The notes: generated from the sequence alone by a model not told the origin. 64,000 nucleotides of DNA from Halalkalicoccus jeotgali B3 (GCF_000196895.1 NC_014298.1:1-64000); one strand, 5' to 3'; counted from the stretch's first letter, positions 1 through 64,000 are shown. Translations and numbers: made by a program.

Positions 1-189
1 TCTGATGTCGGCTAGGTAGCCGCTGAATGCACGAGTCGAACGTTCGTTGCAGCCGGTTTCTTGACATACCAAATGAGTCGCGACCAGAATCGGATCACGG
101 TTTCAGAACCAGTGTCTCAAAGCGTGAAACAAACCAGCGTCCAAGAGAGCTGTCGCTCATGACCGGGCGCTCACAGAGATGGTCTGGCG

Positions 190-2181
190 TTAATCAGGCG
201 GATCGAGGCCGTAGTATTGTTTCGCCACGGTCAGGAACTGGTTCGCATCCACTCGTGGCTTGTACGTGAGGTCCTCGCCGTCGATGGCGATCTTCACCAG
301 CAGGTCGACCAGTCGCCACACGTTGTAGAGGACGCACGCGAACGCGAAGTTGAAGAACCGATAGTCGCGTTCAGTCGAGGTGGTTCGCACCATGAAGTGT
401 TTCTGCTTCTTAAAGCCGTTCTCGATACCCCAACGGCGGCGATACCACCGGATCAGCCGCTCGATCATGTGGATGAATTCCTTCCCCTCCATCCGTTGAT
501 CGTCAGTGCCACGCGCTGTCACGTAGGGGTGGTTGGTCTCGAAGACGACGGTTTCGGCGGTGTCTACGTCTCCATCCTTGGCTTTCTGCTTGCGCTCTTC
601 GACTTCCTCTTCTCGCTGGATATCCGCGAGCAGCCGCGAGAACGACATCCCCTCGCTCGGTTCGCCGTCCACATTCTCGAACTCCCACTCGCCGCACATC
701 TCCGTCCACACCTCTGAGAGACTGTCGTCCTCGTCATCGTCCGAATTCGACCGCTGCGGGAGGTAGATCTGTTTGCGTGTCGACGTGCCCTCAAGCGTCT
801 CTTCCTCGGTGACGTGGAAGCGTTTGCCGTTGCGGTACATCCACGCGATGGTTTCGGCCTCATCACTGCGTTCAAAGATGCGTGTCGGATTGAGGAAGTG
901 GACGCCGTACTCCTCACAGGTGTCCTTCACAGGGCCGCTGTCGAACTCGCGGTCCATCATCACGAGGTCGATATCCACCATTTCGGTCGTTTGCGACAGG
1001 AGCTTCTCGACGATCTCGTCTTTCGACTGACCTCGCACGCGCGGAATGGCGTCGAGGACGAGCGGCACATCCATCCCGACGATTTTGAGCACCGCCCACT
1101 GGTAGTAGTCGTTGCCGTCCTTGTAGCCGAGGATATCGTCATCGTGGTCCTCCAGATCACCGGTGAACGGGAAGCCCTTGGTCACGTCGATGGCCGCAAA
1201 GACCGGTCCATCGAGCTCGCCGTTCTGGCGAGCGCGGGCGATCAGCATCCGCGTCGTATTGCGAAGCATCGAGCGGATCTCCGCGACCGAGAGCTTTCCG
1301 ATCTGGTAACGGTGGGTCGATCCCGTAGGAATCCGTTCGCGTGTGGTATCGAGTGAGAACGACGCGGGGCCGCTGCGGGCGTACATGTCCTCGCGCATCC
1401 CCATGTAGGCATGTTGCTCCCAGAAGGCGTTCTCATGAATCTGCCAGTTCGGGCCACGAGAGAGCGCGAAGGCGTCGGTCACGAACGGTTTGGCCTGCTG
1501 CCACACCTCGTCGGTTTTTGCGGCGACGAGTTGACGTTCGGGAGGGTCGTCGGCGTCCGACTCATCTGCTTCGTCGATGTCGATCCGGTCAGGAAGCGAC
1601 ACCCCGCAGGCACGCGCGGCCCTCACAATCGAGTCAGCACACTCCCGTACGGCGTCGCGGAGCTTCTCGCTGAAGCGTTCGTTCCACGCGCGCCAGAACG
1701 TCGATTGATTCGGGAGGGTTTCGAAGCCAAGATTCTGGCGCAGCGAAGGATGTGTTCGGAGGTGGTCGTGGAGGGCAGTTTCGTCCCACCCGTTGATCTC
1801 CATGAGGAGGGTCGCTCGAACGTGGATCGCCATCGGATACCGTCCCGAATACGGTGCTAACGAATCTTGTGCGGCGAACGTGAGATGATCGATCGGAAGG
1901 TGGCAGACCAGCGTCTCGATGTCGGTGTAGCTCCCGGCCCGCTCACACTGTGATTGCGCGATGGTCGTGACATCCGCAACGAATCCGTCGAGAGCATCGC
2001 CTGTCCCGTCGGGGTCGTCCTCGAAAAACCGTGACCGGCCATTGTAGCCGGTGGCGTCGGCGACGAGAGCCGCTGCCACCATCTCCGCAGTGTCGTCCAG
2101 CGGGCTTGTGGTGGGTGATTTCGCGTCGATACGTGCATCTGTGTCGGCTGAGTCCGACTCTGGCGTTGACTTCGGACTCAT
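190..2181 (-). CDS. IS4-superfamily DDE transposase
   Basis: This 663-residue protein is a cut-and-paste transposase. The catalytic triad is readable: D332 in 'AIDVTKGF', D410 in 'MMDREFD', and E587 inside a complete Y-x2-R-x3-E-x6-K signature (Y580, R583, E587, K594), which defines the IS4 group. The first 70 residues are acidic and low complexity, and a helical N-terminal region precedes the RNase-H-like core. The ATG is immediately preceded by an AT-rich TATA-like stretch. No convincing terminal inverted repeats were found by eye in the roughly 190 bp on either side, so the element borders are undetermined. The reading frame is intact, so it may be active. It differs from the decayed IS4-type copy at the right end of the window. 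Confidence 0.9.
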   Translation of the reverse strand: MSPKSTPESDSADTDARIDAKSPTTSPLDDTAEMVAAALVADATGYNGRSRFFEDDPDGTGDALDGFVADVTTIAQSQCERAGSYTDIETLVCHLPIDHLTFAAQDSLAPYSGRYPMAIHVRATLLMEINGWDETALHDHLRTHPSLRQNLGFETLPNQSTFWRAWNERFSEKLRDAVRECADSIVRAARACGVSLPDRIDIDEADESDADDPPERQLVAAKTDEVWQQAKPFVTDAFALSRGPNWQIHENAFWEQHAYMGMREDMYARSGPASFSLDTTRERIPTGSTHRYQIGKLSVAEIRSMLRNTTRMLIARARQNGELDGPVFAAIDVTKGFPFTGDLEDHDDDILGYKDGNDYYQWAVLKIVGMDVPLVLDAIPRVRGQSKDEIVEKLLSQTTEMVDIDLVMMDREFDSGPVKDTCEEYGVHFLNPTRIFERSDEAETIAWMYRNGKRFHVTEEETLEGTSTRKQIYLPQRSNSDDDEDDSLSEVWTEMCGEWEFENVDGEPSEGMSFSRLLADIQREEEVEERKQKAKDGDVDTAETVVFETNHPYVTARGTDDQRMEGKEFIHMIERLIRWYRRRWGIENGFKKQKHFMVRTTSTERDYRFFNFAFACVLYNVWRLVDLLVKIAIDGEDLTYKPRVDANQFLTVAKQYYGLDPPD

Positions 2182-2387
2182 ATAGTATATCTAACCGTAC
2201 CCACAAGTCGTCCGACAGACGAACACTGCGCGGAGGTGGCGCTGTTCACACGCGGCTACGGTAGCGTGGCGAGTGTTGTCCCATCGGTTTCTGTCGGGTA
2301 CGACGACCGCCTCGTCACCGGATCATGATCGAGTCGTTCTCGCTCGGGGGCACCGATGGTTCCGAACGCTTGCACTTCCTTGAACAG

Positions 2388-3149
2388 TTACTGCTCTGGG
2401 ACGCTCGTCAGTGCGGGAGAGTATCTGCTCTGGGCATCGAGCGGCGGGAGGTCCTTCTCGCCAGCGCTGACCTTCGCACGTTCGAGCCGCCACTGGTCGT
2501 TGTCGAACGGGACGTCGTAGTTCGCCTCGGCCCGCGCAAGAATGCTCTGGACCGCTGACTCGGGAATCTCGAAAAAGCCAGCGGTGGCGTGCTTCTCACG
2601 GCCCTTGCGGACCTCGCGGATGAACGTCTGGGTGCGGACGTACTCGGCGGGAATCTGCTGGAGGAAACCATCCTCAACGGTATAGCCGAACGGCGGGCGA
2701 CCGACACGCTTGCCGTCGGCGATGGCGGCGTCGATACCCTCCTGGACGCGCGAGCGGATCATCTTGCGCTCGGCGTCGGCGAACACCATCATCATGTTGA
2801 GCATCATCTCGGCCATCCAATCGTCCTCGCCGACCGTCCCGATAGGTTGGTTCACGAGGTCGATGCCAACGCCTTTCTCGCGGAGGTCCTCGACGAAGCC
2901 AGCGAGGTCGGCGAACGACCGCCCGAGCCGATCGAGTTCGTGCGCGACCACCACGTCGTACTCCGCGACGTGCTCGCGGAGACGCTGGTACTCCCGCCGG
3001 GAGGTCGATGCCCCGCTTTCGCCAAGGTCACAGAACCACTCGATCTCGTTCGATGTCTCCGTCTCACTGTACTTCTGGCGGATCGCGCGCATCTGGCGAT
3101 CCTCGTTCTGGTCGTCGGTCGAGACGCGGACGTAGGCGGCGATCTGCAT
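2388..3149 (-). CDS. Serine recombinase (resolvase/invertase family)
   Basis: Small serine site-specific recombinase of about 253 residues. The N-terminal catalytic domain starts 'MQIAAYVRVSTDDQ', placing the nucleophilic serine at residue 10, and continues through 'ELDRLGRS' with the conserved arginines of this family. A downstream helix 'RVQEGIDAAIADGKRVGRPPFGY' links to a C-terminal DNA-binding part that is less typical than a Hin-type HTH. A GTG 15 bases further upstream (3164) is in frame, but the ATG at 3149 fits the family start better. It probably resolves cointegrates or inverts DNA on a plasmid or the neighbouring IS. Its target site is not evident. Confidence 0.85.
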   Translation of the reverse strand: MQIAAYVRVSTDDQNEDRQMRAIRQKYSETETSNEIEWFCDLGESGASTSRREYQRLREHVAEYDVVVAHELDRLGRSFADLAGFVEDLREKGVGIDLVNQPIGTVGEDDWMAEMMLNMMMVFADAERKMIRSRVQEGIDAAIADGKRVGRPPFGYTVEDGFLQQIPAEYVRTQTFIREVRKGREKHATAGFFEIPESAVQSILARAEANYDVPFDNDQWRLERAKVSAGEKDLPPLDAQSRYSPALTSVPEQ

Positions 3150-3327
3150 GGTGGATTCGGACACCCTATTCGTACCGGGATTCAGTACATAAAGAACAGG
3201 GGTTTTCGTATCGATGCGAAAAACAGCTGTTTTTCGCGTCCGTTTTGCCGCGGTGTTTTCATACGATATGCAGTCGTCAACAACGATAGACTCAGATCAT
3301 ACGTCTGTTTCGTCTAACCCCTAGAGA

Positions 3328-3924
3328 TCATTCGCTCGCCGCGGCTTCTTTGAGCTCATCGTATTGTGTCTTGATCTTCGAGGCACACGACGTACAGCAG
3401 ACTTCGTGAGTCTGCTCACCCAACTCGACTGTCTCGCCGTCATCAACTGATTTTCCACAGACGGTACATTCCATCGAGACCGACTCTGCACCCAGCTGTG
3501 GTTTCCAAGTTGATTCACTCACCAGTCGCACCGTGTAACTCCGAATCTGTGCACCATCGAGAGTTTCCGAGAGGAGAGCCCGGATGTCTTGTTCGCTCCC
3601 GTGTGCGACAAATAATACCGTCGCGTCGAGCGTTCGAATAATGTGTTCGACAGCTGGCGTGTCAGCGAGCGTGTTCGCTACGGTTTCATCACTATTGGGT
3701 TCAACATCAAGTTCGACGAGTACCGACGGTCCTTCGACCAATATCGACCGATCAATATCAAGGGTGAATCGTTCGATGACGCCTATCTCCTGAAGACGTT
3801 CAACGCGATCCGAAACTGTCGGTGGCGAACGGTCGACCTGCTTTGCGATCTCTCGATAGGAGTGACGAGCGTTCTCCATCAGCAGCTCGATGATCTCGTA
3901 ATCAACGTCGTCGATCCCAGTCAT
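3328..3924 (-). CDS. Lrp/AsnC-family regulator with C-terminal TRASH metal-binding domain
   Basis: Predicted metal-responsive transcription regulator of 198 residues. Residues 1-60 form an AsnC-type winged HTH ('YREIAKQVDRSPPTVSDRV'). The middle is an RAM-like domain. The last 45 residues are a TRASH/YHS-type zinc-finger-like module with Cys pairs ('CTVCGK', 'CCTSC'). Haloarchaeal proteins with this architecture, such as VNG1179C of Halobacterium, control copper export. The open frame runs another 210 codons upstream, but that part is antisense to the copper-storage gene, and ATG 3924 begins a normal AsnC N-terminus. The divergent neighbour at 4180 is a likely target. A second regulator of exactly the same length and layout lies at 12943. 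Confidence 0.88.
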   Translation of the reverse strand: MTGIDDVDYEIIELLMENARHSYREIAKQVDRSPPTVSDRVERLQEIGVIERFTLDIDRSILVEGPSVLVELDVEPNSDETVANTLADTPAVEHIIRTLDATVLFVAHGSEQDIRALLSETLDGAQIRSYTVRLVSESTWKPQLGAESVSMECTVCGKSVDDGETVELGEQTHEVCCTSCASKIKTQYDELKEAAASE

Positions 3925-4179
3925 GGCTATGTGTATGCTATGGCGAGTCAAACACATTCTCCTGTCGTTTGCAAGGGGAGCGAATACCGCGTAGAAATGG
4001 TCTGTACTGCTGCTCATCGCTAACTTCGAAACAGAAGATCTGTACCATCCCCTCGTGGTGGTTTTCGTTTTTGGGACTGTTCCACAATCTACCTCAAGCC
4101 ACCCGAAATAGATCTGTGAAACAATCGAATATCGTTGCCCAGAAAGCACAAAAACGATCCGCCCGATATCTGAGGTGCA

Positions 4180-4518
4180 ATGGCAGTCCAACAGATCGGT
4201 CTGAGCGATGAGATGGAAGAGTGCGTGGATACCTGCATCGAGGCCGCCGAGGTCTGTGAGTGGTGTGCCGACGAGTGCGCGGGCCACGGTGAGGGGATGG
4301 CCGAATGCCTCCGGCTCTGCCGGGACGTCGCCGACCTCGCGTCGCTGTGTGCGCGACTGTGTGTTCGAGACTCCGAATTCAACTCTCAGGTCGCCGAGGC
4401 CTGTGCTGAGGCGTGTGAGGCGTGTGCTGAGGAGTGCGAACAGCACGACCACGACCACTGCCAGGCTTGCGCCGAAATCCTGCCCCGCTGTGCAGAAAGC
4501 TGCCGGAACATGGCCTGA
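4180..4518 (+). CDS. Four-helix-bundle copper-storage protein (Csp/DUF326 type)
   Basis: A 112-residue protein with 17 cysteines, at positions 15, 19, 26, 29, 33, 43, 47, 57, 61, 75, 79, 82, 86, 94, 97, 104 and 108. Most follow a C-x3-C or C-x2-C helical spacing. There is also a short His-rich loop 'HDHDH' (89-93). This pattern belongs to the Csp copper-storage proteins, whose helices line a bundle core that binds many Cu(I) ions through thiolates. No signal peptide is visible, so it is probably cytosolic, like bacterial Csp3. It is transcribed divergently from the Lrp-TRASH regulator at 3328-3924 with a 255 bp shared upstream region, which suggests copper induction. Confidence 0.85.
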   Translation: MAVQQIGLSDEMEECVDTCIEAAEVCEWCADECAGHGEGMAECLRLCRDVADLASLCARLCVRDSEFNSQVAEACAEACEACAEECEQHDHDHCQACAEILPRCAESCRNMA

Positions 4519-4748
4519 ATACGGTCTCCACAGCTGCAGGAGACTCCTCAGCACGGGACAGTACAGAATCGATCGTTATTTTTGATCCAAAGCAACTTCC
4601 GAGAGGAAGTTCGGGTGTGTCGAACTATACCCGGACAGTACAGTTGAGGGGGTTCCCACCGGAAACCCCTCGTAGACGACGGTTTGAACGGGGACGATTG
4701 CACCATGATACGCAATAACCAAGAGAACGCCCGACTCCGGACGTACTG

Positions 4749-6123
4749 ATGGCTAGTGAGGACATGATGACTTCTTTGACCCACGAGACGCCACCTACTC
4801 CAGCGGAGCGTTGTAGCTACTCTTTCGACAGCGAATCCGACACTGCCGGCGCGTACAGTTGCTGGCGGCCGTCATGGGGAGACACCGATCACTGTGTCTG
4901 ACACGTTGAGCGAGCGAACAAGCCAGTAGATGCGCTCGCCGCGGCCCGTACCGATAACCGAGAGCGGTTGGACGGGGCGTATCTCCCGAACGTGTCGATA
5001 GGTTCTTCCCTCTCGTTTGCGGACTGTACGCTCCGGAATGCCTGTCTGACAAACGCAACCCTACGGAACGCCGACTGTAGTCGCGCCGATCTCTCCCGAG
5101 CGAACTGTACTGGGTGTGACTTTTCGGATAGCGTTCTCGACGCCACCTGCCTGGATCGTGCTACGCTCGATGGGGCGGATCTCTCACACGTCAGCGGGGC
5201 GGAGGTGACCCTCGTTGGCGCTACGCTCGTCGGTGCCGATCTCTCGCATGCACGATTCGAAGACGCCGATCTCTCGGATGCGGACTAACCGACGCCACCT
5301 CAGCAACACGACTCTCAGGCGCGCGATGCTTCGTGAGACGACCTTGACGGATGCAACGCTCAAAGAGACGCTTCTGGTTGACGCCGATCTTACCGAGGCG
5401 GACCTAGAGTACGCAGCGATGATCCGAACCGATCTCCGCGGGGCGGATCTCACCGGGGCTCACTTCTACGGGAGTGTCCACGACAACTGCCGGATCGACC
5501 ACTGAACGTCCCTCGATGGGGTTTGTAGCTACGAGCAGATGATCCCTGAGGACGAGTCACTCGGCGCTGTCGTCGCCGATGGGAATGTTGATCTACTGGA
5601 TAAGGCGATCTGGACGTACGGCGCACTGCAAACCATTTCCCGAGAGAACAAGCTGAACCAGCAGGCGAGCGAGTATTACGTTCGGCAACACGACACCCAG
5701 CGGCGGCAAGTCTGGGCGAGGGGACAGTACCTTCGCTGGGCGAAAGCCGAAGGCGCACGCTGGGTGATGCAGTACGGTGAGGGGATTTGGAACGTGGTCT
5801 ACACTGCACTCGTGGTGATCGTTCTGAGTGCAGTGCTCTATCCCCTCTCCGCGGTCGGCGGGTTGCGCCGGTCGAGTTCGGGGGCAGCTCTCACCTATGC
5901 GACGGGCGGCCCGCTCGATCCCTCCACGGTCACTGGTATCAGGAATTTGGTGGCCATTCTCGCGGAGAGCCTCTACTTCAGCGTCGTTACGTTCACGACG
6001 CTCGGCTATGGCGACTGGGTTCCACTCGGGTATGCGAAAGGGCTCGCGATGGCCGAATCGCTCATCGGGACGTTCATCGCATCGCTTCTGATTTACGTAC
6101 TCGCGCGACGGGTCATGTGGTGA
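4749..6123 (+). pseudogene. Pentapeptide-repeat protein fused to a two-TM ion channel, inactivated
   Basis: The gene is broken at several places but can be traced. ATG 4749 begins a Cys/Trp-rich N-terminus. TGA at 4899-4901 interrupts '...DHCV-stop-HVE', where a Trp codon (C-x-W-H) would fit. The pentapeptide repeats (A[D/N]LSx-type) run from about 4968 to 5285, where frame 3 stops at 5286. Restoring one C after 5285 and one C near 5299 rejoins the frame as perfect pentapeptides (GAD LTDAT LSNTT LRRAM), so two 1-bp deletions 14 bp apart explain the shift. Another in-frame TGA lies at 5503-5505. The C-terminal part (5539-6123) has two membrane helices around the filter 'TTLGYGD' of a K+-type channel. 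The last segment could be translated alone from ATG 5539, but a functional product is unlikely. Confidence 0.8.
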
Positions 6124-6177
6124 CGGTTCCGTTCAAATTAAGCGATGGTTGATACCATCGCCGTGACCAGAGACCGC

Positions 6178-6822
6178 TTACGTGCCACGTGGCGTCGAAG
6201 AGGTGATCTCGGCAAATCTGCTAAAATCGATCGTCGTCGGTTCTGTTCGAACGATTTCACCCTCGTGCTGACAGGGAGTCACCCCTGCAGGGGTAAACTC
6301 GCCGTCCTCACCCGTATCTGGATACGCGACCACACGAATCGTGTGCTCCCCTGAAAGTTCGGTCCTGAGAGTAATCGGCACCCCAGCCGAGGCCGTACCA
6401 GTACTCGGTGGCTGTCCGACCCGAGTCGTACCGAGGACGGTATCGTTTTCCAGCACCACCAACCGAACCCGTGTGCTCGCTTCACGGCTGAAATCGACCC
6501 AAACGGTATCCTGACGCCAAATTCCATCGGCAATCTCGCCAAGCGCATAGAACGAGATCTTGCTTACGCCCCTGCAAGCGGTTCCGGACTCTCGTCGAGA
6601 GACAGCCGTGGTGCTCGGTTCGTCGGTACCTCCTCCAGCTCGTTTCGAGATCGTCTTTGATCTCGGAGTGGACGTGGGACATTGCTGGGGTGATTGATCA
6701 CTAGACTTGCCCGTTGGTGGAACGGCCGTCGGACTCTCGTTCGCTCCACCCGAATCACCGGCACAACCTGCAAGAGAGGCCAGAGCCGCTGTAGACACAG
6801 CGAGAAGCGTGCGTCGTCTCAT
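6178..6822 (-). CDS. Tat-type lipoprotein of unknown function
   Basis: Secreted lipoprotein of 214 residues. The N-terminus 'MRRRTLLAVSTAALASLAGC' combines an arginine-rich start, a hydrophobic stretch and a lipobox ending in Cys20, as usual for haloarchaeal lipoproteins. A Ser/Thr/Pro/Gly-rich linker of about 70 residues follows. The folded part (about 90-214) looks beta-rich, with 'VWVDFSREASTRVRLVVLEND' and 'LSGEHTIRVVAYPD', reminiscent of an Ig-like or type-II secretory domain. Upstream in-frame codons to 6903 lack a signal and were excluded. It is the last gene of the minus-strand metal-island run. I do not recognise a specific family. Confidence 0.6.
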   Translation of the reverse strand: MRRRTLLAVSTAALASLAGCAGDSGGANESPTAVPPTGKSSDQSPQQCPTSTPRSKTISKRAGGGTDEPSTTAVSRRESGTACRGVSKISFYALGEIADGIWRQDTVWVDFSREASTRVRLVVLENDTVLGTTRVGQPPSTGTASAGVPITLRTELSGEHTIRVVAYPDTGEDGEFTPAGVTPCQHEGEIVRTEPTTIDFSRFAEITSSTPRGT

Positions 6823-6937
6823 ATATATGGCTGAAACTGGGTGGAATATGTGCTTTTTGAGAGGGTGACCTGAGTGTTGCCGAATCGATGGCCGGTTCCA
6901 CACGTGAGTCGTCCGTAGCTAATGGGATGATGGACGA

Positions 6938-7477
6938 TCACGCCAGCGCATAGAGGACGAGGTTTCGAACTCCGGGGAGGAAACCGGCGAGCCCCGCTGC
7001 GAGAAAGAGAAGCCGCGTCCCGAGCGGCGTCGTTTCGCTGTCGGTGGCGACTACCCAGACCAGACCCGTTGCGAGACTCAGCTTGAGGACGACGAAGAGC
7101 CATCCGACGCCGATTATCGATGCGGTGGGGAGCGTCGCAGCGAGATTTAAGACGGCGCGTGAAAGCGGCACCTGCTCGGACACGGCGAGAATGTCGACGC
7201 CGACTGCCGTCGAAACCGCGTCAATCGCCTGTCCGAAGACGACGAACACACCCATCCAGCCAGCCTGTTTGGATACCGGTGGCGAGGCGCGATGGACAGC
7301 AACCCAGACCATGGCTGTGAGTGCAACCGCTCCGAGAACACTAACAGTAGGCCATAGGACGTGCACGTGGCCAACATCACTCAAAAGCGAGGATAGACAT
7401 AGAAGTCCTCCCACAGAGAGTGCCGCACCGGTGGCGAACCCCGTCGCTGCCCGCGTGCGAACACCACTCTGGCTCAT
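6938..7477 (-). CDS. DUF63-like membrane protein
   Basis: Polytopic membrane protein of 179 residues with about five predicted helices: residues 15-35, 43-62, 73-92, 118-140 and 153-172. The C-terminal half ('GWLFVVLKLSLATGLVWVVA', then 'LLFLAAGLAGFLPGVRNLV') resembles the end of archaeal DUF63 proteins, which are normally around 250-280 residues. This copy would therefore be a short relative. Its function is unknown. It lies between the methyltransferase and the lipoprotein on the same strand with small gaps, so it may be co-transcribed with the copper genes, but it carries no visible metal ligand motif. Confidence 0.55.
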   Translation of the reverse strand: MSQSGVRTRAATGFATGAALSVGGLLCLSSLLSDVGHVHVLWPTVSVLGAVALTAMVWVAVHRASPPVSKQAGWMGVFVVFGQAIDAVSTAVGVDILAVSEQVPLSRAVLNLAATLPTASIIGVGWLFVVLKLSLATGLVWVVATDSETTPLGTRLLFLAAGLAGFLPGVRNLVLYALA

Positions 7478-7528
7478 AGGAGAATCGCCATCAGGCCGTT
7501 GGTTACCGATGTTGATTGATTCATCTCA

Positions 7529-8188
7529 CTATATCTCGTCGTTCTGCTTCGGTTTTCGTGCGGTAGCGATGAAAATCGTTCCACCGTTGAATGTGGCTAC
7601 CGTCGTTGATCCGAATCGGCTGGCGAGCGCTGTTGGGATGTTTTCCTCGGGAAACCAGTTCGTCGTGTACTTCGAGAGAGGGACGATCACGGGGTTGAGA
7701 ATCGTCCACGGGAACTCTTGAAATGGCTGCGCGTCGAGGACGACAATCCGACCGCCGGGACGCAGCGCTCGGTACGCCGTGTCGACCGCGTCTGCTGGAT
7801 TCGGCATGGCACTCAGCGTCATTGCAGCATAGACCGCATCGAACGCCCCGTCATCGGCTCCGAGACGCCCTGAATCACCATGTACTAGATGAACGTTCCT
7901 CCAGCCTGCCTGCCGAACCCGTTCGGCGGCGCGCTCCACCATTCCGTGGCTGTAGTCCACGCCGACTACAGCTCCCTGGCTCCCCACACGAGTGCGAAGC
8001 GCTTCGAAGGAGTTGCCCAGACCACAGCCGAGTTCCAGTACGCGCTCGCCGGAGTCGAGCGCAAGCGACTTCACCGCCCGCTCGCGGAGTTCGGTCTCAC
8101 GACCGAGGAAGGCGACATCGTACAGTCGGTTGAACAGGCGTTCGTGACGACTCCACCAGTCGTAGATCGACCGACCGCGCTCGCTCAC
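7529..8188 (-). CDS. Class I SAM-dependent methyltransferase
   Basis: A 219-residue methyltransferase. Motif I '[12 protein letters not shown]' binds S-adenosylmethionine, the acidic end of strand 2 is 'VGVDYSHGM', and '[16 protein letters not shown]' with '[12 protein letters not shown]' gives the later motifs of the UbiE/Methyltransf_11 type. Its ATG overlaps the stop codon of the CopB ATPase by four bases (ATGA), so the two are translationally coupled. That links the enzyme to metal handling. The substrate is not evident, and no Cys triad of the ArsM type is present. Confidence 0.8.
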
Positions 8189-10263
8189 GAGAGGTCTACT
8201 CCGCGGAGTCGGCGGGCGTTGATGGCGACGATAATCGTCGACAGCGACATGAATACTGCGCCCACTGCGGGCGAAAGCAGGATACCGATCGGTGCGAGTA
8301 CCCCCGCGGCGAGCGGGAGCGCGAAGACGTTGTAGCCGGTCGCCCAGACGAGATTCTCCTGCATCTTCCGGTAGCTCGCCTTCGAGAGGCGCACGAGCCG
8401 CATCACGTCGAGCGGGTTGTTCTCGACGAGGATGATGTCGCCAGATTCAATGGCCACGTCAGTACCGGAGCCGATGGCGATACCGACATCGGCCCGCGTC
8501 AACGCGGGTGCATCGTTGACTCCATCGCCGACCATTGCAACGAGCTTTCCCTCCTCTTGCAGCTGCGTGACCATTTGATCCTTCTCCTCGGGAAGCACCT
8601 CAGCGAAGTACTGGTCGATGTCTAACTCTTCGGAAACCGCGGCCGCGACGTCCTCGGAATCGCCGGTGATCATCGCCACCTCGATGTCCATATCATGGAG
8701 CGCTCGGATCGTTTGGTGGCTCTCCTCGCGGATGACGTCCGCGAGTGCGAACGCGGCGACCACATCGGTTTCCTCGCGGACGAGATAGATGACCGTCTGT
8801 GCGTTCGCGCCGGCTTCTTCGGCGAACGACGTGATGGATTCGGACCGCTCGATGTCGAATTTTCTGAGGAGGTTCGGTCCGCCGAGATGCACAGTCGTCC
8901 CATCCACGGTAGCGCGGACGCCGAGACCACGGAGGTTCTCGAACTCCGAGACCTGCGGACGGTCGACGTCGCGCTCGTCGGCCGCGTTCCGGATGGCACG
9001 GGCGATCATGTGCTCGGAGTCGCCCTCGACGGCCGCAGCCACGCCAAACGCCCGTGCTTCGTCCCAGTCTTCAGCCGTCTCGACGCCGACGACGCCCTGC
9101 TCACCCTTGGTGAGCGTCCCAGTTTTATCGAACATCACTGTATCGAGATTCCGGGACTCTTCCATGGCAATGCGGTCGCGGATGAGCATCCCGTTCTGGG
9201 CCGCGGTCGAGGTGTTGATTGCAACTACGAGTGGGACCGCGAGTCCAAGCGCGTGCGGACACGCGATGACGAGGACGGTGACGACACGTTCGAGGACCAT
9301 GATGTCGAAGCCAGTTGCGATGACCCAGCCGACCAGCGTGAGAGCCGCAACACCCAACGCGACGTAGAACAGCCAGCCCGCCGCCTGGTCGGCGAGCAAC
9401 TGCGTCCGGGATTTCGACTGCTGAGCTTCATCGACGAGACGCATGATACCCGCCAGCGTCGTCTCCTCACCCGTCGTGGTCACCCGCACACGGAGGCTGC
9501 CGTCCTGGTTGACCGTCCCGGCGACGACTTCGCTACCAGGATCTTTGTCGACCGGACGGGACTCGCCGGTTATCATCGACTCGTCGACCGATGACTCGCC
9601 CTCGATGACTTCGCCGTCGGCAGGGACGCTCGCGCCCGGACGGACGAGCACGACGTCGTCCTCGGTCAACTCATCAATCGGAACTTCCTCGGTGTCGCCG
9701 CCCTCGGTGACGCGCTCTGCGGTGTCGGGCATGAGCTTTGCGAGCTCGTCAAGTGCACCCGAGGCCTGCCGGACCGAGCGCATCTCCATCCAGTGGCCCA
9801 GCAGCATGATGTCGATCAGCGTTACGAGCTCCCAGAAAAACGGCGTCGTCCCCGGAAGGACGAGGCTCGCCAGCGAGTAGACGAACGCGACGGTGATCGC
9901 CAGCGAGATGAGCATCATCATGCCCGGCTCGCGGTTTTCGAGCTCCGTCCGCGCCATCGAGAGGAACGGCACGCCCCCATACGCGAAGACGACTACCGAG
10001 AGAATCGGCGTTATCCATTCACTGCCGGGGAAGACAGGTGCGGTGTAGTTGAAGATATCCTGGATGAATTCGCTGAAGACGATGACTGGAATCGAGAGAG
10101 CCAGCGATATCCAGAAGCGTCGGCGGAACATCTCCTCGTGACCTGAGTGGTCCGTCTGAGCGATGTCATCGCCGCTATCGCCGGGCCGGTGGGTCGGCGG
10201 TGTGTCGGTGGTTGCAGGTTCGTTTCCTCGTTCGGTTTCGTCACGTATCGAATGTTCGCTCAT
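8185..10263 (-). CDS. copB: Copper-translocating P1B-type ATPase with CPH motif (CopB type)
   Basis: Heavy-metal efflux ATPase of 692 residues. The sixth-helix transport motif is 'ACPHALG' (CPH), typical of P1B-3 CopB pumps. Other landmarks are 'ITGES' (actuator loop), '[11 protein letters not shown]' (phosphorylated Asp), 'SEHMIARAI' (the HP nucleotide motif altered to H-M) and '[12 protein letters not shown]'. There is no N-terminal HMA domain; a short His/Met stretch 'DHSGHEEM' occupies its place. Codons upstream of ATG 10263 run into the multicopper-oxidase stop region and are not supported. It sits 26 bp after the oxidase and overlaps the methyltransferase by 4 bp, so all are probably one operon. 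Confidence 0.92.
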
Positions 10264-10289
10264 AGTAGTGTAGTGTCCTGTTTTCGTGT

Positions 10290-11783
10290 TCAGCCGGTGT
10301 ATTCGATGATACGTCCCATACCGCCGTCGAGATGGTAGATGTTGTGACAGTGGAACAGCCACTCGCCAGGATTGTCCGCGAGGAAGTCAATCGTGACCCG
10401 GCCCATGTGGCCCGGCACCATCACCGTGTCCTTGAGCACGTCGCCGACGTGGAAGAAGTGTCCGTGGAGATGCATTGGGTGAGCGACTGGACTTCGATTG
10501 TTCAGCCGTATCCGAACGTGCTCGCCAGCCTTCACGGCAAACGGGTCCGCGTCGGGGAATCGCTGGCCGTTGATGAGCCACGTTCCCGGACCGCGGCCTG
10601 CCGAGAGGGTGACATCGAACGTCCGGTCCGGTGACCCCTGTAGCCCCTCGATGGATTCAACCGCGTGAAGGTCGCCGTAGCCGAGCTGATTGCCATCGAA
10701 CGACGGTTTGCGTGGAGTGCCGGTAGCACCCTCGTAGCGCAGCGTCGCCGTGGCCGGTTGTTCGTCGCCATCGACCGACCGGGCCTCGATGGCCCACGCT
10801 CCGGGATTGTTCGCTTCGACGACTGCATCGTAGCGCTCGCCGGGACCGAAGGCGAACGAGTCGGTCGTGACGGGTTCGACGGGCTGGCCATCGGCGTGGG
10901 TGATGTTCAGTCGATGGCCACCGAGACCGACGCGAAACGTCGTCGCCCCGCTGGCGTTGATGAATCGGACTCGGAGCCATTCGCCCTTTTCGATGGTGAA
11001 CTCCGATGGATTCGACGGAAGACGGCCGTTTGCGAGCAGGCCCGCGTAGTCCGGACGTGAGGCCATGTTCATACCACCGTCCATCTGATTGCGACCCATA
11101 CCTCCACCCATTCCACCACCCATACCGCCTCCGCCCTGAACGGCCCATTCGGATTCCGGCTGCGGGGCACCCCGCAGGTAATCGTTGAAGATCACGACGA
11201 TGTCGCGGTCGAACGCAACGTGTGGCGACTCCTCCTCGACGATGAGCGGGCCGATGAGGTGGCGGTCGAGCTGTAGCCCAATATGACTGTGATAGAAATA
11301 CGTCCCGGCCGGGACCGCTTCGAAGGTGTAGGTGAACGTGCCGTCGGGTTCGACGGGCGCTTGCGTGACGTTCGGCACGCCGTCCATCGGGTTGGCGAGC
11401 GGAATCCCGTGCCAGTGTATCGTCGTTGGGTCGGGCAGCTGGTTTTCGAGGCTGACCTGAAGCACGTCGCCCTCGGCGACCCGCAGTTCCGGTCCGGGCG
11501 TCTGTCCGTCGTAGAGCCATGCGGGATTCGAGCGTTCGGTTCCGTTGGGCGAAATCGGGCCGGTCGTGGCAGTGAGCGTTCGCTGCTGATCAGCGTTTTT
11601 CGGGACGGTCGGTGACTGCGAGGTGGCTGCTTCGGGCGATGGCTCGGCGCTTGCTGGGGCCGAAGCCACGGTCGGCGTGGACGAATCGGTGCTCGACGAC
11701 GAAGACGAACAGCCGGCAAGCATGCTAAGAGACGCGCCCCCGGTGGCTGCGAGCAGCTCTCGTCGAGAGATATCCAGGTTCAT
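10290..11783 (-). CDS. Multicopper oxidase, Tat lipoprotein (laccase/CopA-oxidase type)
   Basis: Exported multicopper oxidase of 497 residues. The leader '[16 protein letters not shown]...MLAGC' has a twin-arginine motif and lipobox, followed by a Ser-rich linker to about residue 70. Copper-site motifs are complete: 'HWHG', 'YFYHSH', '[10 protein letters not shown]' and the C-terminal '[12 protein letters not shown]', which supply the type 1, 2 and 3 copper ligands of a three-cupredoxin oxidase. A Gly/Met-rich insert ('[17 protein letters not shown]') near residue 250 resembles the Met-rich segments of cuprous oxidases such as CueO. It probably oxidises Cu(I) outside the membrane, complementing the adjacent efflux ATPase. 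Confidence 0.92.
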
Positions 11784-11793
11784 ATAATTGGAG

Positions 11794-12129
11794 TCAGTCG
11801 CTTTCGAGTTTCTCCCGGCGAGTTTCGAACTCCTCGTCGGAGAGGTCGCCGCGTGCGTAGGCGCTCCGGAGTTCCTCCAGCGCAGTATCACGCGAGTCGG
11901 TGTGGCCGGCTACGCGACGGACGAGGAGATAGCCGGCTCCGAGAACCACGAGAAGCACGACGAGCGGGACGAGAAGCCCGACGAGTCCGGCGTTCCCGCC
12001 CGCGCCATAGCCGTACATCCCACCCATCATCGGCATTGCGAATCCCATCATGAGCATCGGAGCCAACACGAGGATGGCGAGACCGACCAGTAGTATCGTC
12101 GCAAGGTCCGTCCGAGTAGAGTTGGCCAT
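11794..12129 (-). CDS. SHOCT-domain membrane protein
   Basis: Small membrane protein of 111 residues. Two hydrophobic helices (about 10-30 and 43-65) flank a Met/Gly-rich loop 'MMGGMYGYGAGG'. The C-terminal 30 residues ('ALEELRSAYARGDLSDEEFETRREKL') form a SHOCT module, a short helical oligomerisation motif. It ends 10 bp before the multicopper oxidase and begins 4 bp after the DUF302 gene. Met-rich loops can bind Cu(I), so a role in copper handling is possible but inferred only from composition and neighbours. Confidence 0.8.
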   Translation of the reverse strand: MANSTRTDLATILLVGLAILVLAPMLMMGFAMPMMGGMYGYGAGGNAGLVGLLVPLVVLLVVLGAGYLLVRRVAGHTDSRDTALEELRSAYARGDLSDEEFETRREKLESD

Positions 12130-12133
12130 CGCC

Positions 12134-12529
12134 TCACGCCTCCTCGCCAACGGTTTCAAGGACGCGCTCGAAGCGCTCGTAGACTTCTTCGGCGATGGAA
12201 TCAAGCGCGGGGTTGTCGGTGATGCCGACGAGCTGTCCGGGATCGACCGCGCTCACGGTCACACTGTCGTCGGATTCGTAGACGATGACGTTGCATGGCA
12301 GGAGCGCACCCAGTTCGGGTTCTTCGTCGAGACCTTCGTGGGCGAGCTGTGGGTTACATGCACCGAGGATGCGGTACTGTCGAGTGTCGACGTCGAGTTT
12401 CTGTTTGAGCGTCTCACGGACATCGATATCGCTGAGGACACCGAATCCTTCGTCTTCAAGTGCATCAGTTGTCGCGGCCACTGCTTCGTCGAGCGATTCG
12501 TCGGCGGTCGTGGTGAGCGTGTACGTCAT
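12134..12529 (-). CDS. DUF302-family protein
   Basis: A 131-residue cytosolic protein matching the DUF302 fold. Visible elements are 'ADESLDEAVAATTDALEDEGFGVLSDIDVRETL', the central 'YRILGACNPQLAHEGL' with its conserved Cys, and 'GALLPCNVIVYE' with a second Cys. DUF302 proteins often accompany multicopper oxidases and metal ATPases, and the two conserved cysteines could bind metal. Their molecular function is not established. ATG 12529 was preferred over upstream in-frame codons, which lie in the spacer to the CopZ-like gene. It is the second gene of the minus-strand copper run. Confidence 0.85.
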   Translation of the reverse strand: MTYTLTTTADESLDEAVAATTDALEDEGFGVLSDIDVRETLKQKLDVDTRQYRILGACNPQLAHEGLDEEPELGALLPCNVIVYESDDSVTVSAVDPGQLVGITDNPALDSIAEEVYERFERVLETVGEEA

Positions 12530-12612
12530 AGGCTTGGTTGTGTGTAGTAGTGTGTCTTCTACACTATATTGTCCCTTGGATTTCTTTTGTGCGGTGGAAT
12601 AGGGTGGAATGC

Positions 12613-12810
12613 TCACACCGAGGCTTCGTAACCCGTGTCTTCGACTGCTCGGACGATGGCGTCGCTGTCAGGGTCACCCTCAATTGTGGCGTTTTCCGCC
12701 TCGTGATCCGCACGGACATCCGAGACGCCGGAGATGCCCTGAAGTGCCTCCTCGACAGTCTGTTCACAGTGCTCGCAGCTCATTCCTTCGACTGTGATTG
12801 TCGTCGTCAT
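12613..12810 (-). CDS. copZ: HMA-domain copper chaperone (CopZ-like)
   Basis: A 65-residue single-domain metallochaperone. The ligand loop 'GMSCEHCEQTV' (M-x-C-x2-C) lies at residues 9-19 in the expected position between strand 1 and helix 1, and the protein ends with the usual 'AVEDTGYEASV'. It would carry Cu(I) in the cytosol and deliver it to CopA or CopB. It is the first gene of the minus-strand copper run and is divergent from the Lrp-TRASH regulator at 12943. Upstream in-frame codons to 12915 fall in the promoter region and were dropped. Confidence 0.9.
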   Translation of the reverse strand: MTTTITVEGMSCEHCEQTVEEALQGISGVSDVRADHEAENATIEGDPDSDAIVRAVEDTGYEASV

Positions 12811-12942
12811 ACAGGTAATCCTATGCCCGCCTGATTTATTCCGATTTCTGCTTCGATAGTGGTGGTTTGATGACCCGGAAGCTGTTGGTTCCAAAGTGGA
12901 TATTCGGAAGAGCATTTAGTGGTTGATGCCGTCAGTAACAGT
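12811..12942. promoter_or_regulatory. Divergent promoter region of copZ and Lrp-TRASH regulator
   Basis: This 132-bp region separates the divergent starts at 12810 (minus) and 12943 (plus). A/T-rich TATA-like segments occur at about 12830-12842 (minus strand, 'GAATAAAT') and 12913-12920 (plus strand, 'GCATTTAG'). An inverted TTGG/CCAA element sits near 12884-12893. Its position suggests it holds the binding site of the adjacent regulator, but the exact operator cannot be read with confidence. Confidence 0.45.
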
Positions 12943-13539
12943 ATGCGCGATCTCGATGAAACGGACCTCGAAATCCTCGACCTGTTGCTGAGCGATGCAC
13001 GTCAGCCGTGGAGCGAAATCGCCGAGGTGGTTGATCTGTCGCCACCGGCTGTCTCAGAGCGTGTCAAGCGGCTACAGGAGATAGGCATCATCCGTCGCTT
13101 TACCGTCGATGTCGACCGGTCACAGCTTTACGAGGGCGTTCCCATTCTCCTGAAGCTCACGGTTAAATCGGAACGGTTCGAATCCGTCCGTGCAGAGCTT
13201 CTCGAAGCCGAAGCAGTCGAATACGTGTTCACGACCGCCGAACACGATCTCCTCTGCTACGCACTCGTTGTCGATGGCGATGTCCCAACGTGGCTTGCAG
13301 AGATACTCGACGTACGGAGCATCAAGGACTACGACGTACAGCTTCTGACGGGTGTCAAATGGACGCCCACCCTCAGGGAAACGAAGTTCGCTCTGACGTG
13401 TGCTGAGTGCGGCAATACCGTCACCCGTGAAGGGACTGCCGCCCGTATCGGCGACGAACTCCACCAGTTCTGCTGTTCCTCGTGTGAAGCCCGGTTTGAA
13501 GAGCAGTACGAACGGATGGAAGAGGAAGCAACAGGGTAG
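12943..13539 (+). CDS. Lrp/AsnC-family regulator with C-terminal TRASH domain (second copy)
   Basis: A 198-residue regulator, the same length as the protein at 3328-3924 and built the same way: AsnC winged HTH ('WSEIAEVVDLSPPAVSERVKRLQEIG'), an effector-binding-like middle, and a terminal TRASH module with 'CAECGN' and 'CCSSCEARF'. It is likely a Cu-sensing regulator of the divergent copZ operon and of copA about 100 bp downstream. A GTG at 12919 is in frame, but ATG 12943 matches the paralogue's start. The two copies differ throughout, so they are old paralogues rather than a recent duplication, and they may have different metals or targets. Confidence 0.88.
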   Translation: MRDLDETDLEILDLLLSDARQPWSEIAEVVDLSPPAVSERVKRLQEIGIIRRFTVDVDRSQLYEGVPILLKLTVKSERFESVRAELLEAEAVEYVFTTAEHDLLCYALVVDGDVPTWLAEILDVRSIKDYDVQLLTGVKWTPTLRETKFALTCAECGNTVTREGTAARIGDELHQFCCSSCEARFEEQYERMEEEATG

Positions 13540-13644
13540 ATTGACTCTCATCGCAACCACTTTCGAACCATAAGTCTGCACAGGCCTGAGCCTTGAGTAT
13601 CATAAGAACAACCGCATTAAACGAGCATCACGTAGTTACTGGTG

Positions 13645-16275
<2,631 letters not shown>

Positions 16276-16366
16276 CGAAGCGGAAGCCTTCTCTCTATGA
16301 CCAGTCTCACACATCAAATGATCAGAATACATCTGAAGTAACAAGGATACAGTAAGCCAACCGATC

Positions 16367-16468
16367 TCAAGGCTTGTTCCAATCGATGGGATAGACGTCG
16401 AACCCATCTTCGAGTAATCGGCAGACGACGCTCTTGTCTGGCTGTAAGTCGGGGAATGTAGGGACCAG
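16367..16468 (-). pseudogene. phaC: Fragment of PHA synthase PhaC
   Basis: About 33 codons on the minus strand read '[19 protein letters not shown]' then '[10 protein letters not shown]' before a TGA. This matches the N-terminal alpha/beta-hydrolase region of haloarchaeal poly(hydroxyalkanoate) synthase PhaC ('DLQPDRSVVRRLL...DVYLIDW'). Nothing upstream or downstream continues the gene, so it is an isolated relic. The assignment rests on this short stretch. Confidence 0.5.
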
Positions 16469-16582
16469 TAATTTTTATGATATCGTGGACAGCACTGCGA
16501 TCAATGACTGACTCTCGGAGCCGTTCGCCCCCTCGCGCGTGGCCGTCGTCGCGGTGTTCGACCAACCGCGGGAATCTGGATT

Positions 16583-16819
16583 ATGTTGGTCCTGCCGATG
16601 CTCGATATCGGACTGTTTCAGGACCCGCTGTTCGTCCAGTCCAGCTACGAGTTGCGGATGAAGCTCTTTCCCGGGCATCATCCCTTCGCGTAATCGTCGA
16701 TACCGGTTTTACACCGATGTCAATACGTTAGTCCCCACGGCTGGGCGGTTGGCTACCTTCTCCTCGCTATCTTCCTTGTAGTGGGCGTGTTCTACCGGCG
16801 AACACGCTTGGAGCGATAG
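16583..16819 (+). pseudogene. Remnant of a small membrane protein
   Basis: One reading frame shows coding-like sequence: 'IMLVLPMLDIGLFQDPLFVQ' to 'FPGHHPFA', a TAA at 16691, then in the same frame 'HGWAVGYLLLAIFLVVGVF' and 'YRRTRLER' before TAG 16817. The hydrophobic segment with a basic end looks like a final transmembrane helix. The internal stop, and upstream sequence that only makes sense in other frames, indicate decay. Family not recognised. It ends 18 bp from the 3' end of the convergent DoxX gene. Confidence 0.4.
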
Positions 16820-16837
16820 TTGGTCACTACGCTCCGT

Positions 16838-17410
16838 TTATCCCAACAGATACCGGAGCCACGGATTGGATTCAACCACGCTAAGCTGTTCGAGATAGGA
16901 ATCGAGGCCCAGAATCCGCCCGGCACCGAACGCGCCCAAGCCGAACAACAGGACCGCATACACGAGGTGGTCGTCGACGACCCAGCCGTTGGCGAGCGGG
17001 AGTCCGGCCAGCAGACCACCCTCAAGGCTAGCCGCCCAATAAAACAGCATCATCACCGCGCCCCAGAACGCACTCCATCGGACGAACGCACCGAGGATGA
17101 GCGCGAGTCCGGTCAGCGTGAGACCCCACATGTTCAACAGGTCGATGAGGGGACTGCCAGCCATATCGACCCACGCACCCATCAGTGGATTGCCCTCCGG
17201 GACTGCACCCGTCAAGAACCCAGCCGCAGTCCAGTTGTTTGCTGGATCATCATCGAGATACGTGATGAGTTTGGTAATCCCGCCCTGAAAGAGCGTCCAT
17301 CCCATCATGATTCGAAGCAGGAACAACGAGTAGCCGATCCATCGTTCGGAATAGTCAAATCTCACCGACCGATTCAATATCTCCGTTTCGAGCGTATTCG
17401 TCGTCGACAT
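16838..17410 (-). CDS. DoxX-family membrane protein
   Basis: A 190-residue integral membrane protein of the DoxX/DoxD type. Four helices can be placed near residues 30-50 ('YSLFLLRIMMGWTLFQGGITKL'), 90-115, 118-140 and 150-170. The first contains the R-x2-x-G-x5-G-x2-K pattern usual for DoxX. Members are linked to thiosulfate:quinone oxidoreduction or to redox homeostasis. The precise role here is unknown. ATG 17410 gives the normal short hydrophilic N-terminus; 17 further codons upstream are not supported. It lies between the copper ATPase and the permease and is not obviously in an operon. Confidence 0.8.
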   Translation of the reverse strand: MSTTNTLETEILNRSVRFDYSERWIGYSLFLLRIMMGWTLFQGGITKLITYLDDDPANNWTAAGFLTGAVPEGNPLMGAWVDMAGSPLIDLLNMWGLTLTGLALILGAFVRWSAFWGAVMMLFYWAASLEGGLLAGLPLANGWVVDDHLVYAVLLFGLGAFGAGRILGLDSYLEQLSVVESNPWLRYLLG

Positions 17411-17652
17411 GATACAGTATCTACTGACACGTCGATGCTTTATTGCGATTATGGCTTTCACAGTTCCGGTAATATCACCGACAACCTTCGAACTAAAGCA
17501 GGGGTCATAGAACCATGAAAATCCAGCTGAAACCGAGATAGAGGAAATCTACGGCTCAAATTGATATTCGTGATTATTACTGTTCATATCAATATAGTGT
17601 CAGTTGTTTGTCCGCTCTCAATACGACGAAATCCGCCTTCAAATAGAGAGAA

Positions 17653-17808
17653 TCAATAGTGTACTGCTTTTATTCCGTCCGCAGACGCCAATAATTCTCT
17701 TCTATACTGCCGTCGGGTCCGGTTGATAGTGTCTTCCAATTCCGCAATATAGCGCCTCTCTTTCTTCGGTTTCTGAGCAACAATCGACAAAAATGATGCC
17801 CACCTCAT
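17653..17808 (-). CDS. Possible 51-aa basic coiled-coil peptide
   Basis: A small open frame in the 405-bp gap between the DoxX gene and the divergent permease. The peptide 'MRWASFLSIVAQKPKKERRY' continues as a charged helix ('ELEDTINRTRRQYRREL'). The 3' half of the gap reads naturally only in this frame. There is no clear homologue, ribosome-binding site or promoter, so it may be chance. The rest of the gap (17411-17652) is AT-rich and shows nothing else. Confidence 0.25.
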   Translation of the reverse strand: MRWASFLSIVAQKPKKERRYIAELEDTINRTRRQYRRELLASADGIKAVHY

Positions 17809-17815
17809 TCGAACT

Positions 17816-19216
17816 ATGCCGACAACACTCGTCGATGGAGTTCTCGAATCACTCCGCATCGGCGTTGGGTTCTTGTGGGTCGCTGCGTGGGCAATCATCA
17901 TGGGGCTGGTCATCACCAGCCTCGTCCAAGTGTACGTCTCCAAAGAGCGTATGGCGAAGGTTCTCGGTGAGGGAGACCTCTCCGGTCTCACGAAAGCGAC
18001 GCTGTTCGGTGCCGCGAGTAGTGGCTGTAGTTTCGGCGCTGTCGCCATCGGCAAAGGGCTATTCAAAAAGGGTGCTCACGTTGTGAACTTCCTCGCGTTC
18101 ATGTTCGCTTCGACGAATCTCATCGTCGAGCTGGGTTTGATGATCCTGCTACTGCTCGGCTGGGAGTTCCTCGTCGCCGAACTCCTCGGCGGGATCATCC
18201 TCATCGCCGTCATGGCGCTGCTCGTTCATCTGACGCTCCCTGAAAATCTCTTCGAGGACGTGCGAGCGGAACTCACCCAGCGTGATAGAGAACAGGGTGT
18301 CACCGAAGACCCGACCTGTGGGATGGAAGGCAAAGACGAGTATTCGCTCGTCACCGACGGGGGCCAGACAGTGAAATTCTGTTCAGCGGGCTGCATGGAG
18401 ACCTACGAACAGGAGATGGCCAGCAGCGGTGGCTGGCGCGACGAACTGCTCTCATGGGGCGGCTGGTACAAGATCGGTAACCAGTATCGTAAGGAGTGGT
18501 CGATGATCTGGACCGACGTCATCGCGGGCTTTCTCATCTCCGGGTTCGTCATCGTGTTCATCCCGCAGTGGGTCTGGAACGCGCTATTCTTACAGGGCGA
18601 CGGGCTGCTCGTCAGTGCTGAAAACGCGATCATGGGCGTTGCAATCGCCGTCATCAGCTTCGTCGGCAGCATGGGCAACGTCCCGTTCGCCGTCGCGCTC
18701 TGGGGCGGCGGCGTCAGCTTCGCCGGCGTTATCGCGTTCGTTTACGCCGACCTCATCACGATTCCTGTGCTGAACGTCTATCGGAAGTACTACGGTTGGA
18801 AAGTGATGACCTACATCCTCGGCGTGTTCTTCGTAACGATGGCCTTTTCGGGATTTCTCATGGAAGAGCTGTTCGACGTTCTCGGCATCGTTCCGAACCT
18901 CGCCGGCGGCCAGACCGCAACCGAACAGACGTACTTCGAACTCAACTACACGTTCTATCTCAACCTCATCGCGTTTGCGCTCTCGGGATTTCTCTTCTAC
19001 GTTTATCGGCGGGGTCTCGGTGCTCCGGGCCAGTACCGGGATCCAGTCTGTGGGATGCGGACCGACGAGGACGGTCCAACCGTCACTCACGATGATGAGA
19101 CGTACCACTTCTGTTCGGAGAGTTGCAAGCGTGTATTCACTAACGATCCCGACGGCTACTCCGACGTTCACCCGATTGCCTCTCCGACTGGCGGACAGGC
19201 TCACGACCATGACTAA
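17816..19216 (+). CDS. PF03773-type permease with two YHS/TRASH metal-binding modules
   Basis: A 466-residue membrane protein. The two halves of a DUF318/ArsP-like permease are recognisable: helices at about 10-35, 80-105 and 107-130 with 'GAASSGCSFGAVAIGKGL', then about 235-260, 275-300, 310-335, 345-365 and 385-405 with 'FVGSMGNVPFAVALWGGG'. Between them (about 160-200) is 'DPTCGMEG...FCSAGCMETY', and at the C-terminus (about 415-455) 'DPVCGMRT...YHFCSESCKRVF', two YHS/TRASH modules. The protein ends in His ('HDHD'). It probably exports a metal or metalloid complex. It heads a plus-strand unit with the Cys-rich protein and the methyltransferase downstream. Confidence 0.8.
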   Translation: MPTTLVDGVLESLRIGVGFLWVAAWAIIMGLVITSLVQVYVSKERMAKVLGEGDLSGLTKATLFGAASSGCSFGAVAIGKGLFKKGAHVVNFLAFMFASTNLIVELGLMILLLLGWEFLVAELLGGIILIAVMALLVHLTLPENLFEDVRAELTQRDREQGVTEDPTCGMEGKDEYSLVTDGGQTVKFCSAGCMETYEQEMASSGGWRDELLSWGGWYKIGNQYRKEWSMIWTDVIAGFLISGFVIVFIPQWVWNALFLQGDGLLVSAENAIMGVAIAVISFVGSMGNVPFAVALWGGGVSFAGVIAFVYADLITIPVLNVYRKYYGWKVMTYILGVFFVTMAFSGFLMEELFDVLGIVPNLAGGQTATEQTYFELNYTFYLNLIAFALSGFLFYVYRRGLGAPGQYRDPVCGMRTDEDGPTVTHDDETYHFCSESCKRVFTNDPDGYSDVHPIASPTGGQAHDHD

Positions 19217-19281
19217 ACACAGTAAACCGAACTCTGTCCAAATGGACGCCATCCTGAAGTGGTGCGTCATCCACGGGGGGA

Positions 19282-19680
19282 GTGAATACCGTGATTGAGC
19301 GCCTCCTGCACGCGTTCGGATACGCCCTCGCCTACGGATTGTTCTTCAGAGCGGAGACCCCCGAAACCGTCGTGCGTCGGTTGCGGCTCGCCTATCGACT
19401 CGTTGGCGTCCGTATCGAGCAAACAGCGAGCATCAACGGTATGGAACGAACTGTCTTTCGTTGCCCGTACCGGAGCCTCTTGGCCGGCCGCTACGGCGAG
19501 AAGTGGGTCTGTCACGAAAAGCTGGACCGCGTCGACGATGGCTACGTCACATATCTCAAACGACACAAGGGAATCGATTACAACCGACCGCGGAGTTGTG
19601 AGCAGCTGACAGGCTGTGAGGATTCCACGTGCTGTTTTTCGGAAGTATCGGAACCCGAGGTGAAAGAGAATGGGCCGTGA
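19282..19680 (+). CDS. Cys-rich hypothetical protein between permease and methyltransferase
   Basis: A 132-residue protein of no recognised family. Cysteines cluster in 'FRCPY', 'WVCHEKLD' and the tail 'RSCEQLTGCEDSTCCF'. This tail resembles a metal-binding site. The N-terminal half is basic and partly helical ('ERLLHAFGYALAYGLFF'). The start is GTG 19282; GTG 19291 is an alternative. Its last 11 bases overlap the methyltransferase start, so the two genes are coupled, and it follows the permease by 65 bp. A metal carrier or cofactor-like partner of the methyltransferase is inferred from context only. Confidence 0.65.
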   Translation: MNTVIERLLHAFGYALAYGLFFRAETPETVVRRLRLAYRLVGVRIEQTASINGMERTVFRCPYRSLLAGRYGEKWVCHEKLDRVDDGYVTYLKRHKGIDYNRPRSCEQLTGCEDSTCCFSEVSEPEVKENGP

Positions 19681-20539
19681 TGACGGTCAAACGCGCATCG
19701 CCGACCAGTTCTCGTCTCTGGGAGAGCGTGCTGCCATTTGGAAGGCGTTCGCCCTGTTTTTACCGACTAACCAATTCCTGAACGTCGGCTATTCCGAGTG
19801 GTATCAGCCGCATTTCGTCGGATTGAGCCAGCGTCGACTCGCCGAACGAATCGGTTCCGACATCGCTGCTCGGCTCGGGTCGACGGACGGTGTCTCTCTG
19901 CTGGATATCGGCTGTGGACGGGGTGGTCCCACCCTCCATCTCGCCACCGAGCACGGATTTGTGACCACGGGTATCGACCTCGTTCCGTGCAACGTCTCGA
20001 TGGCGAGGCGAAACGCGGCGGCAACCGTGGACGCGCAGTTCGTGGTTGGTGACGCGTTGCAGCTTCCATTCGAACGTGACTCGTTCAACGTCTGTACCGC
20101 CATCGATTCGCCACCCTACCTCCCAAACAAGCGTGAATTTCTCACGGAGATGGCGAGCGTGACCGTCGAAGACGGTCTCGTTGCCGTTTCGGATTTCGTT
20201 CGACCCGAATCGTTGTCACAGGAGGCGCGCGATACCGTCGATACGTTCGCGGATGCGTGGGATCTGGCTCCGATAGCGACGCTCGAACAGTACAAGAGAG
20301 CTATCGCTGTGAGCGGCCTCCACCTCGATGCGGCAGTCGACATCAGTCCCAACAGCATCGCTCGATTCCAGAAGTGGACGGGATTGTACCTGTCTCTGGC
20401 TCGGCGTGGTCTGCTGAAACCAGTCGAGCGGTTTCTGGATCGACGTAATATCGACTGCGACGCGATCACTGAGCAGGTATCTACTACTCATCCAGCACTT
20501 CCGTTATTGCGGCACGTCATCATCTATGCGCGAGCGTGA
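19670..20539 (+). CDS. Class I SAM-dependent methyltransferase
   Basis: A 289-residue methyltransferase. Residues 25-50 ('FALFLPTNQFLNVGYSEW') resemble the start of sterol/tocopherol or phosphoethanolamine-type methyltransferases. Motif I is 'LLDIGCGRGGPTL', the strand-2 acidic residue is in 'TTGIDLVPCNV', and post-motif I is 'VVGDALQLPFERDSFNVCTA'. The overlap with the Cys-rich gene and proximity to the metal permease suggest a metal(loid) or thiol substrate, although the ArsM Cys set is not present. Substrate unknown. Confidence 0.75.
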   Translation: MGRDDGQTRIADQFSSLGERAAIWKAFALFLPTNQFLNVGYSEWYQPHFVGLSQRRLAERIGSDIAARLGSTDGVSLLDIGCGRGGPTLHLATEHGFVTTGIDLVPCNVSMARRNAAATVDAQFVVGDALQLPFERDSFNVCTAIDSPPYLPNKREFLTEMASVTVEDGLVAVSDFVRPESLSQEARDTVDTFADAWDLAPIATLEQYKRAIAVSGLHLDAAVDISPNSIARFQKWTGLYLSLARRGLLKPVERFLDRRNIDCDAITEQVSTTHPALPLLRHVIIYARA

Positions 20540-20927
20540 CTGAGATTCGACTCCTCACCATCACACTCAAAAGTTGAGCTGGCAGATCTGTCATGAAGTG
20601 GTAGAGTGAAACCAATTTCAGTTGTCTAAATTTCGGATGAGAGTGTGCATGACGAATCTACCTAGCCGACCTCAGCTTCTAATTGTTACACGTAGTTTAT
20701 TAGATAGACAATATGTGAATTATGTCACTCATTCCTAAGTGCCATCTTTTACGAGAGGGACCGGAAAAAGAGGGACCCTGACACTAGAAGGGTTCGTTGA
20801 AACTCACAGCTGAAATTAGGATGGCTAGTCAGGGTTGTTTAAATAGACTCCTGAATTTTTTATGTAGAACTGTAGTGATGTGGTCTGACAGGCCAGGGGT
20901 GAGAGCGACGTTAGTTCATATTGTGGG

Positions 20928-20939
20928 GTGCCTCTGACA
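20928..20939 (-). repeat. Dispersed motif TGTCAGAGGCAC, copy 1
   Basis: Minus-strand copy of a 12-base word found five times in the window. Here it extends to CTGTCAGAGGCACCCC and lies in the loop of a 9-bp stem. Confidence 0.6.
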
Positions 20940-21159
20940 GGGTCGCTCTCAACTGTGAATACGCACTATTGTTATTTAACTGTTATGTAATACTAGTTAT
21001 CAATAAGTGGATGAACAAATAATCTGAAGTTTGTACAGAGTGATACCTCTATGTTAGCTGTGCGTCATCTGCTCGTCAGACGTCTGTCCGACTTATATAT
21101 GTCATTCAAACAAAAGAGACAAGTAAGTGACTGCTATAGTTTTCAATGCCGCTACTGAT

Positions 21160-21171
21160 TGTCAGAGGCAC
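21160..21171 (+). repeat. Dispersed motif TGTCAGAGGCAC, copy 2
   Basis: Plus-strand copy in the same intergenic region as copy 1, with diverged flanks. Confidence 0.55.
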
Positions 21172-21311
21172 TCTCGGGGAAAGCAGTGGTCCCTGCGATT
21201 CTTCTGGTTTGCATGGCGTGCTTAGTGAGTCAACCACTGGTCTATCATGGGGTGAACTACTGATAACTTTACGTCGGAATGACGGTACTACCCCATCTAA
21301 TCGGGAGTAGA

Positions 21312-21665
21312 CTACTCTACGAGCGCTTCAAGATCGCGTGCGCGGTCGTTGTTAGCACTAAGCTTCGATGCTCGCCACTTGAGGTCTCCGAGCAGGAGGT
21401 CATACCCCTCTTCGGTCAGGTCGTACTCGTTCGTACGCTTATCGAGTTCACTTTTCGCGACCAACCCTCGCTCAACGAGGTCATCGAGGTTGGGGTAGAG
21501 CCGCCCGTGGTTGACGTCCTCGTCGTAGTACGCTTCGAGGTTGCGTTTAATCGCGAGACCGTATTGGGGCTTCTCGCTGAGGACGGTGAGGATGTTCTGC
21601 TGGAAGGCGGTCAGGTCGGATGCGGTACGCTCTTGCCCGTCGGGTGTCGACTGTGCCTCTGACAT
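21312..21665 (-). CDS. PadR-family winged-helix regulator
   Basis: A 117-residue PadR-like transcription regulator. The winged HTH covers about residues 20-90: 'FQQNILTVLSEKPQYGLAIKRNLEAYYDEDVNHGRLYPNLDDLVERGLV', then 'RTNEYDLTEEGYDLL'. Haloarchaeal members of this short type control transport or stress genes; the effector is unknown. ATG 21665 is chosen; one more ATG lies directly upstream. The first codons coincide with a copy of the dispersed TGTCAGAGGCAC word (21653-21664). It stands alone between two AT-rich gaps. A paralogue is at 34844-35149. Confidence 0.85.
   Translation of the reverse strand: MSEAQSTPDGQERTASDLTAFQQNILTVLSEKPQYGLAIKRNLEAYYDEDVNHGRLYPNLDDLVERGLVAKSELDKRTNEYDLTEEGYDLLLGDLKWRASKLSANNDRARDLEALVE
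21653..21664 (-). repeat. Dispersed motif TGTCAGAGGCAC, copy 3 (inside padR start)
   Basis: This copy overlaps codons 1-5 of the PadR gene, so part of the match may be coincidence with the coding sequence. Confidence 0.4.
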
Positions 21666-22592
21666 CATTTTGAGAGTGATTGTTGTCCTCAATAACTGTT
21701 TGGGAGTTAACTGGATTTCGGATAGAGTAATCTATAGGAAAACGTTCTCATAACTGATGATCAGCCAGTTTCGAGTGAAATAAGCAATTCTTGAGTTTTA
21801 TTCACACAATAGTATTGTGAATGTTTCGACGATTGTGTATCGGTTCGGGATCTTAGTTCAAATCATCAGAAATCGAAAAGAAGCGGAAATTTATGCGGAT
21901 CGGAAGAGAGCACATAGACCTCCTCGCATGAGCATCGCGATTGCTCGTGCTCTCCGTGGAAGCCCCCGCTCAGAAATTGGCGCCAATTTCCACAAGCAAC
22001 GGGCCATCATCAAGAATACTCTGAGGGTGGCGCTCTCAGCTATAGCTCAAAGCGTCAGGGGGGACGCACAGCGACGGAGTGGGGGTGGGACCTCCGATCC
22101 ATGACATCAACACGCGCATTCCTCCATCCGGGAATTCGTTGTGTCGCTGTGCGCTATCTATTATACTCTCTTACAATTACTTAAATTTAATTGTAAAGAT
22201 AAATAGAGATGGATGGTGCAAGTAATGACACCCGTGCATTGCTCGACCGGATGCCCTCGAAACGCGTGCATGAGCTGTTCAGTTTGAGCCATCAGCTACC
22301 AATCTGACATATTCGATGCGCCAGCGGAGCACGATGCCCGGCGCACAACGTAGGTTTGTGGCCGGCAAGTCGGAAGACTGAGACCCCCTCAGTCATCCCG
22401 GCCGAATATGCGCTGACTCACGCCGATGCGGACGTACTGATTCGCGCTCGCTACCAGGAGACGGTTGACGAACTCTTTCGACGTAGTGAACTACTCCGCC
22501 TACCGCGCTCGGGGTTACTCACCCCTCGTTTCTTGAGGTAGGGGCTTTACCCGCCTGCGATTCAGGAGTAACTGTTTTGTATCTGTACTACG
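21666..22592. other. Intergenic region with AT hairpin and IS200/IS605-like 3' end
   Basis: No intact gene. An AT-rich imperfect inverted repeat spans about 22169-22198 (CTTACAATTA ... TAATTGTAAAG). A 32-codon frame from ATG 22209 and a 61-codon frame at 22356-22541 ('IPAEYALTHADADVLIRARYQ') look partly coding-like but match nothing I recognise. On the minus strand, 22470-22570 contains 'VKPLPQETRGE' and, in another frame, 'VTPSAVGGVVHYVERV', with a GGGGT/ACCCC stem-loop at about 22511-22525. These resemble the 3' ends of haloarchaeal IS200/IS605 tnpB elements, so a solo right end is possible. Confidence 0.3.
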
Positions 22593-22610
22593 TGTACTAC
22601 ATGTAGTACA
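22593..22610. promoter_or_regulatory. Palindromic operator of the vapBC operon
   Basis: TGTACTACATGTAGTACA is a perfect 18-bp palindrome ending 3 bp before the vapB ATG. A third half-site in direct orientation (TGTACTACG, 22584-22592) abuts it, giving three consecutive 9-bp half-sites. This fits autorepression by a dimeric antitoxin. Confidence 0.7.
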
Positions 22611-22613
22611 AAT

Positions 22614-22928
22614 ATGCCAACAATCAGTGTTCGGGTGGACGACGAGACGAAAGACCGAATGGACGGAGTAGAGACAGTCAACTGGAGTGCCGTATTGCGA
22701 CGGCGTATTGAGGACGTATTGGCGGAACACGAATTAGACGACAGTGACCGCGACCTTGCAAGAGCAGTGATGCTCACCGAACGGGTTTACGGATCAGTGT
22801 CGCCGGAGGATATCGATAAGAGTGGATGGGACTCTGCTGAACGGATTCGATACGACCGTGAACGAACATTCACCGAGCGGCGTGCTACTGACGTGAATGA
22901 AAATACGAGCGAGCATTCGAAGCCATAG
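22614..22928 (+). CDS. vapB: VapB-type antitoxin
   Basis: A 104-residue antitoxin. The N-terminus 'MPTISVRVDDETKDRMDGV' forms the DNA-binding beta strand and helix of a ribbon-helix-helix domain, followed by 'NWSAVLRRRIEDVLAEHE'. The C-terminal half is charged and probably disordered until it wraps the toxin. It ends directly before the VapC start with no gap, and the operator palindrome lies immediately upstream. It should neutralise the PIN-domain toxin and repress the operon. Confidence 0.88.
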   Translation: MPTISVRVDDETKDRMDGVETVNWSAVLRRRIEDVLAEHELDDSDRDLARAVMLTERVYGSVSPEDIDKSGWDSAERIRYDRERTFTERRATDVNENTSEHSKP

Positions 22929-23354
22929 ATGACAGTCGATGTAGTCGATGCGAGTGTAGTCGCAAAGTGGTTCCTTCCGGAACGTGATTCGAACGAAGCG
23001 CGTGCTCTTCGGGATGCCTATGTTGACGGTGCAATCGACCTCTGCGCGCCCTCTGCGATGCCCTTTGAGGTGGCAAACGCATTGAGACACAGCTCGATGC
23101 TTGATGATACGCATATTGAGCAATCGATGGACGCGGTTGCTGCTTACGGACTCGACCTATTCGCGTTCGCTGATATTCCGGGAATTATCTCACTCTCAAT
23201 TAAAGAGGAGCTCCCTGTCTATGACGCCTCGTATGTTGCTCTTGCGGACCACATCGATGGGGTGTGCTGGACAGCGGACCAGAAGCTCATCGATTCACTG
23301 TCATCGTCAGCTCAGACTGCCACAAAACATGCTCGGGATTTCGAGAACCCGTAG
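22929..23354 (+). CDS. vapC: VapC-type PIN-domain toxin ribonuclease
   Basis: A 141-residue PIN-domain ribonuclease. The acidic metal-binding residues are visible: D7 in 'VVDASVVAKWF', E47 in 'MPFEVANAL', and Asp residues in 'VYDASYVALADH' and 'CWTADQKLI'. The start ATG directly follows the vapB stop codon. As in other VapBC modules it would cleave RNA, typically tRNA or rRNA, when released from the antitoxin. The reading frame and active-site residues are intact. A palindromic repeat element lies 28 bp after the stop. Confidence 0.9.
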   Translation: MTVDVVDASVVAKWFLPERDSNEARALRDAYVDGAIDLCAPSAMPFEVANALRHSSMLDDTHIEQSMDAVAAYGLDLFAFADIPGIISLSIKEELPVYDASYVALADHIDGVCWTADQKLIDSLSSSAQTATKHARDFENP

Positions 23355-23382
23355 CGATTTCATTTTGAGAGTCAAGTCGGGA

Positions 23383-23428
23383 CCTTGTGCAACATTGCCC
23401 GTTCGAGGAAGGCGATTGTTGCACAAGG
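23383..23428. repeat. Palindromic element CCTTGTGCAACA...TGTTGCACAAGG, copy A
   Basis: Perfect 12-bp inverted repeats (23383-23394 and 23417-23428) around a 22-bp centre ending GGCGAT. It lies just after vapC. Related copies are at 28595 and 37362. Confidence 0.75.
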
Positions 23429-23812
23429 TTTGAAACTCAAATGCAGTACCGAGGTGCTGTGAAACACCATTTTATATATCCCTTAGGGAGTGAGCCAAAG
23501 GGCACAATCTAATTACTACTGTTCCCGCCGTCTGCAATCATCACTACCACCACCTGCCGACGTGCGGCGGAGCCGCGCGCTGGTGGGATAGGGTAGGGTA
23601 CCTATATGAATAAATAACCAACATTTGTCCGATTATAGGGCCTTCAGAAGAAGTGGTTATTCCACTCGTTACAAAAAGCGGGTGAGGTGACTGGCCCTAT
23701 AGAGAGTGTCAGAGGCACCCTATCTCTCTCTTTGTTGATCGTCCTCACGCCGCTGTCCGCATTTCGCTGTTGATCAAAAAATCTTTCCTGACTCGGAGTG
23801 GCTACTACCGTG
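23429..23812. other. Intergenic region, no gene seen
   Basis: 384 bp with no credible coding. It contains a TATA-like stretch, the palindrome CCCTTAGGG near 23483 and the fourth copy of the dispersed 12-base motif. Confidence 0.45.
23707..23718 (+). repeat. Dispersed motif TGTCAGAGGCAC, copy 4
   Basis: Extends to GTGTCAGAGGCACCCT, identical over 16 bases to the copy at 33818, in the same orientation 10.1 kb away. Confidence 0.6.
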
Positions 23813-24067
23813 TTACTGATTCAGCATCTGGATCCGGCCTTGCACCCACCCCTTCCCCTTGCCCTGTCGGCAGATTACGGCCTCACCGGGGTCAAAGTTA
23901 CGGAGGTCGCCCTTCGCGAATTGATACTCTTTTTTCTCCTCGCTCTCGCTTGACATCCGATCATTCCCTAGATTGCGAGTATACTGCTCAAAGGATGTCC
24001 CAACTGTCTCGCGGAGAAATTCCACGCTCTCCTCGTCGACCGTTCGTGCTCCGACTATGGTGATCAT
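23813..24067 (-). CDS. Hypothetical protein, possible C-terminal remnant of a conjugation ATPase
   Basis: An 84-residue frame from ATG 24067. The tail 'KGDLRNFDPGEAVICRQGKGKGWVQGRIQMLNQ' resembles the end of haloarchaeal VirD4/TraG- or HerA-like conjugation ATPases ('...PGEAVV...W...RI..L'). The N-terminal half ('VGARTVDEESVEFLRETVGTSF') may belong to the last helix of such a protein. Walker motifs are absent, so if the match is right this is a truncated relic. It could also be an independent small protein. Confidence 0.4.
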   Translation of the reverse strand: MITIVGARTVDEESVEFLRETVGTSFEQYTRNLGNDRMSSESEEKKEYQFAKGDLRNFDPGEAVICRQGKGKGWVQGRIQMLNQ

Positions 24068-24208
24068 GTTCAATAGTAGTGTGTGGGCACAAGCAAGAAG
24101 CCTCGCGGCTTGACTGCAGGGTCCATTCACCTGCTTATTATTTGGATATGAGATACTCGAGAGCACCTTCAGTAAGTGCTCGGGCATCTTCGGTTCATGA
24201 GAAATCCC

Positions 24209-25030
24209 TTATGCGATCGCGTCGCGATATGCCAACAACGTTGTCAAGTGGTCCGTATCACGGACTGTTAGTTCGGTATCGGAACACGACGCGTATAGGT
24301 CTCGAACACCGCCAACTGGGACGTTTGCATCATGCTCACCGTGCCATACTTGAATAGGAACGTCAACCTCACCGAGATCGAACCCCCACGGTTCAGCTAA
24401 CAGCTGAAACTCCAAGACAGTACCACTCCCGCCTTTACCAACTGCCTCGACGAAATCTCGAGCCATCAGCTGTGCCTCTGTATCAGGTATTTCCTTTGGC
24501 TCAGCAGTATACTGGGAGACGACAAGTGTCGGAGATCGATCTGCGAGCCACGCCTGCACGCGGAACAAACTCCGAAGGAGTCGGGGCGTCTGGCGGGCTA
24601 GCATGGCGAGCCGCCGCTGACTCGCGGCTGGTTCTCCCAGTCTGCGTGGTGTTGCCCCAGAAATGATGTGGACCTCGCGAACACGGTCCGGATGTGTCGC
24701 CGCAGCCGCGAGCGCGTGTGGTCCGCCGCCAGAGAAGCCGATGATCCGCGCGTTATCGCTCTCGCAGGTATTCAATAGACCAGTAACAATAGCACCAGTA
24801 TCGGTCACCGTCCGCTTCGGCCATGAAGCCGATTGGCCGTATCTTGGCCGATCCGGTGTGAGTAGCTGAAATCCCGCTCGCCGTGCGACATCTTCGAATA
24901 GCCTGCCAAAACATCGCGACCCAGGTGTTCCGTGAAACAATACAATTGGTTCCCCCTCGGGGTCGCCGTATTGGTTGAAAGCCACGGATCGACCACGTAC
25001 TAGTATCTTCTCTGTCGATCTGTCCGCCAT
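24209..25030 (-). CDS. Alpha/beta-hydrolase
   Basis: A 273-residue alpha/beta-fold hydrolase. 'VLFHGTPGSR' forms the oxyanion region, 'GFSGGGPHAL' carries the nucleophilic Ser, 'VWHGEHDANVP' the catalytic Asp and 'DTDHLTTLL' the catalytic His. A cap of about 70 residues lies between the nucleophile and the Asp. Full length for the family. The physiological substrate (ester, lactone or haloalkane-like) is unknown. It is divergent from the HTH regulator at 25114 and shares an 83-bp promoter region with it, so it may be that regulator's target. Confidence 0.85.
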   Translation of the reverse strand: MADRSTEKILVRGRSVAFNQYGDPEGEPIVLFHGTPGSRCFGRLFEDVARRAGFQLLTPDRPRYGQSASWPKRTVTDTGAIVTGLLNTCESDNARIIGFSGGGPHALAAAATHPDRVREVHIISGATPRRLGEPAASQRRLAMLARQTPRLLRSLFRVQAWLADRSPTLVVSQYTAEPKEIPDTEAQLMARDFVEAVGKGGSGTVLEFQLLAEPWGFDLGEVDVPIQVWHGEHDANVPVGGVRDLYASCSDTELTVRDTDHLTTLLAYRDAIA

Positions 25031-25113
25031 TGGCGGTCGTTTCTCTACAACCAGATTATCAGTATTCCCGGATTCATCCGGCTATTTATATGTGGCTCAC
25101 AGTTATACCGAAC

Positions 25114-25758
25114 GTGAAACGCGTCACGTTTCATGCAGAATACGCTAAGCCGACACATCCGATACAGGCGGCCGTCAACGACGCCGCGGCGACCACGCGA
25201 ACAGACCTTTTATACTGGAGCCCGACACCAGACGGGACCGCACTCCTATGGTTTGACGCCGATTTGGCAGCAGCCGCGGAGATACTAGACAGTGTCGACG
25301 TGGTTACTGATATGTCTCTTCATGAGGATACAGCGGGGACATACGCGCTTGTTGAGCAACCCCGGCTCGAACTTCGGCCAGCAGTGCTGGACGCTGTCTC
25401 TGACGCGACGGTCGCGTTCCCACCACCAATCATCTTTCACGGTGACGGAACGGTTCGGTTTGACGCAGTTGGTTCTTCGACAGCACTGAACGGTCTCCAC
25501 GACCAGCTCCAGGAACTCACGTCAGTGCACATTGAGACAGTCCGTGGGTACCGGCCATGGTCGTCGCCAACAGTGCTTACCAACAGACAACGGGAAGCAC
25601 TAGCGGCAGCGATCGCTGTCGGCTATTACGAGATACCGCGAGAGGGAGCTGTTGCTGACGTGGCCGACGCTATTAATTGCTCACAGAGCACAGCAGGCGA
25701 ACTGCTTCGGAAGGCCGAGCAGTCAGTATTGACAGCAGCTATGCCGAGCAACGATTAA
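25114..25758 (+). CDS. HTH-10 family regulator (bacterio-opsin-activator type)
   Basis: Transcription regulator of about 214 residues. The C-terminal 55 residues carry the HTH-10 signature 'LTNRQREALAAAIAVGYYEIPREGAVADVADAINCSQSTAGELLRKAEQ'-type helix-turn-helix, preceded by an N-terminal sensor-like domain. The start is uncertain. A TATA box 'TTTATAT' at about 25085-25091 lies some 25 bp before GTG 25114, which suggests a leaderless mRNA starting at that GTG, followed by 'KRVTFHAEY' as in relatives. ATG 25090 overlaps the TATA box and ATG 25030 lies inside the hydrolase start. It probably controls the divergent hydrolase. Confidence 0.8.
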   Translation: MKRVTFHAEYAKPTHPIQAAVNDAAATTRTDLLYWSPTPDGTALLWFDADLAAAAEILDSVDVVTDMSLHEDTAGTYALVEQPRLELRPAVLDAVSDATVAFPPPIIFHGDGTVRFDAVGSSTALNGLHDQLQELTSVHIETVRGYRPWSSPTVLTNRQREALAAAIAVGYYEIPREGAVADVADAINCSQSTAGELLRKAEQSVLTAAMPSND

Positions 25759-25987
25759 TTGGCCGATCAACATTGGTGGTCCAGCAGGACCGATCCTACT
25801 TGGGATCGTTTGGTTTCTGATCAAGATCTGGGCAGTATTTTTATTCGTTCAGTGGTTGCGAGCGGCGATACCACGAGTACGAATTGATCAGATGATCGAA
25901 ATTGGCTGGAAAGGACTGCTCCTTATCTCGTTTGCGAATCTTATACTCACTGCAGTGATTGTGGGAGTTTTTACGGCATCAACTTAA
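25757..25987 (+). pseudogene. nuoH: C-terminal fragment of NuoH (complex I membrane subunit)
   Basis: A 76-codon open stretch without a start codon begins one base before the preceding gene ends and stops at TAA 25985. It reads 'GPILLGIVWFLIKIWAVFLF', 'VQWLRAAIPRVRIDQMIEIG' and 'WKGLLLISFANLILTAVIV', the last two helices of NADH-quinone oxidoreductase subunit H with its conserved 'R..P..R.DQ' loop. The rest of nuoH and all other nuo genes are absent, so this is an orphan tail left by recombination at the 3' edge of the regulator gene. Confidence 0.8.
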
Positions 25988-26111
25988 GACGATTTGTAGT
26001 TATATTGTTTGTATTTTGAAGTATAGGTGTTGTATCGATCAGTAGCGACCACTACAAGTCCTATGCGTCGATCAGTATATTCTGTTCACGCTAGCTGAAG
26101 TAGAAGCGTTG

Positions 26112-26419
26112 TTAGTCGGAATCAGCAGTATTGCGATCTATTCCACGGGTAGAAGCATCAGCATCGTCGTTCCACGTACTCACGTCGACACCTTCACTTG
26201 CGAGATAGTCGCGGATATCATCGCGCTGCTCACGGATCGCTTCGCTCTATGAAGGTTGTGCTCCAGTATATGCTCTGGCGGCCTGCGATACTGGGTTCGA
26301 TAACCATAGATGGATGCTTCCGAGTAGTAGCATAGTCGATACTGCTGCCGTCTCAAACATGCCGACGAAAGGTGCGGCGCTGACGCACTGTCTGACCACA
26401 ATTTAGCAGAGGTGGCCAA
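26112..26419 (-). pseudogene. Decayed gene, family not recognised
   Basis: On the minus strand the last 44 codons (26112-26246) read 'SEAIREQRDDIRDYLASEGV' then 'DVSTWNDDADASTRGIDRNT', a natural acidic haloarchaeal C-terminus. They are preceded in frame by a stop, while the upstream coding-like part ('YRRPPEHILEHNLHR', to 26419) is in another frame, so a frameshift near 26247 is likely. No start or domain can be named. Confidence 0.4.
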
Positions 26420-26420
26420 T

Positions 26421-27365
26421 TTATGCTCGAGCTTCCGGATCTGCTTTGCCCGACTGGCTTGACTGCTTGGCCGTATAATTCATGAATAGTTCTTCGAGCG
26501 AGGCGTCTTCAGTGGTAATATCAATGACTGATGTGCCCACATCATCAAGAGTAGTGAGCACTGCAGTCTTCGAGCTATCACCACAGGAAACGTGAATGGT
26601 AGTGCCATTGGCGCTCACTTCTGAAACGCCTGATAGCGAACGCACTTTCGCAAGTGTGTTATCTGGTAGATGTTCGACTTCGATGTGGAGCATCGCTTCG
26701 GCCTGTGCGGCTTCACGCAGTCCTTCGACAGTATCCTCTGCAACTAGTCCTCCATCATGAAGGATACCTACACGGTCACAAACGCTCTCGACTTGGTCGA
26801 GGATATGACTCGAAAAGAGGACGGTCGCACCACGTGCTTGTTCTTCTCGGATAATTTCACGCATCTCACGCGTACCTGCGGGATCGAGTCCTGTAGAGGG
26901 TTCGTCGAGAATCAACAGATCGGGTTGGCCGACAAGCGCCATTGCAAGGACCAAACGTTGGCTCATTCCCTTTGAGTAACCACTAGCCCTCCGATCGAGC
27001 GCGTCAACGATGTTCACGCGCTCGGCAAGCGCGTCGGGATCATCATTTGCTTGCTTGCATCCGATGGCAAAATTGAGATGCTGGCGTCCGGTTAGCCGGC
27101 CATAAGTGCTGAATCCTTCAGGCAGAACGCCAACGCGCTCGTGGATCTGCTGAGTTTCTTTTTGTGCATCGTGACCAAGAACCTGTACCCGACCGGCTGT
27201 TGGGCGTATGAAATCGAGTAGAATGTTGATTGTTGTCGATTTACCCGCTCCATTTGGTCCAAGAAAGCCATAGACCTCGCCTTCTTCGACGGTAAGATTG
27301 CACTCCTGAAGAGCGGTGACATCATTATACTGTTTAGTTACGGCATCAAGCTCGATCGCGGCCAT
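26421..27365 (-). CDS. ABC transporter ATP-binding protein
   Basis: A 314-residue ATPase subunit of an ABC-2-type exporter. Walker A 'GPNGAGKST', signature 'YSKGMSQRLVLA' (Q-loop 'LPEGFSTYGRLTG' before it), Walker B 'LLILDEPSTGLDP' and switch 'SSHIL' are all present. The last 90 residues form the extra domain common in CcmA/NatA-like subunits. ATG 27365 follows the pattern 'MAAIELDAVTKQY'; an upstream extension of 30 codons is AT-rich promoter sequence. The permease partner is encoded divergently at 27573. Confidence 0.92.
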   Translation of the reverse strand: MAAIELDAVTKQYNDVTALQECNLTVEEGEVYGFLGPNGAGKSTTINILLDFIRPTAGRVQVLGHDAQKETQQIHERVGVLPEGFSTYGRLTGRQHLNFAIGCKQANDDPDALAERVNIVDALDRRASGYSKGMSQRLVLAMALVGQPDLLILDEPSTGLDPAGTREMREIIREEQARGATVLFSSHILDQVESVCDRVGILHDGGLVAEDTVEGLREAAQAEAMLHIEVEHLPDNTLAKVRSLSGVSEVSANGTTIHVSCGDSSKTAVLTTLDDVGTSVIDITTEDASLEELFMNYTAKQSSQSGKADPEARA

Positions 27366-27572
27366 TGACACAGGTTTCGTACGGGTTTTATAAAAATATG
27401 TGTCTATACTCATTACTATCAATTTTATTACTAGAACGCAAGAATTCAAGTTCACAATGAAATAGCAAATTGTCGCAGTAGAGCGACTAGCATAGCTAGC
27501 TGCTATTGTACGCGACGACTTTTGCCATTTGACGGAAAAGAATAACCATTATCCTTAAGCGAGGGATCGGTC

Positions 27573-28427
27573 ATGATCAAAGCAATGAGTTTGGTTGCTG
27601 TTACACGGAAGGAATATCTCGATTCAATACGGTCGTACACACTGATTGGCCTTATAATTCTGTTCGTGGTGTTCACTACCTTCTTAGCTGGTATTCAATG
27701 GATTCCTGATTTGTCAGGTACTAGCCCTAGCGGCGACGTGAACACACTTGCACTCTTGAATAGTATGAGACAACCCGCCCTTTATTTGGTGCCGTTAGTT
27801 GGGATTATGGTTGGATACAAGGCAATTGCTGGTGAACGCTCAAGCGGCAGTATCAGGCTTATTCTCGGGCTTCCAAACACCCGTAGAGAGGTGTTTTTCG
27901 GCAAACTACTCGGTCAGACTGCTGTGGTTTCGACAGCGATACTCGCTGGGTATGGCGCTGCGGCTCTCGTCGCGCTGGTTTCATATGATTCGTTCGCCCT
28001 TGTTGAATTCGGACTCTATACGCTCCTTACATTATTGTATGCGCTGGCTTGTGTGTCTATCGCGATAGGCTTCTCAGCCAGTATGAGATCGCGGACGCGC
28101 GCACTTGCTGGTGCTGTGACTATGTATTCGGTAATTCTGCTATTCTGGGACGGAATTACAGCATTACTACAAACGGCAATAATCGGCTATGAAGTTCCTG
28201 TCGGAGAGCAACCAGCTTGGTTAGCAATTTTCTCTAGCCTTAATCCTTCGACAGCGTTTGCCCATGCTGCAAGAGCAATTCTACCTGCATATCGTGAGAT
28301 TACCCTATTTCCTTATTTAGAGACGAACATTTGGGTTGACTGGTATGGCTTCGTCGTTCTTGCGCTGTGGATCGTCATTCCGGGAGCTATTGGATATCTC
28401 TGTTTTAGCAGAGCGGATATTGACTAG
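27573..28427 (+). CDS. ABC-2 type transporter permease
   Basis: A 284-residue membrane subunit with six predicted helices (about 23-42, 72-92, 113-135, 145-167, 177-198 and 258-278). The large loop after helix 1 and the 'GERSSGSIRLILGLPNTRREVFFGKLLG' segment after helix 2 are typical of ABC-2 (NosY/NatB-like) permeases. It should pair with the divergent ATPase at 26421-27365. The substrate is unknown; haloarchaeal relatives are often linked to copper (NosY) or to halocin/peptide export. ATG 27585 is an alternative start. Confidence 0.88.
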   Translation: MIKAMSLVAVTRKEYLDSIRSYTLIGLIILFVVFTTFLAGIQWIPDLSGTSPSGDVNTLALLNSMRQPALYLVPLVGIMVGYKAIAGERSSGSIRLILGLPNTRREVFFGKLLGQTAVVSTAILAGYGAAALVALVSYDSFALVEFGLYTLLTLLYALACVSIAIGFSASMRSRTRALAGAVTMYSVILLFWDGITALLQTAIIGYEVPVGEQPAWLAIFSSLNPSTAFAHAARAILPAYREITLFPYLETNIWVDWYGFVVLALWIVIPGAIGYLCFSRADID

Positions 28428-28791
28428 GTTGTAACTCTCTCATGGGTTATTGCACTCCACAAATACATTATAATAGTTGTTTTTCTATCATTTTGAGATC
28501 AGCTGCTCCCATCAAGGGGTAGGCATACCTGACCGGTCTATGAGCGTGGGTATACCAACTATATCTAATTTCTAATATTTTTTTATTCGTGTTACCTTGT
28601 GTAACATCTCCTCCTTCTCAGAAAGGCGATTGTTGCACAAGGGGGATAGCAGGGACTGATCTGACTGACTTGGTTTCATATCATTATATCGTGATTATAC
28701 TAATACGTAGACTGCGGGTGTGTATCGATAGATAATGCGTTGAAGGAGAGTATCAGACATACTTTTCACTATGGATACGAAGGAATCATTC
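28428..28791. other. Intergenic region, no gene seen
   Basis: 364 bp without a credible reading frame. It holds palindromic element copy B (28595-28642). An AAGGA ribosome-binding sequence at about 28778-28783 precedes the next gene. Confidence 0.5.
28595..28642. repeat. Palindromic element CCTTGTGTAACA...TGTTGCACAAGG, copy B
   Basis: 12-bp arms (28595-28606 and 28631-28642) with one mismatch (T for C) around a 24-bp centre ending AAGGCGAT, as in copy A. Confidence 0.7.
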
Positions 28792-29067
28792 ATGTCAAAT
28801 ACGAATACTGGCGGGATTGCTCCGTTAGTGAGTGGCCTCTGGCTCGCTGGAACCGCAGGCGTCCAGCTTCTCCACGAGGGATTGAGCGGATGGCTGCTGA
28901 TGGCGTTCCTTGGCGGATGTGGGGCAATTATCGTTGGTGTTGGCACCCTCTTTGAGGTGGGTGGATTCGGTGCGACGAAGCCCGAAGCTGACCAAACGAC
29001 TCTCTCACTATTCGTTGGTATCGCTCTCCTATGTCTGGTCGGAGGAGCTGCGTTCGCCCTCCTGTGA
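28792..29067 (+). CDS. Small three-helix membrane protein
   Basis: A 91-residue membrane protein. Helices lie at about 10-27 ('LVSGLWLAGTAGVQLLH'), 33-53 and 72-90. No family recognised. ATG 28792 was chosen over ATG 28771 because an AAGGA sequence sits about 9 bases upstream of it. It is followed by the convergent MFS gene. A role cannot be inferred. Confidence 0.6.
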   Translation: MSNTNTGGIAPLVSGLWLAGTAGVQLLHEGLSGWLLMAFLGGCGAIIVGVGTLFEVGGFGATKPEADQTTLSLFVGIALLCLVGGAAFALL

Positions 29068-29141
29068 TCTGGTCACGGACGAGCGGTGTTGATAGAGCCG
29101 TGTTGAATGGAGGACGTGTATCTCCCAAATACAGGTCCTCC

Positions 29142-30524
29142 TTACAAATTGATCGTCATGCGATCGGGAGCTCGCATTTCACGAAGATCTGGATTCACGA
29201 GGACATAAAGGGCCAGCGAGAATGTTGCGATCCCGAGGGAAGCCATCGCCACTTGTGGGCTGAGCCAGCCAGCGACGACGCCACCAGCTAGTGAACCGAT
29301 CGGAACCATGGATGCCGAGGCAGAACCATGAACGCTACTTACCCGTCCAACCATCTCTGCAAGGGGTGCAGATTGGACGACAGCAGCTACTTGGACGGCG
29401 AGGATTCCAATGGGGATGTACGCCAGCGCGAAGAGCAAGGCCGTCAATGGGAGCCAGTTAGCGAGGAGCGCACCGCTCCAGAGTACCCCTGCGAGGGTGT
29501 ACCCCACAACCATGCTCCGTCCTAATCGGCAATCAGCGACGAGATTCGTAGCTATCGCTCCAACGAAGCCCCCAGCTGCGATCGATGCCATGAGAATTCC
29601 ATAAGCCCCGGCTGCACCAATCAGGTTCAGCGCCCCAGGAACGGCGAGGGCGTCAGCGTACGGGGGCGTCGCTGCCAGTATCATTCCGACGGAAAAGTTG
29701 GCGATTACTGCTCCGGCTAACAGCGGCACAAGGAACGTTCCACGAATAACTGCCATCCCTTCGCGCATACGTGCGACGTAGGAGTTGGTATTCTCGGATT
29801 CTATGTGGCTACCGCCACTGTCCATGACAAGGGGGTTAGAACCGCGTGCGGCTCCGCTTTCGTCGCCAGCCAATGGACGTGTCGAAACATCCGCTAATTT
29901 GTCGGCACCCGTCAACTCATCCCTCGGTCGATCGTCGGCTGTCACCGTATTCGCGGGCGGAATCGAGACGGTCGCAAACACGATTGCAGCGATCCCGAAC
30001 GTGAGGGCGTCGAGTGCGAACAATGCGACCGCGCCGAACAGACCGATAAGTATGCCGCCGATCCCGTTTGCCACCATATCGAACCCTTGGTAGGCAACCG
30101 AGAACGCCGAATTAGCTGCGACCAGCTCCTCGTCATCAAGAATACGCGGGAGTGCGGTAATCTGGGCGGGGTACACCAGTTGGTTGAGTGCAGAAAGAAC
30201 TGGCATCACGATGAGCACCAGCTCGACGGTGAGAAAGCCGAGAATGTGGGCGATTGGAATCAGCGAGACAACGGCGGCTTGAATAAGCTGCGTGCCGACG
30301 AGAATTCGCTGAATTGACCACTGATCGACCAGCGGACCTGCAAGGAACTGAAACGCTTGCGGAACCATTGTCACGAATCCAGCTACTCCCGTGTAGAGGG
30401 GATCGTTGGTCAGGCTGTAGACGAGCCACATCGCACCGACGAAATAGAAGCTGTCGCCGACATTGGTGATCACACGACCCGCGAACAATCGACGAAATGT
30501 CCGACTTCGAAACGGTCCACGCAT
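29142..30524 (-). CDS. MFS transporter (MFS_3, exporter type)
   Basis: A 460-residue major-facilitator protein. The N-terminal helix begins 'FRRLFAGRVITNVGDSFYFVGAMWLVYSLT', the usual opening of the MFS_3 (enterobactin-exporter-like) group. About 11-12 helices can be counted. An 80-residue hydrophilic loop (about 195-260), rich in Asp, Ser and Gly, separates the two six-helix halves. Full length for the family. Substrate unknown; macrolide, siderophore or drug export are typical for relatives. Monocistronic, with a TATA-like stretch upstream of 30524. Confidence 0.88.
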   Translation of the reverse strand: MRGPFRSRTFRRLFAGRVITNVGDSFYFVGAMWLVYSLTNDPLYTGVAGFVTMVPQAFQFLAGPLVDQWSIQRILVGTQLIQAAVVSLIPIAHILGFLTVELVLIVMPVLSALNQLVYPAQITALPRILDDEELVAANSAFSVAYQGFDMVANGIGGILIGLFGAVALFALDALTFGIAAIVFATVSIPPANTVTADDRPRDELTGADKLADVSTRPLAGDESGAARGSNPLVMDSGGSHIESENTNSYVARMREGMAVIRGTFLVPLLAGAVIANFSVGMILAATPPYADALAVPGALNLIGAAGAYGILMASIAAGGFVGAIATNLVADCRLGRSMVVGYTLAGVLWSGALLANWLPLTALLFALAYIPIGILAVQVAAVVQSAPLAEMVGRVSSVHGSASASMVPIGSLAGGVVAGWLSPQVAMASLGIATFSLALYVLVNPDLREMRAPDRMTINL

Positions 30525-30602
30525 GTGCCGATCGATCGAACGACATGGCTATAAATCTAATTAGAATGATATTTATGTTACAGGACAAACAGAACTCCTG
30601 TT

Positions 30603-31521
30603 CTATATCTCGTCTGTTACCTTAACATCGAATGTCTCATTAACGACAACTGTAAGCGCGGATTCATCGATCCGGAATGTTACAGCCACCCGGATCGGTT
30701 TTCGGTGTTCTATTTCTACGTTGTCGAGGTTAAGTTCGGAGAACTCCCAGATAAGGCAGTCCTGTAGAAGGATTCCGTTCTCGTAATAAAAATTGGTGAC
30801 AGCTGGCTCCGCGAGCAAGAGCGCATGATCCACCGCAAGCGTTGCCTCGATAATACACCGTTGACAGTCGAACTGAACCTCTGGGTGGTCATGAAAACGA
30901 TCATCCGCGTCTTCAGACCTATCCGCTGCTGATACCGGATCTACGTCCCTCGCGTCATAAGCTCTCACTGTCGACTCCATCCGGCCGTTGCAGTAGGGGC
31001 AAAAGCCGTTGATAGCGTGTTGAGATATCGTCCGGAGATACTGACTCACGATCTCTGGAATCTTTTCACGGTCGTACCCGGCAAACACGGCAGGTGGAAT
31101 AGGAGCCTTCCATCCGGACAAACATGACGGACAGCCATTGCATTCGACCCGAACGGTTTCGTTTTCATATCGTAGTATTAGAGGCTCGTCACTTACTTGG
31201 CAGAGGTGATCCAACACAATCGGGTCGATAGCCCCCTGCACCGTGTATGCTCCCGACGCAATCGCTCCGTTTACGTGCTTACCCGCCTTGCGTAAGCCGG
31301 TATTTCCCGTCGACCTTAGTGACGAACTGTCCAACAAGTTTTCCGAGGTGATAGTTGAATTGGCCCGGATCCCGTATTCCAACAGCCCGACGCAACTCGG
31401 AAAACGTCATCGTCTGAGTATCGGACTTCCAGAGTGTCTGCAAGATTCCTAGTCTTGTCTCATCAGCGAGAGCTGCGAACGCCTCCTCAGGTTCAACCTG
31501 CTGGACGAATTGCTCACTCAT
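30603..31521 (-). pseudogene. ArsR-type winged-helix regulator (DUF7351-like), single-base frameshift
   Basis: Two frames together encode one haloarchaeal regulator of about 305 residues. The N-terminal part (31521 to about 31288) is an ArsR-like HTH ('ALADETRLGILQTLW', 'GQFNYHLGKLVG'). It ends prematurely at 'YRLTQGG'. The C-terminal part (to 30603) continues 'AGKHVNGAIASGAYT' and contains Cys pairs ('CNGCPSC', 'CPYC', 'CQRC'). Removing one G from the run AAGGCGGG (about 31283-31287) gives 'RLTQAGKHV', so a +1 insertion explains the break. Everything else is intact, which leaves recent mutation or sequencing error as explanations. Confidence 0.8.
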
Positions 31522-31646
31522 ACTTCCAATTTGAGGCGTTTTTCATAGGTTCATTGAAGAATTGCATGTTACACAGTCTTTGTACCCATCACGCTACTCA
31601 TCTACTTAGAAGCCGCCGGAAACCGTATGATGAATAGATTCTCTGT

Positions 31647-32135
31647 CTATACCGGCCATGTAGGGAGCGAGGGAGTTCCAGTCTCCCAGTTAATCGAATC
31701 TATCGCTGCTGGGAGTTGCTGCAGTCGATCATCGAGGACGGCGAGTGGATGCGCATCGAAAAACGTCGCACCATGTCGATTGACGGGTGTATCTTCATAA
31801 TTAAGCTGGATGTGGCAGGACCCCAAGTCCGGATGATCGGCATCCTGATGAAAGCCGAGCATTAGGCTCCGATCCGGTTCGACCCAGTTGATGCGATAGT
31901 ATTCGTGATCGACACCAACTGGGTACCAGAAGCGAATTTCCAGTCGTGCGTTCTCCACGTCGTAGGGAGTACTCAGTAACGTTGTTGGATCGACATCCGC
32001 GATGATGTACCGAGGCCGTCGTCGAGACGGGCGATACCGCACATTCTCACAACTAGCCTGATCCGTCAATCGGTCGTGAACGTCTCGGAGGAGGGTCCGC
32101 TGTGTATATCGATCGCGACCAGCGAGAAAAATCAT
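31647..32135 (-). CDS. Hypothetical protein paired with winged-helix protein
   Basis: A 162-residue acidic protein of unknown function. A central beta-rich part reads 'ARLEIRFWYPVGVDHEYYRINWVEPDRSLMLGFHQD', then 'HIQLNYEDTPVNRHGATFF', and a C-terminal helix contains 'LAVLDDRLQQLPAAI'. Homologous pairs of such a protein with a DUF7342-type winged-helix protein are common in haloarchaea, and here it follows that gene by 15 bp. The pair may be a regulatory or toxin-antitoxin-like unit, which is inference from gene order only. Confidence 0.65.
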   Translation of the reverse strand: MIFLAGRDRYTQRTLLRDVHDRLTDQASCENVRYRPSRRRPRYIIADVDPTTLLSTPYDVENARLEIRFWYPVGVDHEYYRINWVEPDRSLMLGFHQDADHPDLGSCHIQLNYEDTPVNRHGATFFDAHPLAVLDDRLQQLPAAIDSINWETGTPSLPTWPV

Positions 32136-32150
32136 CGTGTGAATCGAGAA

Positions 32151-32702
32151 TTAGCTCGTGGCACGATCTGCCACAGTAGTCATCTGCTCGCGAGCTGATT
32201 CGACATCTGAGTAGAGTTCTAGTGCATGCTTGATGAGTCGACGATCTTCCTCGTTTTCGCGCCAGAACGCGATGACATCCCGGCGTTCACGGAGCTCATC
32301 ACTTGCAAGAGTCCCGTCGGCAAGCGACTGTTCGAGATCCTCCCACGTCTCGACGTCGTAGGTCGCCTGCCACCCCTCGATTTCCTCTGTGATCGCGGCC
32401 AATTCGCTCCGAAGCTCCTCACGCGGGTTCTCCTCGATGAGCGTGCGGATTTCCTCGAAGAGCAATCGCGTGTAGTCCGGCTGATAGAGTGTCGTCTCGC
32501 CGGCTTCGACGCGGCGCAGCTGTCCCTGCTCAACAAGGTCTTGGAGTTCTTCGTTAGTCGTACTCCAGGCGGCGTCGGCCTGCTCGCTGATCCAATTGAC
32601 TGATCGGGGTTCGCGAAGCGTCTCGGCAACCGACCGAATGCGTTCGCGCGCGCTCATTGACTCGGTCCACGACTGGACCCCATCTCGCGAGGACTCGGAC
32701 AT
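32151..32702 (-). CDS. DUF7342-type winged-helix protein
   Basis: A 183-residue protein. Residues 15-75 form a winged HTH: 'SARERIRSVAETLREPRSVNWISEQADAAWSTTNEELQDLVEQGQLRRVE'. A long charged helical region follows ('EIRTLIEENPREELRSELAAITEEIEGWQATY'), with a conserved C-terminal 'RRDVIAFWRENEEDRRLIKHALELY'. The N-terminal 20 codons of the longer frame (to 32765) were dropped because ATG 32702 starts a typical short leader. It probably binds DNA and is co-transcribed with the downstream gene at 31647. Confidence 0.75.
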   Translation of the reverse strand: MSESSRDGVQSWTESMSARERIRSVAETLREPRSVNWISEQADAAWSTTNEELQDLVEQGQLRRVEAGETTLYQPDYTRLLFEEIRTLIEENPREELRSELAAITEEIEGWQATYDVETWEDLEQSLADGTLASDELRERRDVIAFWRENEEDRRLIKHALELYSDVESAREQMTTVADRATS

Positions 32703-32985
32703 ACTGGACACCTCTATCAACACTGTTCGCGTCTCTGTCTGATATATGTTCGTACCCTCTCGCATAATTACGAGGAGGTCGTGGTCATGGACATCTGGGC
32801 ATTGAAATTCGAAATGAGACTCAGCGAGAATATCTGTTCCACTGGGACGCCGATACGGAAACCCGTGTTCTGTATCTATCAGCCTCTCTCGATTTCCTAG
32901 ATAGTCAAGTGAAACAATTGGTAGGTAGTTGTGCGAACGTATCGTCGTACCCCGCCCTTTTCCCCGGTGATAGCAACGATTTAGG

Positions 32986-33351
32986 CTATTCGATTTCTTT
33001 TAACTCCGTTCTTGTTTGTTCGGTTTCGACGTTCCCCGTATTGCGCGTCTCGCTCGGTTCAAATAGCAGAATTTTCGCTTCGTTTTCGGCGACCGGGCGG
33101 TGTTCAATGCCCTGTGGAACAATTACAAACTCACCTTCTTGTAGGACTACATCTGACTCGTGTTGGAACTCGATTCGAAGTTCGCCCGATGTCACCAAGA
33201 ATAGCTCGTCCGCATCTTCATGCTGGTGCCAGACGAACTCCCCCTCGACTTTGGCGAGCTTGACTGCCTGTCCGTTGAGTTCACCCGCGAGTCGCGGGGA
33301 CCAGTGTTCATCGAATGAAGCAAACGCCTCCGTCAGAGCCACCTTCTTCAT
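32986..33351 (-). CDS. Cupin-domain protein
   Basis: A 121-residue single-domain cupin. Motif 1 is 'GEFVWHQHEDADELFLVTSGELRIEF' (H-x-H-x3-4-E) and motif 2 'EFVIVPQGIEHRPVA', supplying three His and one Glu for a metal. These small cupins bind metal or small ligands; no specific reaction can be assigned. Start ATG 33351 gives 'MKKVALTEAFASF'. The 283 bp downstream to the DUF7342 gene hold a coding-like scrap ('EYLFHWDADTETRVLYL', near 32840-32890) in no complete gene. Confidence 0.85.
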   Translation of the reverse strand: MKKVALTEAFASFDEHWSPRLAGELNGQAVKLAKVEGEFVWHQHEDADELFLVTSGELRIEFQHESDVVLQEGEFVIVPQGIEHRPVAENEAKILLFEPSETRNTGNVETEQTRTELKEIE

Positions 33352-33734
33352 ACTGGTTCCTCTCTCCTCCAAGCGATAAATGCTTCATCTGTATCTCTCG
33401 GTCCCTCAGGTTGCGATCGGCGGGTGTAGACTATTCTCCGGTACGTGTCACAGTTCACGACCGGAACCCTTGCTCACGAGCAAGTAACGCCGTATTCTCA
33501 CTCCCGTCGGTCGTTCCGAGACGGGGATTCCTCGCTCGTTCGGGATAGTCGTTATACCGCAAGCACGAAAGGACCGCCGCCAGGTGATCGGGTTCAGTCG
33601 GGAGTGCAACAGCGAAGACGAGGGGATACTACTACCCTCGGACCGAGCGAAGGTGAGCCAATGCGCCTCGTCAATCCCGGTCCCGAACCGAAACAACGGA
33701 ACGCGTCTCTTCTGCGAAAATCGCAGATTGGGGG

Positions 33735-33768
33735 AGGGGATAGTGATATTTAAGTAACACTATCCCCT
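33735..33768. repeat. Perfect 11-bp inverted repeat
   Basis: AGGGGATAGTG (33735-33745) and CACTATCCCCT (33758-33768) pair perfectly around a 12-bp AT spacer containing TTTAA. It could be an operator, a hairpin or a mobile-element remnant. Confidence 0.7.
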
Positions 33769-33818
33769 AGTATTGATTGCCTCATTGAACCCCAAATGGG
33801 GCGAGAGGGGGCGAGGTG

Positions 33819-33830
33819 TGTCAGAGGCAC
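33819..33830 (+). repeat. Dispersed motif TGTCAGAGGCAC, copy 5
   Basis: Shares 16 bases (GTGTCAGAGGCACCCT) with copy 4, in the same orientation. Confidence 0.6.
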
Positions 33831-33944
33831 CCTTTCTGTAGGTTCTCGCTAATCCCTCTCACGCAACAGTAACGCGCTTACTCCACATTAATGTTCTGCT
33901 CAGTATCACGTTTAGTGCGAAATTCACAGCGATTGTAACCAAAT

Positions 33945-34496
33945 TCACTCTTGATCAGCAGGTGGAGCGTGCTCGATCGTGGTGTCTTCAGGGACGTCGG
34001 AACTCTCAGCTCGAGAGTGACTATGCTCGAAATAATTGAACGGCTGATTGAACGTACTCGTGACGATCTGGGACGTGTGAATATCGAGGTTCAGATTCCC
34101 GAGTTCACGCGTGATCTCCGTCAGATCCTGCGAACTCGTCGCGATCACTTCAATAAGGAGATTGTGCTCACTCGTCACCATCTCTTGGACGGTGATGACA
34201 CCACCGATGTCTAAGGCATCACGTGCCGCCTGATGGCGGTGGTCCATTCGGGCTGTACAGATGAATTGGACGCGAAGCGAGAACCCGGCTCGTTCGTAGT
34301 CGAGTTCTGGGGCGTACGTTTTGATAACGCCCGCCTCTTCGAGTGCGGTAATTCGATTGCGGACCGTACTCTGTGAGACCCCGACTGTGGTGCTGATCTC
34401 CTCGTGGGTCGTCTTCCGTGCATCTTGCTGTAATTCATAGAGGATCTCTCGGTCGAGGTCGTCCAAAACGACGTTGCCATCCTGTTCTTTGACCAT
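33945..34496 (-). CDS. Lrp/AsnC-family transcription regulator
   Basis: A 183-residue Lrp-type regulator without a TRASH domain. The HTH is at about residues 12-55 ('LDREILYELQQDARKTTHEEISTTVGVSQSTVRNRITALEEAGVI'), followed by the RAM effector-binding domain ('ITVQEMVTSEHNLLIEVIATSSQDLTEITREL'). The final 30 residues are acidic and disordered. ATG 34496 gives a normal start; the frame open to 34616 includes a GACTGT hexamer repeat (34588-34611) that is unlikely to be coding. Targets unknown. Confidence 0.88.
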   Translation of the reverse strand: MVKEQDGNVVLDDLDREILYELQQDARKTTHEEISTTVGVSQSTVRNRITALEEAGVIKTYAPELDYERAGFSLRVQFICTARMDHRHQAARDALDIGGVITVQEMVTSEHNLLIEVIATSSQDLTEITRELGNLNLDIHTSQIVTSTFNQPFNYFEHSHSRAESSDVPEDTTIEHAPPADQE

Positions 34497-34843
34497 ACGG
34501 TCGACTACACGGCTCCGGTGAAGTATGTTAGCGTTCTTCAGTCTCCCAGTCACGAGAAACGAACGGAAAACGAGAACTGAGAGTCGGGACTGTGACTGTG
34601 ACTGTGAGTGTCTCACCGGTAAGAGTGGTTACTCCGAGCCGTATAACGAGGGAAACGTCTGCGCGATCTGAAACCGTTGTATCCACAGTGGATGCACGTT
34701 CCGGCGTACAAACAGGAAGCTCCAGCTACAACGAAGGTGCGAAGCGCCGGAGTAGGTTGGGGTAGTTCATTGACTCTGTCTTGTTTCAGCGGTATCCCTT
34801 CAGGCAATCTGGCACTCATCGCGAGGTAATCAACCGGTGTAGT
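34497..34843. other. Intergenic region with hexamer repeats, no gene seen
   Basis: Contains four tandem GACTGT-like hexamers (34588-34611). The minus-strand frame 34613-34819 ('LPEGIPLKQDRVNELPQPTP') faintly resembles the 3' end of a tnpB element but has no supporting context. Confidence 0.3.
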
Positions 34844-35149
34844 TCATTCGTCTGCAATCCCATTGAGGTACGTCTCGATCCACTTACAGCGCGCGTCAAG
34901 TGCTCGATGACCGTGATCGGTTAGAATATATGCGTTCGTTCGCCCGTCTACCTTGTCCTTTCTGGCCAGCCCTTTGTTCACAAGCGTATCGAGATTCGGA
35001 TAGAGTCGCCCAGCCTGAATCGCAGTATCATAATACGCTTCGAGTTCGTCTTTGATTGTCACTCCGTTCGGTTTGCTCAGGCCGGCGATTATCCACAGGC
35101 TGTCTCGCTGGAAACTCGTTAACTTGTTCATGCGATCGTCTTCAACCAT
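34844..35149 (-). CDS. PadR-family winged-helix regulator
   Basis: A 101-residue PadR-like regulator (95 residues from the internal ATG at 35131, 'MNKLTSFQRDSLWIIAGL'). The winged helix follows the same pattern as the paralogue at 21312: 'GVTIKDELEAYYDTAIQAGRLYPNLDTLVNKGLARKD' and 'RTNAYILTDHGHRAL'. The TATA-rich stretch 'ATATATATATAC' at about 35180-35191 could be its promoter. Target unknown. Confidence 0.85.
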   Translation of the reverse strand: MVEDDRMNKLTSFQRDSLWIIAGLSKPNGVTIKDELEAYYDTAIQAGRLYPNLDTLVNKGLARKDKVDGRTNAYILTDHGHRALDARCKWIETYLNGIADE

Positions 35150-35229
35150 CTGCTTGCAATGTCTCTACTATAGATCGATATATATATATACTATTTGAAA
35201 TCAGGGTCTCTTAGTCAGTAGTCGTTCTC

Positions 35230-35404
35230 TCACGGTTTTCGATGAGGGAGCCACAAAGACGCTACAAAACAGCGGTCTATAGAATCGATTTGGTAGAAAA
35301 CCTTCAGAATAAATCCGATACCCACCACGATGAGAATTGTCGCCGTGAACACTGGCAGGTACTCAGTGTAGTCTTCAAGCCGCTCCTCGTAGCGCTGTCT
35401 CGTG
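35230..35404 (-). pseudogene. C-terminal remnant of a membrane transporter
   Basis: About 57 codons without a start. They read 'RYEERLEDYTEYLPVFTATI' and 'LIVVGIGFILKVF', an amphipathic helix followed by a transmembrane helix, then a tail that looks random until TGA. This resembles the end of nickel/cobalt or HupE/UreH-type exporters. It begins right after a stop codon and 18 bp downstream of uspA, so the 5' part has been lost. Confidence 0.4.
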
Positions 35405-35421
35405 TGTTACAGGACTGTTGA

Positions 35422-35841
35422 TTATCCAACGACCGTCACTGGCACCGGCGATTGGCGAGTGACCGTTGCAGCGACGTTTCCGATCAGTAGCCGTGACGAA
35501 AGCTCACGTTCATGGCCCCCAATGACGACAATATCAAAATCTGTCGCTCGCTTAGTGATCGCTCGTGATGGGTTGCCTACATCAATGATGGTGGTGATTT
35601 CGATGTCATGTTTGCTAGCCACTTCCCGAGCCGCCTCGAAGACGCTCTCTGCTTGAGATCGAGCCGTCTCTGGGAGATCACCCGAAAGTACCAATCCAGT
35701 GGCGCTTCCCATGTACCACGAGGGGACACCGATAACGTTGAGGACCGTGAACTCGGCATCAGTGTACGTTTCAAGCGCGAATTCGAGGGCTTTCGTAGCC
35801 ATCACGGAGTCATTCATCGGGACTAAGACATGGAATGCCAT
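35422..35841 (-). CDS. Universal stress protein (UspA family)
   Basis: A 139-residue Usp domain. It starts 'MAFHVLVPMNDSVMATKALEFAL' and ends 'DFDIVVIGGHERELSSRLLIGNVAATVTRQSPVPVTVV', the G-x2-x-G-x9-G-S/N ATP-binding loop variant ('GGHERELSSRLLIGNVA'). Asp/Asn at positions 10-11 is expected for nucleotide binding. It probably serves general stress tolerance; no operon partner remains because the downstream gene is a truncated transporter. Confidence 0.9.
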   Translation of the reverse strand: MAFHVLVPMNDSVMATKALEFALETYTDAEFTVLNVIGVPSWYMGSATGLVLSGDLPETARSQAESVFEAAREVASKHDIEITTIIDVGNPSRAITKRATDFDIVVIGGHERELSSRLLIGNVAATVTRQSPVPVTVVG

Positions 35842-36192
35842 ACCATACTAAGAAACGAGTCGTATACGTCTATACTCAGTCCTTGCCTAGGCCGCCTCAC
35901 TGGCTCCTCGAACGGGTGTCTTGCCGCCTACCTCGTTCGAGAAGGCTATTTTGGCGCTGATGAGATCGGGATAACTGTCGAACAGCGATACGAGATGAAT
36001 CGTCCCTCACTGCTTCGACTCCGAGCATCCCAATCAGCAGACAGTATCGATGTCGAAGTCGGTGGACGCGTACTGCCGGTCTTGGGTGGGCAGCTCCAGT
36101 GACTCCACACGCCCTCCAGAGCGGTCTACTGACGCTCTTTTCATACTCTCCCAAGCAGAAAGTCTACAGCAGTACCTCTGTAGACACAATTG
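35842..36192. other. Intergenic region, no gene seen
   Basis: 351 bp with no coding signal I can support; the open frames here lack family features. Confidence 0.4.
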
Positions 36193-36360
36193 ATGGCAGA
36201 CCTCATTGTTCAGGCGGCAGTCAAAGATGCGCTTGATGATCAGAACGTCGCGTCGGATTTCTACGACGCACTCGACGAAGAAGTCGAAGAACTACTCGAG
36301 GGGGCCGCCCAACGAGCCACAGACAACGATCGCAAGACCGTTCAGCCCCGCGACCTCTAA
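36193..36360 (+). CDS. DUF1931-type histone-fold mini-protein
   Basis: A 55-residue protein, 'MADLIVQAAVKDALDD' to 'DNDRKTVQPRDL'. Its layout of short helix, long helix ('SDFYDALDEEVEELLEGAAQRAT') and basic tail with the conserved 'R-K-T-V-Q-P-R-D-L' matches haloarchaeal DUF1931 proteins, which have a histone-like fold and presumably bind DNA. The frame is intact and the family ending is complete. It stands alone between uspA and the convergent Pro-rich gene. Confidence 0.75.
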   Translation: MADLIVQAAVKDALDDQNVASDFYDALDEEVEELLEGAAQRATDNDRKTVQPRDL

Positions 36361-36426
36361 AGGGGACAGCTTCTCCAACTACGTAATGCAGGCGAACTGG
36401 AAACACGTTGCAGCCGTTCGACTGCC

Positions 36427-37164
36427 TTAATACAGATTCACCTCCACAGTGAGCTCTTCAGCCTCAAAGTGATACTCTGAGTATCTGGCTTCGTCTCTGG
36501 AGTCACTTCCGTGTATATTAGACTCCAGCCATATTTCGACAGTATCCATAGCAGCTCGCTGTAGATTGCTGATATATGATGTTGCTTTATCTTCGGAGTC
36601 GGCAGGGATATTGAGGGTCATATTGACGTCACGGATTGGAATTGCAGTATCTGAGTCAGACCTACTAATGTCGGCGGTCATCCTCGCTGAAATCACCGGT
36701 TGGCCAACTGACTGCGCCACCACAGGGGAGTGTTGAGTAGACATAACACTAAACATCTGCTTCTTTTTTTCTTCTTCCTCTTCTGGCGGAGTGTCCGGTG
36801 GCGATGGGGGTGATGGTGGAGAGGGATCTATCGGTTCCGGATGCGGTGGCCAGCCTGGATCTATTGGATCAAAGTCAGGGGGTACCGGTGGTCCTACCGG
36901 ATCTGTTGGATCTGGAAAATCAATTTCATCTGGCCAAGTTGGCCAACCCGGTGGAAAGAGATCCTCCCATCTACGCCTGTGGCGTCTTTGTGACTGCACT
37001 AGAACAGGATATGGAACAGGTACCGGCCGGGACCTTCTATTTTCAGTCGGTGAGGACATCCTTGAGAAGAGTTCTTTTGCTTCCTCCTGAGATAACTCCT
37101 GAATCAGTTGTAAAATATCTTTAATAGATTTGCTCTCAGTGTTTTCCGACGTTGACTCTGACAT
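36427..37164 (-). CDS. Proline-rich hypothetical protein
   Basis: A 245-residue protein of unknown family. Residues 10-40 form a helix ('SIKDILQLIQELSQEEAKELFSRM'). Residues 65-135 are extremely rich in Pro, Asp and Trp ('PPGWPTWPDEIDFPDPTDP', 'PPSPPSPPDTPPEEEEEKKK'). The last 100 residues look folded, beta-rich and acidic. No signal peptide or membrane helix is seen. The Pro-rich rod could act as a spacer between an N-terminal assembly helix and a C-terminal domain. It precedes the SprT-like gene on the same strand by about 260 bp. Confidence 0.65.
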   Translation of the reverse strand: MSESTSENTESKSIKDILQLIQELSQEEAKELFSRMSSPTENRRSRPVPVPYPVLVQSQRRHRRRWEDLFPPGWPTWPDEIDFPDPTDPVGPPVPPDFDPIDPGWPPHPEPIDPSPPSPPSPPDTPPEEEEEKKKQMFSVMSTQHSPVVAQSVGQPVISARMTADISRSDSDTAIPIRDVNMTLNIPADSEDKATSYISNLQRAAMDTVEIWLESNIHGSDSRDEARYSEYHFEAEELTVEVNLY

Positions 37165-37361
37165 TTTGATTACTCCTCTGCTACCGCAATACAGTTACTA
37201 AGAATATGTATCTAATTGGTGAAAAAGTTCCAGATAGTGAGACAATTGCAATGTCTGCATTACCGATTACAAGACGTATTTTTGAAAAGAGATGTATCAG
37301 TCTACGTCTCTACACGTTACGTACGCTTCTTCTCGCATTACATAATAAAGTCTGACTCGCA

Positions 37362-37406
37362 CCTTGTGCAACATCACGTTTCTCACTACAGAAGTTGTTG
37401 CACAAG
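37362..37406. repeat. Palindromic element CCTTGTGCAACA...TGTTGCACAAG, copy C
   Basis: 11-bp perfect arms (37363-37373 and 37396-37406) around a 22-bp centre. It lies 16 bp from the 3' end of the SprT-like gene. Confidence 0.7.
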
Positions 37407-37422
37407 ACCACACAAACCTATA

Positions 37423-37779
37423 CTACACTTCTTCAATCGAGGTCTCCCCACCACATTGCCCACAGAAATACTTCTCGGGTTGTTTCATGACTTCCGACCG
37501 TCGATATCGGGGGTCACGACTCTCACACGCTTTGCAGATCACCCAGTACTTCGGTTCGGCATACCGCTGACAATGACAATCCGTTTCCAGTGGTTCAACC
37601 CATTGTTTGAAACTCGACTCGTGGTCATCCTCACCGTCCTTATGATACTGCCAGGCGTGGATCAGTTCGTGGCAAACAACTCGAGAAAACTGCTCCCACC
37701 CGTACGCCTCGTAGGCGTCCCACAAGAGAGTGATCGTGATCTGCTCACTCTGGTCTGTCTTACTCGTGGGAGCCTCCAT
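37423..37779 (-). CDS. SprT-like zinc metalloprotease-fold protein
   Basis: A 118-residue SprT-family protein. 'VVCHELIHAWQYHKDGEDDHESSFKQW' carries the H-E-x2-H zinc site with a downstream His, and a C-terminal zinc ribbon has 'YWVICKACESR' and 'KYFCGQCGG'. Haloarchaeal members are often plasmid or virus encoded and relate to the Spartan/SprT group that degrades DNA-crosslinked proteins. It is shorter at the N-terminus than typical members (about 150-180 residues), but the catalytic core is complete. Confidence 0.82.
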   Translation of the reverse strand: MEAPTSKTDQSEQITITLLWDAYEAYGWEQFSRVVCHELIHAWQYHKDGEDDHESSFKQWVEPLETDCHCQRYAEPKYWVICKACESRDPRYRRSEVMKQPEKYFCGQCGGETSIEEV

Positions 37780-38155
37780 TTGTTCGTTCTCGGTGGAACT
37801 TGGTCCTAATCAGTCATTTATTTGCTATTTACAGTAGGATTCATACTACATCTCCTTGCCGAAAAGCTGCTGCTATTCATTTTACTAAACTAGAGACTCT
37901 ATAGTGGTAACTCATATATCCTTTCCAGTCATGGAGGTATAGTATTTTTGCTGATATTTTGTCATTTTGAGACACAGAATACATTTACTAACGAGCTGGT
38001 AAACTCTAATCAAAAATGTTCACCTGCTAACGAGCTATCCACAATTCAATTTCTGAATAGGTATTTATGATATCTCCGATCGTAGAGTCGTCAACAGATA
38101 TGTTACGACACACCAAGAGCTTATCTATTCGGCTTGAAAAGGAGTATTACGGCCT
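37780..38155. other. AT-rich upstream region of the ubiD operon
   Basis: No gene seen in 376 bp. The decamer CTAACGAGCT occurs twice in direct orientation (37990-37999 and 38029-38038), 39 bp apart. An AAGGAG ribosome-binding sequence lies at about 38138-38143, before ATG 38156. Confidence 0.45.
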
Positions 38156-38662
38156 ATGTCTGAGGAATACGTAACGTCCGAAACCAACCTTCCGCCCGAG
38201 CCCGAGGGTAAGGAAATTACGCTCCAGATTAGCGATAAGGACACAAGAGAGATATTCAACACACGGGCCCGGATCAGTCGTAATCCTGACGCCCTTACCG
38301 ATCCTGCCCCACTGACTGTCGTTAAGGGACCCCATGAGAACAAAGAAGAAAAGTGGTATATCGAAATCCTCACAACTGACATTGAGTCTGAAAGCGTTGA
38401 TAGGAAACTCCTTCGGACGACACTGAAGGAGGTGAAGGACGATGCGAATATCATTAATACACGGTCTGACGAAGTGAAAACGTTGCTTCGCTATTTAGTT
38501 GAAACAGGCCAATATAGCTCTGTCTCGCAAGCAAGTCGGACGATTATGTTCGAATACCTCGCCGATACCTATCCGGAACTCGTAGACGAGTATGTCGATC
38601 TCAAGGTGGAACTCGAACATCAGGAATTATTAGATGCCAATCAGGAGAAACATGACGGTTGA
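38156..38662 (+). CDS. Hypothetical protein, possible ribbon-helix-helix regulator of the ubiD operon
   Basis: A 168-residue protein of unknown family. The N-terminal two-thirds is beta-rich ('KEITLQISDKDTREIFNTRARIS', 'KWYIEILTTDIESESVDRKLL'). The C-terminal 60 residues are helical, with 'VKTLLRYLVETGQYSSVSQASRTIMFEYLADTYPELVDEY', resembling the helix-turn-helix part of an RHH/CopG-like domain. It overlaps the UbiD start by 11 bp, so it is the first gene of a coupled operon. A regulatory or accessory role for the decarboxylase is inferred. Confidence 0.6.
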   Translation: MSEEYVTSETNLPPEPEGKEITLQISDKDTREIFNTRARISRNPDALTDPAPLTVVKGPHENKEEKWYIEILTTDIESESVDRKLLRTTLKEVKDDANIINTRSDEVKTLLRYLVETGQYSSVSQASRTIMFEYLADTYPELVDEYVDLKVELEHQELLDANQEKHDG

Positions 38663-40151
38663 TAGCTTGCGCAACTATCTACAGAGACTTGACGAGAAAA
38701 ACGACCTTATTGAGATTGAGGATCGGATATCATGGAACCTGGAGGCTAGTGCGTTGACAATGCTGGCGAACGAACAAGACCATGGAATACCCTTGTTCGA
38801 AGACGTCGACGGTATGCGATTGGTCGGAGATCCCTATCGTGGCAGTCAGCGACGGCCCTGGGATCGTATCGCGCAGGGTATCGATCTACCGCGGGACATT
38901 TCTCGCCAAGAATTTTATAGGGAGACAATTTCACGACTCCAGAATCCGCGCGATCCTGTGACGATTTCCTCGGAAGACGCCCCATGTAAGGAGATTACTC
39001 GCGTTGAGGACGAGGTCGACCTCCTTGAGTTTCCCTGGCCCTATATTCACGCTGGAGATGGTGGTCGCTATTCGAATCTCCATACACTGGTCGTTTCCGA
39101 TCCGGATTCGGATTGGATCGACTGGTCATATCATCGGGCGATGATGCACGACAACGAGACAGCAAGCGTGTTGTTGTTAGCCGGCGAGCAGACACCAAAT
39201 CTCTTCTACTACAAGTATGAACGTGAGGACAAACCGATGCCGGTCGCTATTGCCGTCGGTACCGAACCTGCCGTCCAGTATACCTCAGTAATGTGGATCC
39301 CTACCGGGCGGAGCGAGGCGGCCTTCGCTGGTGGCCTGAAGGAGTCGCCAATCGAATTAGTTCCGTGTGAAACAAACGACCTTCTAGTTCCGGCGACGGC
39401 TGAATTAATCATCGAGGGTGAGATTATCCCAAATATCCGCCTTGACGAGGGCCCGTTTGGGGATTATTTCGGCTATATGCACGGTCCACGGCGGTCAATG
39501 CCGACTCTACGGGTCACCGGAATCACTCATCGGAAACAGCCGATCATTCCATTCTGTGTCGAGGGGACAGGTGTCGGCTACACTGAGAACTCGACGAGTT
39601 CGATGGAAGTCGGCTGCGTCGGACCGGACGCGACTTTGGGCTTACAAGCCGGCGGGTTCGAGATTGATCAATGCGTTCCCTGGTCATCAACCCCGCGGGG
39701 TGCATACGTGGTCTCAACTGGAAACACGGATCCAGGATACCTCCACGAACTCGCGAACTTCATCTTCACTACATGGGGCATGTTGCACGTTGACTTCTTC
39801 GTGTTTGTCGACGCCGACATCGATCCGTTCGATCAGCGCGAGGTTCTCGAAGCACTCGTTTTACACGCAGATCCTGACAGCGACTTCCATCAGTTTGGCG
39901 TTGAGACGATGCCAAAGGTCCCATTGAACATCTACCAGACACCCAGCGAAAAGGGGAATGTCCAGACGGGAACCTCGAAAGCAAAGACAGCCAAAGCGTA
40001 CATCGACGCAACGAGAGGTAATGAGGACCTCGATACCAGTACAGTAGACAATGATCTGCAAAATTGGGCACGGTCCATACTTGAAGATGCAGGAGCAAAA
40101 CCTGATATGCTACCGTTTACCGACTCAGCACAAAGAGGGGGATCTCGATGA
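38652..40151 (+). CDS. UbiD-family decarboxylase
   Basis: A 499-residue UbiD-type (de)carboxylase, the full family length. These enzymes use prenylated FMN to decarboxylate or carboxylate aromatic or alpha,beta-unsaturated acids. Arg162 in 'YHRAMMHD' corresponds to the catalytic Arg of Fdc1, and Glu266 in 'DEGPFGDYFGY' to Glu277. The usual second Glu (Glu282) is Asp271 here. 'GTEPAVQYTSVMWIPTG' and 'EGTGVGYTENSTSSMEVGCVGPDATL' are other conserved blocks. ATG 38652 was chosen over 38634 because relatives start at this point. It overlaps the next gene by 4 bp. No UbiX prenyltransferase is in the window. Confidence 0.9.
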   Translation: MTVDSLRNYLQRLDEKNDLIEIEDRISWNLEASALTMLANEQDHGIPLFEDVDGMRLVGDPYRGSQRRPWDRIAQGIDLPRDISRQEFYRETISRLQNPRDPVTISSEDAPCKEITRVEDEVDLLEFPWPYIHAGDGGRYSNLHTLVVSDPDSDWIDWSYHRAMMHDNETASVLLLAGEQTPNLFYYKYEREDKPMPVAIAVGTEPAVQYTSVMWIPTGRSEAAFAGGLKESPIELVPCETNDLLVPATAELIIEGEIIPNIRLDEGPFGDYFGYMHGPRRSMPTLRVTGITHRKQPIIPFCVEGTGVGYTENSTSSMEVGCVGPDATLGLQAGGFEIDQCVPWSSTPRGAYVVSTGNTDPGYLHELANFIFTTWGMLHVDFFVFVDADIDPFDQREVLEALVLHADPDSDFHQFGVETMPKVPLNIYQTPSEKGNVQTGTSKAKTAKAYIDATRGNEDLDTSTVDNDLQNWARSILEDAGAKPDMLPFTDSAQRGGSR

Positions 40152-41539
40152 TAACCTTCCGAGACCATCTTCGAATTCTCGACGCTAACGAGGACCTGTT
40201 GACGGTAGCTGAACACGTCCACTGGGACGAGGAAACAGCAGCCGTCGCGGTAGAGGCGCTCAAACACGACTGTAAAGGGCTTCAATTCACATCGACGTCC
40301 GGCGAAGTCGACTTAGCCAGCGGCATATACGCAGGGCACGCTCAGATTTCCAGTCGCACCCATCAACCATGGCGCCGGCTCAAGAAAGCGCTTGACCGCG
40401 AAGGGGACGATTACGTACAGCTTCTTGAGGCAGTCTCTCGACGAAACACACGCGCACCCGATGATATCATCCTTGAGGAGCCGGCTGCAACGATCAAGTC
40501 CTCAAGTAATCCGGCTTCGTTAGGACTTCCGACCGTTGAGCCGAATGGTCGACAACAGATCACGCTTGGTTTGATCGCCGTTGAGCACGAAGGGATGACA
40601 TCGTGGGCACCGGTTCGTGGAGCAATTCACCGCCGATCCCAACTACGACTCTCAGTTCCTCAACCGTTCATCGAGTGGTGTGGCGATAACCGCCAAGCAA
40701 GTATTTCTCTCGGCATCGCTGCAGCGCCGCTGGTCACTGCATTGCAGGGGTGGACATTAGATCGAACTACGTCGGCTGTTCCGAAACTAGCGGCTGCCTT
40801 AGGTGAGACGGCCGTCGTGGATATCGATGGACGAACAGTTCCTGCAGATGCAGAAGTACGTCTCGACGGTTCGATCATCGACGTCAACGATGGAGTCTCT
40901 GGGCCAATTGCGGTCTGGGAGCGGGGATGCGAGACGGTGGGCGTGACTGTTGAGGTTGATGCCATTGCAACACGTGAGGATCCCGTCGTCCCCTTCATTC
41001 CCCTCGGAGCACCGCTAACCGACGATCTACACCTGACCGCACTTGTCGAGGCTGCGGAGCTTTACCGACGTATCAACGGTTACTGGGGTGTTTCGCCGGT
41101 ATCATGGATTCGGCTACCCGTCGAGGGGCGGCTTGGGCTCTGTCTCGTCTCCAGCGAGATCCTCTACTCGGGATTCGAGTGGCAGTTGGCCAACGTCTTG
41201 TTTTCGTTCTCGGACTTCTTCGACAAGGTTCTGATACTGGACGAGCACACTGAACCCGACGACCTCGCACGGGCGCTTGATGATATGTGGGTGAAAGCCC
41301 ATCCGAGCAATGACTGGATCTTCAGCGATCCCAATGCACCTGCCGCCAGCATCCCGCGATACCGTCGGGATGGTCAAACAGGATCACGCCTCTACATCAA
41401 CGCGACTTGGGACCCCCAATGGGACGAGGAGTACATTGCCCCCCGAGTGACGTTCGAAAATTCCTATCCAGAGGACGTTCGAGAGCTATCCCTCGAGAAG
41501 TGGGACAATCTCGATTTGAAAGAGAAATCCAATGACTAA
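40148..41539 (+). CDS. UbiD-like protein lacking the active-site loop
   Basis: A 463-residue protein that aligns in overall layout with the preceding UbiD: start 'FRDHLRILDANEDLLTVAEHVHWD', 'HQPWRRLKKALDREGDDY', and the C-terminal 'GWQLANVLF'-like 'WQLANVLFSFSDFFDKVLILDEH' matching 'LANFIFTTWGMLHVDFF'. The catalytic loop E-G-P-F-G-[DE] is replaced by 'NDGVSGPIAVWE', and the 'R-x-M' segment by 'GAIHRRSQLRLSV'. It is therefore probably a non-catalytic subunit of a heteromeric decarboxylase. It is translationally coupled (ATGA) to the UbiD gene and overlaps the MBL gene by 8 bp. Confidence 0.8.
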   Translation: MITFRDHLRILDANEDLLTVAEHVHWDEETAAVAVEALKHDCKGLQFTSTSGEVDLASGIYAGHAQISSRTHQPWRRLKKALDREGDDYVQLLEAVSRRNTRAPDDIILEEPAATIKSSSNPASLGLPTVEPNGRQQITLGLIAVEHEGMTSWAPVRGAIHRRSQLRLSVPQPFIEWCGDNRQASISLGIAAAPLVTALQGWTLDRTTSAVPKLAAALGETAVVDIDGRTVPADAEVRLDGSIIDVNDGVSGPIAVWERGCETVGVTVEVDAIATREDPVVPFIPLGAPLTDDLHLTALVEAAELYRRINGYWGVSPVSWIRLPVEGRLGLCLVSSEILYSGFEWQLANVLFSFSDFFDKVLILDEHTEPDDLARALDDMWVKAHPSNDWIFSDPNAPAASIPRYRRDGQTGSRLYINATWDPQWDEEYIAPRVTFENSYPEDVRELSLEKWDNLDLKEKSND

Positions 41540-42473
41540 ACTGATCCGAATTCCGGTCGATACGGGAACGGCTGAAGGAGTCAATAGCGCATATCACTTC
41601 CCTGATCGGGGCGTTATTGTCGATCCAGGGCCGCCGACTGAGACAGCCTGGACCGCACTAACTGAGGCGATCGAACCTACCCTCTCGTCCGTCGAGCACG
41701 TGGTCGTAACACACTGGCACTCGGATCACGCCGGTCTCGCCTGCCGAGTAGCCGAAGCGGCAGATGCAACGCTCCATATGCATTCCTCAGACGCACCTCT
41801 TGTCGGCGAGTACGCAGCCGCACGCCAGCGTCGCCTTGATCGGGACATCGCCACCCTTCGACGGTGGGGCGTTCCTAAGCTGCGACGAGAAGCCCTGCTT
41901 GATTCGGACTCCCCATCACCGATACCCGAGAGGTATCCAATAACAACCCACGAGGACGGTGAGACGATCGCCGGTCTAGAATTCGTCCATACACCCGGCC
42001 ACACACTGGGACATAGCTCATTCGCCATTGACGACACGCTGTTGCTCGGCGATCTCCTCCTCCCGACGTACACGCCGAACGTCGGTGGTAGCGATACGCG
42101 CACCAACGATCCATTAGCGGCGTATCTCACTTCGATCGATCGAGTAAACGCCCGATTCGATGAGGGCGAACCAGGCCATGGGACGACGATGAACGTAACG
42201 AGGGCCGTCGACGAGGTCCGAACGCACCACTGTGAACGCGCCCGAGCGGCCTTTCACGCGCTGTCGACAGTCGATGATTCCACGCCGTGGAACGTCGCTC
42301 GTGACCTCTTCGGCGAAATGCGCGGTATCCACGCGAAGTTTGGCGCTGGCGAGGCCGCCGCGCACCTTGACCGGCTGGCTGCACTGGACGTCGTCGAGCG
42401 GACGAACAGAGAGTCGATTTGCTACCGACCGTGCGTCGAGAATTACCCGTCCGATTTGAACTTGACACCGTAG
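41532..42473 (+). CDS. MBL-fold metallo-hydrolase
   Basis: A 313-residue metallo-beta-lactamase-fold hydrolase. The metal motif 'THWHSDHAG' (H-x-H-x-D-H), 'HTPGHTLGHSSF' and 'GDLLL' give a di-metal site, and a second-domain 'EPGHG' contains a further His. The C-terminal 90 residues form a winged-helix-like region found in LACTB2-type members. Such enzymes hydrolyse thioesters or lactones, or act as glyoxalase II. As the last gene of the ubiD operon it may hydrolyse a CoA thioester product. Its 3' end overlaps the convergent DUF35-fusion gene by 31 bp. Confidence 0.88.
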   Translation: MTKLIRIPVDTGTAEGVNSAYHFPDRGVIVDPGPPTETAWTALTEAIEPTLSSVEHVVVTHWHSDHAGLACRVAEAADATLHMHSSDAPLVGEYAAARQRRLDRDIATLRRWGVPKLRREALLDSDSPSPIPERYPITTHEDGETIAGLEFVHTPGHTLGHSSFAIDDTLLLGDLLLPTYTPNVGGSDTRTNDPLAAYLTSIDRVNARFDEGEPGHGTTMNVTRAVDEVRTHHCERARAAFHALSTVDDSTPWNVARDLFGEMRGIHAKFGAGEAAAHLDRLAALDVVERTNRESICYRPCVENYPSDLNLTP

Positions 42474-43852
42474 CGCGGTACCCCTTCTTGCGTGTAGATC
42501 CGCCGGATCGTCGCTCGGACGGTGTCACCGACCGCGACCGTTTTAGAATCGATATCCGTTAATTGTGCGGGCAGCGTCGCCTCCCCACTACCGGCTTCGA
42601 GAGCGACGATGGCGACCGTGTAGGCACCTTCCTGCTGCTGTAATTCGGCGAACTCCGGCGGGGCACCGCCCTGGCCGATGACCGTTAAGGCTCGGATCGT
42701 CCCTGTTCGAGATGCTTCGATCCGCTTGAACTCGACTCGCGAGTGACACTCCTGACAGGCCCCCCGCGGCGGGAACGTGATTCCGCCACAATCGGGACAC
42801 TCACCTGCGATTAGGCGGTAGCGCTGGTCGAGCGATCCTTGCCAGTTCGGGAGGCTCACATTCGCGCCGCCGCCTGCGACCTCGCTCTCAACAACGTAGC
42901 CACGCTTGCGGAGGTACGTCGTATAATCGATCGACTCCCCCCTGTCGAGCTCGTCGATCCCCGCGACCGGGAGACCGCCCTCAAGGCTGACCGCAACTGC
43001 GCTGCCGCCGCCGAAGAAGCCGCCAACTGTCGTCTCTCTCTCACTGGCCTCGGCGAGCGCGGCGAGCAGGCCAATTGGGACCGACGCCGTTCCGGCGTCG
43101 CCGATTCGATCCACGACGGTCCCGGCCGTCACAGCTTCGTTCGAGAAGGCTAGGTCGCCTGCGACCCGATACGGGAACTTCCCGTCGCGCTGGTGGAGCG
43201 CCGCAGCGGTCGCCTCGCTCGCGTCGACCGCCAGAGCCGTCACCGCCTCCGTCACGGCCTCACGAACAGCCGTCCGCTCGTAGGTTGTGATCCCCAGTGA
43301 GTTGACCTCGCGTTCGTCCCGTGGCCGGAAACGCACGCCAGGTGTTTCGTCGTTATGCCAGGCGACGTCCCGGATCGGGACCGTCGCATCGTCGTCGATT
43401 ATGAATGCCGCCGCACCGGCCCCGAAGGCGTGGTCAGTATTGGCGGGGTCGCCCTCAGGACAGTCGGCCGCGACGACGAGTGCCGGGCCGTCGGTGTCGA
43501 GTGCACGCGCGAGCGCTTCTCCGCCAGCGGCGGTGTGTTGGGTCGAAATCGAGCCGGCGACGTCCTCGGGTAGCGCGAGCATCCGGACGAACCGCGAAAC
43601 GAAATCGCCCTCGGCCATCGGCGGGGTCGTTGTCGCGACGGCAATGAGGGCGATCGCCGAGCGGTCGGCGGACGCGTTCCCGAGGGCGCGCTCGGCCGCT
43701 GTGACGGCCATCGTTAGCGCGTCCTCGTCAGCTGCGGGGACCGCCTTCCGATTGATCCCGCCTGCATCGGCGTGGCCCCACGCCGCGGCCGTCTCCTCGG
43801 TCGAAAGCCGGAACTGGGGGATATAGATCCCGCCGGCGTCGATCCCTCTCAT
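42443..43852 (-). CDS. Fusion of HMG-CoA-synthase-like domain and DUF35 zinc-ribbon/OB-fold
   Basis: A 469-residue two-part protein. Residues 1-320 have the fold of 3-ketoacyl/HMG-CoA synthases ('AGGIYIPQFRLSTEETAAAWG', 'HAFGAGAAAFIIDD'). At the place of the catalytic Cys it reads 'SISTQHTAAGGEAL', so the nucleophile appears absent. Residues 340-469 are a DUF35 module: a zinc ribbon 'GECPDCGGITFPPRGACQECHS' followed by an OB fold. DUF35 proteins bind acyl-CoA and partner with SCP2-type thiolases. It overlaps the thiolase by 4 bp (ATGA), so the two are expected to form a complex. Probably a structural or acyl-CoA-binding subunit. Confidence 0.82.
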   Translation of the reverse strand: MRGIDAGGIYIPQFRLSTEETAAAWGHADAGGINRKAVPAADEDALTMAVTAAERALGNASADRSAIALIAVATTTPPMAEGDFVSRFVRMLALPEDVAGSISTQHTAAGGEALARALDTDGPALVVAADCPEGDPANTDHAFGAGAAAFIIDDDATVPIRDVAWHNDETPGVRFRPRDEREVNSLGITTYERTAVREAVTEAVTALAVDASEATAAALHQRDGKFPYRVAGDLAFSNEAVTAGTVVDRIGDAGTASVPIGLLAALAEASERETTVGGFFGGGSAVAVSLEGGLPVAGIDELDRGESIDYTTYLRKRGYVVESEVAGGGANVSLPNWQGSLDQRYRLIAGECPDCGGITFPPRGACQECHSRVEFKRIEASRTGTIRALTVIGQGGAPPEFAELQQQEGAYTVAIVALEAGSGEATLPAQLTDIDSKTVAVGDTVRATIRRIYTQEGVPRYGVKFKSDG

Positions 43853-45018
43853 GCTGCTTCCTCCCGCTCGAAAACGTGGACGGTCACCCCGCCGCCCGAA
43901 CCGCCGACGTTGTGCGCCAGTCCATAGCGCGGCTCCTCGATCTGGACGTGGGCCTTGTCGCGGAACTGCTCGAACGCCTCGACGATCTGTCCCGTTCCGG
44001 TAGCACCGATCGGGTGGCCTTTGGATTTGAGTCCGCCGGAGGTGTTGGTTGGCAACTCGCCGTCGGGGTCAGTGACGCCCTCCCTGAGGAGGCGTCCGGC
44101 CTCGCCGTGCTCGCAAAAGCCTAGATCCTCATAGGCCAGCAGTTCGGCGATGGCGAAGCAGTCGTGGACCTCCGCGAAATCGAGATCTTCGGGGCCGATT
44201 CCGGCCTCCTCGTAGGCGGCCTCGCCGGCCTGAACGCTTGCGGGGATGCTCGTCAACGTGCCCCGCTGGAAGAGGCCCACCCGCCCGCTCGCCGCACCCG
44301 CGCCTGCGACGCGGATCAATTCATCGCCGTGCTCGCGGGCGACCTCCTCGCTTGCGACAAGTACCGCGCTCGCGCCGTCCGTGGTCGGACAGCAGTGATA
44401 GAGGTTGAGCGGGTCGGCGACGGAGGGTGCCGAGACGGCGTCCTCAAGTGAGCACTCGAAACCGAGGTGAGCCTTGGGGTTCTTCGCACCGTTGGCGTGG
44501 TTCTTTACCGCAACTCGAGAGAGGTCCTCGACGGTCGTGTCGTACTTCTCGAGATGGGCACTTGCCATTTGGGCATAAACGCCGGCAAAGGTGGTTCCAC
44601 TGATGCGCTCCCACTCGGTCTCGCCGCTGACGCCGAGCCACCACTTGGTCTGGTCGGCGCTCGTGTCCGTCATCACCTCGTAGCCGCCGGCCAGTGCCAC
44701 GTCGACCATGCCTGATCGCACGGCGGTAACGGCCTGACGGAAGGCGTAGCCGCTGGCCGCACAGGCGTTTTCCACCCGCGTGGTCGGGACTCCGTGCAAG
44801 CCGATGTGTTCGGTTACTGCCGGCCCCGAGAGGCCGATCTGCCGGCCCCCAACGCCGAGCGTCCCCAGATACGCCTCGTCGATCGCCTCTGTCGAGAGGT
44901 CTCCGCTGACGCTGTCGAGAGCCGTCTCGAAGGCGCTCTCGAACAGTGAGAGGTAGGTCTCCTCGGGAAAGGAGCCGAACGAGGACTGTCCGGCTCCGAT
45001 CACGTATGCATCTCGCAT
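43849..45018 (-). CDS. SCP2-type thiolase / acyl-CoA lyase
   Basis: A 389-residue thiolase-fold enzyme. 'VENACAASG' carries the nucleophilic Cys, 'HDCFAIAE' and 'GHPIGATGTGQIVE' the His motifs, and 'GGSGGGVTVHVFE' closes the fold. It lacks the degradative thiolase C-x-G-x-G end, as in SCP2/Ltp2-type proteins that act as thiolases or retro-aldolases with a DUF35 partner. That partner follows directly. In this region it could perform the last chain-shortening step of an aromatic or branched side-chain pathway. A GGAGGT sequence abuts the ATG. Confidence 0.88.
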   Translation of the reverse strand: MRDAYVIGAGQSSFGSFPEETYLSLFESAFETALDSVSGDLSTEAIDEAYLGTLGVGGRQIGLSGPAVTEHIGLHGVPTTRVENACAASGYAFRQAVTAVRSGMVDVALAGGYEVMTDTSADQTKWWLGVSGETEWERISGTTFAGVYAQMASAHLEKYDTTVEDLSRVAVKNHANGAKNPKAHLGFECSLEDAVSAPSVADPLNLYHCCPTTDGASAVLVASEEVAREHGDELIRVAGAGAASGRVGLFQRGTLTSIPASVQAGEAAYEEAGIGPEDLDFAEVHDCFAIAELLAYEDLGFCEHGEAGRLLREGVTDPDGELPTNTSGGLKSKGHPIGATGTGQIVEAFEQFRDKAHVQIEEPRYGLAHNVGGSGGGVTVHVFEREEAA

Positions 45019-45082
45019 ACCTCCGTCTTCCTGCCCATATGACTTATAGAATTGGTTCGGCCGGTAACGACACGCGGCGGGC

Positions 45083-45300
45083 TCAGGGCTCGCTCATCCG
45101 GAGGACAGGCTTGATCACCTCGCCGGCCTCTTGTTCCTCGACCGCCCGCTCGATGTCCTCGAAGTCGTAGTAGCTGACGAGTTTGTCGAACGGGAACTTC
45201 CCGGCGCGATAGAGGTCGATCAGATCTGGGATGAACAGGTCGGGCGTCGAGTTGCCCTCGATGACCCCCTGGACCCCGCCGAGAAGGACGTCGGCCACTT
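45083..45300 (-). pseudogene. C-terminal fragment of a zinc-dependent alcohol dehydrogenase
   Basis: About 72 codons reading 'MADVLLGGVQGVIEGNSTP' and 'DLIDLYRAGKFPFDKLVSYY' then 'DFEDIERAVEEQEAGEVIKP', the end of a medium-chain Zn alcohol dehydrogenase. The catalytic zinc ligands and NAD-binding motif would lie in the missing N-terminal three-quarters. The coding stops abruptly near 45300, where an aldehyde dehydrogenase fragment begins on the other strand. Confidence 0.8.
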
Positions 45301-45651
45301 CTTGAGCCGACGGTGTTCACCGACGTCACTAACGATATGACGATCACCCGAGCGGAGATATTCGGACCCGTGCTGTCGATGATCGAGTTCGCCGACCATG
45401 AGGTGGCCATCGAGATCGCCAACGATTCGCCGTACGGCCTGATGGCCGGGATCTGGACCATGGATCTGAAGACTGCTCACTCAGTCGCCGATCACCTCGA
45501 TTACGGGATGGTGAGCGTCAACGAGTTCCCAGTCACCCAGCCCCAGACGCCTTTCGGCGGATTCAAGCAGAGTGGCCTCGGACGCGAACAGGGCACCGAG
45601 GCAATCCACGAATACACTCAGACCAAGAACGTCAACGTCAATCTGGAGTAG
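45301..45651 (+). pseudogene. C-terminal fragment of an aldehyde dehydrogenase
   Basis: About 116 codons beginning 'LEPTVFTDVTNDMTI' and continuing with 'AEIFGPVLSMIEF', 'NDSPYGLMAGIWT' and 'PFGGFKQSGLGRE', the conserved C-terminal third of NAD(P)-dependent aldehyde dehydrogenases. The catalytic Cys and cofactor-binding regions are absent. It is joined within a few bases of 45300 to the alcohol dehydrogenase fragment, in opposite orientation. It is of the general ALDH type, not specifically PaaZ. Confidence 0.82.
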
Positions 45652-45729
45652 CATCGAGGCCTCCTCGGAGCACGTTACGTCACCTTTTCAGAGAACATTT
45701 ATGATGGCGTGCCACGCCTATCGAACAGT

Positions 45730-46884
45730 ATGAGCCTCATCGAGAGCGCACTCTCCGAAAAGCACCGTGACATTCGAGATCGAGCGACGGCGTTCGCTAC
45801 CGACATCGTCGAACCGGAGGCTGAACGTATCGAACGGGTAGACGAGTTCCCCCGCGAGGTGATCAATGAAGCGGGCGAGTATGGTCTGCTTGGGATCATG
45901 GTCCCTGAAGAGTATGGCGGTGAGGGGTCTGATTTTCTCTCCTACTGTTTAGCAGTCGAGCAGATCGCCGAGGTCAGCGGCGCGGTGGCCGAGACGATCC
46001 AAGGCCATACATTCGCGATGCTTCCGATCCTCAACTTCGGCACCGACGAACAGAGAAAGGAATACCTCGAACCGATGGTGCAGGGTGAGCGCGTCGGCGC
46101 GATGCTACTGACCGAACCCGGCGCGGGTAGTTCCCCGACGGAACTCGAGACGGTCGCCGAGGCCGATGGAGAGGACTACTCGATCAGCGGCGAGAAGTCC
46201 TTCGGGACGAACGCCGGCGTCGCGGATGTCCACCTCGTTGTCGCTCGCAAGCGACCGGCTCCCGAGGAGGGTCATGGCGTGAGTGTCTTCCTCGTCCCCA
46301 GCGTCGACGACGGTGAGGGGTTTGCATTCGAGCGAAAGGAGTTCATGGGAATGCGCGGGCACATTACTGGGGACTCGACGTTCGATGATGTCCGGGTTGA
46401 CGAATCGGCGTTACTCGGCGAGGTCGGCGAGGGCTTTCGAATCGCGATGGGGACTATCGATATGGCCCGCACGGGATTAGGCGCGATCGGGACCGGAATC
46501 GCCCGCGGCGCGTTCGGCGAAGCCATCGACTATGCGGGCGCGCGCGATCAGGGTGGGCAGGCGGTCGGCCAGTACCAAGCAGTGCAGGTGCTCGTCGCTG
46601 ACATGGACGCCCGACTGGACGGGGCGCGACACCTCGTCTACGATTCGGCGAAGGCGATTGCCGACGGGGAGCCAAGCACGCGGAAGTCGAGCAAGGCGAA
46701 GTACGTCGCGAGCGAGGCCGCGGAATTCGTCACCCGCAACGCAATCCAGGTCCACGGTGGAAAGGGGTACAGAAAAGATCTGCCGCTCGAACGCTTTTAC
46801 CGGGACGCGAAAATTCTGAGTATTATCGGCGGAACAAACGAAATACAGAAGACGACAGTCGCTGGTGAAGCGCTAAACCTCTAG
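45730..46884 (+). CDS. Acyl-CoA dehydrogenase
   Basis: A 384-residue flavin acyl-CoA dehydrogenase. 'LTEPGAGSSPTELET' is the substrate/FAD signature and 'GGKGYRKDLPLERFYRDAKILSIIGGTNEIQ' the C-terminal FAD motif. The catalytic Glu of short- and medium-chain enzymes (Y-E-G-T) is Gly here (IIGGT), and the alternative isovaleryl-CoA dehydrogenase position reads 'IDMARTG' with Ala instead of Glu, so the base is not obvious. It should introduce the double bond in side-chain beta-oxidation. The 3' end overlaps the convergent hydratase by 4 bp. Full length. Confidence 0.9.
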   Translation: MSLIESALSEKHRDIRDRATAFATDIVEPEAERIERVDEFPREVINEAGEYGLLGIMVPEEYGGEGSDFLSYCLAVEQIAEVSGAVAETIQGHTFAMLPILNFGTDEQRKEYLEPMVQGERVGAMLLTEPGAGSSPTELETVAEADGEDYSISGEKSFGTNAGVADVHLVVARKRPAPEEGHGVSVFLVPSVDDGEGFAFERKEFMGMRGHITGDSTFDDVRVDESALLGEVGEGFRIAMGTIDMARTGLGAIGTGIARGAFGEAIDYAGARDQGGQAVGQYQAVQVLVADMDARLDGARHLVYDSAKAIADGEPSTRKSSKAKYVASEAAEFVTRNAIQVHGGKGYRKDLPLERFYRDAKILSIIGGTNEIQKTTVAGEALNL

Positions 46885-47720
46885 TCGCTCGGCTCGCCCG
46901 GTTCTTTCTCGCCGAGTTCGACGCCGAGGAAGTCGGGGTCGTGATCGCCGAGGAACGCGTTGACACCTTCTTTCTCAACATCGGAGCCGAGCAGGCGGTT
47001 CTGGAGTTCGCGCTCATGGGACAGCGCGTCCCATAGGGGCATCTCAAGGCCCTCATTGACAGCCAGCTTATTGTGGCCGACGGCCATGTGCGATTTCTGA
47101 GCGATCTGTTGAGCGAACTCGCGGGCAGCATCCTCAATCTCCTCGGGCGGGTGGAGTTCGTCGAAGATGCCCCGATCGAGAGCCTCTTCGGGCGTGATCG
47201 TCTCGCCGGTGATCATCATCTTGAGTGCGGTTGAGCGGTCAATGTATCGGGGAAGCAGCTGAGTCCCTGCCTCGCCCGCGATGAGGCCCAGGTGAATCTC
47301 CGGCATGCCGACGTTGTAGTTGTCGTCATTGCCGGCATATCGGAAGTCACAGGCGAGCGCGAGTTCCAGCCCCCCACCCATGCAGTGACCGTTTACCATA
47401 GCGATGAAGATGGTATCGGTCGTCCGCATCTTCATGATGATCTCTTTGCTCGTCTGGCTCGCGTAGCCGACCTGTTTACCAGATTTGTCTTGAAGCTCCT
47501 GGATGTCGAAGCCCGTTGAGAAAAACTTCTCGTTGGCGCTTCCAAAGAGTGCGACTCGAACGTCCTCGTCGAACCGAACTGTCTCAACGACCCGCTGCAG
47601 TTCGAGGAGCACGTCGATGTTGTGGGCGTTAGCCGGCGGCCGATCAATGCGGATGGTGCCGATGTGGTCCTCCAGGTCGGTCTGGAAGAACTCCAGATCC
47701 AGCTCGCTAAACGCTTTCAT
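46881..47720 (-). CDS. Enoyl-CoA hydratase/isomerase family protein
   Basis: A 279-residue crotonase-fold enzyme. The oxyanion-hole and first Glu motif is 'NGHCMGGGLELALACD', and the second Glu lies in 'MPEIHLGLIAGEAGTQLLPR', so hydratase activity is plausible. The C-terminal 'GVNAFLGDHDPDFLG' is typical. It lies 122 bp downstream of the Paa zinc-ribbon gene on the same strand and may belong to that transcript. ATG 47720 gives 'MKAFSELDLEFF'. Confidence 0.88.
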   Translation of the reverse strand: MKAFSELDLEFFQTDLEDHIGTIRIDRPPANAHNIDVLLELQRVVETVRFDEDVRVALFGSANEKFFSTGFDIQELQDKSGKQVGYASQTSKEIIMKMRTTDTIFIAMVNGHCMGGGLELALACDFRYAGNDDNYNVGMPEIHLGLIAGEAGTQLLPRYIDRSTALKMMITGETITPEEALDRGIFDELHPPEEIEDAAREFAQQIAQKSHMAVGHNKLAVNEGLEMPLWDALSHERELQNRLLGSDVEKEGVNAFLGDHDPDFLGVELGEKEPGEPSD

Positions 47721-47842
47721 ACACACCGTTCATCATCGGTACTGCATAAGTAATTTTCTATCACGATCGATCGAGATGCTTCACCACTGTCGCTACTCGG
47801 AGGTGACTCTGAGTCGGCGAACCACGAAACGTGCGAGAACGA

Positions 47843-48016
47843 CTACCGGGTATCGGGCTGCTTGCCGTCGAATTTGATTCGCTCGAAGACAGTATTACAG
47901 CCGTTGCAGTAGTACTGGGTCTTCGAGATCTCGCTGCCGAACGCCGATTCTTGGTCGGTCTCGCTTGAGCCGCAGAACGGGCAGACGACCTCCGGATCCG
48001 ATGCTGAGTCGTCCAC
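47843..48016 (-). CDS. Zinc-ribbon protein (split-off C-terminal part of PaaD)
   Basis: A 57-residue protein starting at GTG 48016, six bases after the paaC stop. It contains 'VCPFCGSSETDQESAFGSE' and 'YYCNGCNTVFERIKFDGK', the four-Cys ribbon that forms the C-terminus of bacterial PaaD ('CP.CGS..T...S.FGST.C...Y.C..C...F..FK'). Bacterial PaaD is one polypeptide; here the MIP18 part is the separate gene at 48991. It probably helps mature or assemble the epoxidase metal centre. Confidence 0.8.
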   Translation of the reverse strand: MDDSASDPEVVCPFCGSSETDQESAFGSEISKTQYYCNGCNTVFERIKFDGKQPDTR

Positions 48017-48021
48017 GGCGA

Positions 48022-48786
48022 TCAGTCCATGGCGAACAGCTCGTTCTTAGTACCCCGAAGTTGTCTGGCATCGGTCTCGCTGATCGATCCGCCTCCGACG
48101 CGCCGTCTAACTTCGTCCCACTCCTCACGGGCCGGCGCATCCCAGTCGACATTGTCGAGAGAAACGGCAGTCCCGGCGAACAGGTCGCGGTAGTGATCCG
48201 CGAATGCGTCGCGAATTTCGGCGACCGAGCGGTCGGTGAACTCAGCTTGGGTTAGGGGGTCCGCCTCGTCGTCGTACTCCGCGGGCCCAATGAACGCCAA
48301 CGCCTGAGGTAGTGTCGTCTCCAACGTCGCCTGGATCGTCTCCGGATCTTCTTCAGCCAGCGCCTCGAGGCGGGCGTCGTGGTACTCCAAGTGGAAGTAC
48401 TCGTCTTCACCCATCTTCGTAATTAGGCCCGTCATGTCCTCACGGTCGATGGCGTCGATCATGTACCACGACGCTCGGTCCGCGGGAGCGATCGAGGCAA
48501 CATACGCCGGCCAGTCGCCCTCGATCCGATCCAGACAGGCGGCATTGTTGAACTCCTCCGGGTCGCGTTGGCCGTTCAGCCACTCCTTCTCGCGGCCCTG
48601 TGATTGGAGTTCGTTGACGAACTGCCGGAAGTGTCCGATCTCTTCTTGAGCGGCGCTAGCCCCACCGATGTCGTCCTCGAGGGATGGTCCCGCGAGACTC
48701 CACTGGGCATTGCGATGCCCGAGGATCAGTTTCGTATCAGCGATCGCCTGGACGTAATCGGCTGCTGGCTCAGGCCAGTCACTCAT
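48022..48786 (-). CDS. paaC: Phenylacetyl-CoA epoxidase subunit PaaC
   Basis: A 254-residue ferritin-like subunit. 'AAQEEIGHFRQFVNELQ' and 'MGEDEYFHLEYHDARLEAL' carry ExxH-type motifs. In E. coli PaaC is the structural partner of PaaA in the (AC)2 heterodimer. 'LILGHRNAQWSLAGPSLEDDIGGASAAQ' is characteristic of the subunit. ATG 48786 was chosen; GTG 48792 is in frame. It overlaps paaB by 8 bp and is followed by the zinc-ribbon gene. Confidence 0.9.
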   Translation of the reverse strand: MSDWPEPAADYVQAIADTKLILGHRNAQWSLAGPSLEDDIGGASAAQEEIGHFRQFVNELQSQGREKEWLNGQRDPEEFNNAACLDRIEGDWPAYVASIAPADRASWYMIDAIDREDMTGLITKMGEDEYFHLEYHDARLEALAEEDPETIQATLETTLPQALAFIGPAEYDDEADPLTQAEFTDRSVAEIRDAFADHYRDLFAGTAVSLDNVDWDAPAREEWDEVRRRVGGGSISETDARQLRGTKNELFAMD

Positions 48787-48988
48787 CGACACTCACCCGC
48801 ATTGTGGGCCGCTCGCCTGTCACCTCGATCAGGTCCTCAGCGCGGACGACCGCGAGGTAGTCCCAGTCCTCCTCGTCGAACGTGTTATGAGCGTACATCC
48901 TCGCGAGGCGATCGCTCTGTGCCCGCACGTTACCGATGTGGAGTGTTTCGTCGCCCTGGTTGATCCGTGCGAATACTTCGTACTTCAT
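48779..48988 (-). CDS. paaB: Phenylacetyl-CoA epoxidase subunit PaaB
   Basis: A 69-residue PaaB. 'KYEVFARINQGDETLHIGNVRAQSDRLARMYAHNTFDEEDWDYLAVVR' matches the family, which folds as a small alpha/beta bridge between two AC heterodimers. It is shorter than the bacterial protein (about 95 residues). It starts 2 bp after the paaD stop and overlaps paaC, so stoichiometric co-translation is likely. Confidence 0.9.
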   Translation of the reverse strand: MKYEVFARINQGDETLHIGNVRAQSDRLARMYAHNTFDEEDWDYLAVVRAEDLIEVTGERPTMRVSVDE

Positions 48989-48990
48989 GG

Positions 48991-49386
48991 TTAGAGGCTA
49001 ATTCCCGCTTCGCGCATCTTCTCTCTGACTGCTGGGGTCAGCATCTCCTTGGACCAAACCGGGTCCCAGACGACTTCGACGTCTACGGTGTCGACACCTT
49101 CGAGCACCGTGAGACAGCTCTCGATATCGTTCTGTATCATATCGTAGGCCGGACAGCCCATACACGGGTAGGTCATCTCGACGAAAACCGTCCCGTCTTC
49201 GGCCTCGATATCGTAGATCATCGCCATTTCGACCAGGCTGACAGGGATGTGTGGATCGGGAATCTCGTCGACGACGTCCCAGAGGTACTCCTCAAAGGCG
49301 CTCGCGTCCGCTCGGCGTCGTTCGACGAACTCGCTTGCGTGTGCGGGGCCGGACGAGCTGTCGGTTCGCTGGTGTGCGCTCGACAT
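48991..49386 (-). CDS. paaD: MIP18-family protein PaaD (iron-sulfur/metal assembly factor)
   Basis: A 131-residue protein. The MIP18 (DUF59) core is 'DEIPDPHIPVSLVEMAMIYDIEAEDGTVFVEMTYPCMGCPAYDMIQNDI', with the family Cys pair in 'PCMGCPA', and ends 'VWDPVWSKEMLTPAVREKMREAGI'. In the Paa system this protein supports cluster or metal-centre maturation. The Cys ribbon found at the C-terminus of bacterial PaaD is missing and is encoded separately at 47843-48016. It begins one base after the paaA stop. Confidence 0.9.
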   Translation of the reverse strand: MSSAHQRTDSSSGPAHASEFVERRRADASAFEEYLWDVVDEIPDPHIPVSLVEMAMIYDIEAEDGTVFVEMTYPCMGCPAYDMIQNDIESCLTVLEGVDTVDVEVVWDPVWSKEMLTPAVREKMREAGISL

Positions 49387-49387
49387 C

Positions 49388-50308
49388 TCAGACCTCGACC
49401 TCGACAGTACCCGACTGGATGAGGTCGACGTACTTCTCGTTGGCCGGTCCGCGCGAGCGCCAGCGGTCCATGACGTCGGACCAGGAGATGGGCTCGTCGT
49501 AGCGCCATTCCTTGTTCGCCGCGTCGAACGCGATCGGCATGTCGTACTCGATGACGTACTCCTCGCGTTCCTCGTCGTAGTGAGCCGGCACGTCTAGATC
49601 CAGTTCGTTCATGAGCGGCAGGGACCGCGAGAGCCAGTCCTGGCGGAGTTCGTCATTGGACTTACCCTTGATTCGGTACTCAAGCTGGTCGTCGTGTTTT
49701 TTCTTGTCATCTGGCAGCCCGAACCACTCGATTCCGATCGGGAACATCCAGTCGATAGCCTCCTGAAGCTTCGCGCGGGTCTTGTCGTTCTTGTTCGCGA
49801 GACGGCGCATCCACGTTTCACCGTGACGGAGGTGGAATTGCTCTTCCTTGTTAACCTTCGTTAGCGCGCGCTTCCAAGGCGCATACGAAGTGTTCTCGTG
49901 GATGTCGCCCAGTAGAACGATGCCCGCTCGATCAAACAGTCCGTGGGCTGTCACGAGTTCGGCGAAGTTCTCGATGTGCTGGTCGAAGCCGTACGTGTTG
50001 CGGAACTCGTGGGGCTCGCGCCCATAGATTAGCTCCTCGCGGCTCTCGCCGAGGTCCTCGAGTAGTCGGTAGGCGATGTGGCCGTGGCCGAGTTCGTCCT
50101 GAATCACGCTGATACACGAGGCCCGCGCGTTGGGCGAGGGGGCGTTGAGCGACTGTTCGTAGTACGCTGGCGCACTCATTAGCTCCGTATCGCCTGAGAC
50201 CGTCAGGATCTGCTTTAGAGCTTTCTCGTAGCCTTCGGTCATCTCGTCGGTCGATTCGATCATCTTCCCGTTCTGGACCTGCTGTTTGAGTTGTTTCTCG
50301 GTTGGCAT
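49388..50308 (-). CDS. paaA: Phenylacetyl-CoA epoxidase catalytic subunit PaaA
   Basis: A 306-residue di-iron oxygenase subunit. Iron-binding motifs 'ISVIQDELGHGHIAYRLLED' and 'VNKEEQFHLRHGETWMRRL' are intact, as are 'EEYVIEYD' and 'PISWSDVMDRWRSRGP'. It would insert one O2 atom into an aryl-CoA ring to form the epoxide, with electrons from a ferredoxin-type partner. ATG 50308 gives 'MPTEKQLKQQ'. It is first in the operon paaA-paaD-paaB-paaC-ribbon with gaps or overlaps under 10 bp. A TATA-like 'AATTATAG' and a 21-bp palindrome lie upstream. Confidence 0.93.
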   Translation of the reverse strand: MPTEKQLKQQVQNGKMIESTDEMTEGYEKALKQILTVSGDTELMSAPAYYEQSLNAPSPNARASCISVIQDELGHGHIAYRLLEDLGESREELIYGREPHEFRNTYGFDQHIENFAELVTAHGLFDRAGIVLLGDIHENTSYAPWKRALTKVNKEEQFHLRHGETWMRRLANKNDKTRAKLQEAIDWMFPIGIEWFGLPDDKKKHDDQLEYRIKGKSNDELRQDWLSRSLPLMNELDLDVPAHYDEEREEYVIEYDMPIAFDAANKEWRYDEPISWSDVMDRWRSRGPANEKYVDLIQSGTVEVEV

Positions 50309-50355
50309 GGTTCGCCTGTACACTCCGTTGTCGGGCCATCACTATAATTGTTTTC

Positions 50356-50376
50356 TGTATACGATTTCCGTATCCA
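50356..50376. promoter_or_regulatory. Candidate operator TGTATACG-N5-CGTATCCA upstream of paaA
   Basis: Inverted repeat with 8-bp arms (one mismatch) and a 5-bp centre, ending about 7 bp upstream of the TATA-like box of paaA (minus strand). The same architecture recurs at 51526-51546, which supports a protein-binding site. Confidence 0.55.
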
Positions 50377-50611
50377 TTTTCGTGATTCATGCCGACTCCA
50401 GCGGTTGTTCCGGACGGTCGTCAGCTGGCCATGGCACTTCACAACACGAGATGGAACATCGGCATCGTCTGTGTTTCGCCGTACTGCTGGATAAAATACG
50501 ATTGGGGGAGAAGTCGATTCGCGATTCGCACCATTGTCTACCTAAAAATATTATTTATTTGATAGATTATTCGACACGACCTTTTTTGGTAATCGGGAGC
50601 AGAGGGGTGGT

Positions 50612-51106
50612 ATGACGTACAACCTACGACACAGTACGGCCGAAGACGGTGAGGAGATCCTCGAGCTCTGGCACGGGTTCACCGAACATCTCTCGAAGTA
50701 CGACGATCGGTACCAGCACAAGGAGGACGCTGACGACCGCTGGCTCCGATACTTCGAGAACCAGCTCGTCGACTCGAAATACGGGACCGTGATCGTCGCC
50801 GAAGATGAAGAGACCGGCGAACTGATCGGAGTCCTTGAGGCTCGCGTGATGGGCGACCATCCTATCTTCCGACTCAAGGACCACGGCTATATCAACGGCC
50901 ACTATGTCCGGGAGGATCACTGGAACAATGGGGTGGGAACCGCGCTGATCGAGGAGGCCCACGAGTGGTTCGCCGACTCGCCGCGCGACATTGATTTCTA
51001 CCGAATAGATGTGGTTGACGGCGATGAGAAGGCAGAAGAAGTGTACGAAAGTCTTGGCTTCGACCCCGTCGAACACGTCTACGAGCGCTCCATCGAGGAG
51101 CAGTGA
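50612..51106 (+). CDS. GNAT-family N-acetyltransferase
   Basis: A 164-residue GNAT enzyme. 'VREDHWNNGVGTALIEEAHEWF' is motif A (pyrophosphate-binding R/Q-x2-G-x-G/A variant 'NNGVGTA'), and 'IDVVDGDEKAEEVYESLGFDPVEHVYERSI' is the usual C-terminal end. Substrate unknown. It overlaps the GTG start of the ferredoxin by 4 bp, and is divergent from paaA, with the 21-bp palindrome in the shared 303-bp promoter region. Why an acetyltransferase belongs with the Paa genes is unclear. Confidence 0.85.
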   Translation: MTYNLRHSTAEDGEEILELWHGFTEHLSKYDDRYQHKEDADDRWLRYFENQLVDSKYGTVIVAEDEETGELIGVLEARVMGDHPIFRLKDHGYINGHYVREDHWNNGVGTALIEEAHEWFADSPRDIDFYRIDVVDGDEKAEEVYESLGFDPVEHVYERSIEEQ

Positions 51107-51111
51107 GTCAG

Positions 51112-51393
51112 ATGGTCGAAACCTACACCATCGAATTCGTCAACGAAGGGGTAACTCTCGAAGTAGCCGAGAATGAGTCAATTCTCGAGGCGGCAGAGAA
51201 TGCTGGTCTCGATCTCCCGTATCAGTGTCGAATGGGAGTCTGTGGCGTCTGTAGCGGCATGTGTATGGAGGGCGAGGTCGATCAACTGGAGGGGATGTTC
51301 CTCTCGGAAAGCGAGAAAGAGGAGGGCTACGCTCTCACCTGCATCGCGAAACCGCGTTCGGACATGCGAATTCGAACCAACGAGAGTCCCTGA
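51112..51393 (+). CDS. Plant-type [2Fe-2S] ferredoxin
   Basis: A 93-residue ferredoxin. Three cluster ligands are in 'CRMGVCGVC' (C-x4-C-x2-C) and the fourth in 'ALTCIAKP'. In bacteria PaaE carries such a domain fused to an FAD/NAD reductase; here the ferredoxin is free-standing, so it is a likely electron donor to PaaA with a separate, unlinked reductase. ATG 51112 is chosen; GTG 51103, overlapping the preceding stop, is an alternative. Its adjacency to the paa operon promoter supports the role. Confidence 0.88.
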   Translation: MVETYTIEFVNEGVTLEVAENESILEAAENAGLDLPYQCRMGVCGVCSGMCMEGEVDQLEGMFLSESEKEEGYALTCIAKPRSDMRIRTNESP

Positions 51394-51525
51394 CCCGTTA
51401 CTCTCGCCGCCAAAACGACCACCAGATTTTCGCGGATGTATCAGTGACCCTTCAAACCGGAACGGCTCTCCTCCCAAAGCGGGTGCTGTGAAGCCCTTTG
51501 ACTTCCACTCAGGCCGGGATAGCCG

Positions 51526-51546
51526 TGTATACGCTTACCGTATACA
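51526..51546. promoter_or_regulatory. Palindrome TGTATACG-CTTAC-CGTATACA
   Basis: Perfect 8-bp arms around 5 bp, the same arrangement as the site upstream of paaA. It lies downstream of the ferredoxin and of the convergent ligase gene. Confidence 0.5.
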
Positions 51547-51610
51547 GGTACTGTTTCCGCTCTGAGTAGGTCTCTCGCTCCGATTCCTCAGTGTTGATCC
51601 TACTAAATAG

Positions 51611-51632
51611 ATTACAAGCATATGTTTGTAAT
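51611..51632. repeat. Near-perfect 22-bp palindrome ATTACAAGCATATGTTTGTAAT
   Basis: Arms ATTACAA/TTGTAAT flank a CATATG centre with one mismatched pair. It may be a regulator site of unknown function. Confidence 0.4.
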
Positions 51633-51862
51633 TGAGCGTGGATGTAAAATGGTACTGCGACGAGATTTTTGTTACAGATGTACGCTTGTTATTACAATCA
51701 CTGCTGAGAGCGCGTGGCAGCTATGTCGAGTTGATAGCTCTCTGGTTGCCGTAGGCGTTCGAGTCGAGGTACACAATTTCGTATACGATACCGAATACGC
51801 CAAGATGACGGGTTAGATCTCTCTCAAGGACGACCGATCTCGGCAATACCCTACAGGCCCGG

Positions 51863-53518
51863 TTACGCTGCCTTCCGCTCCCGTTTACGGAGTTCGATAC
51901 GGCGGATCTTTCCGGTCTCGGTCCGTGGGAGCTCCTGTACGAACTCGACTTCGCGGGGGTATTTGTACGGTGCGAGCGTCTCCTTGACGTGGTTTTGAAT
52001 TTCCTCGATCAGATCATCTCCCGGTGAGGCACTCTCGGTCGCCACGACGAACGCTTTAACGATCGCACCTCGCTGTTCGTCAGGACTCCCGACGACGGCG
52101 ACCTCATCGACAGCATCAAGCTCCTCGATGACGGCCTCGACCTCCGGGCCAGGGATGTTGTAGCCGCTAGAGATGATAAGGTCGTCGTTTCGGGATTTGT
52201 ACTCAAAGCGCCCATCCTCACGCTGAACGAAGATATCCCCGGGGTACGACCAGTTGTCCCGGACTGCGCTGGTTTGCTTTTGTGGTCGGTTCCAGTATTC
52301 GATGCCGGTCGGGCCGCGGACGGCGAGCAGTCCTGCCTCGCCGCGATCGCATTCCTCGCCGGTCTCGGGATCAACGATCTTACACTCGTAGCCTGGAACC
52401 GGGAACCCAGTCGCGCTCGGATCAATCTCCTCGTCGTGGCGATGGCTGATGAAGATGTGGAGCATTTCCGTCGTCCCGATTCCGTCGAGGATCTCGATGT
52501 CATAGGCCTCCCGAAACGACTCGTAGGTCGTCGGGGTCAGCGGCTCCCCGGCACTCATGCCGACTCGCAGCGACGAGATATCGTACTCTTTGGGCCCATC
52601 GGGGTGCTTCGAGAGGATCTGGTTGAATGCGGTCGGGATCGAACAGAGGACCGTGATTCCGTGGACGTCGATCGCCTCTAGCAGGTCACCTGGCGTGGCG
52701 TCCTCAACGAGGCTCGTACTGGCGCCAAAGCGCAGCGGAAACGTCACGAGGTCGCCGTAGCCGTAGGCGAAGGGCAGCGGCGGGTTCCCGCCGAAGACGT
52801 CCTCCTCGGTCGGCTCAAGACAGTACCGAGCGTACGAGTCCGCGCTCGCCAGCAAATTCCGGTGGGTGTGGATCGCGCCCTTGGGTTCACCCGTGGTCCC
52901 ACTGGTGTACAGCATCAGCGCCAGGTCGTCTCGTTCGGTCTCGTGGGCGTCGAGATCGCTGCTCGCAGCGTCGAGGAGCGCGTCGTAGTCGTGGTGGTCA
53001 TGGTCGACGCCGTTGCGGTCGGCAACGACAACCTCCTCGACGGTTTCGAGGCTCGGGAGCGCGTTCTCGATCTCTCCGAGGAGGTCGTCGTAGACGACGA
53101 CCGTGGTCGCCTCGGCGTTATTGACGATGTGTTCGAGCTCGGCGGCCCGAAGCAGCTTCATCGAAGGGAGCGCGACGGCACCTATCTTCTGGGCGGCTAA
53201 ACAAGAGACGACCGCCTCGGGACGATTGGGGAACCTGATGACGACCCGGTCACCTGGCTCAACCCCGAGGTCCAGAAGCGCGTTCCCCATCCGATCGATT
53301 GACTCCTGTAACTCGGCGTAGGTGGTGGTCCGATCCTCGAAGCGGATAGCCACGTTGTCCCCCCGTCCCTCGCGAACGTGCCTGTCGACTAGCTCCTCTG
53401 CCACGTTGATCCGTTCGGGATAGTGTACCTCCGGGACGGCGTGGACGTAATCCGGCCCATCAGCCTCGTCCGGCAGGTACTCCGCTGGTATACTGGACTG
53501 CATATCCGAATAGGTCAT
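51863..53518 (-). CDS. Acid-CoA ligase, AMP-forming (benzoate-CoA-ligase-like)
   Basis: A 551-residue ANL-superfamily ligase. The AMP-binding motif is 'LMLYTSGTTGEPKGAIHTH', with 'GIGTTEMLHIF', 'YPGDIFVQREDGRFEYKSRNDDLIISSGYNI' and the C-terminal catalytic Lys in 'PRTETGKIRR'. 'HIFISHR' after the A5 motif is typical of benzoate/2-aminobenzoate-CoA ligases, so an aryl or aryl-alkyl acid is the likely substrate. It would provide the CoA ester for the Paa-type epoxidase and beta-oxidation enzymes. ATG 53503 is an alternative start. It is divergent from the Liv-type importer. Confidence 0.88.
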   Translation of the reverse strand: MTYSDMQSSIPAEYLPDEADGPDYVHAVPEVHYPERINVAEELVDRHVREGRGDNVAIRFEDRTTTYAELQESIDRMGNALLDLGVEPGDRVVIRFPNRPEAVVSCLAAQKIGAVALPSMKLLRAAELEHIVNNAEATTVVVYDDLLGEIENALPSLETVEEVVVADRNGVDHDHHDYDALLDAASSDLDAHETERDDLALMLYTSGTTGEPKGAIHTHRNLLASADSYARYCLEPTEEDVFGGNPPLPFAYGYGDLVTFPLRFGASTSLVEDATPGDLLEAIDVHGITVLCSIPTAFNQILSKHPDGPKEYDISSLRVGMSAGEPLTPTTYESFREAYDIEILDGIGTTEMLHIFISHRHDEEIDPSATGFPVPGYECKIVDPETGEECDRGEAGLLAVRGPTGIEYWNRPQKQTSAVRDNWSYPGDIFVQREDGRFEYKSRNDDLIISSGYNIPGPEVEAVIEELDAVDEVAVVGSPDEQRGAIVKAFVVATESASPGDDLIEEIQNHVKETLAPYKYPREVEFVQELPRTETGKIRRIELRKRERKAA

Positions 53519-53783
53519 TATAGTTTTGAGAGAAATACCTAACGGTTCCGTTCATCGAGCGAACAGAATTCACGTCGGCGACTAATTGGGTGTCCTGTCC
53601 GCTTCGAGTGAGTCGTTTCCCGTCGCCGGAACCGGCCGCTACCCCTTGTCGACGCCGGCGACGACCTTTGGAAACGTCATCAAGCCTCCGAGGCGTCCCT
53701 CAAGACGGAATATCGATACGATCCGCGAATGTATCGCGTGAAACGAATGAATAGGAAATTATAAATAGTCATGTATTCCTCGA

Positions 53784-55037
53784 ATGTGTATGTCTCGCAG
53801 AGACGTGGATAAAGTTGCCACACGGAATCGAGGATCCGCGGCGGAGTCGTCGGGGATCTCCAGACGACGCTACCTGCAATCAGGCGCCCTGTTGGGCACG
53901 ACGGCAGGATTAGCGGGTTGTCTCGGCGGGTCCGAAGATACGCTCACCGTCGGGTTCGTTCTACCGTTTACGGGTGTCTACTCGCTGTTGGGCGAGAGCA
54001 TTGTCAACGGATTCGAACTATACGTCGACGAACAGGGCGGTGAAATCGCGGGCCAGGAGATCGAGACAGTATCCCGGGATACGGAGGCCGATACCAATAC
54101 TGGCGTTTCGGCCACCCGCGAACTGCTCGTCGAATCCGGTGCTGATGCGCTGGTCGGCCCCGTCTCGAGTGCGGTGGCGACCGCAATGATGCAAACCGTC
54201 GAGAACGAATCGAGCGCGATCTGGCTCAACGCCAACGCGGGCGACTACCGCCTCGTCGAGGAGGGGTGTCTCTCGTATCACTTCCGCACCTCGTTTAACG
54301 ACTGGCAGACAAGCGCGCCGCTGGCGCCATGGGTCTACGAGAACGTCGCGGACAACGTCGTCATCACCTACGCAGACTACGCCTTCGGCGATAACTCTCG
54401 GCAGTTCTTTTCTGAGGCCTTCGAACAGGCGGGTGGGACGGTTGTCAACGAAATTCCCATCCCGCTTGGTACCGACGACTTCTCACCGTACATGGGTGAT
54501 ATTGAAGGTAGCGGCGCCGACGCCGTCTACTCGTTCTTCGCTGGTAGCGACGCGGTCAACTACGTCACGCAGTTTCACGAGTTCGGTCTCGATCAGAACA
54601 TGACCCAGACCGGAAGCGGGTTCCTGCTCTCGGAGGATACGCTCCCCGCACAGGGACAGGCCGCTCTCGGGAAATTCTCGCTCCTTCATTACACCTCTAC
54701 AGATCAGTCCGAGCGAAATCAGGGGTTCGCCCAAAGCTACGCCGACGCCCACGACACCCGTCCGAACGTTTATGCCTGTCAGGGCTACGATTCGGCCCAA
54801 GCGTTCGAACTGGCAGTTGAGGAGGCCGATACCGACCCCGATGCTATGGCGGAGGCACTCCGGGGCGCGGAGATCGATAGTCCTCGTGGGAGCTTTCGGT
54901 TCCACGAGGAGACGAACGATCCGGTCCAGAACATGTACGTCCGGGAAGTCGTCGAAGGCAGCGACGGCCCTGAAAACGAAGTCGTCGATACGGTCGAGAA
55001 CATCGAACTGCCGACGTGGGGTTGCAGTGTCAACTAA
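53784..55037 (+). CDS. Branched-chain-amino-acid-type ABC transporter substrate-binding lipoprotein
   Basis: A 417-residue periplasmic-binding protein of the LivJ/LivK type. The N-terminus has a twin-arginine 'ISRRRYLQSGALLG' and lipobox 'LAGC', so it is exported folded and anchored by lipid. 'TVGFVLPFTGVYSLLGESIVNGFELYVDEQGG' opens the type I binding fold. In such clusters the ligand is often an aromatic acid rather than an amino acid. A TATA box at 53760-53765 lies about 25 bp before ATG 53790, which could be a leaderless start; ATG 53784 is 6 bases earlier. Confidence 0.9.
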   Translation: MCMSRRDVDKVATRNRGSAAESSGISRRRYLQSGALLGTTAGLAGCLGGSEDTLTVGFVLPFTGVYSLLGESIVNGFELYVDEQGGEIAGQEIETVSRDTEADTNTGVSATRELLVESGADALVGPVSSAVATAMMQTVENESSAIWLNANAGDYRLVEEGCLSYHFRTSFNDWQTSAPLAPWVYENVADNVVITYADYAFGDNSRQFFSEAFEQAGGTVVNEIPIPLGTDDFSPYMGDIEGSGADAVYSFFAGSDAVNYVTQFHEFGLDQNMTQTGSGFLLSEDTLPAQGQAALGKFSLLHYTSTDQSERNQGFAQSYADAHDTRPNVYACQGYDSAQAFELAVEEADTDPDAMAEALRGAEIDSPRGSFRFHEETNDPVQNMYVREVVEGSDGPENEVVDTVENIELPTWGCSVN

Positions 55038-55085
55038 TGATAATGACGCGACAGCTAATCGACCGGTTCGAATCGGAGGGTCGAC

Positions 55086-55955
55086 ATGATTGAGTCGTTA
55101 CTCCGGGCGACGCTTCTGGGCCTCCAACTCGGAGTGACGCTGGCGCTCGTCGCCACCGGTCTCACGCTCATCTTCGGGATGATGGACGTGATCAACTTCG
55201 CTCACGGGGCACTGTATATGTTCGGAGCGTACTTCGGATTGCTCGTTGCGGACGCCCTCGGGAGTTTCTGGCTCGCGCTGGTGATCGCCCCGCTGATCGT
55301 CGGGGCCATCGGCGCCGCCATCGAAATCTTCTCGCTGCGCCCGCTGTACGGTCGCAATCCCCTGTATCACATCCTGCTCACGTTCGGGCTCGCGATCATG
55401 GTCCAGGGGATCGTCGTTCAGGTATGGGGTGCGCGCTCTAGACGGATTCCGGCCCCGGAACTTCTCGCCGGATCTGTCTCGGTCGGCCCAGTTACCTATC
55501 CCGTCTACTGGCTGTTTGTGCTCGTGCTCAGTACCGTGTTGATTGCGGCAGTCTGGGTGGCAATCGAGCGCAGCGACCTCGGAATCTTGATGCGGGCGAG
55601 CGCCCACGACACTGAGATGGTCGACGCGCTCGGGATCGACGTCAAGACGGTGTTTACCGGGGTGTTCGTTTTCGGGTCGGTGCTCGCGGCAGTGGCCGGC
55701 GTGTTGCTTGGCGCCTCGCGTTCAGTTCACCCCGGAATGGGGTTCGGCGTCATCATCGAGGCGTTCGTCATCGTCGTCATCGGCGGGCTTGGCAGTTTCA
55801 AGGGCGCGATTTACGCGGCGCTGTTGATCGGACTTGTCATCGCCTACGGCGCACTGATCGCGCCGGCACTGACTGACCTGTTCATCTTCGCACTAATGGC
55901 AACGGTCCTTGTCATCAAGCCAAGTGGCCTGTTCGGCACCACGGAGGCGGCCTGA
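55086..55955 (+). CDS. livH: LivH-type ABC transporter permease
   Basis: A 289-residue permease with about eight helices. 'GLTLIFGMMDVINFAHGALYMFGAYFGL' and 'IEAFVIVVIGGLGSFKGAIYAALLIGL' are the conserved LivH segments; the second includes the EAA-like loop that contacts the ATPase. It follows the binding protein by 48 bp and precedes livM by 1 bp. Confidence 0.93.
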   Translation: MIESLLRATLLGLQLGVTLALVATGLTLIFGMMDVINFAHGALYMFGAYFGLLVADALGSFWLALVIAPLIVGAIGAAIEIFSLRPLYGRNPLYHILLTFGLAIMVQGIVVQVWGARSRRIPAPELLAGSVSVGPVTYPVYWLFVLVLSTVLIAAVWVAIERSDLGILMRASAHDTEMVDALGIDVKTVFTGVFVFGSVLAAVAGVLLGASRSVHPGMGFGVIIEAFVIVVIGGLGSFKGAIYAALLIGLVIAYGALIAPALTDLFIFALMATVLVIKPSGLFGTTEAA

Positions 55956-55956
55956 T

Positions 55957-57060
55957 ATGCGGTCAGTTACCGACCTCGCGGGCGATCTGCGGGCGACCGT
56001 CGGCATCGGCGGAGCGACGGGACCGGCCGGCGAGGAAGCTCTCTCCGCACAGGGCCGACTCGCGGCACTTGTCGTTGCCGCCGTTCTCGCCGCCTTCGCT
56101 CCGATCGCACAGGCGTTCGAGCCTTTCTGGTTGAATCTCCTAACGCGAATGTTGGTGTTTGCGTTGCTTGCATTGAGTCTTGACTTCGTCTTCGGGTACG
56201 CTGGCCTCCTCTCATTTGGTCACGCGGCCATGTTCGGGGCTGGCGGGTACGCGGCCGCGATCCTGGTACGGGAGGTGACTTCGAACGCGCTGGTCGTTCT
56301 CCCCCTCGCGGCGCTTTCGGGAGTCGTCGTTGCGGGGTTCATCGGCTGGTTCAGCGTCCGCGCAAAAGGGATCTATTTCGCGATGCTGACGCTAGCGTTC
56401 GCCCAGATGTTCTACGTGATCGTCTTTACGGACCTCCCAGCGCGGCTACTGGGGGCCGAAGCGATCACCGGCGGAGACGACGGTCTGTTCGGAATCCCGC
56501 TGTACGAGGCTGTTGGGATCGACTTTACTTCGCGACTGTTGTACTTCTATCTGGCACTTGTACTCGTGATGCTTTCCTTTGCGCTTCTCGTCAGAGTGGC
56601 GAATTCGCCGTTTGGACGCACTCTGCAGGGGATCCGCGAGAACGAGGAACGAATGCGCTTTCTGGGGTACAACGTCCGGCGGTACAAACTGGTCGCCTTT
56701 TCGATCAGCGGCGGGTTCGCCGGGTTGGCAGGTGGTCTTTATGTGCCCTTCCAGAGTGTCGCCCAGCCCGGCCTGCTCCACTGGACGATTAGCGGCGAAC
56801 TCGTTGTTATGCTGTTACTCGGTGGAATGGGGACCCTCTGGGGACCGATGCTTGGCGGGGCGTTCGTGATCTATCTCGAAGAACGCTTAGCCGAGTTTGC
56901 GACCTGGGAGATCATTCTTGGAAGCGTGTTCGTTATCGTGGTGATCTTCGCGCCCCAGGGGCTTGCCGGTACGATAGTTTCGATCAGGAACGACCCACGA
57001 AACGCGCTCCACAACGCGAACCGTGCACTTCGGAATTACATCGAAAAGGTGAGAGGATGA
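55957..57060 (+). CDS. livM: LivM-type ABC transporter permease
   Basis: A 367-residue permease. 'ALLALSLDFVFGYAGLLSFGHAAMFGAGGYAAAILV' and 'LVVMLLLGGMGTLWGPMLGGAFVIYLEERLA' are family hallmarks. A short hydrophilic leader of about 35 residues precedes the first helix. ATG 55957 lies one base after the livH stop, and its 3' end overlaps livG by 4 bp. It forms the membrane channel together with LivH. Confidence 0.93.
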   Translation: MRSVTDLAGDLRATVGIGGATGPAGEEALSAQGRLAALVVAAVLAAFAPIAQAFEPFWLNLLTRMLVFALLALSLDFVFGYAGLLSFGHAAMFGAGGYAAAILVREVTSNALVVLPLAALSGVVVAGFIGWFSVRAKGIYFAMLTLAFAQMFYVIVFTDLPARLLGAEAITGGDDGLFGIPLYEAVGIDFTSRLLYFYLALVLVMLSFALLVRVANSPFGRTLQGIRENEERMRFLGYNVRRYKLVAFSISGGFAGLAGGLYVPFQSVAQPGLLHWTISGELVVMLLLGGMGTLWGPMLGGAFVIYLEERLAEFATWEIILGSVFVIVVIFAPQGLAGTIVSIRNDPRNALHNANRALRNYIEKVRG

Positions 57061-57857
57061 CTACGAACGACACGATGGATGTCACGACGGAACCGAGCCC
57101 CACAAGCGGGAAGCCAATCCTATCGACTGACGGATTAACCAAGCGGTTTGGAACGTTGACCGCAGTCGACGATGTCTCCCTAGAGATCCCGACTGGACGG
57201 ATCACCTCAATTATCGGGCCGAACGGGGCTGGCAAGACGACGCTGTTCAACCTCTTTACGGGCAAGTACGAGCCGACCGCGGGGCGAATCGACTTTCGTG
57301 GTAACCGGATCGACGGCGAGAAGCCCCACTATCTCGTCAAGCAAGGGCTGGTCCGCTCGTTCCAGATCACGAATTTCTTCGGCGATCTGACCGCCCGCGA
57401 GAACATCAGATTGGCTACACAAGCTCCCCACACAGGGTTCGGTCCTCGGGACTTTCTGACTCACCACCGGAATCTAGATGCCGCGACCGAATCCGCCGAG
57501 CGAATTCTCGAACGCGTCGACCTCTCACACGTGGCTGACGAAACGGCGTCGAACCTCTCGTACGGACAGCGCCGCCATCTGGAGATTGCGATCTCGCTGG
57601 CGGCCGATCCCGACCTCTTCTTGATGGATGAACCAACTGCCGGAATGAGCCCTGAGGAAACCGGTGAGATTGTCGATTTGATCGAAGAGATCGCTGCCGA
57701 CATCACGCTGGTTCTAATCGAACACGACATGCATATCGTCATGGATATCTCCGATCACATCGCAGTGATGAACGAGGGAACGGTGTTAGCACATGGTACG
57801 CCCGACCAGATTCGAAACGACGAACGCGTTCAGAGAGCCTATCTGGGGAGTGAATGA
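57057..57857 (+). CDS. livG: LivG-type ABC transporter ATP-binding protein
   Basis: A 266-residue ATPase. Walker A 'GPNGAGKTT', the Q-loop 'RSFQITNFFGDLTARENI', signature 'LSYGQRRHLEIA', Walker B 'LFLMDEPTAGMSP' and the H-switch 'LIEHDMHIVMDISDH' are complete. The LivG-type long insert after the Q-loop is present. It pairs with LivF to power the LivHM channel. Confidence 0.94.
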   Translation: MTTNDTMDVTTEPSPTSGKPILSTDGLTKRFGTLTAVDDVSLEIPTGRITSIIGPNGAGKTTLFNLFTGKYEPTAGRIDFRGNRIDGEKPHYLVKQGLVRSFQITNFFGDLTARENIRLATQAPHTGFGPRDFLTHHRNLDAATESAERILERVDLSHVADETASNLSYGQRRHLEIAISLAADPDLFLMDEPTAGMSPEETGEIVDLIEEIAADITLVLIEHDMHIVMDISDHIAVMNEGTVLAHGTPDQIRNDERVQRAYLGSE

Positions 57858-57858
57858 G

Positions 57859-58623
57859 ATGAACGAACACTCGACCGTCGGCGAATCGGTTGATAATCAG
57901 TCCGGTTCCGGCGAACGCCGATTGACCGTCGACTCGATCAATACCTACTACGGAGACAGCCACGTCCTGTTCGATGTCTCGCTCTCGATTGATGACGGGG
58001 AGATCGTCGCGCTCGTCGGCCGCAACGGGGCCGGCAAAACGACAACACTCCGAAGCATCATGGGATTGACGCCGGCCCGCTCGGGCCGAATCCTGAAGGA
58101 CGGTGAGTCAATCCACGAATCACCGCCTCATCGGATTCGGAAACGGGGGATCTCGTGGATTCCCGAGGGACGGCGCGTCTTCGGCGGACTGACGGTCCAT
58201 GAGAACCTCCGGCTGGCCGCCCACAGCGCAGATACCGACCAGCAGGGACGGATCGACGAGATCTATGAGCGGTTTCCGCGACTCGACGAGCGTCGTACTC
58301 AGAAGGCCGGCACGATGAGCGGGGGCGAACAGCAGATGCTCGCGATCGCGCGAGCATTATTGGGCCCCGAAACCGACCTCCTGTTGCTCGACGAACCGAG
58401 CGAGGGCCTCGCCCCGCAGATCGTTGAGGACGTCGCAGCGATCATCCGCGAACTCAATGAAGAGGGCGTGACGATCCTGCTAGTCGAACAGAACGCAGAG
58501 ATGGCCCTTGGATTGGCCGACAGGGCGTATGTCCTCGAAACCGGGGAGATCGTCCACGAATCACCCGCAGAAGAACTGCTCGCGGACCGGGCTGCGATGG
58601 AGCAGTACCTGGGGGTCCATTGA
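57859..58623 (+). CDS. livF: LivF-type ABC transporter ATP-binding protein
   Basis: A 254-residue ATPase. Walker A 'GRNGAGKTT', 'GISWIPEGRRVFGGLTVHENL', signature 'MSGGEQQMLAIARAL', Walker B 'LLLLDEPSEGLAPQ' and 'LVEQNAEMALGLADRAYVLETG' identify LivF. A 25-residue leader is haloarchaeal and acidic. ATG 57859 lies one base after the livG stop. It completes the importer of binding protein, two permeases and two ATPases. Confidence 0.94.
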   Translation: MNEHSTVGESVDNQSGSGERRLTVDSINTYYGDSHVLFDVSLSIDDGEIVALVGRNGAGKTTTLRSIMGLTPARSGRILKDGESIHESPPHRIRKRGISWIPEGRRVFGGLTVHENLRLAAHSADTDQQGRIDEIYERFPRLDERRTQKAGTMSGGEQQMLAIARALLGPETDLLLLDEPSEGLAPQIVEDVAAIIRELNEEGVTILLVEQNAEMALGLADRAYVLETGEIVHESPAEELLADRAAMEQYLGVH

Positions 58624-58672
58624 ATGGTATCAGCTATCGGCCCCCCGAGCGTCTGCAAGGGAGGTGAGATCG

Positions 58673-59476
58673 ATGGCAAAGAGTGAGCGTATTCACGACG
58701 AGGTCCGCATCGAATACGTCGCGGACGGGCGGGTCGCCCGACTGGTCATGGAACCGGGGACGAACTCGCTCAACACTTTCGAACCGCGAAAGGTCGAATC
58801 GATGGCAGCCGCGGTCAGGGATCTTGATTCCGTCGGCTGTCTCGTACTCTACGGTGAGTCAGGTTTTTCCGCCGGCGCAGATCTCGCTGCCATCGAGCGG
58901 ACGCCCCAGGAGCTGCGCCCCGCGAGGATCGACACCATTGCTGCAGCGTCGAACCGCTTCATTCGGGCGATTAGGGAGTTGCCCGCGCCCGTCATCGCGG
59001 CGGTTTCAGGGGTCGCAGCCGGCGGCGGGCTCGGGTTCGTCCTCGCGTCGGACCTCGTCGTTATGCACGCGGAGGCCGTGCTCAACACCGCCTATATGCG
59101 CGTCGGACTGACCCCCGATAACGCGACACCCTTCTTTTTGGTCAACACTGTCGGCCCGTACAAAGCTCGGGAACTACTGTTTGACCCGAAACCGATCACG
59201 GCCTCGGAGGCGGTCGATCTCGGTCTCGCGAACGACGCCGTCGATGTACCCGAGTCGGACTTTCTCGCCGCTGTCACAGACTGGGCGACAACGCTCGCGG
59301 AGGGCCCGACCGAGGTGTACGCGAGAACCAAGCGGCTGGTCGATACGACGTTCGAAGGGTCGCTTGACCAGCACCTCGAACGCGAACGGATGGCGATCAA
59401 GGAGGTAAGTGACTCAGACGCGTTCGACGAGGGACTCTCTGCATTTCTCGAGAAGCGAGCGCCGGAGTGGGGATGA
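58673..59476 (+). CDS. Crotonase-fold enoyl-CoA isomerase, PaaG-like
   Basis: A 267-residue crotonase-family protein. At the first catalytic position it reads 'VAAGGGLGFVLASD' (no Glu), and the second region is 'MRVGLTPDNATPFFLVN' with an Asp instead of the hydratase Glu. This matches PaaG-type isomerases ('GLIPDCGGT'), which move a double bond in the ring-1,2-epoxide or unsaturated intermediate. ATG 58673 has a GAGGTGA ribosome-binding sequence; the frame upstream is antisense or overlap with livF. It is probably co-transcribed with the next two genes. Confidence 0.82.
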   Translation: MAKSERIHDEVRIEYVADGRVARLVMEPGTNSLNTFEPRKVESMAAAVRDLDSVGCLVLYGESGFSAGADLAAIERTPQELRPARIDTIAAASNRFIRAIRELPAPVIAAVSGVAAGGGLGFVLASDLVVMHAEAVLNTAYMRVGLTPDNATPFFLVNTVGPYKARELLFDPKPITASEAVDLGLANDAVDVPESDFLAAVTDWATTLAEGPTEVYARTKRLVDTTFEGSLDQHLERERMAIKEVSDSDAFDEGLSAFLEKRAPEWG

Positions 59477-59506
59477 TACTATGTTCCCGGACGATAAGAG
59501 CCGTGT

Positions 59507-60286
59507 ATGCAGTTCGACACGCTTGATCTGGCAATAGAGGGAGACGGGATCGCGACGCTTCGGCTCACGAACGGTCCGGTCAACGCGATCAACCAGCGGA
59601 TGCGCCACGAATTGGCCGAGGCACTCGACATACTGCGTGAAGACCGCGTCCGCGTCGCCGTCGTGACGGGAAGCGAGGAGGTATTCTCGGTCGGTGCGGA
59701 CGTCGCCCTCTTTGAGGAGGCCCGCGAGTGGACGAGCGCGGAGTTCCGGACGAACTCGCGGGTGCTGGGGCGGGTCTTCGACGGGCTCGAGGAGATAGAG
59801 AAACCCGTTCTGGCCGCTATTAACGGAACCTGCGTTGGCGGCGGACTCGAACTTGCGCTGGCCTGTGATGTCCGGATTGCGGCGCCTGACGCGATACTCG
59901 GCTTCCCCGAGCACAACATCGGGCTCCTCCCCGGCCTCGGGGGCTGTTCGCGGTTCGTTCACCTCGTGGGCCCTGGCCGGGCAAAAGACATGATCTTCAG
60001 TCAGGAACTGGTCGACGGCGAGCGGGCGGGCGACATCGGCTTGGTTGAGCGCGTCGAGGAAGACCCCGAGGCCACCGCTTACACCTATGCCGATTCATTA
60101 CTCGATCGCCCTCCGCAGGCACTCGGGCTGGCGAAACGAGTCGTCAATGCGGCGCGCGATACCGACACGCGCTCGGCCGGCCTGCTTGAATCGCTCGCAC
60201 AGAGCACGCTCTTGGAGACCGACGATCATCGAGAGGGTATCGAGGCCTTCCGCGGGAAGCGCGATCCCGAGTTCACCGGGGAGTGA
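59507..60286 (+). CDS. Enoyl-CoA hydratase (PaaF-like)
   Basis: A 259-residue hydratase with both catalytic glutamates: 'GTCVGGGLELALACDVRIA' and 'FPEHNIGLLPGLGGCSRF'. The CoA-binding 'VFSVGADV' loop is present. It would hydrate a 2,3-enoyl-CoA in beta-oxidation of the ring-cleavage or side-chain product. It follows the PaaG-like gene by 30 bp and precedes the thioesterase by 52 bp on the same strand. Confidence 0.9.
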   Translation: MQFDTLDLAIEGDGIATLRLTNGPVNAINQRMRHELAEALDILREDRVRVAVVTGSEEVFSVGADVALFEEAREWTSAEFRTNSRVLGRVFDGLEEIEKPVLAAINGTCVGGGLELALACDVRIAAPDAILGFPEHNIGLLPGLGGCSRFVHLVGPGRAKDMIFSQELVDGERAGDIGLVERVEEDPEATAYTYADSLLDRPPQALGLAKRVVNAARDTDTRSAGLLESLAQSTLLETDDHREGIEAFRGKRDPEFTGE

Positions 60287-60338
60287 CGCACTCCGATTCC
60301 GGCCCCGGAATATCCCGTTGTTTGCCGGTTCCTATACG

Positions 60339-61211
60339 ATGGTAGTGCTCGACGAGAGATGGAGCCCTGTGCAAGCGATTACCTCTCATCGGGTGCAGTT
60401 CGGCGAGCTCGCGGGACCCTTGGTACACGGTGCAACGGTCTTTGATTGGCAACTAATCGCCACCCAGCAGGTGGCGGCGGCCGTCGAGTACTCCTTTCGT
60501 AATATCCTCGACGACGACGGGATCCCCTTCGCTCCGGTCGCCGTGAGTACCTCAGTCGAACGGTATCCTACGATTGAGGACCGTGTTGACGTCGAGGTCG
60601 TCCCCCTAGGCGTCGGGAATTCTAGTGTTGAACTCCTCTACCAGATGACTGATGCTGAGGGCGACCCCCTCGCCAGCGCGCGAATGGTCCACGTGACGAT
60701 CGGCCCGGACGGCAACGCCCTCCCGCTTCCTGATCGGGTGCATGCAGAGTTCACCAACCGACTGGTCGACCGGGACCCCACGGTCGGTCCGGAAACGGCG
60801 TCCGCTGACGGTGGAACCTACCCAAGGTTCGAGTCGTCGGTTCCGATCCGGAGTCCGCACATTGAAGGTGCCGAGCTGGCGTACTTCGAAGAGTACCCCC
60901 GGTTCGCCGGGATCGCCTTAGAAGAATTCCTCAACGAGCGGGGGACGAGCCTCAAGAAGCTGAGCGGCGAGAAACAGCCCTTTCGCCTGCGCGACTGGCG
61001 CTGGGAACACAAAGCACCGGTTCCCTTCGAGTCGACCCTGCGCGTCGAGTGCAACGTAATCGGTATCGAACATGAGTCGGTCCGTATCGAGCACACCCTG
61101 CTGGCGGACGGTCGAGTTGGTATTGAGGGAGTCACCGAATACGGCTGTTTCGACCGATCCGGGGCGGCCGTACCGTTCGACGACCGAATGCTTACACCCT
61201 TCGATACCTGA
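60339..61211 (+). CDS. Double-hotdog acyl-CoA thioesterase-like protein
   Basis: A 290-residue protein made of two hotdog-like halves (about 10-135 and 165-285). The first half contains 'HGATVFDWQLIATQQVAAAVEYSF' and 'VEVVPLGVGNSSVELLYQMTD', the second 'YPRFAGIALEEFLNERG' and 'PFESTLRVECNVIGIEHESVRIEHTLL'. Such proteins hydrolyse acyl- or aryl-CoA thioesters (PaaI or 4-hydroxybenzoyl-CoA-thioesterase-like). It may rescue CoA from dead-end intermediates. Its start ATG 60339 is well inside the longer frame, whose upstream part overlaps the hydratase gene. Confidence 0.78.
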   Translation: MVVLDERWSPVQAITSHRVQFGELAGPLVHGATVFDWQLIATQQVAAAVEYSFRNILDDDGIPFAPVAVSTSVERYPTIEDRVDVEVVPLGVGNSSVELLYQMTDAEGDPLASARMVHVTIGPDGNALPLPDRVHAEFTNRLVDRDPTVGPETASADGGTYPRFESSVPIRSPHIEGAELAYFEEYPRFAGIALEEFLNERGTSLKKLSGEKQPFRLRDWRWEHKAPVPFESTLRVECNVIGIEHESVRIEHTLLADGRVGIEGVTEYGCFDRSGAAVPFDDRMLTPFDT

Positions 61212-61221
61212 TCCCGATGGA

Positions 61222-62046
61222 TCAGCGTCCCCGCCACTCGGGGTCACGGTCCTCGAAGAACGCATCGATCCCCTCGTTTTTGTCATTGGTCGCAAACAGC
61301 TGTGAGAACAGTTCGGCCTCGTAGTCGATACCGTCATCTAAGTCCATCTGTGTGCTCGCCCGGACTGCGGTCTTCGCGAACTCCAGGGCGACCGGGCTCT
61401 TTGCGGCCATCGATTCCGCGAGATCGTAGACGCGTTCGTCGAAGTCGTCCCCGTGGACCTCTTCGACGAGGCCGATCTCGGCGGCTTCCTCGGCATCGAT
61501 CAACTCGCCCGAGAGAATCAACCGCATCGCCTGGCCCTGCCCGACCAGTCGGGGCAGTCTCTGGGTACCCCCGCCGCCGGGGACGATCCCGAGGTTGATC
61601 TCCGGCTGGCCGAGCTTCGCCCGCTCGTGTGCGATTCGGACGTCACACGCTTGGGCGAGTTCACAGCCGCCGCCGAGCGCGTGGCCGTTGATCCGGGCGA
61701 TTACCGGCTTCGGAAGGTCGGCGATCCGCTCGTAGATCCGCGGTCGCTTGCTGACCTCACGCTGTTCGATCGCGTTTCGCTCGCGGAGTTCGGTTACATC
61801 GGCTCCGGCAACGAACGCTTTCCCCTCATCGTCGCCGGTCAGCACGACTACCCTGACGCGATCGTCGCCCTCGATCGCTTCAAGCACGTCCGAGAGCTCG
61901 GTTCGCAACTGTGCGTCGAGCGCGTTTCTCGACTCAGGCCGCGAGAGTGTGACGGTCGCGACGCCCTCGATACGTTCGTCGACGGCCACCGAGATGGTCG
62001 TACACTCCTCGCCGACAACCTTGGAGTCCGGAATGCCGTCGCTCAT
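61222..62046 (-). CDS. Enoyl-CoA hydratase
   Basis: A 274-residue canonical crotonase. 'FVAGADVTELRER' forms the oxyanion side, and 'NGHALGGGCELAQACD' and 'GQPEINLGIVPGGGGTQRLPR' hold both catalytic Glu residues. The first 20 residues are a variable leader. It overlaps the upstream 3-hydroxyacyl-CoA dehydrogenase by 4 bp (ATGA), so the two form a beta-oxidation pair. It is convergent with the thioesterase gene, 10 bp apart. Confidence 0.92.
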   Translation of the reverse strand: MSDGIPDSKVVGEECTTISVAVDERIEGVATVTLSRPESRNALDAQLRTELSDVLEAIEGDDRVRVVVLTGDDEGKAFVAGADVTELRERNAIEQREVSKRPRIYERIADLPKPVIARINGHALGGGCELAQACDVRIAHERAKLGQPEINLGIVPGGGGTQRLPRLVGQGQAMRLILSGELIDAEEAAEIGLVEEVHGDDFDERVYDLAESMAAKSPVALEFAKTAVRASTQMDLDDGIDYEAELFSQLFATNDKNEGIDAFFEDRDPEWRGR

Positions 62047-62930
62047 CGACCCCCCTCCAAATCGCCGCTGACGCCGACTCGCTCGCCGTCCTCCCAGAGG
62101 TAAAAGCCCTCTCCGGTCTTCTTGCCGAGTTTGCCGGCACGGACTTTCTGTCGAAGCAACTGAGGCGGCCGGAACCGATCGCCGAGCTCTTCTTGGAGAT
62201 ACTTGAGGATATCGAGGCGGACGTCGAGGCCGACAATGTCCGTGAGTTCGATTGGTCCCATTGGGTGGTTGTAGCCTAATTCCATCGCGCGGTCGATCGC
62301 GCGCGGTCCAGCGACGCCGGTTTCGAGCATCCGGACGGCCTCGACACCGAGGGCAACGCCCAGCCGCGAGGAGGCGAAGCCCGCCGAATCCCTGACTGTG
62401 ACGGGCTCCTTGCCGATCTCCTCGATGAACTCCTCAGCGAACGCGATAGTCTCCTCGTCCGTCTGCTCGGCGACAACGATCTCGACGAGCCCCATGATGT
62501 GAACCGGGTTGAAGAAGTGGAGCCCGATCGCCTGCTCAGGACGGTCGAGTACGCTCGTGATTTCGGTCACAGACAGTGAGGAGGTATTTGAGGCGATAAC
62601 CGTTTCTCCGGTCAAGGCGGCCTCGATCTCCTTGAACGTGCTCTGCTTGATATCAATGTCTTCGGGAACCGCTTCGATGACCAAGTCCGCCTCGGCGACG
62701 GCCTCCTCAAGATCGGTCGTCGTGTCGATACGGTCGAGCGTCGCCATCTTCTCGCTCTCACTAATCTTGCCTCGGTCGACGCCCCCCTGGAGATTTGATT
62801 CGATTGCTTCAACGCCCTCCTCGAGGAACCTCTCCTCGATGTCGCGGACGACGATGTCGTTGTCGGCCATCGCCGCCACCTGTGCGATTCCGTGCCCCAT
62901 GGTACCGGCACCGAGTACTGTGACTCGCAT
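62043..62930 (-). CDS. 3-hydroxyacyl-CoA dehydrogenase (PaaH/HBD type)
   Basis: A 295-residue NAD-dependent dehydrogenase. 'VLGAGTMGHGIAQVAA' is the Rossmann motif, 'NTSSLSVTEI' and 'GLHFFNPVHIMGLVEIV' carry the catalytic Ser/His, and 'NHPMGPIELTDIVGLDVRLDILKYL' the C-terminal dimerisation domain. It oxidises 3-hydroxyacyl-CoA to 3-ketoacyl-CoA. It is first in a two-gene operon with the hydratase. The ketoacyl product would go to the thiolase at 43849. Confidence 0.93.
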   Translation of the reverse strand: MRVTVLGAGTMGHGIAQVAAMADNDIVVRDIEERFLEEGVEAIESNLQGGVDRGKISESEKMATLDRIDTTTDLEEAVAEADLVIEAVPEDIDIKQSTFKEIEAALTGETVIASNTSSLSVTEITSVLDRPEQAIGLHFFNPVHIMGLVEIVVAEQTDEETIAFAEEFIEEIGKEPVTVRDSAGFASSRLGVALGVEAVRMLETGVAGPRAIDRAMELGYNHPMGPIELTDIVGLDVRLDILKYLQEELGDRFRPPQLLRQKVRAGKLGKKTGEGFYLWEDGERVGVSGDLEGGR

Positions 62931-63130
62931 CGTCTATCACAGCGGTCCAGTGCCTATTCAACGTTGGTATACTTTGTTGGGGTCGGCTGAGATTTCTCGT
63001 CGTAGCCACTCTCGAAAGAGCTACGGTACGGCGATGTGCTCGGGTTTTGAACCTAGTTCCAAAAGCAGTACTGAGAGCGACGATCCGAGACCCAACGGCC
63101 GATCCGGTCGGTGAGCAAACTCGGAGCGGA

Positions 63131-63275
63131 GTCACAGTGTACGCCACGCTGGTGGAATTGGAGAAGGCGTTCGCCGAGATGGCACCCAGCGAGACAGTGC
63201 TTGACCTTGGTTCCGGGGCGGGCTTCGGCTGCTTCCTCGCTGCACAGGAGGTTGGCCCGGACGGCGAGACCTCAT
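63131..63275 (+). pseudogene. Fragment of an ArsM-type methyltransferase
   Basis: About 48 codons around 'PSETVLDLGSGAGFGCFLAAQEVGP' match motif I and the following strand of arsenite methyltransferases ('VLDLGSGAGFDCFLAA..VG'). Both the N-terminal region and the rest of the catalytic domain are missing. The fragment runs directly into transposase remains, so an insertion or recombination cut it. Confidence 0.55.
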
Positions 63276-63740
63276 TCACGTCGATAACGTCCTAATGGAC
63301 CGTGAATTCGACAGCCAATACGTCCTCGAGCTAGTCAGCTAGCGTGGGCTCTCATATGTCGTGCCTAAGCGGATGCAGACGAGCGAGAAAGCCCAGGCCA
63401 AGCGGTTGCTCCAGCACGGCCAGGACCGCTACGAGACCGACCGCAAACTCCATCTCGGCAAGAACGAATGACACGAGACGACGCTGGTCTACCGGGAGAA
63501 AGAGGACTCAGAGCACGACGACCATCGACAGTATTCGATGTCTATGACGAATCGGGGGAGCGGACATCTCACGGAATACAGCTACCGTCGGGAAATCGAG
63601 AGTGGGTACAGGTCGATCAAACGGTTCATGGCCGCCACTATGTGGATTTCGGGTTGCGATTCTTCTACTTCGCGTTCGCGTGTCTGTTGTACTCGCTCTG
63701 GGAATGCGCCGAGGTTCTGAGTGACGACACTGGTAGCTGA
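63276..63740 (+). pseudogene. Decayed IS4-superfamily transposase, C-terminal half
   Basis: Remnants in several frames: 'VLMDREFDSQYVLELVS' (second catalytic Asp region) with TAG 63341, 'KRMQTSEKAQAKRLLQHG', TGA 63470, then 'YSYRREIESGYRSIKRFMAAT' containing Y-x2-R-x3-E-x6-K-like spacing, and after a frameshift 'FFYFAFACLLYSLWECAEVL'. It is a different subgroup from the intact transposase at 190-2181. Nothing recognisable follows to the end of the window. Confidence 0.75.
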
Positions 63741-64000
63741 ACAAGAAAAGACGTTCGAGAGTCGAACGGAAGCAGTTTTTGGTCATGGATTCGGTCGAAA
63801 TCCCGCATCACAGATCCGCTGAACCCGGTATTGTCTCAATTTCCAACCGCAGCTGTTTCTATGTAGCACTATACAGTTTACAGATTGCGTTATCGGGTAT
63901 AGAACTGCTGTATTAACCAAATACGACCGGTCGGAGCGTCCGCCAATCCACTTTTGATTAACTCACAAGTCAACAGTGGATTTACCACCCTCCACGCCCT

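Follow-up and report, generated by a model that had tools for sequence, protein, structure and literature searches.

How a UbiD-family enzyme with an intact catalytic network operates beside a paralogue that has lost its active site, in a genome where no UbiX is found, is the question raised by a locus of Halalkalicoccus jeotgali B3. The question concerns the family at large. UbiX is the flavin prenyltransferase regarded as the source of the prenyl-FMN (prFMN) that UbiD enzymes use. Coexpression of ubiX has been stated to be obligate for UbiD (PMC10865409), and UbiD is treated as obligately tied to UbiX, a rule that is made testable by more than 80 haloarchaeal operons that carry the network and never occur with UbiX. 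Here we follow up an earlier annotation made from the DNA alone (the sequence-only reading), which had proposed an operon of a UbiD, a UbiD-like partner without an active site, a small putative DNA-binding protein and a metallo-hydrolase. The whole 64,000-nucleotide stretch of DNA that was analysed is referred to as the window.

Four overlapping genes

An ORF check returned four plus-strand reading frames between positions 38156 and 42473, with the coordinates and overlaps that had been proposed. The first (38156..38662) encodes P3, an orphan protein of 168 aa, and runs into D (38652..40151; 499 aa), a UbiD-family (de)carboxylase subunit that matches PF01977 at 6.5e-64 together with UbiD_N and UbiD_C. 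The D frame has an alternative start at 38634, and its homologues align from 38652. Q (40148..41539; 463 aa), a UbiD-fold partner recognized through UbiD_C (3e-11), shares the predicted ATGA overlap with D (40148 versus 40151) and is followed by an MBL-fold metallo-hydrolase of 313 aa (41532..42473; PF00753, 1.1e-16). The nearest named relative of Q is found in Halalkalicoccus paucihalophilus, at 97%. Automatic annotation calls both D and Q decarboxylases, and several relatives of the unit are carried on plasmids.

D retains the catalytic network and Q has lost it

Domains, fold and catalytic network all place D in the UbiD family. Its Pfam scores (PF20695, 40.0 bits; PF01977, 215.3 bits; PF20696, 50.4 bits) all lie above cut-off, and the catalytic arginine and E-G-P-F-G-D loop attributed to it are present as WSYHRAM (Arg162) and DEGPFGD. 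Residues were compared in an alignment of 58 D proteins, 49 Q proteins, 19 UbiDs of UbiX-bearing haloarchaea, E. coli UbiD and A. niger Fdc1, whose numbering is used below, and the comparison was repeated with PpcA and PpcB added. Arg173, Glu277, Asp282 and Glu233 are kept in all 58 D orthologues. An AlphaFold model of D, built like that of Q from alignments of the window proteins and their relatives, has the complete UbiD fold, matching VdcC (7ae4; Z 41.4, rmsd 2.3, 418 residues) and HudA (Z 41). Conservation in D is high in both the C-terminal and the flavin domain (means of 0.82 and 0.79).

The model of Q also has a complete UbiD fold (Z 37.7, rmsd 3.0, 356 residues to HmfF, 6h6x), as had been proposed, with VSGPIAVWE at the position of the catalytic loop. 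Its UbiD_C match reaches 43.9 bits, UbiD_N falls just below its gathering score (3.8e-5), and the middle, catalytic UbiD domain leaves only a trace (E 0.059), far under threshold. The Glu-Arg-Glu/Asp network is not present in Q when its 49 orthologues are aligned: the position of Glu277 holds Glu in 7 of the 49, that of Glu282 is Pro or Arg in 39, that of Glu233 is Val, Pro or Ala, and Arg173 is retained in 35. Glu277, Glu282, Glu233 and Asn168 are thus missing from nearly all Q orthologues, and Q does not appear to hold a complete prFMN pocket of its own.

The two domains of Q are conserved to very different degrees. Its C-terminal oligomerisation domain has a mean conservation of 0.77, with 34% of positions at 95% or more, versus 0.52 and 7% in its flavin domain, a pattern that would be expected of a partner in which the assembly surface was kept and the chemistry lost. 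Near the former active site, Trp153, Pro155, Trp257 and Glu258 are invariant and, given these residues of its own by the old loop, Q may have a different activity. In a maximum-likelihood tree, D and Q each form one clade and both stand together, apart from the other UbiDs tested (95/88); this fits an origin of Q as an old duplicate of D, a reading to be taken with caution as the branches are long.

D and Q occur only together in the genomes surveyed

Conservation of the unit was surveyed in 392 haloarchaeal genomes of one order by pairing Q matches with all PF01977 matches. Q is present in 83 copies in 81 of these genomes, and D lies directly upstream on the same strand in every case (83/83), 82 of the pairs being contiguous and one split by a contig end. 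Haloterrigena turkmenica, which can be cultured, is among the carriers. None of the 392 genomes yielded a D-type UbiD lacking Q, so homologues of D do not occur mostly alone. Among 45 D-Q junctions, 40 have the same 4-bp overlap and four a 1-bp overlap (overlap in 44/45). Beyond this order, Q was not found in a phylum-wide sample, where there was one weak, general UbiD match, and the sole non-haloarchaeal match in plasmid records is Azoarcus ppcA. Of the proposed four-gene order, P3-D-Q is kept in other haloarchaea, and the MBL gene is often missing.

The stable pairing of an active with an inactive protein claimed by the sequence-only reading is therefore supported, by the triad in D, the loss of its acids in Q and the fixed association of the two. 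Because D was never found without Q, and Q seems to lack a complete prFMN site, a D-Q heteromer is the best reading of these data, although a fixed operon order need not mean that the two proteins bind. If they were instead separate homo-oligomeric enzymes of one pathway, Q having acquired a new activity, the four invariant residues by its old loop would find an explanation; we regard this as unlikely, since the flavin domain of Q is poorly conserved relative to its C-domain and the two proteins never part. Far less credible still is that Q is a decaying duplicate without function. Its catalytic residues are gone and it has little similarity to active UbiDs, but every listed orthologue, even at 40% identity, has an open frame, its C-domain has many invariant residues, and it is strictly paired with D; Q as a pseudogene was rejected on its conservation and open frame.

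Genomes with the D-Q pair lack UbiX

One UbiD is encoded in the window's genome, which is 98.6% complete. A UbiX was not found there by TIGR00421, nor by PF02441, the superfamily holding UbiX, at E values up to 10 beyond CoaBC; a single haloarchaeal UbiX protein used as query also came back empty, which alone is weak evidence. The sole PF02441 protein of this genome was considered as a UbiX and rejected, being CoaBC. That a UbiX was overlooked through a weak model is unlikely, the genome having been queried in three ways and TIGR00421 matching strongly in 34 genomes.

Across the 392 haloarchaeal genomes, UbiX (TIGR00421) is found in 34 and UbiD in 116, the latter comprising 81 partner genomes (those with Q), the 34 UbiX-bearing genomes and one other (72% complete). 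UbiX is present in 0/81 partner genomes versus 34/35 other UbiD genomes (Fisher 1e-28), and without conditioning on UbiD seven coincidences of partner and UbiX would be expected under independence (P 3e-4), both figures overstating the evidence because the genomes are related. The partner operon is distributed over seven families and 23 genera; four families include partner as well as UbiX genomes, and no single genome is both. In the other 80 partner genomes PF02441 matches exactly once per genome, in an ORF of at least 383 aa, which is CoaBC-sized, the assignment outside the window's genome being made by ORF length only. UbiX is present in all nine control genomes that carry a UbiD; Haloferax volcanii, also among the controls, matched neither the UbiD nor the UbiX model. 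Since UbiX is absent from all partner genomes, D would therefore obtain prFMN from another enzyme or use another cofactor.

The metal site of D is also changed. Asn168, His191 and Glu233 are what we take to be the classical UbiD metal-site ligands; in D, Asn168 is present in 1/58 orthologues, no His occurs at position 191 or close to it, and the Glu233 equivalent is kept. The change fits altered cofactor binding but is only suggestive, because two of the 19 UbiX-linked UbiDs lack Asn168 and the same two also lack Glu233. These two haloarchaeal proteins and Azoarcus UbiD have Gly168 and Lys233, and the metal-site residues were accordingly dropped as proof of prFMN loss.

On the other hand, the full triad in D argues for continued prFMN-like chemistry, an uneasy fit with the absence of UbiX. 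The assumption that D is a prFMN enzyme is called into question by the UbiX counts. D could be an ordinary prFMN-dependent UbiD served by a prenyltransferase that is unrelated to UbiX or undetectable as such, with Q and P3 aiding cofactor loading or maturation in the manner of VdcD and LpdD, and small accessory proteins are indeed known for VdcC and LpdC (PMC8379154, PMC10865409). We hold this as a tentative alternative of somewhat lower probability: the only UbiX-superfamily member of each partner genome sits in a CoaBC-sized ORF, no such prenyltransferase is known, and Asn168 and His191 are changed in D. The broader possibility, to which we give about as much credence as doubt, is a UbiD lineage freed of UbiX, running on a plain or differently modified flavin or on prFMN from another enzyme, in which the dead paralogue and P3 would supply what was lost. 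In either form, the UbiX-free D family suggests that prFMN can be made in a second way or that UbiD chemistry can proceed without prFMN.

P3 is as strictly tied to D and Q as they are to each other

P3 matched no Pfam, NCBIfam or PDB family. An alignment of 31 members has an invariant GPHE motif in the N-terminal half, and the C-terminal half looks ribbon-helix-helix-like by eye. In a profile search of 190 genomes, P3 was found in 39/39 partner genomes (E <1e-58), with only fragments or weak partial matches outside them. One genome has a second copy of the unit with no P3 directly upstream.

The small protein had been put forward as DNA-binding. Because P3 is as strictly tied to D-Q as D is to Q, its role may lie not in regulation but in the enzyme itself, as a subunit, or in assembly. 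A ribbon-helix-helix regulator of the operon with no part in the enzyme is nevertheless a serious contender, if one that we place somewhat short of even. The resemblance of the C-terminal half speaks for it, as do a weak match of one of the 31 members to ParD among the ribbon-helix-helix family models (E 0.097) and the short partial P3 matches in two genomes, which span that half only. It is harder to reconcile with the invariant GPHE of the N-terminal half, or with P3 being the first gene of the unit, overlapping D, in all neighbourhood classes.

Genomic context and the link to phenylacetate degradation

The MBL protein scores 61.8 bits against Lactamase_B (cut-off 22.7) and has the HxHxDH motif as HWHSDH. 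Its gene is absent beside the trio in many relatives and is present mostly where the trio adjoins paa genes; it is an optional add-on to the trio. The suggestion that this hydrolase removes CoA is for the same reason a guess, and we do not adopt it.

The aryl-CoA genes noticed next to the operon are identified by Pfam as a phenylacetyl-CoA epoxidase (paa) cluster. Directly downstream, on the minus strand, a 469-aa protein (42443..43852) carries a ChsH2-type zinc ribbon and OB fold at its C-terminal end (PF12172, PF01796); its N-terminal part looks HMG-CoA-synthase-like by eye, and no thiolase or synthase model matched it. Then come a thiolase-family protein (43849..45018, minus; PF22691, 7e-43), an acyl-CoA dehydrogenase (45709..46884, plus; PF00441, PF02771, PF02770) and an enoyl-CoA hydratase/isomerase (46881..47726, minus; PF00378, 3.9e-51). 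The epoxidase genes follow on the minus strand: a PaaC-like subunit (48022..48792; PF05138, 1.4e-19), a PaaD-like protein with an FeS assembly domain (48991..49386; PF01883, 5.7e-17) and a PaaA-like phenylacetyl-CoA epoxidase subunit (49388..50323; PF05138, 5e-59). A 2Fe-2S ferredoxin (51103..51393, plus; PF00111, 2e-20) and an AMP-binding acyl/aryl-CoA ligase (51863..53518, minus; PF00501, 4e-85) lie beyond them, and the region also holds a further enoyl-CoA hydratase, a 3-hydroxyacyl-CoA dehydrogenase and a branched-chain-type ABC transporter.

With the window's PaaA as anchor, Q was found within 12.2 kb of paaA in 38 of the 39 cases where a genome among the 392 has a close homologue (at least 72% identity); the one case without it comes from a 77%-complete genome in which P3 survives as broken remains. 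The phenylacetate route in Halobacteria has been found to be always partial (PMC13186573), and this tight link suggests an unassigned step in haloarchaeal phenylacetate degradation. The trio also occurs without paaA, in 43 genomes. For example, it is accompanied by an acetate-CoA-ligase-like gene, an acyl-CoA dehydrogenase, a biotin carboxylase, a carboxyltransferase resembling methylmalonyl-CoA decarboxylase alpha and a MaoC hydratase, or by a CoA ligase, an ABC transporter and a thiolase. Judged by gene content, the common theme of these contexts is the CoA-dependent breakdown of carboxylic acids. They share CoA ligases and acyl-CoA enzymes, and no single carboxylic acid is common to all of them.

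A proposed heteromeric UbiD-type unit

Taken from comparative sequence data, our preferred reading, to which we assign a probability of roughly 0.6, is that P3, D and Q function together as a heteromeric UbiD-type (de)carboxylase whose flavin is not made by UbiX. D would be the catalytic subunit, its Glu-Arg-Asp network acting beside a flavin from a source other than UbiX on an aromatic or alpha,beta-unsaturated acid, in the direction of decarboxylation or carboxylation. Q would descend from a D-like ancestor and have lost its own active site. The C-terminal oligomerisation domain, which is still conserved, would join it to D, and in this 'prozyme'-like role, structural or allosteric, it might set the open or closed state of D or the entry of the cofactor. 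P3 would be the third obligate component, with a part in the enzyme itself, in its assembly or in its dedicated regulation. The three together would feed CoA-dependent catabolism, probably phenylacetyl-CoA epoxidation in the window and other acyl-CoA pathways elsewhere.

Comparison with known systems

D shares with the canonical UbiD/UbiX enzymes (Fdc1, HudA, HmfF and E. coli UbiD) the three-domain fold, the Glu-Arg-Asp network and the equivalent of Glu233. It differs from them in a genome without UbiX, in the changes at Asn168 and His191, and in its obligate company of a triad-less paralogue and P3. Phthaloyl-CoA decarboxylase, a UbiD-fold enzyme of an aromatic CoA ester, is matched in structure by both D (Z 34) and Q (Z 29), yet is distant from D in sequence (phmmer, 1.5e-8).

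Phenylphosphate carboxylase, PpcABCD, likewise combines two UbiD-like subunits with small subunits in one operon, and Q weakly matches the PpcA model (1.7e-9). D and Q were considered as such a carboxylase and rejected: D reaches 153.5 bits against a cut-off of 564.6 for PpcA and 111.1 against 468.95 for PpcB, and Q, at 36.8 and 18.5 bits, stays far below both. Furthermore, in Azoarcus KH32C the residues Arg173, Glu277 and Glu282 are intact in both PpcA and PpcB, and the ppc genes have a UbiX gene immediately downstream, unlike the D-Q genomes.

The operon of VdcC has UbiX. In VdcCD vanillate decarboxylase, the UbiD subunit depends on a second protein for its activation (PMC8379154); that protein, VdcD, is small and unrelated, whereas Q is a UbiD paralogue of full length. 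Several UbiD-like subunits in one cluster and a proposed 750-kDa complex also characterize the naphthalene carboxylase of culture N47, an anaerobic PAH carboxylase of a sulfate reducer, and the parts of that account available to us describe no dead subunit (PMC12016498). The nearest mechanistic analogy comes from an unrelated enzyme family, the trypanosomatid AdoMetDC, a decarboxylase shown by experiment to be activated by a catalytically dead paralogue, its prozyme (PMC5201418).

In the open-access literature we found no account of UbiD in haloarchaea and none of a UbiD that has a dead paralogue, and the dead-paralogue partner would be, as far as we could find, the first in the UbiD family. 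Complexes of several UbiD subunits are already known or proposed; what appears new, within the same bounds, is an obligate paralogue without the triad in genomes free of UbiX.

Copies and carriage of the trio

Two pairs of D, a UbiD with an intact catalytic triad, and Q, its triad-less UbiD-fold partner, are present in each of the haloarchaeal genomes G325 and G266, with gene neighbourhoods that differ between the pairs, and the second copy of G266 has no P3, the 168-aa orphan protein that completes the trio, directly upstream. At one locus (L063), the gene immediately upstream of P3-D-Q is an orc1/cdc6 replication gene (6292-7476), which fits with several trio copies being plasmid-borne. In G132, the cluster of paaA, a phenylacetyl-CoA epoxidase subunit gene, is accompanied by P3 as two broken pieces (contig C39, 1461-6132). 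D and Q were not found at this cluster, indicating either that the trio has decayed or that the contig end cuts it. A single in-frame TAG stop occurs within the paaA of G029 (contig C16, 13997-14923).

Gene remnants and other genes in the window

In the window, remnants of an aldehyde dehydrogenase and of an alcohol-dehydrogenase-like gene abut on opposite strands (45083-45651), the former retaining just its C-terminal ~117 residues. Comparison with the Halalkalicoccus paucihalophilus locus (L032) shows that ~1.46 kb is absent at ~45273, either a true deletion or an assembly error. Elsewhere, the window has genes for DDE transposase and serine resolvase at its start (190-3164) and encodes a heavy-metal P-type ATPase with HMA domains (13642-16275) and a 245-aa protein with a proline-rich middle (36427-37164), which gave no match in a Pfam search and adjoins a short SprT-like ORF (37423-37779).

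Relation to other UbiD proteins

D and Q alike are publicly annotated as 'UbiD family decarboxylase', as for the Q relative at NC_013744 437700-439082, despite Q having no catalytic acids. A second kind of UbiD, linked to the flavin prenyltransferase UbiX, is found at L092, L101 and L105 (10057-11403); in the alignment, Gly168 and Lys233 (Fdc1 numbering) replace the Asn and Glu of the classical metal site.
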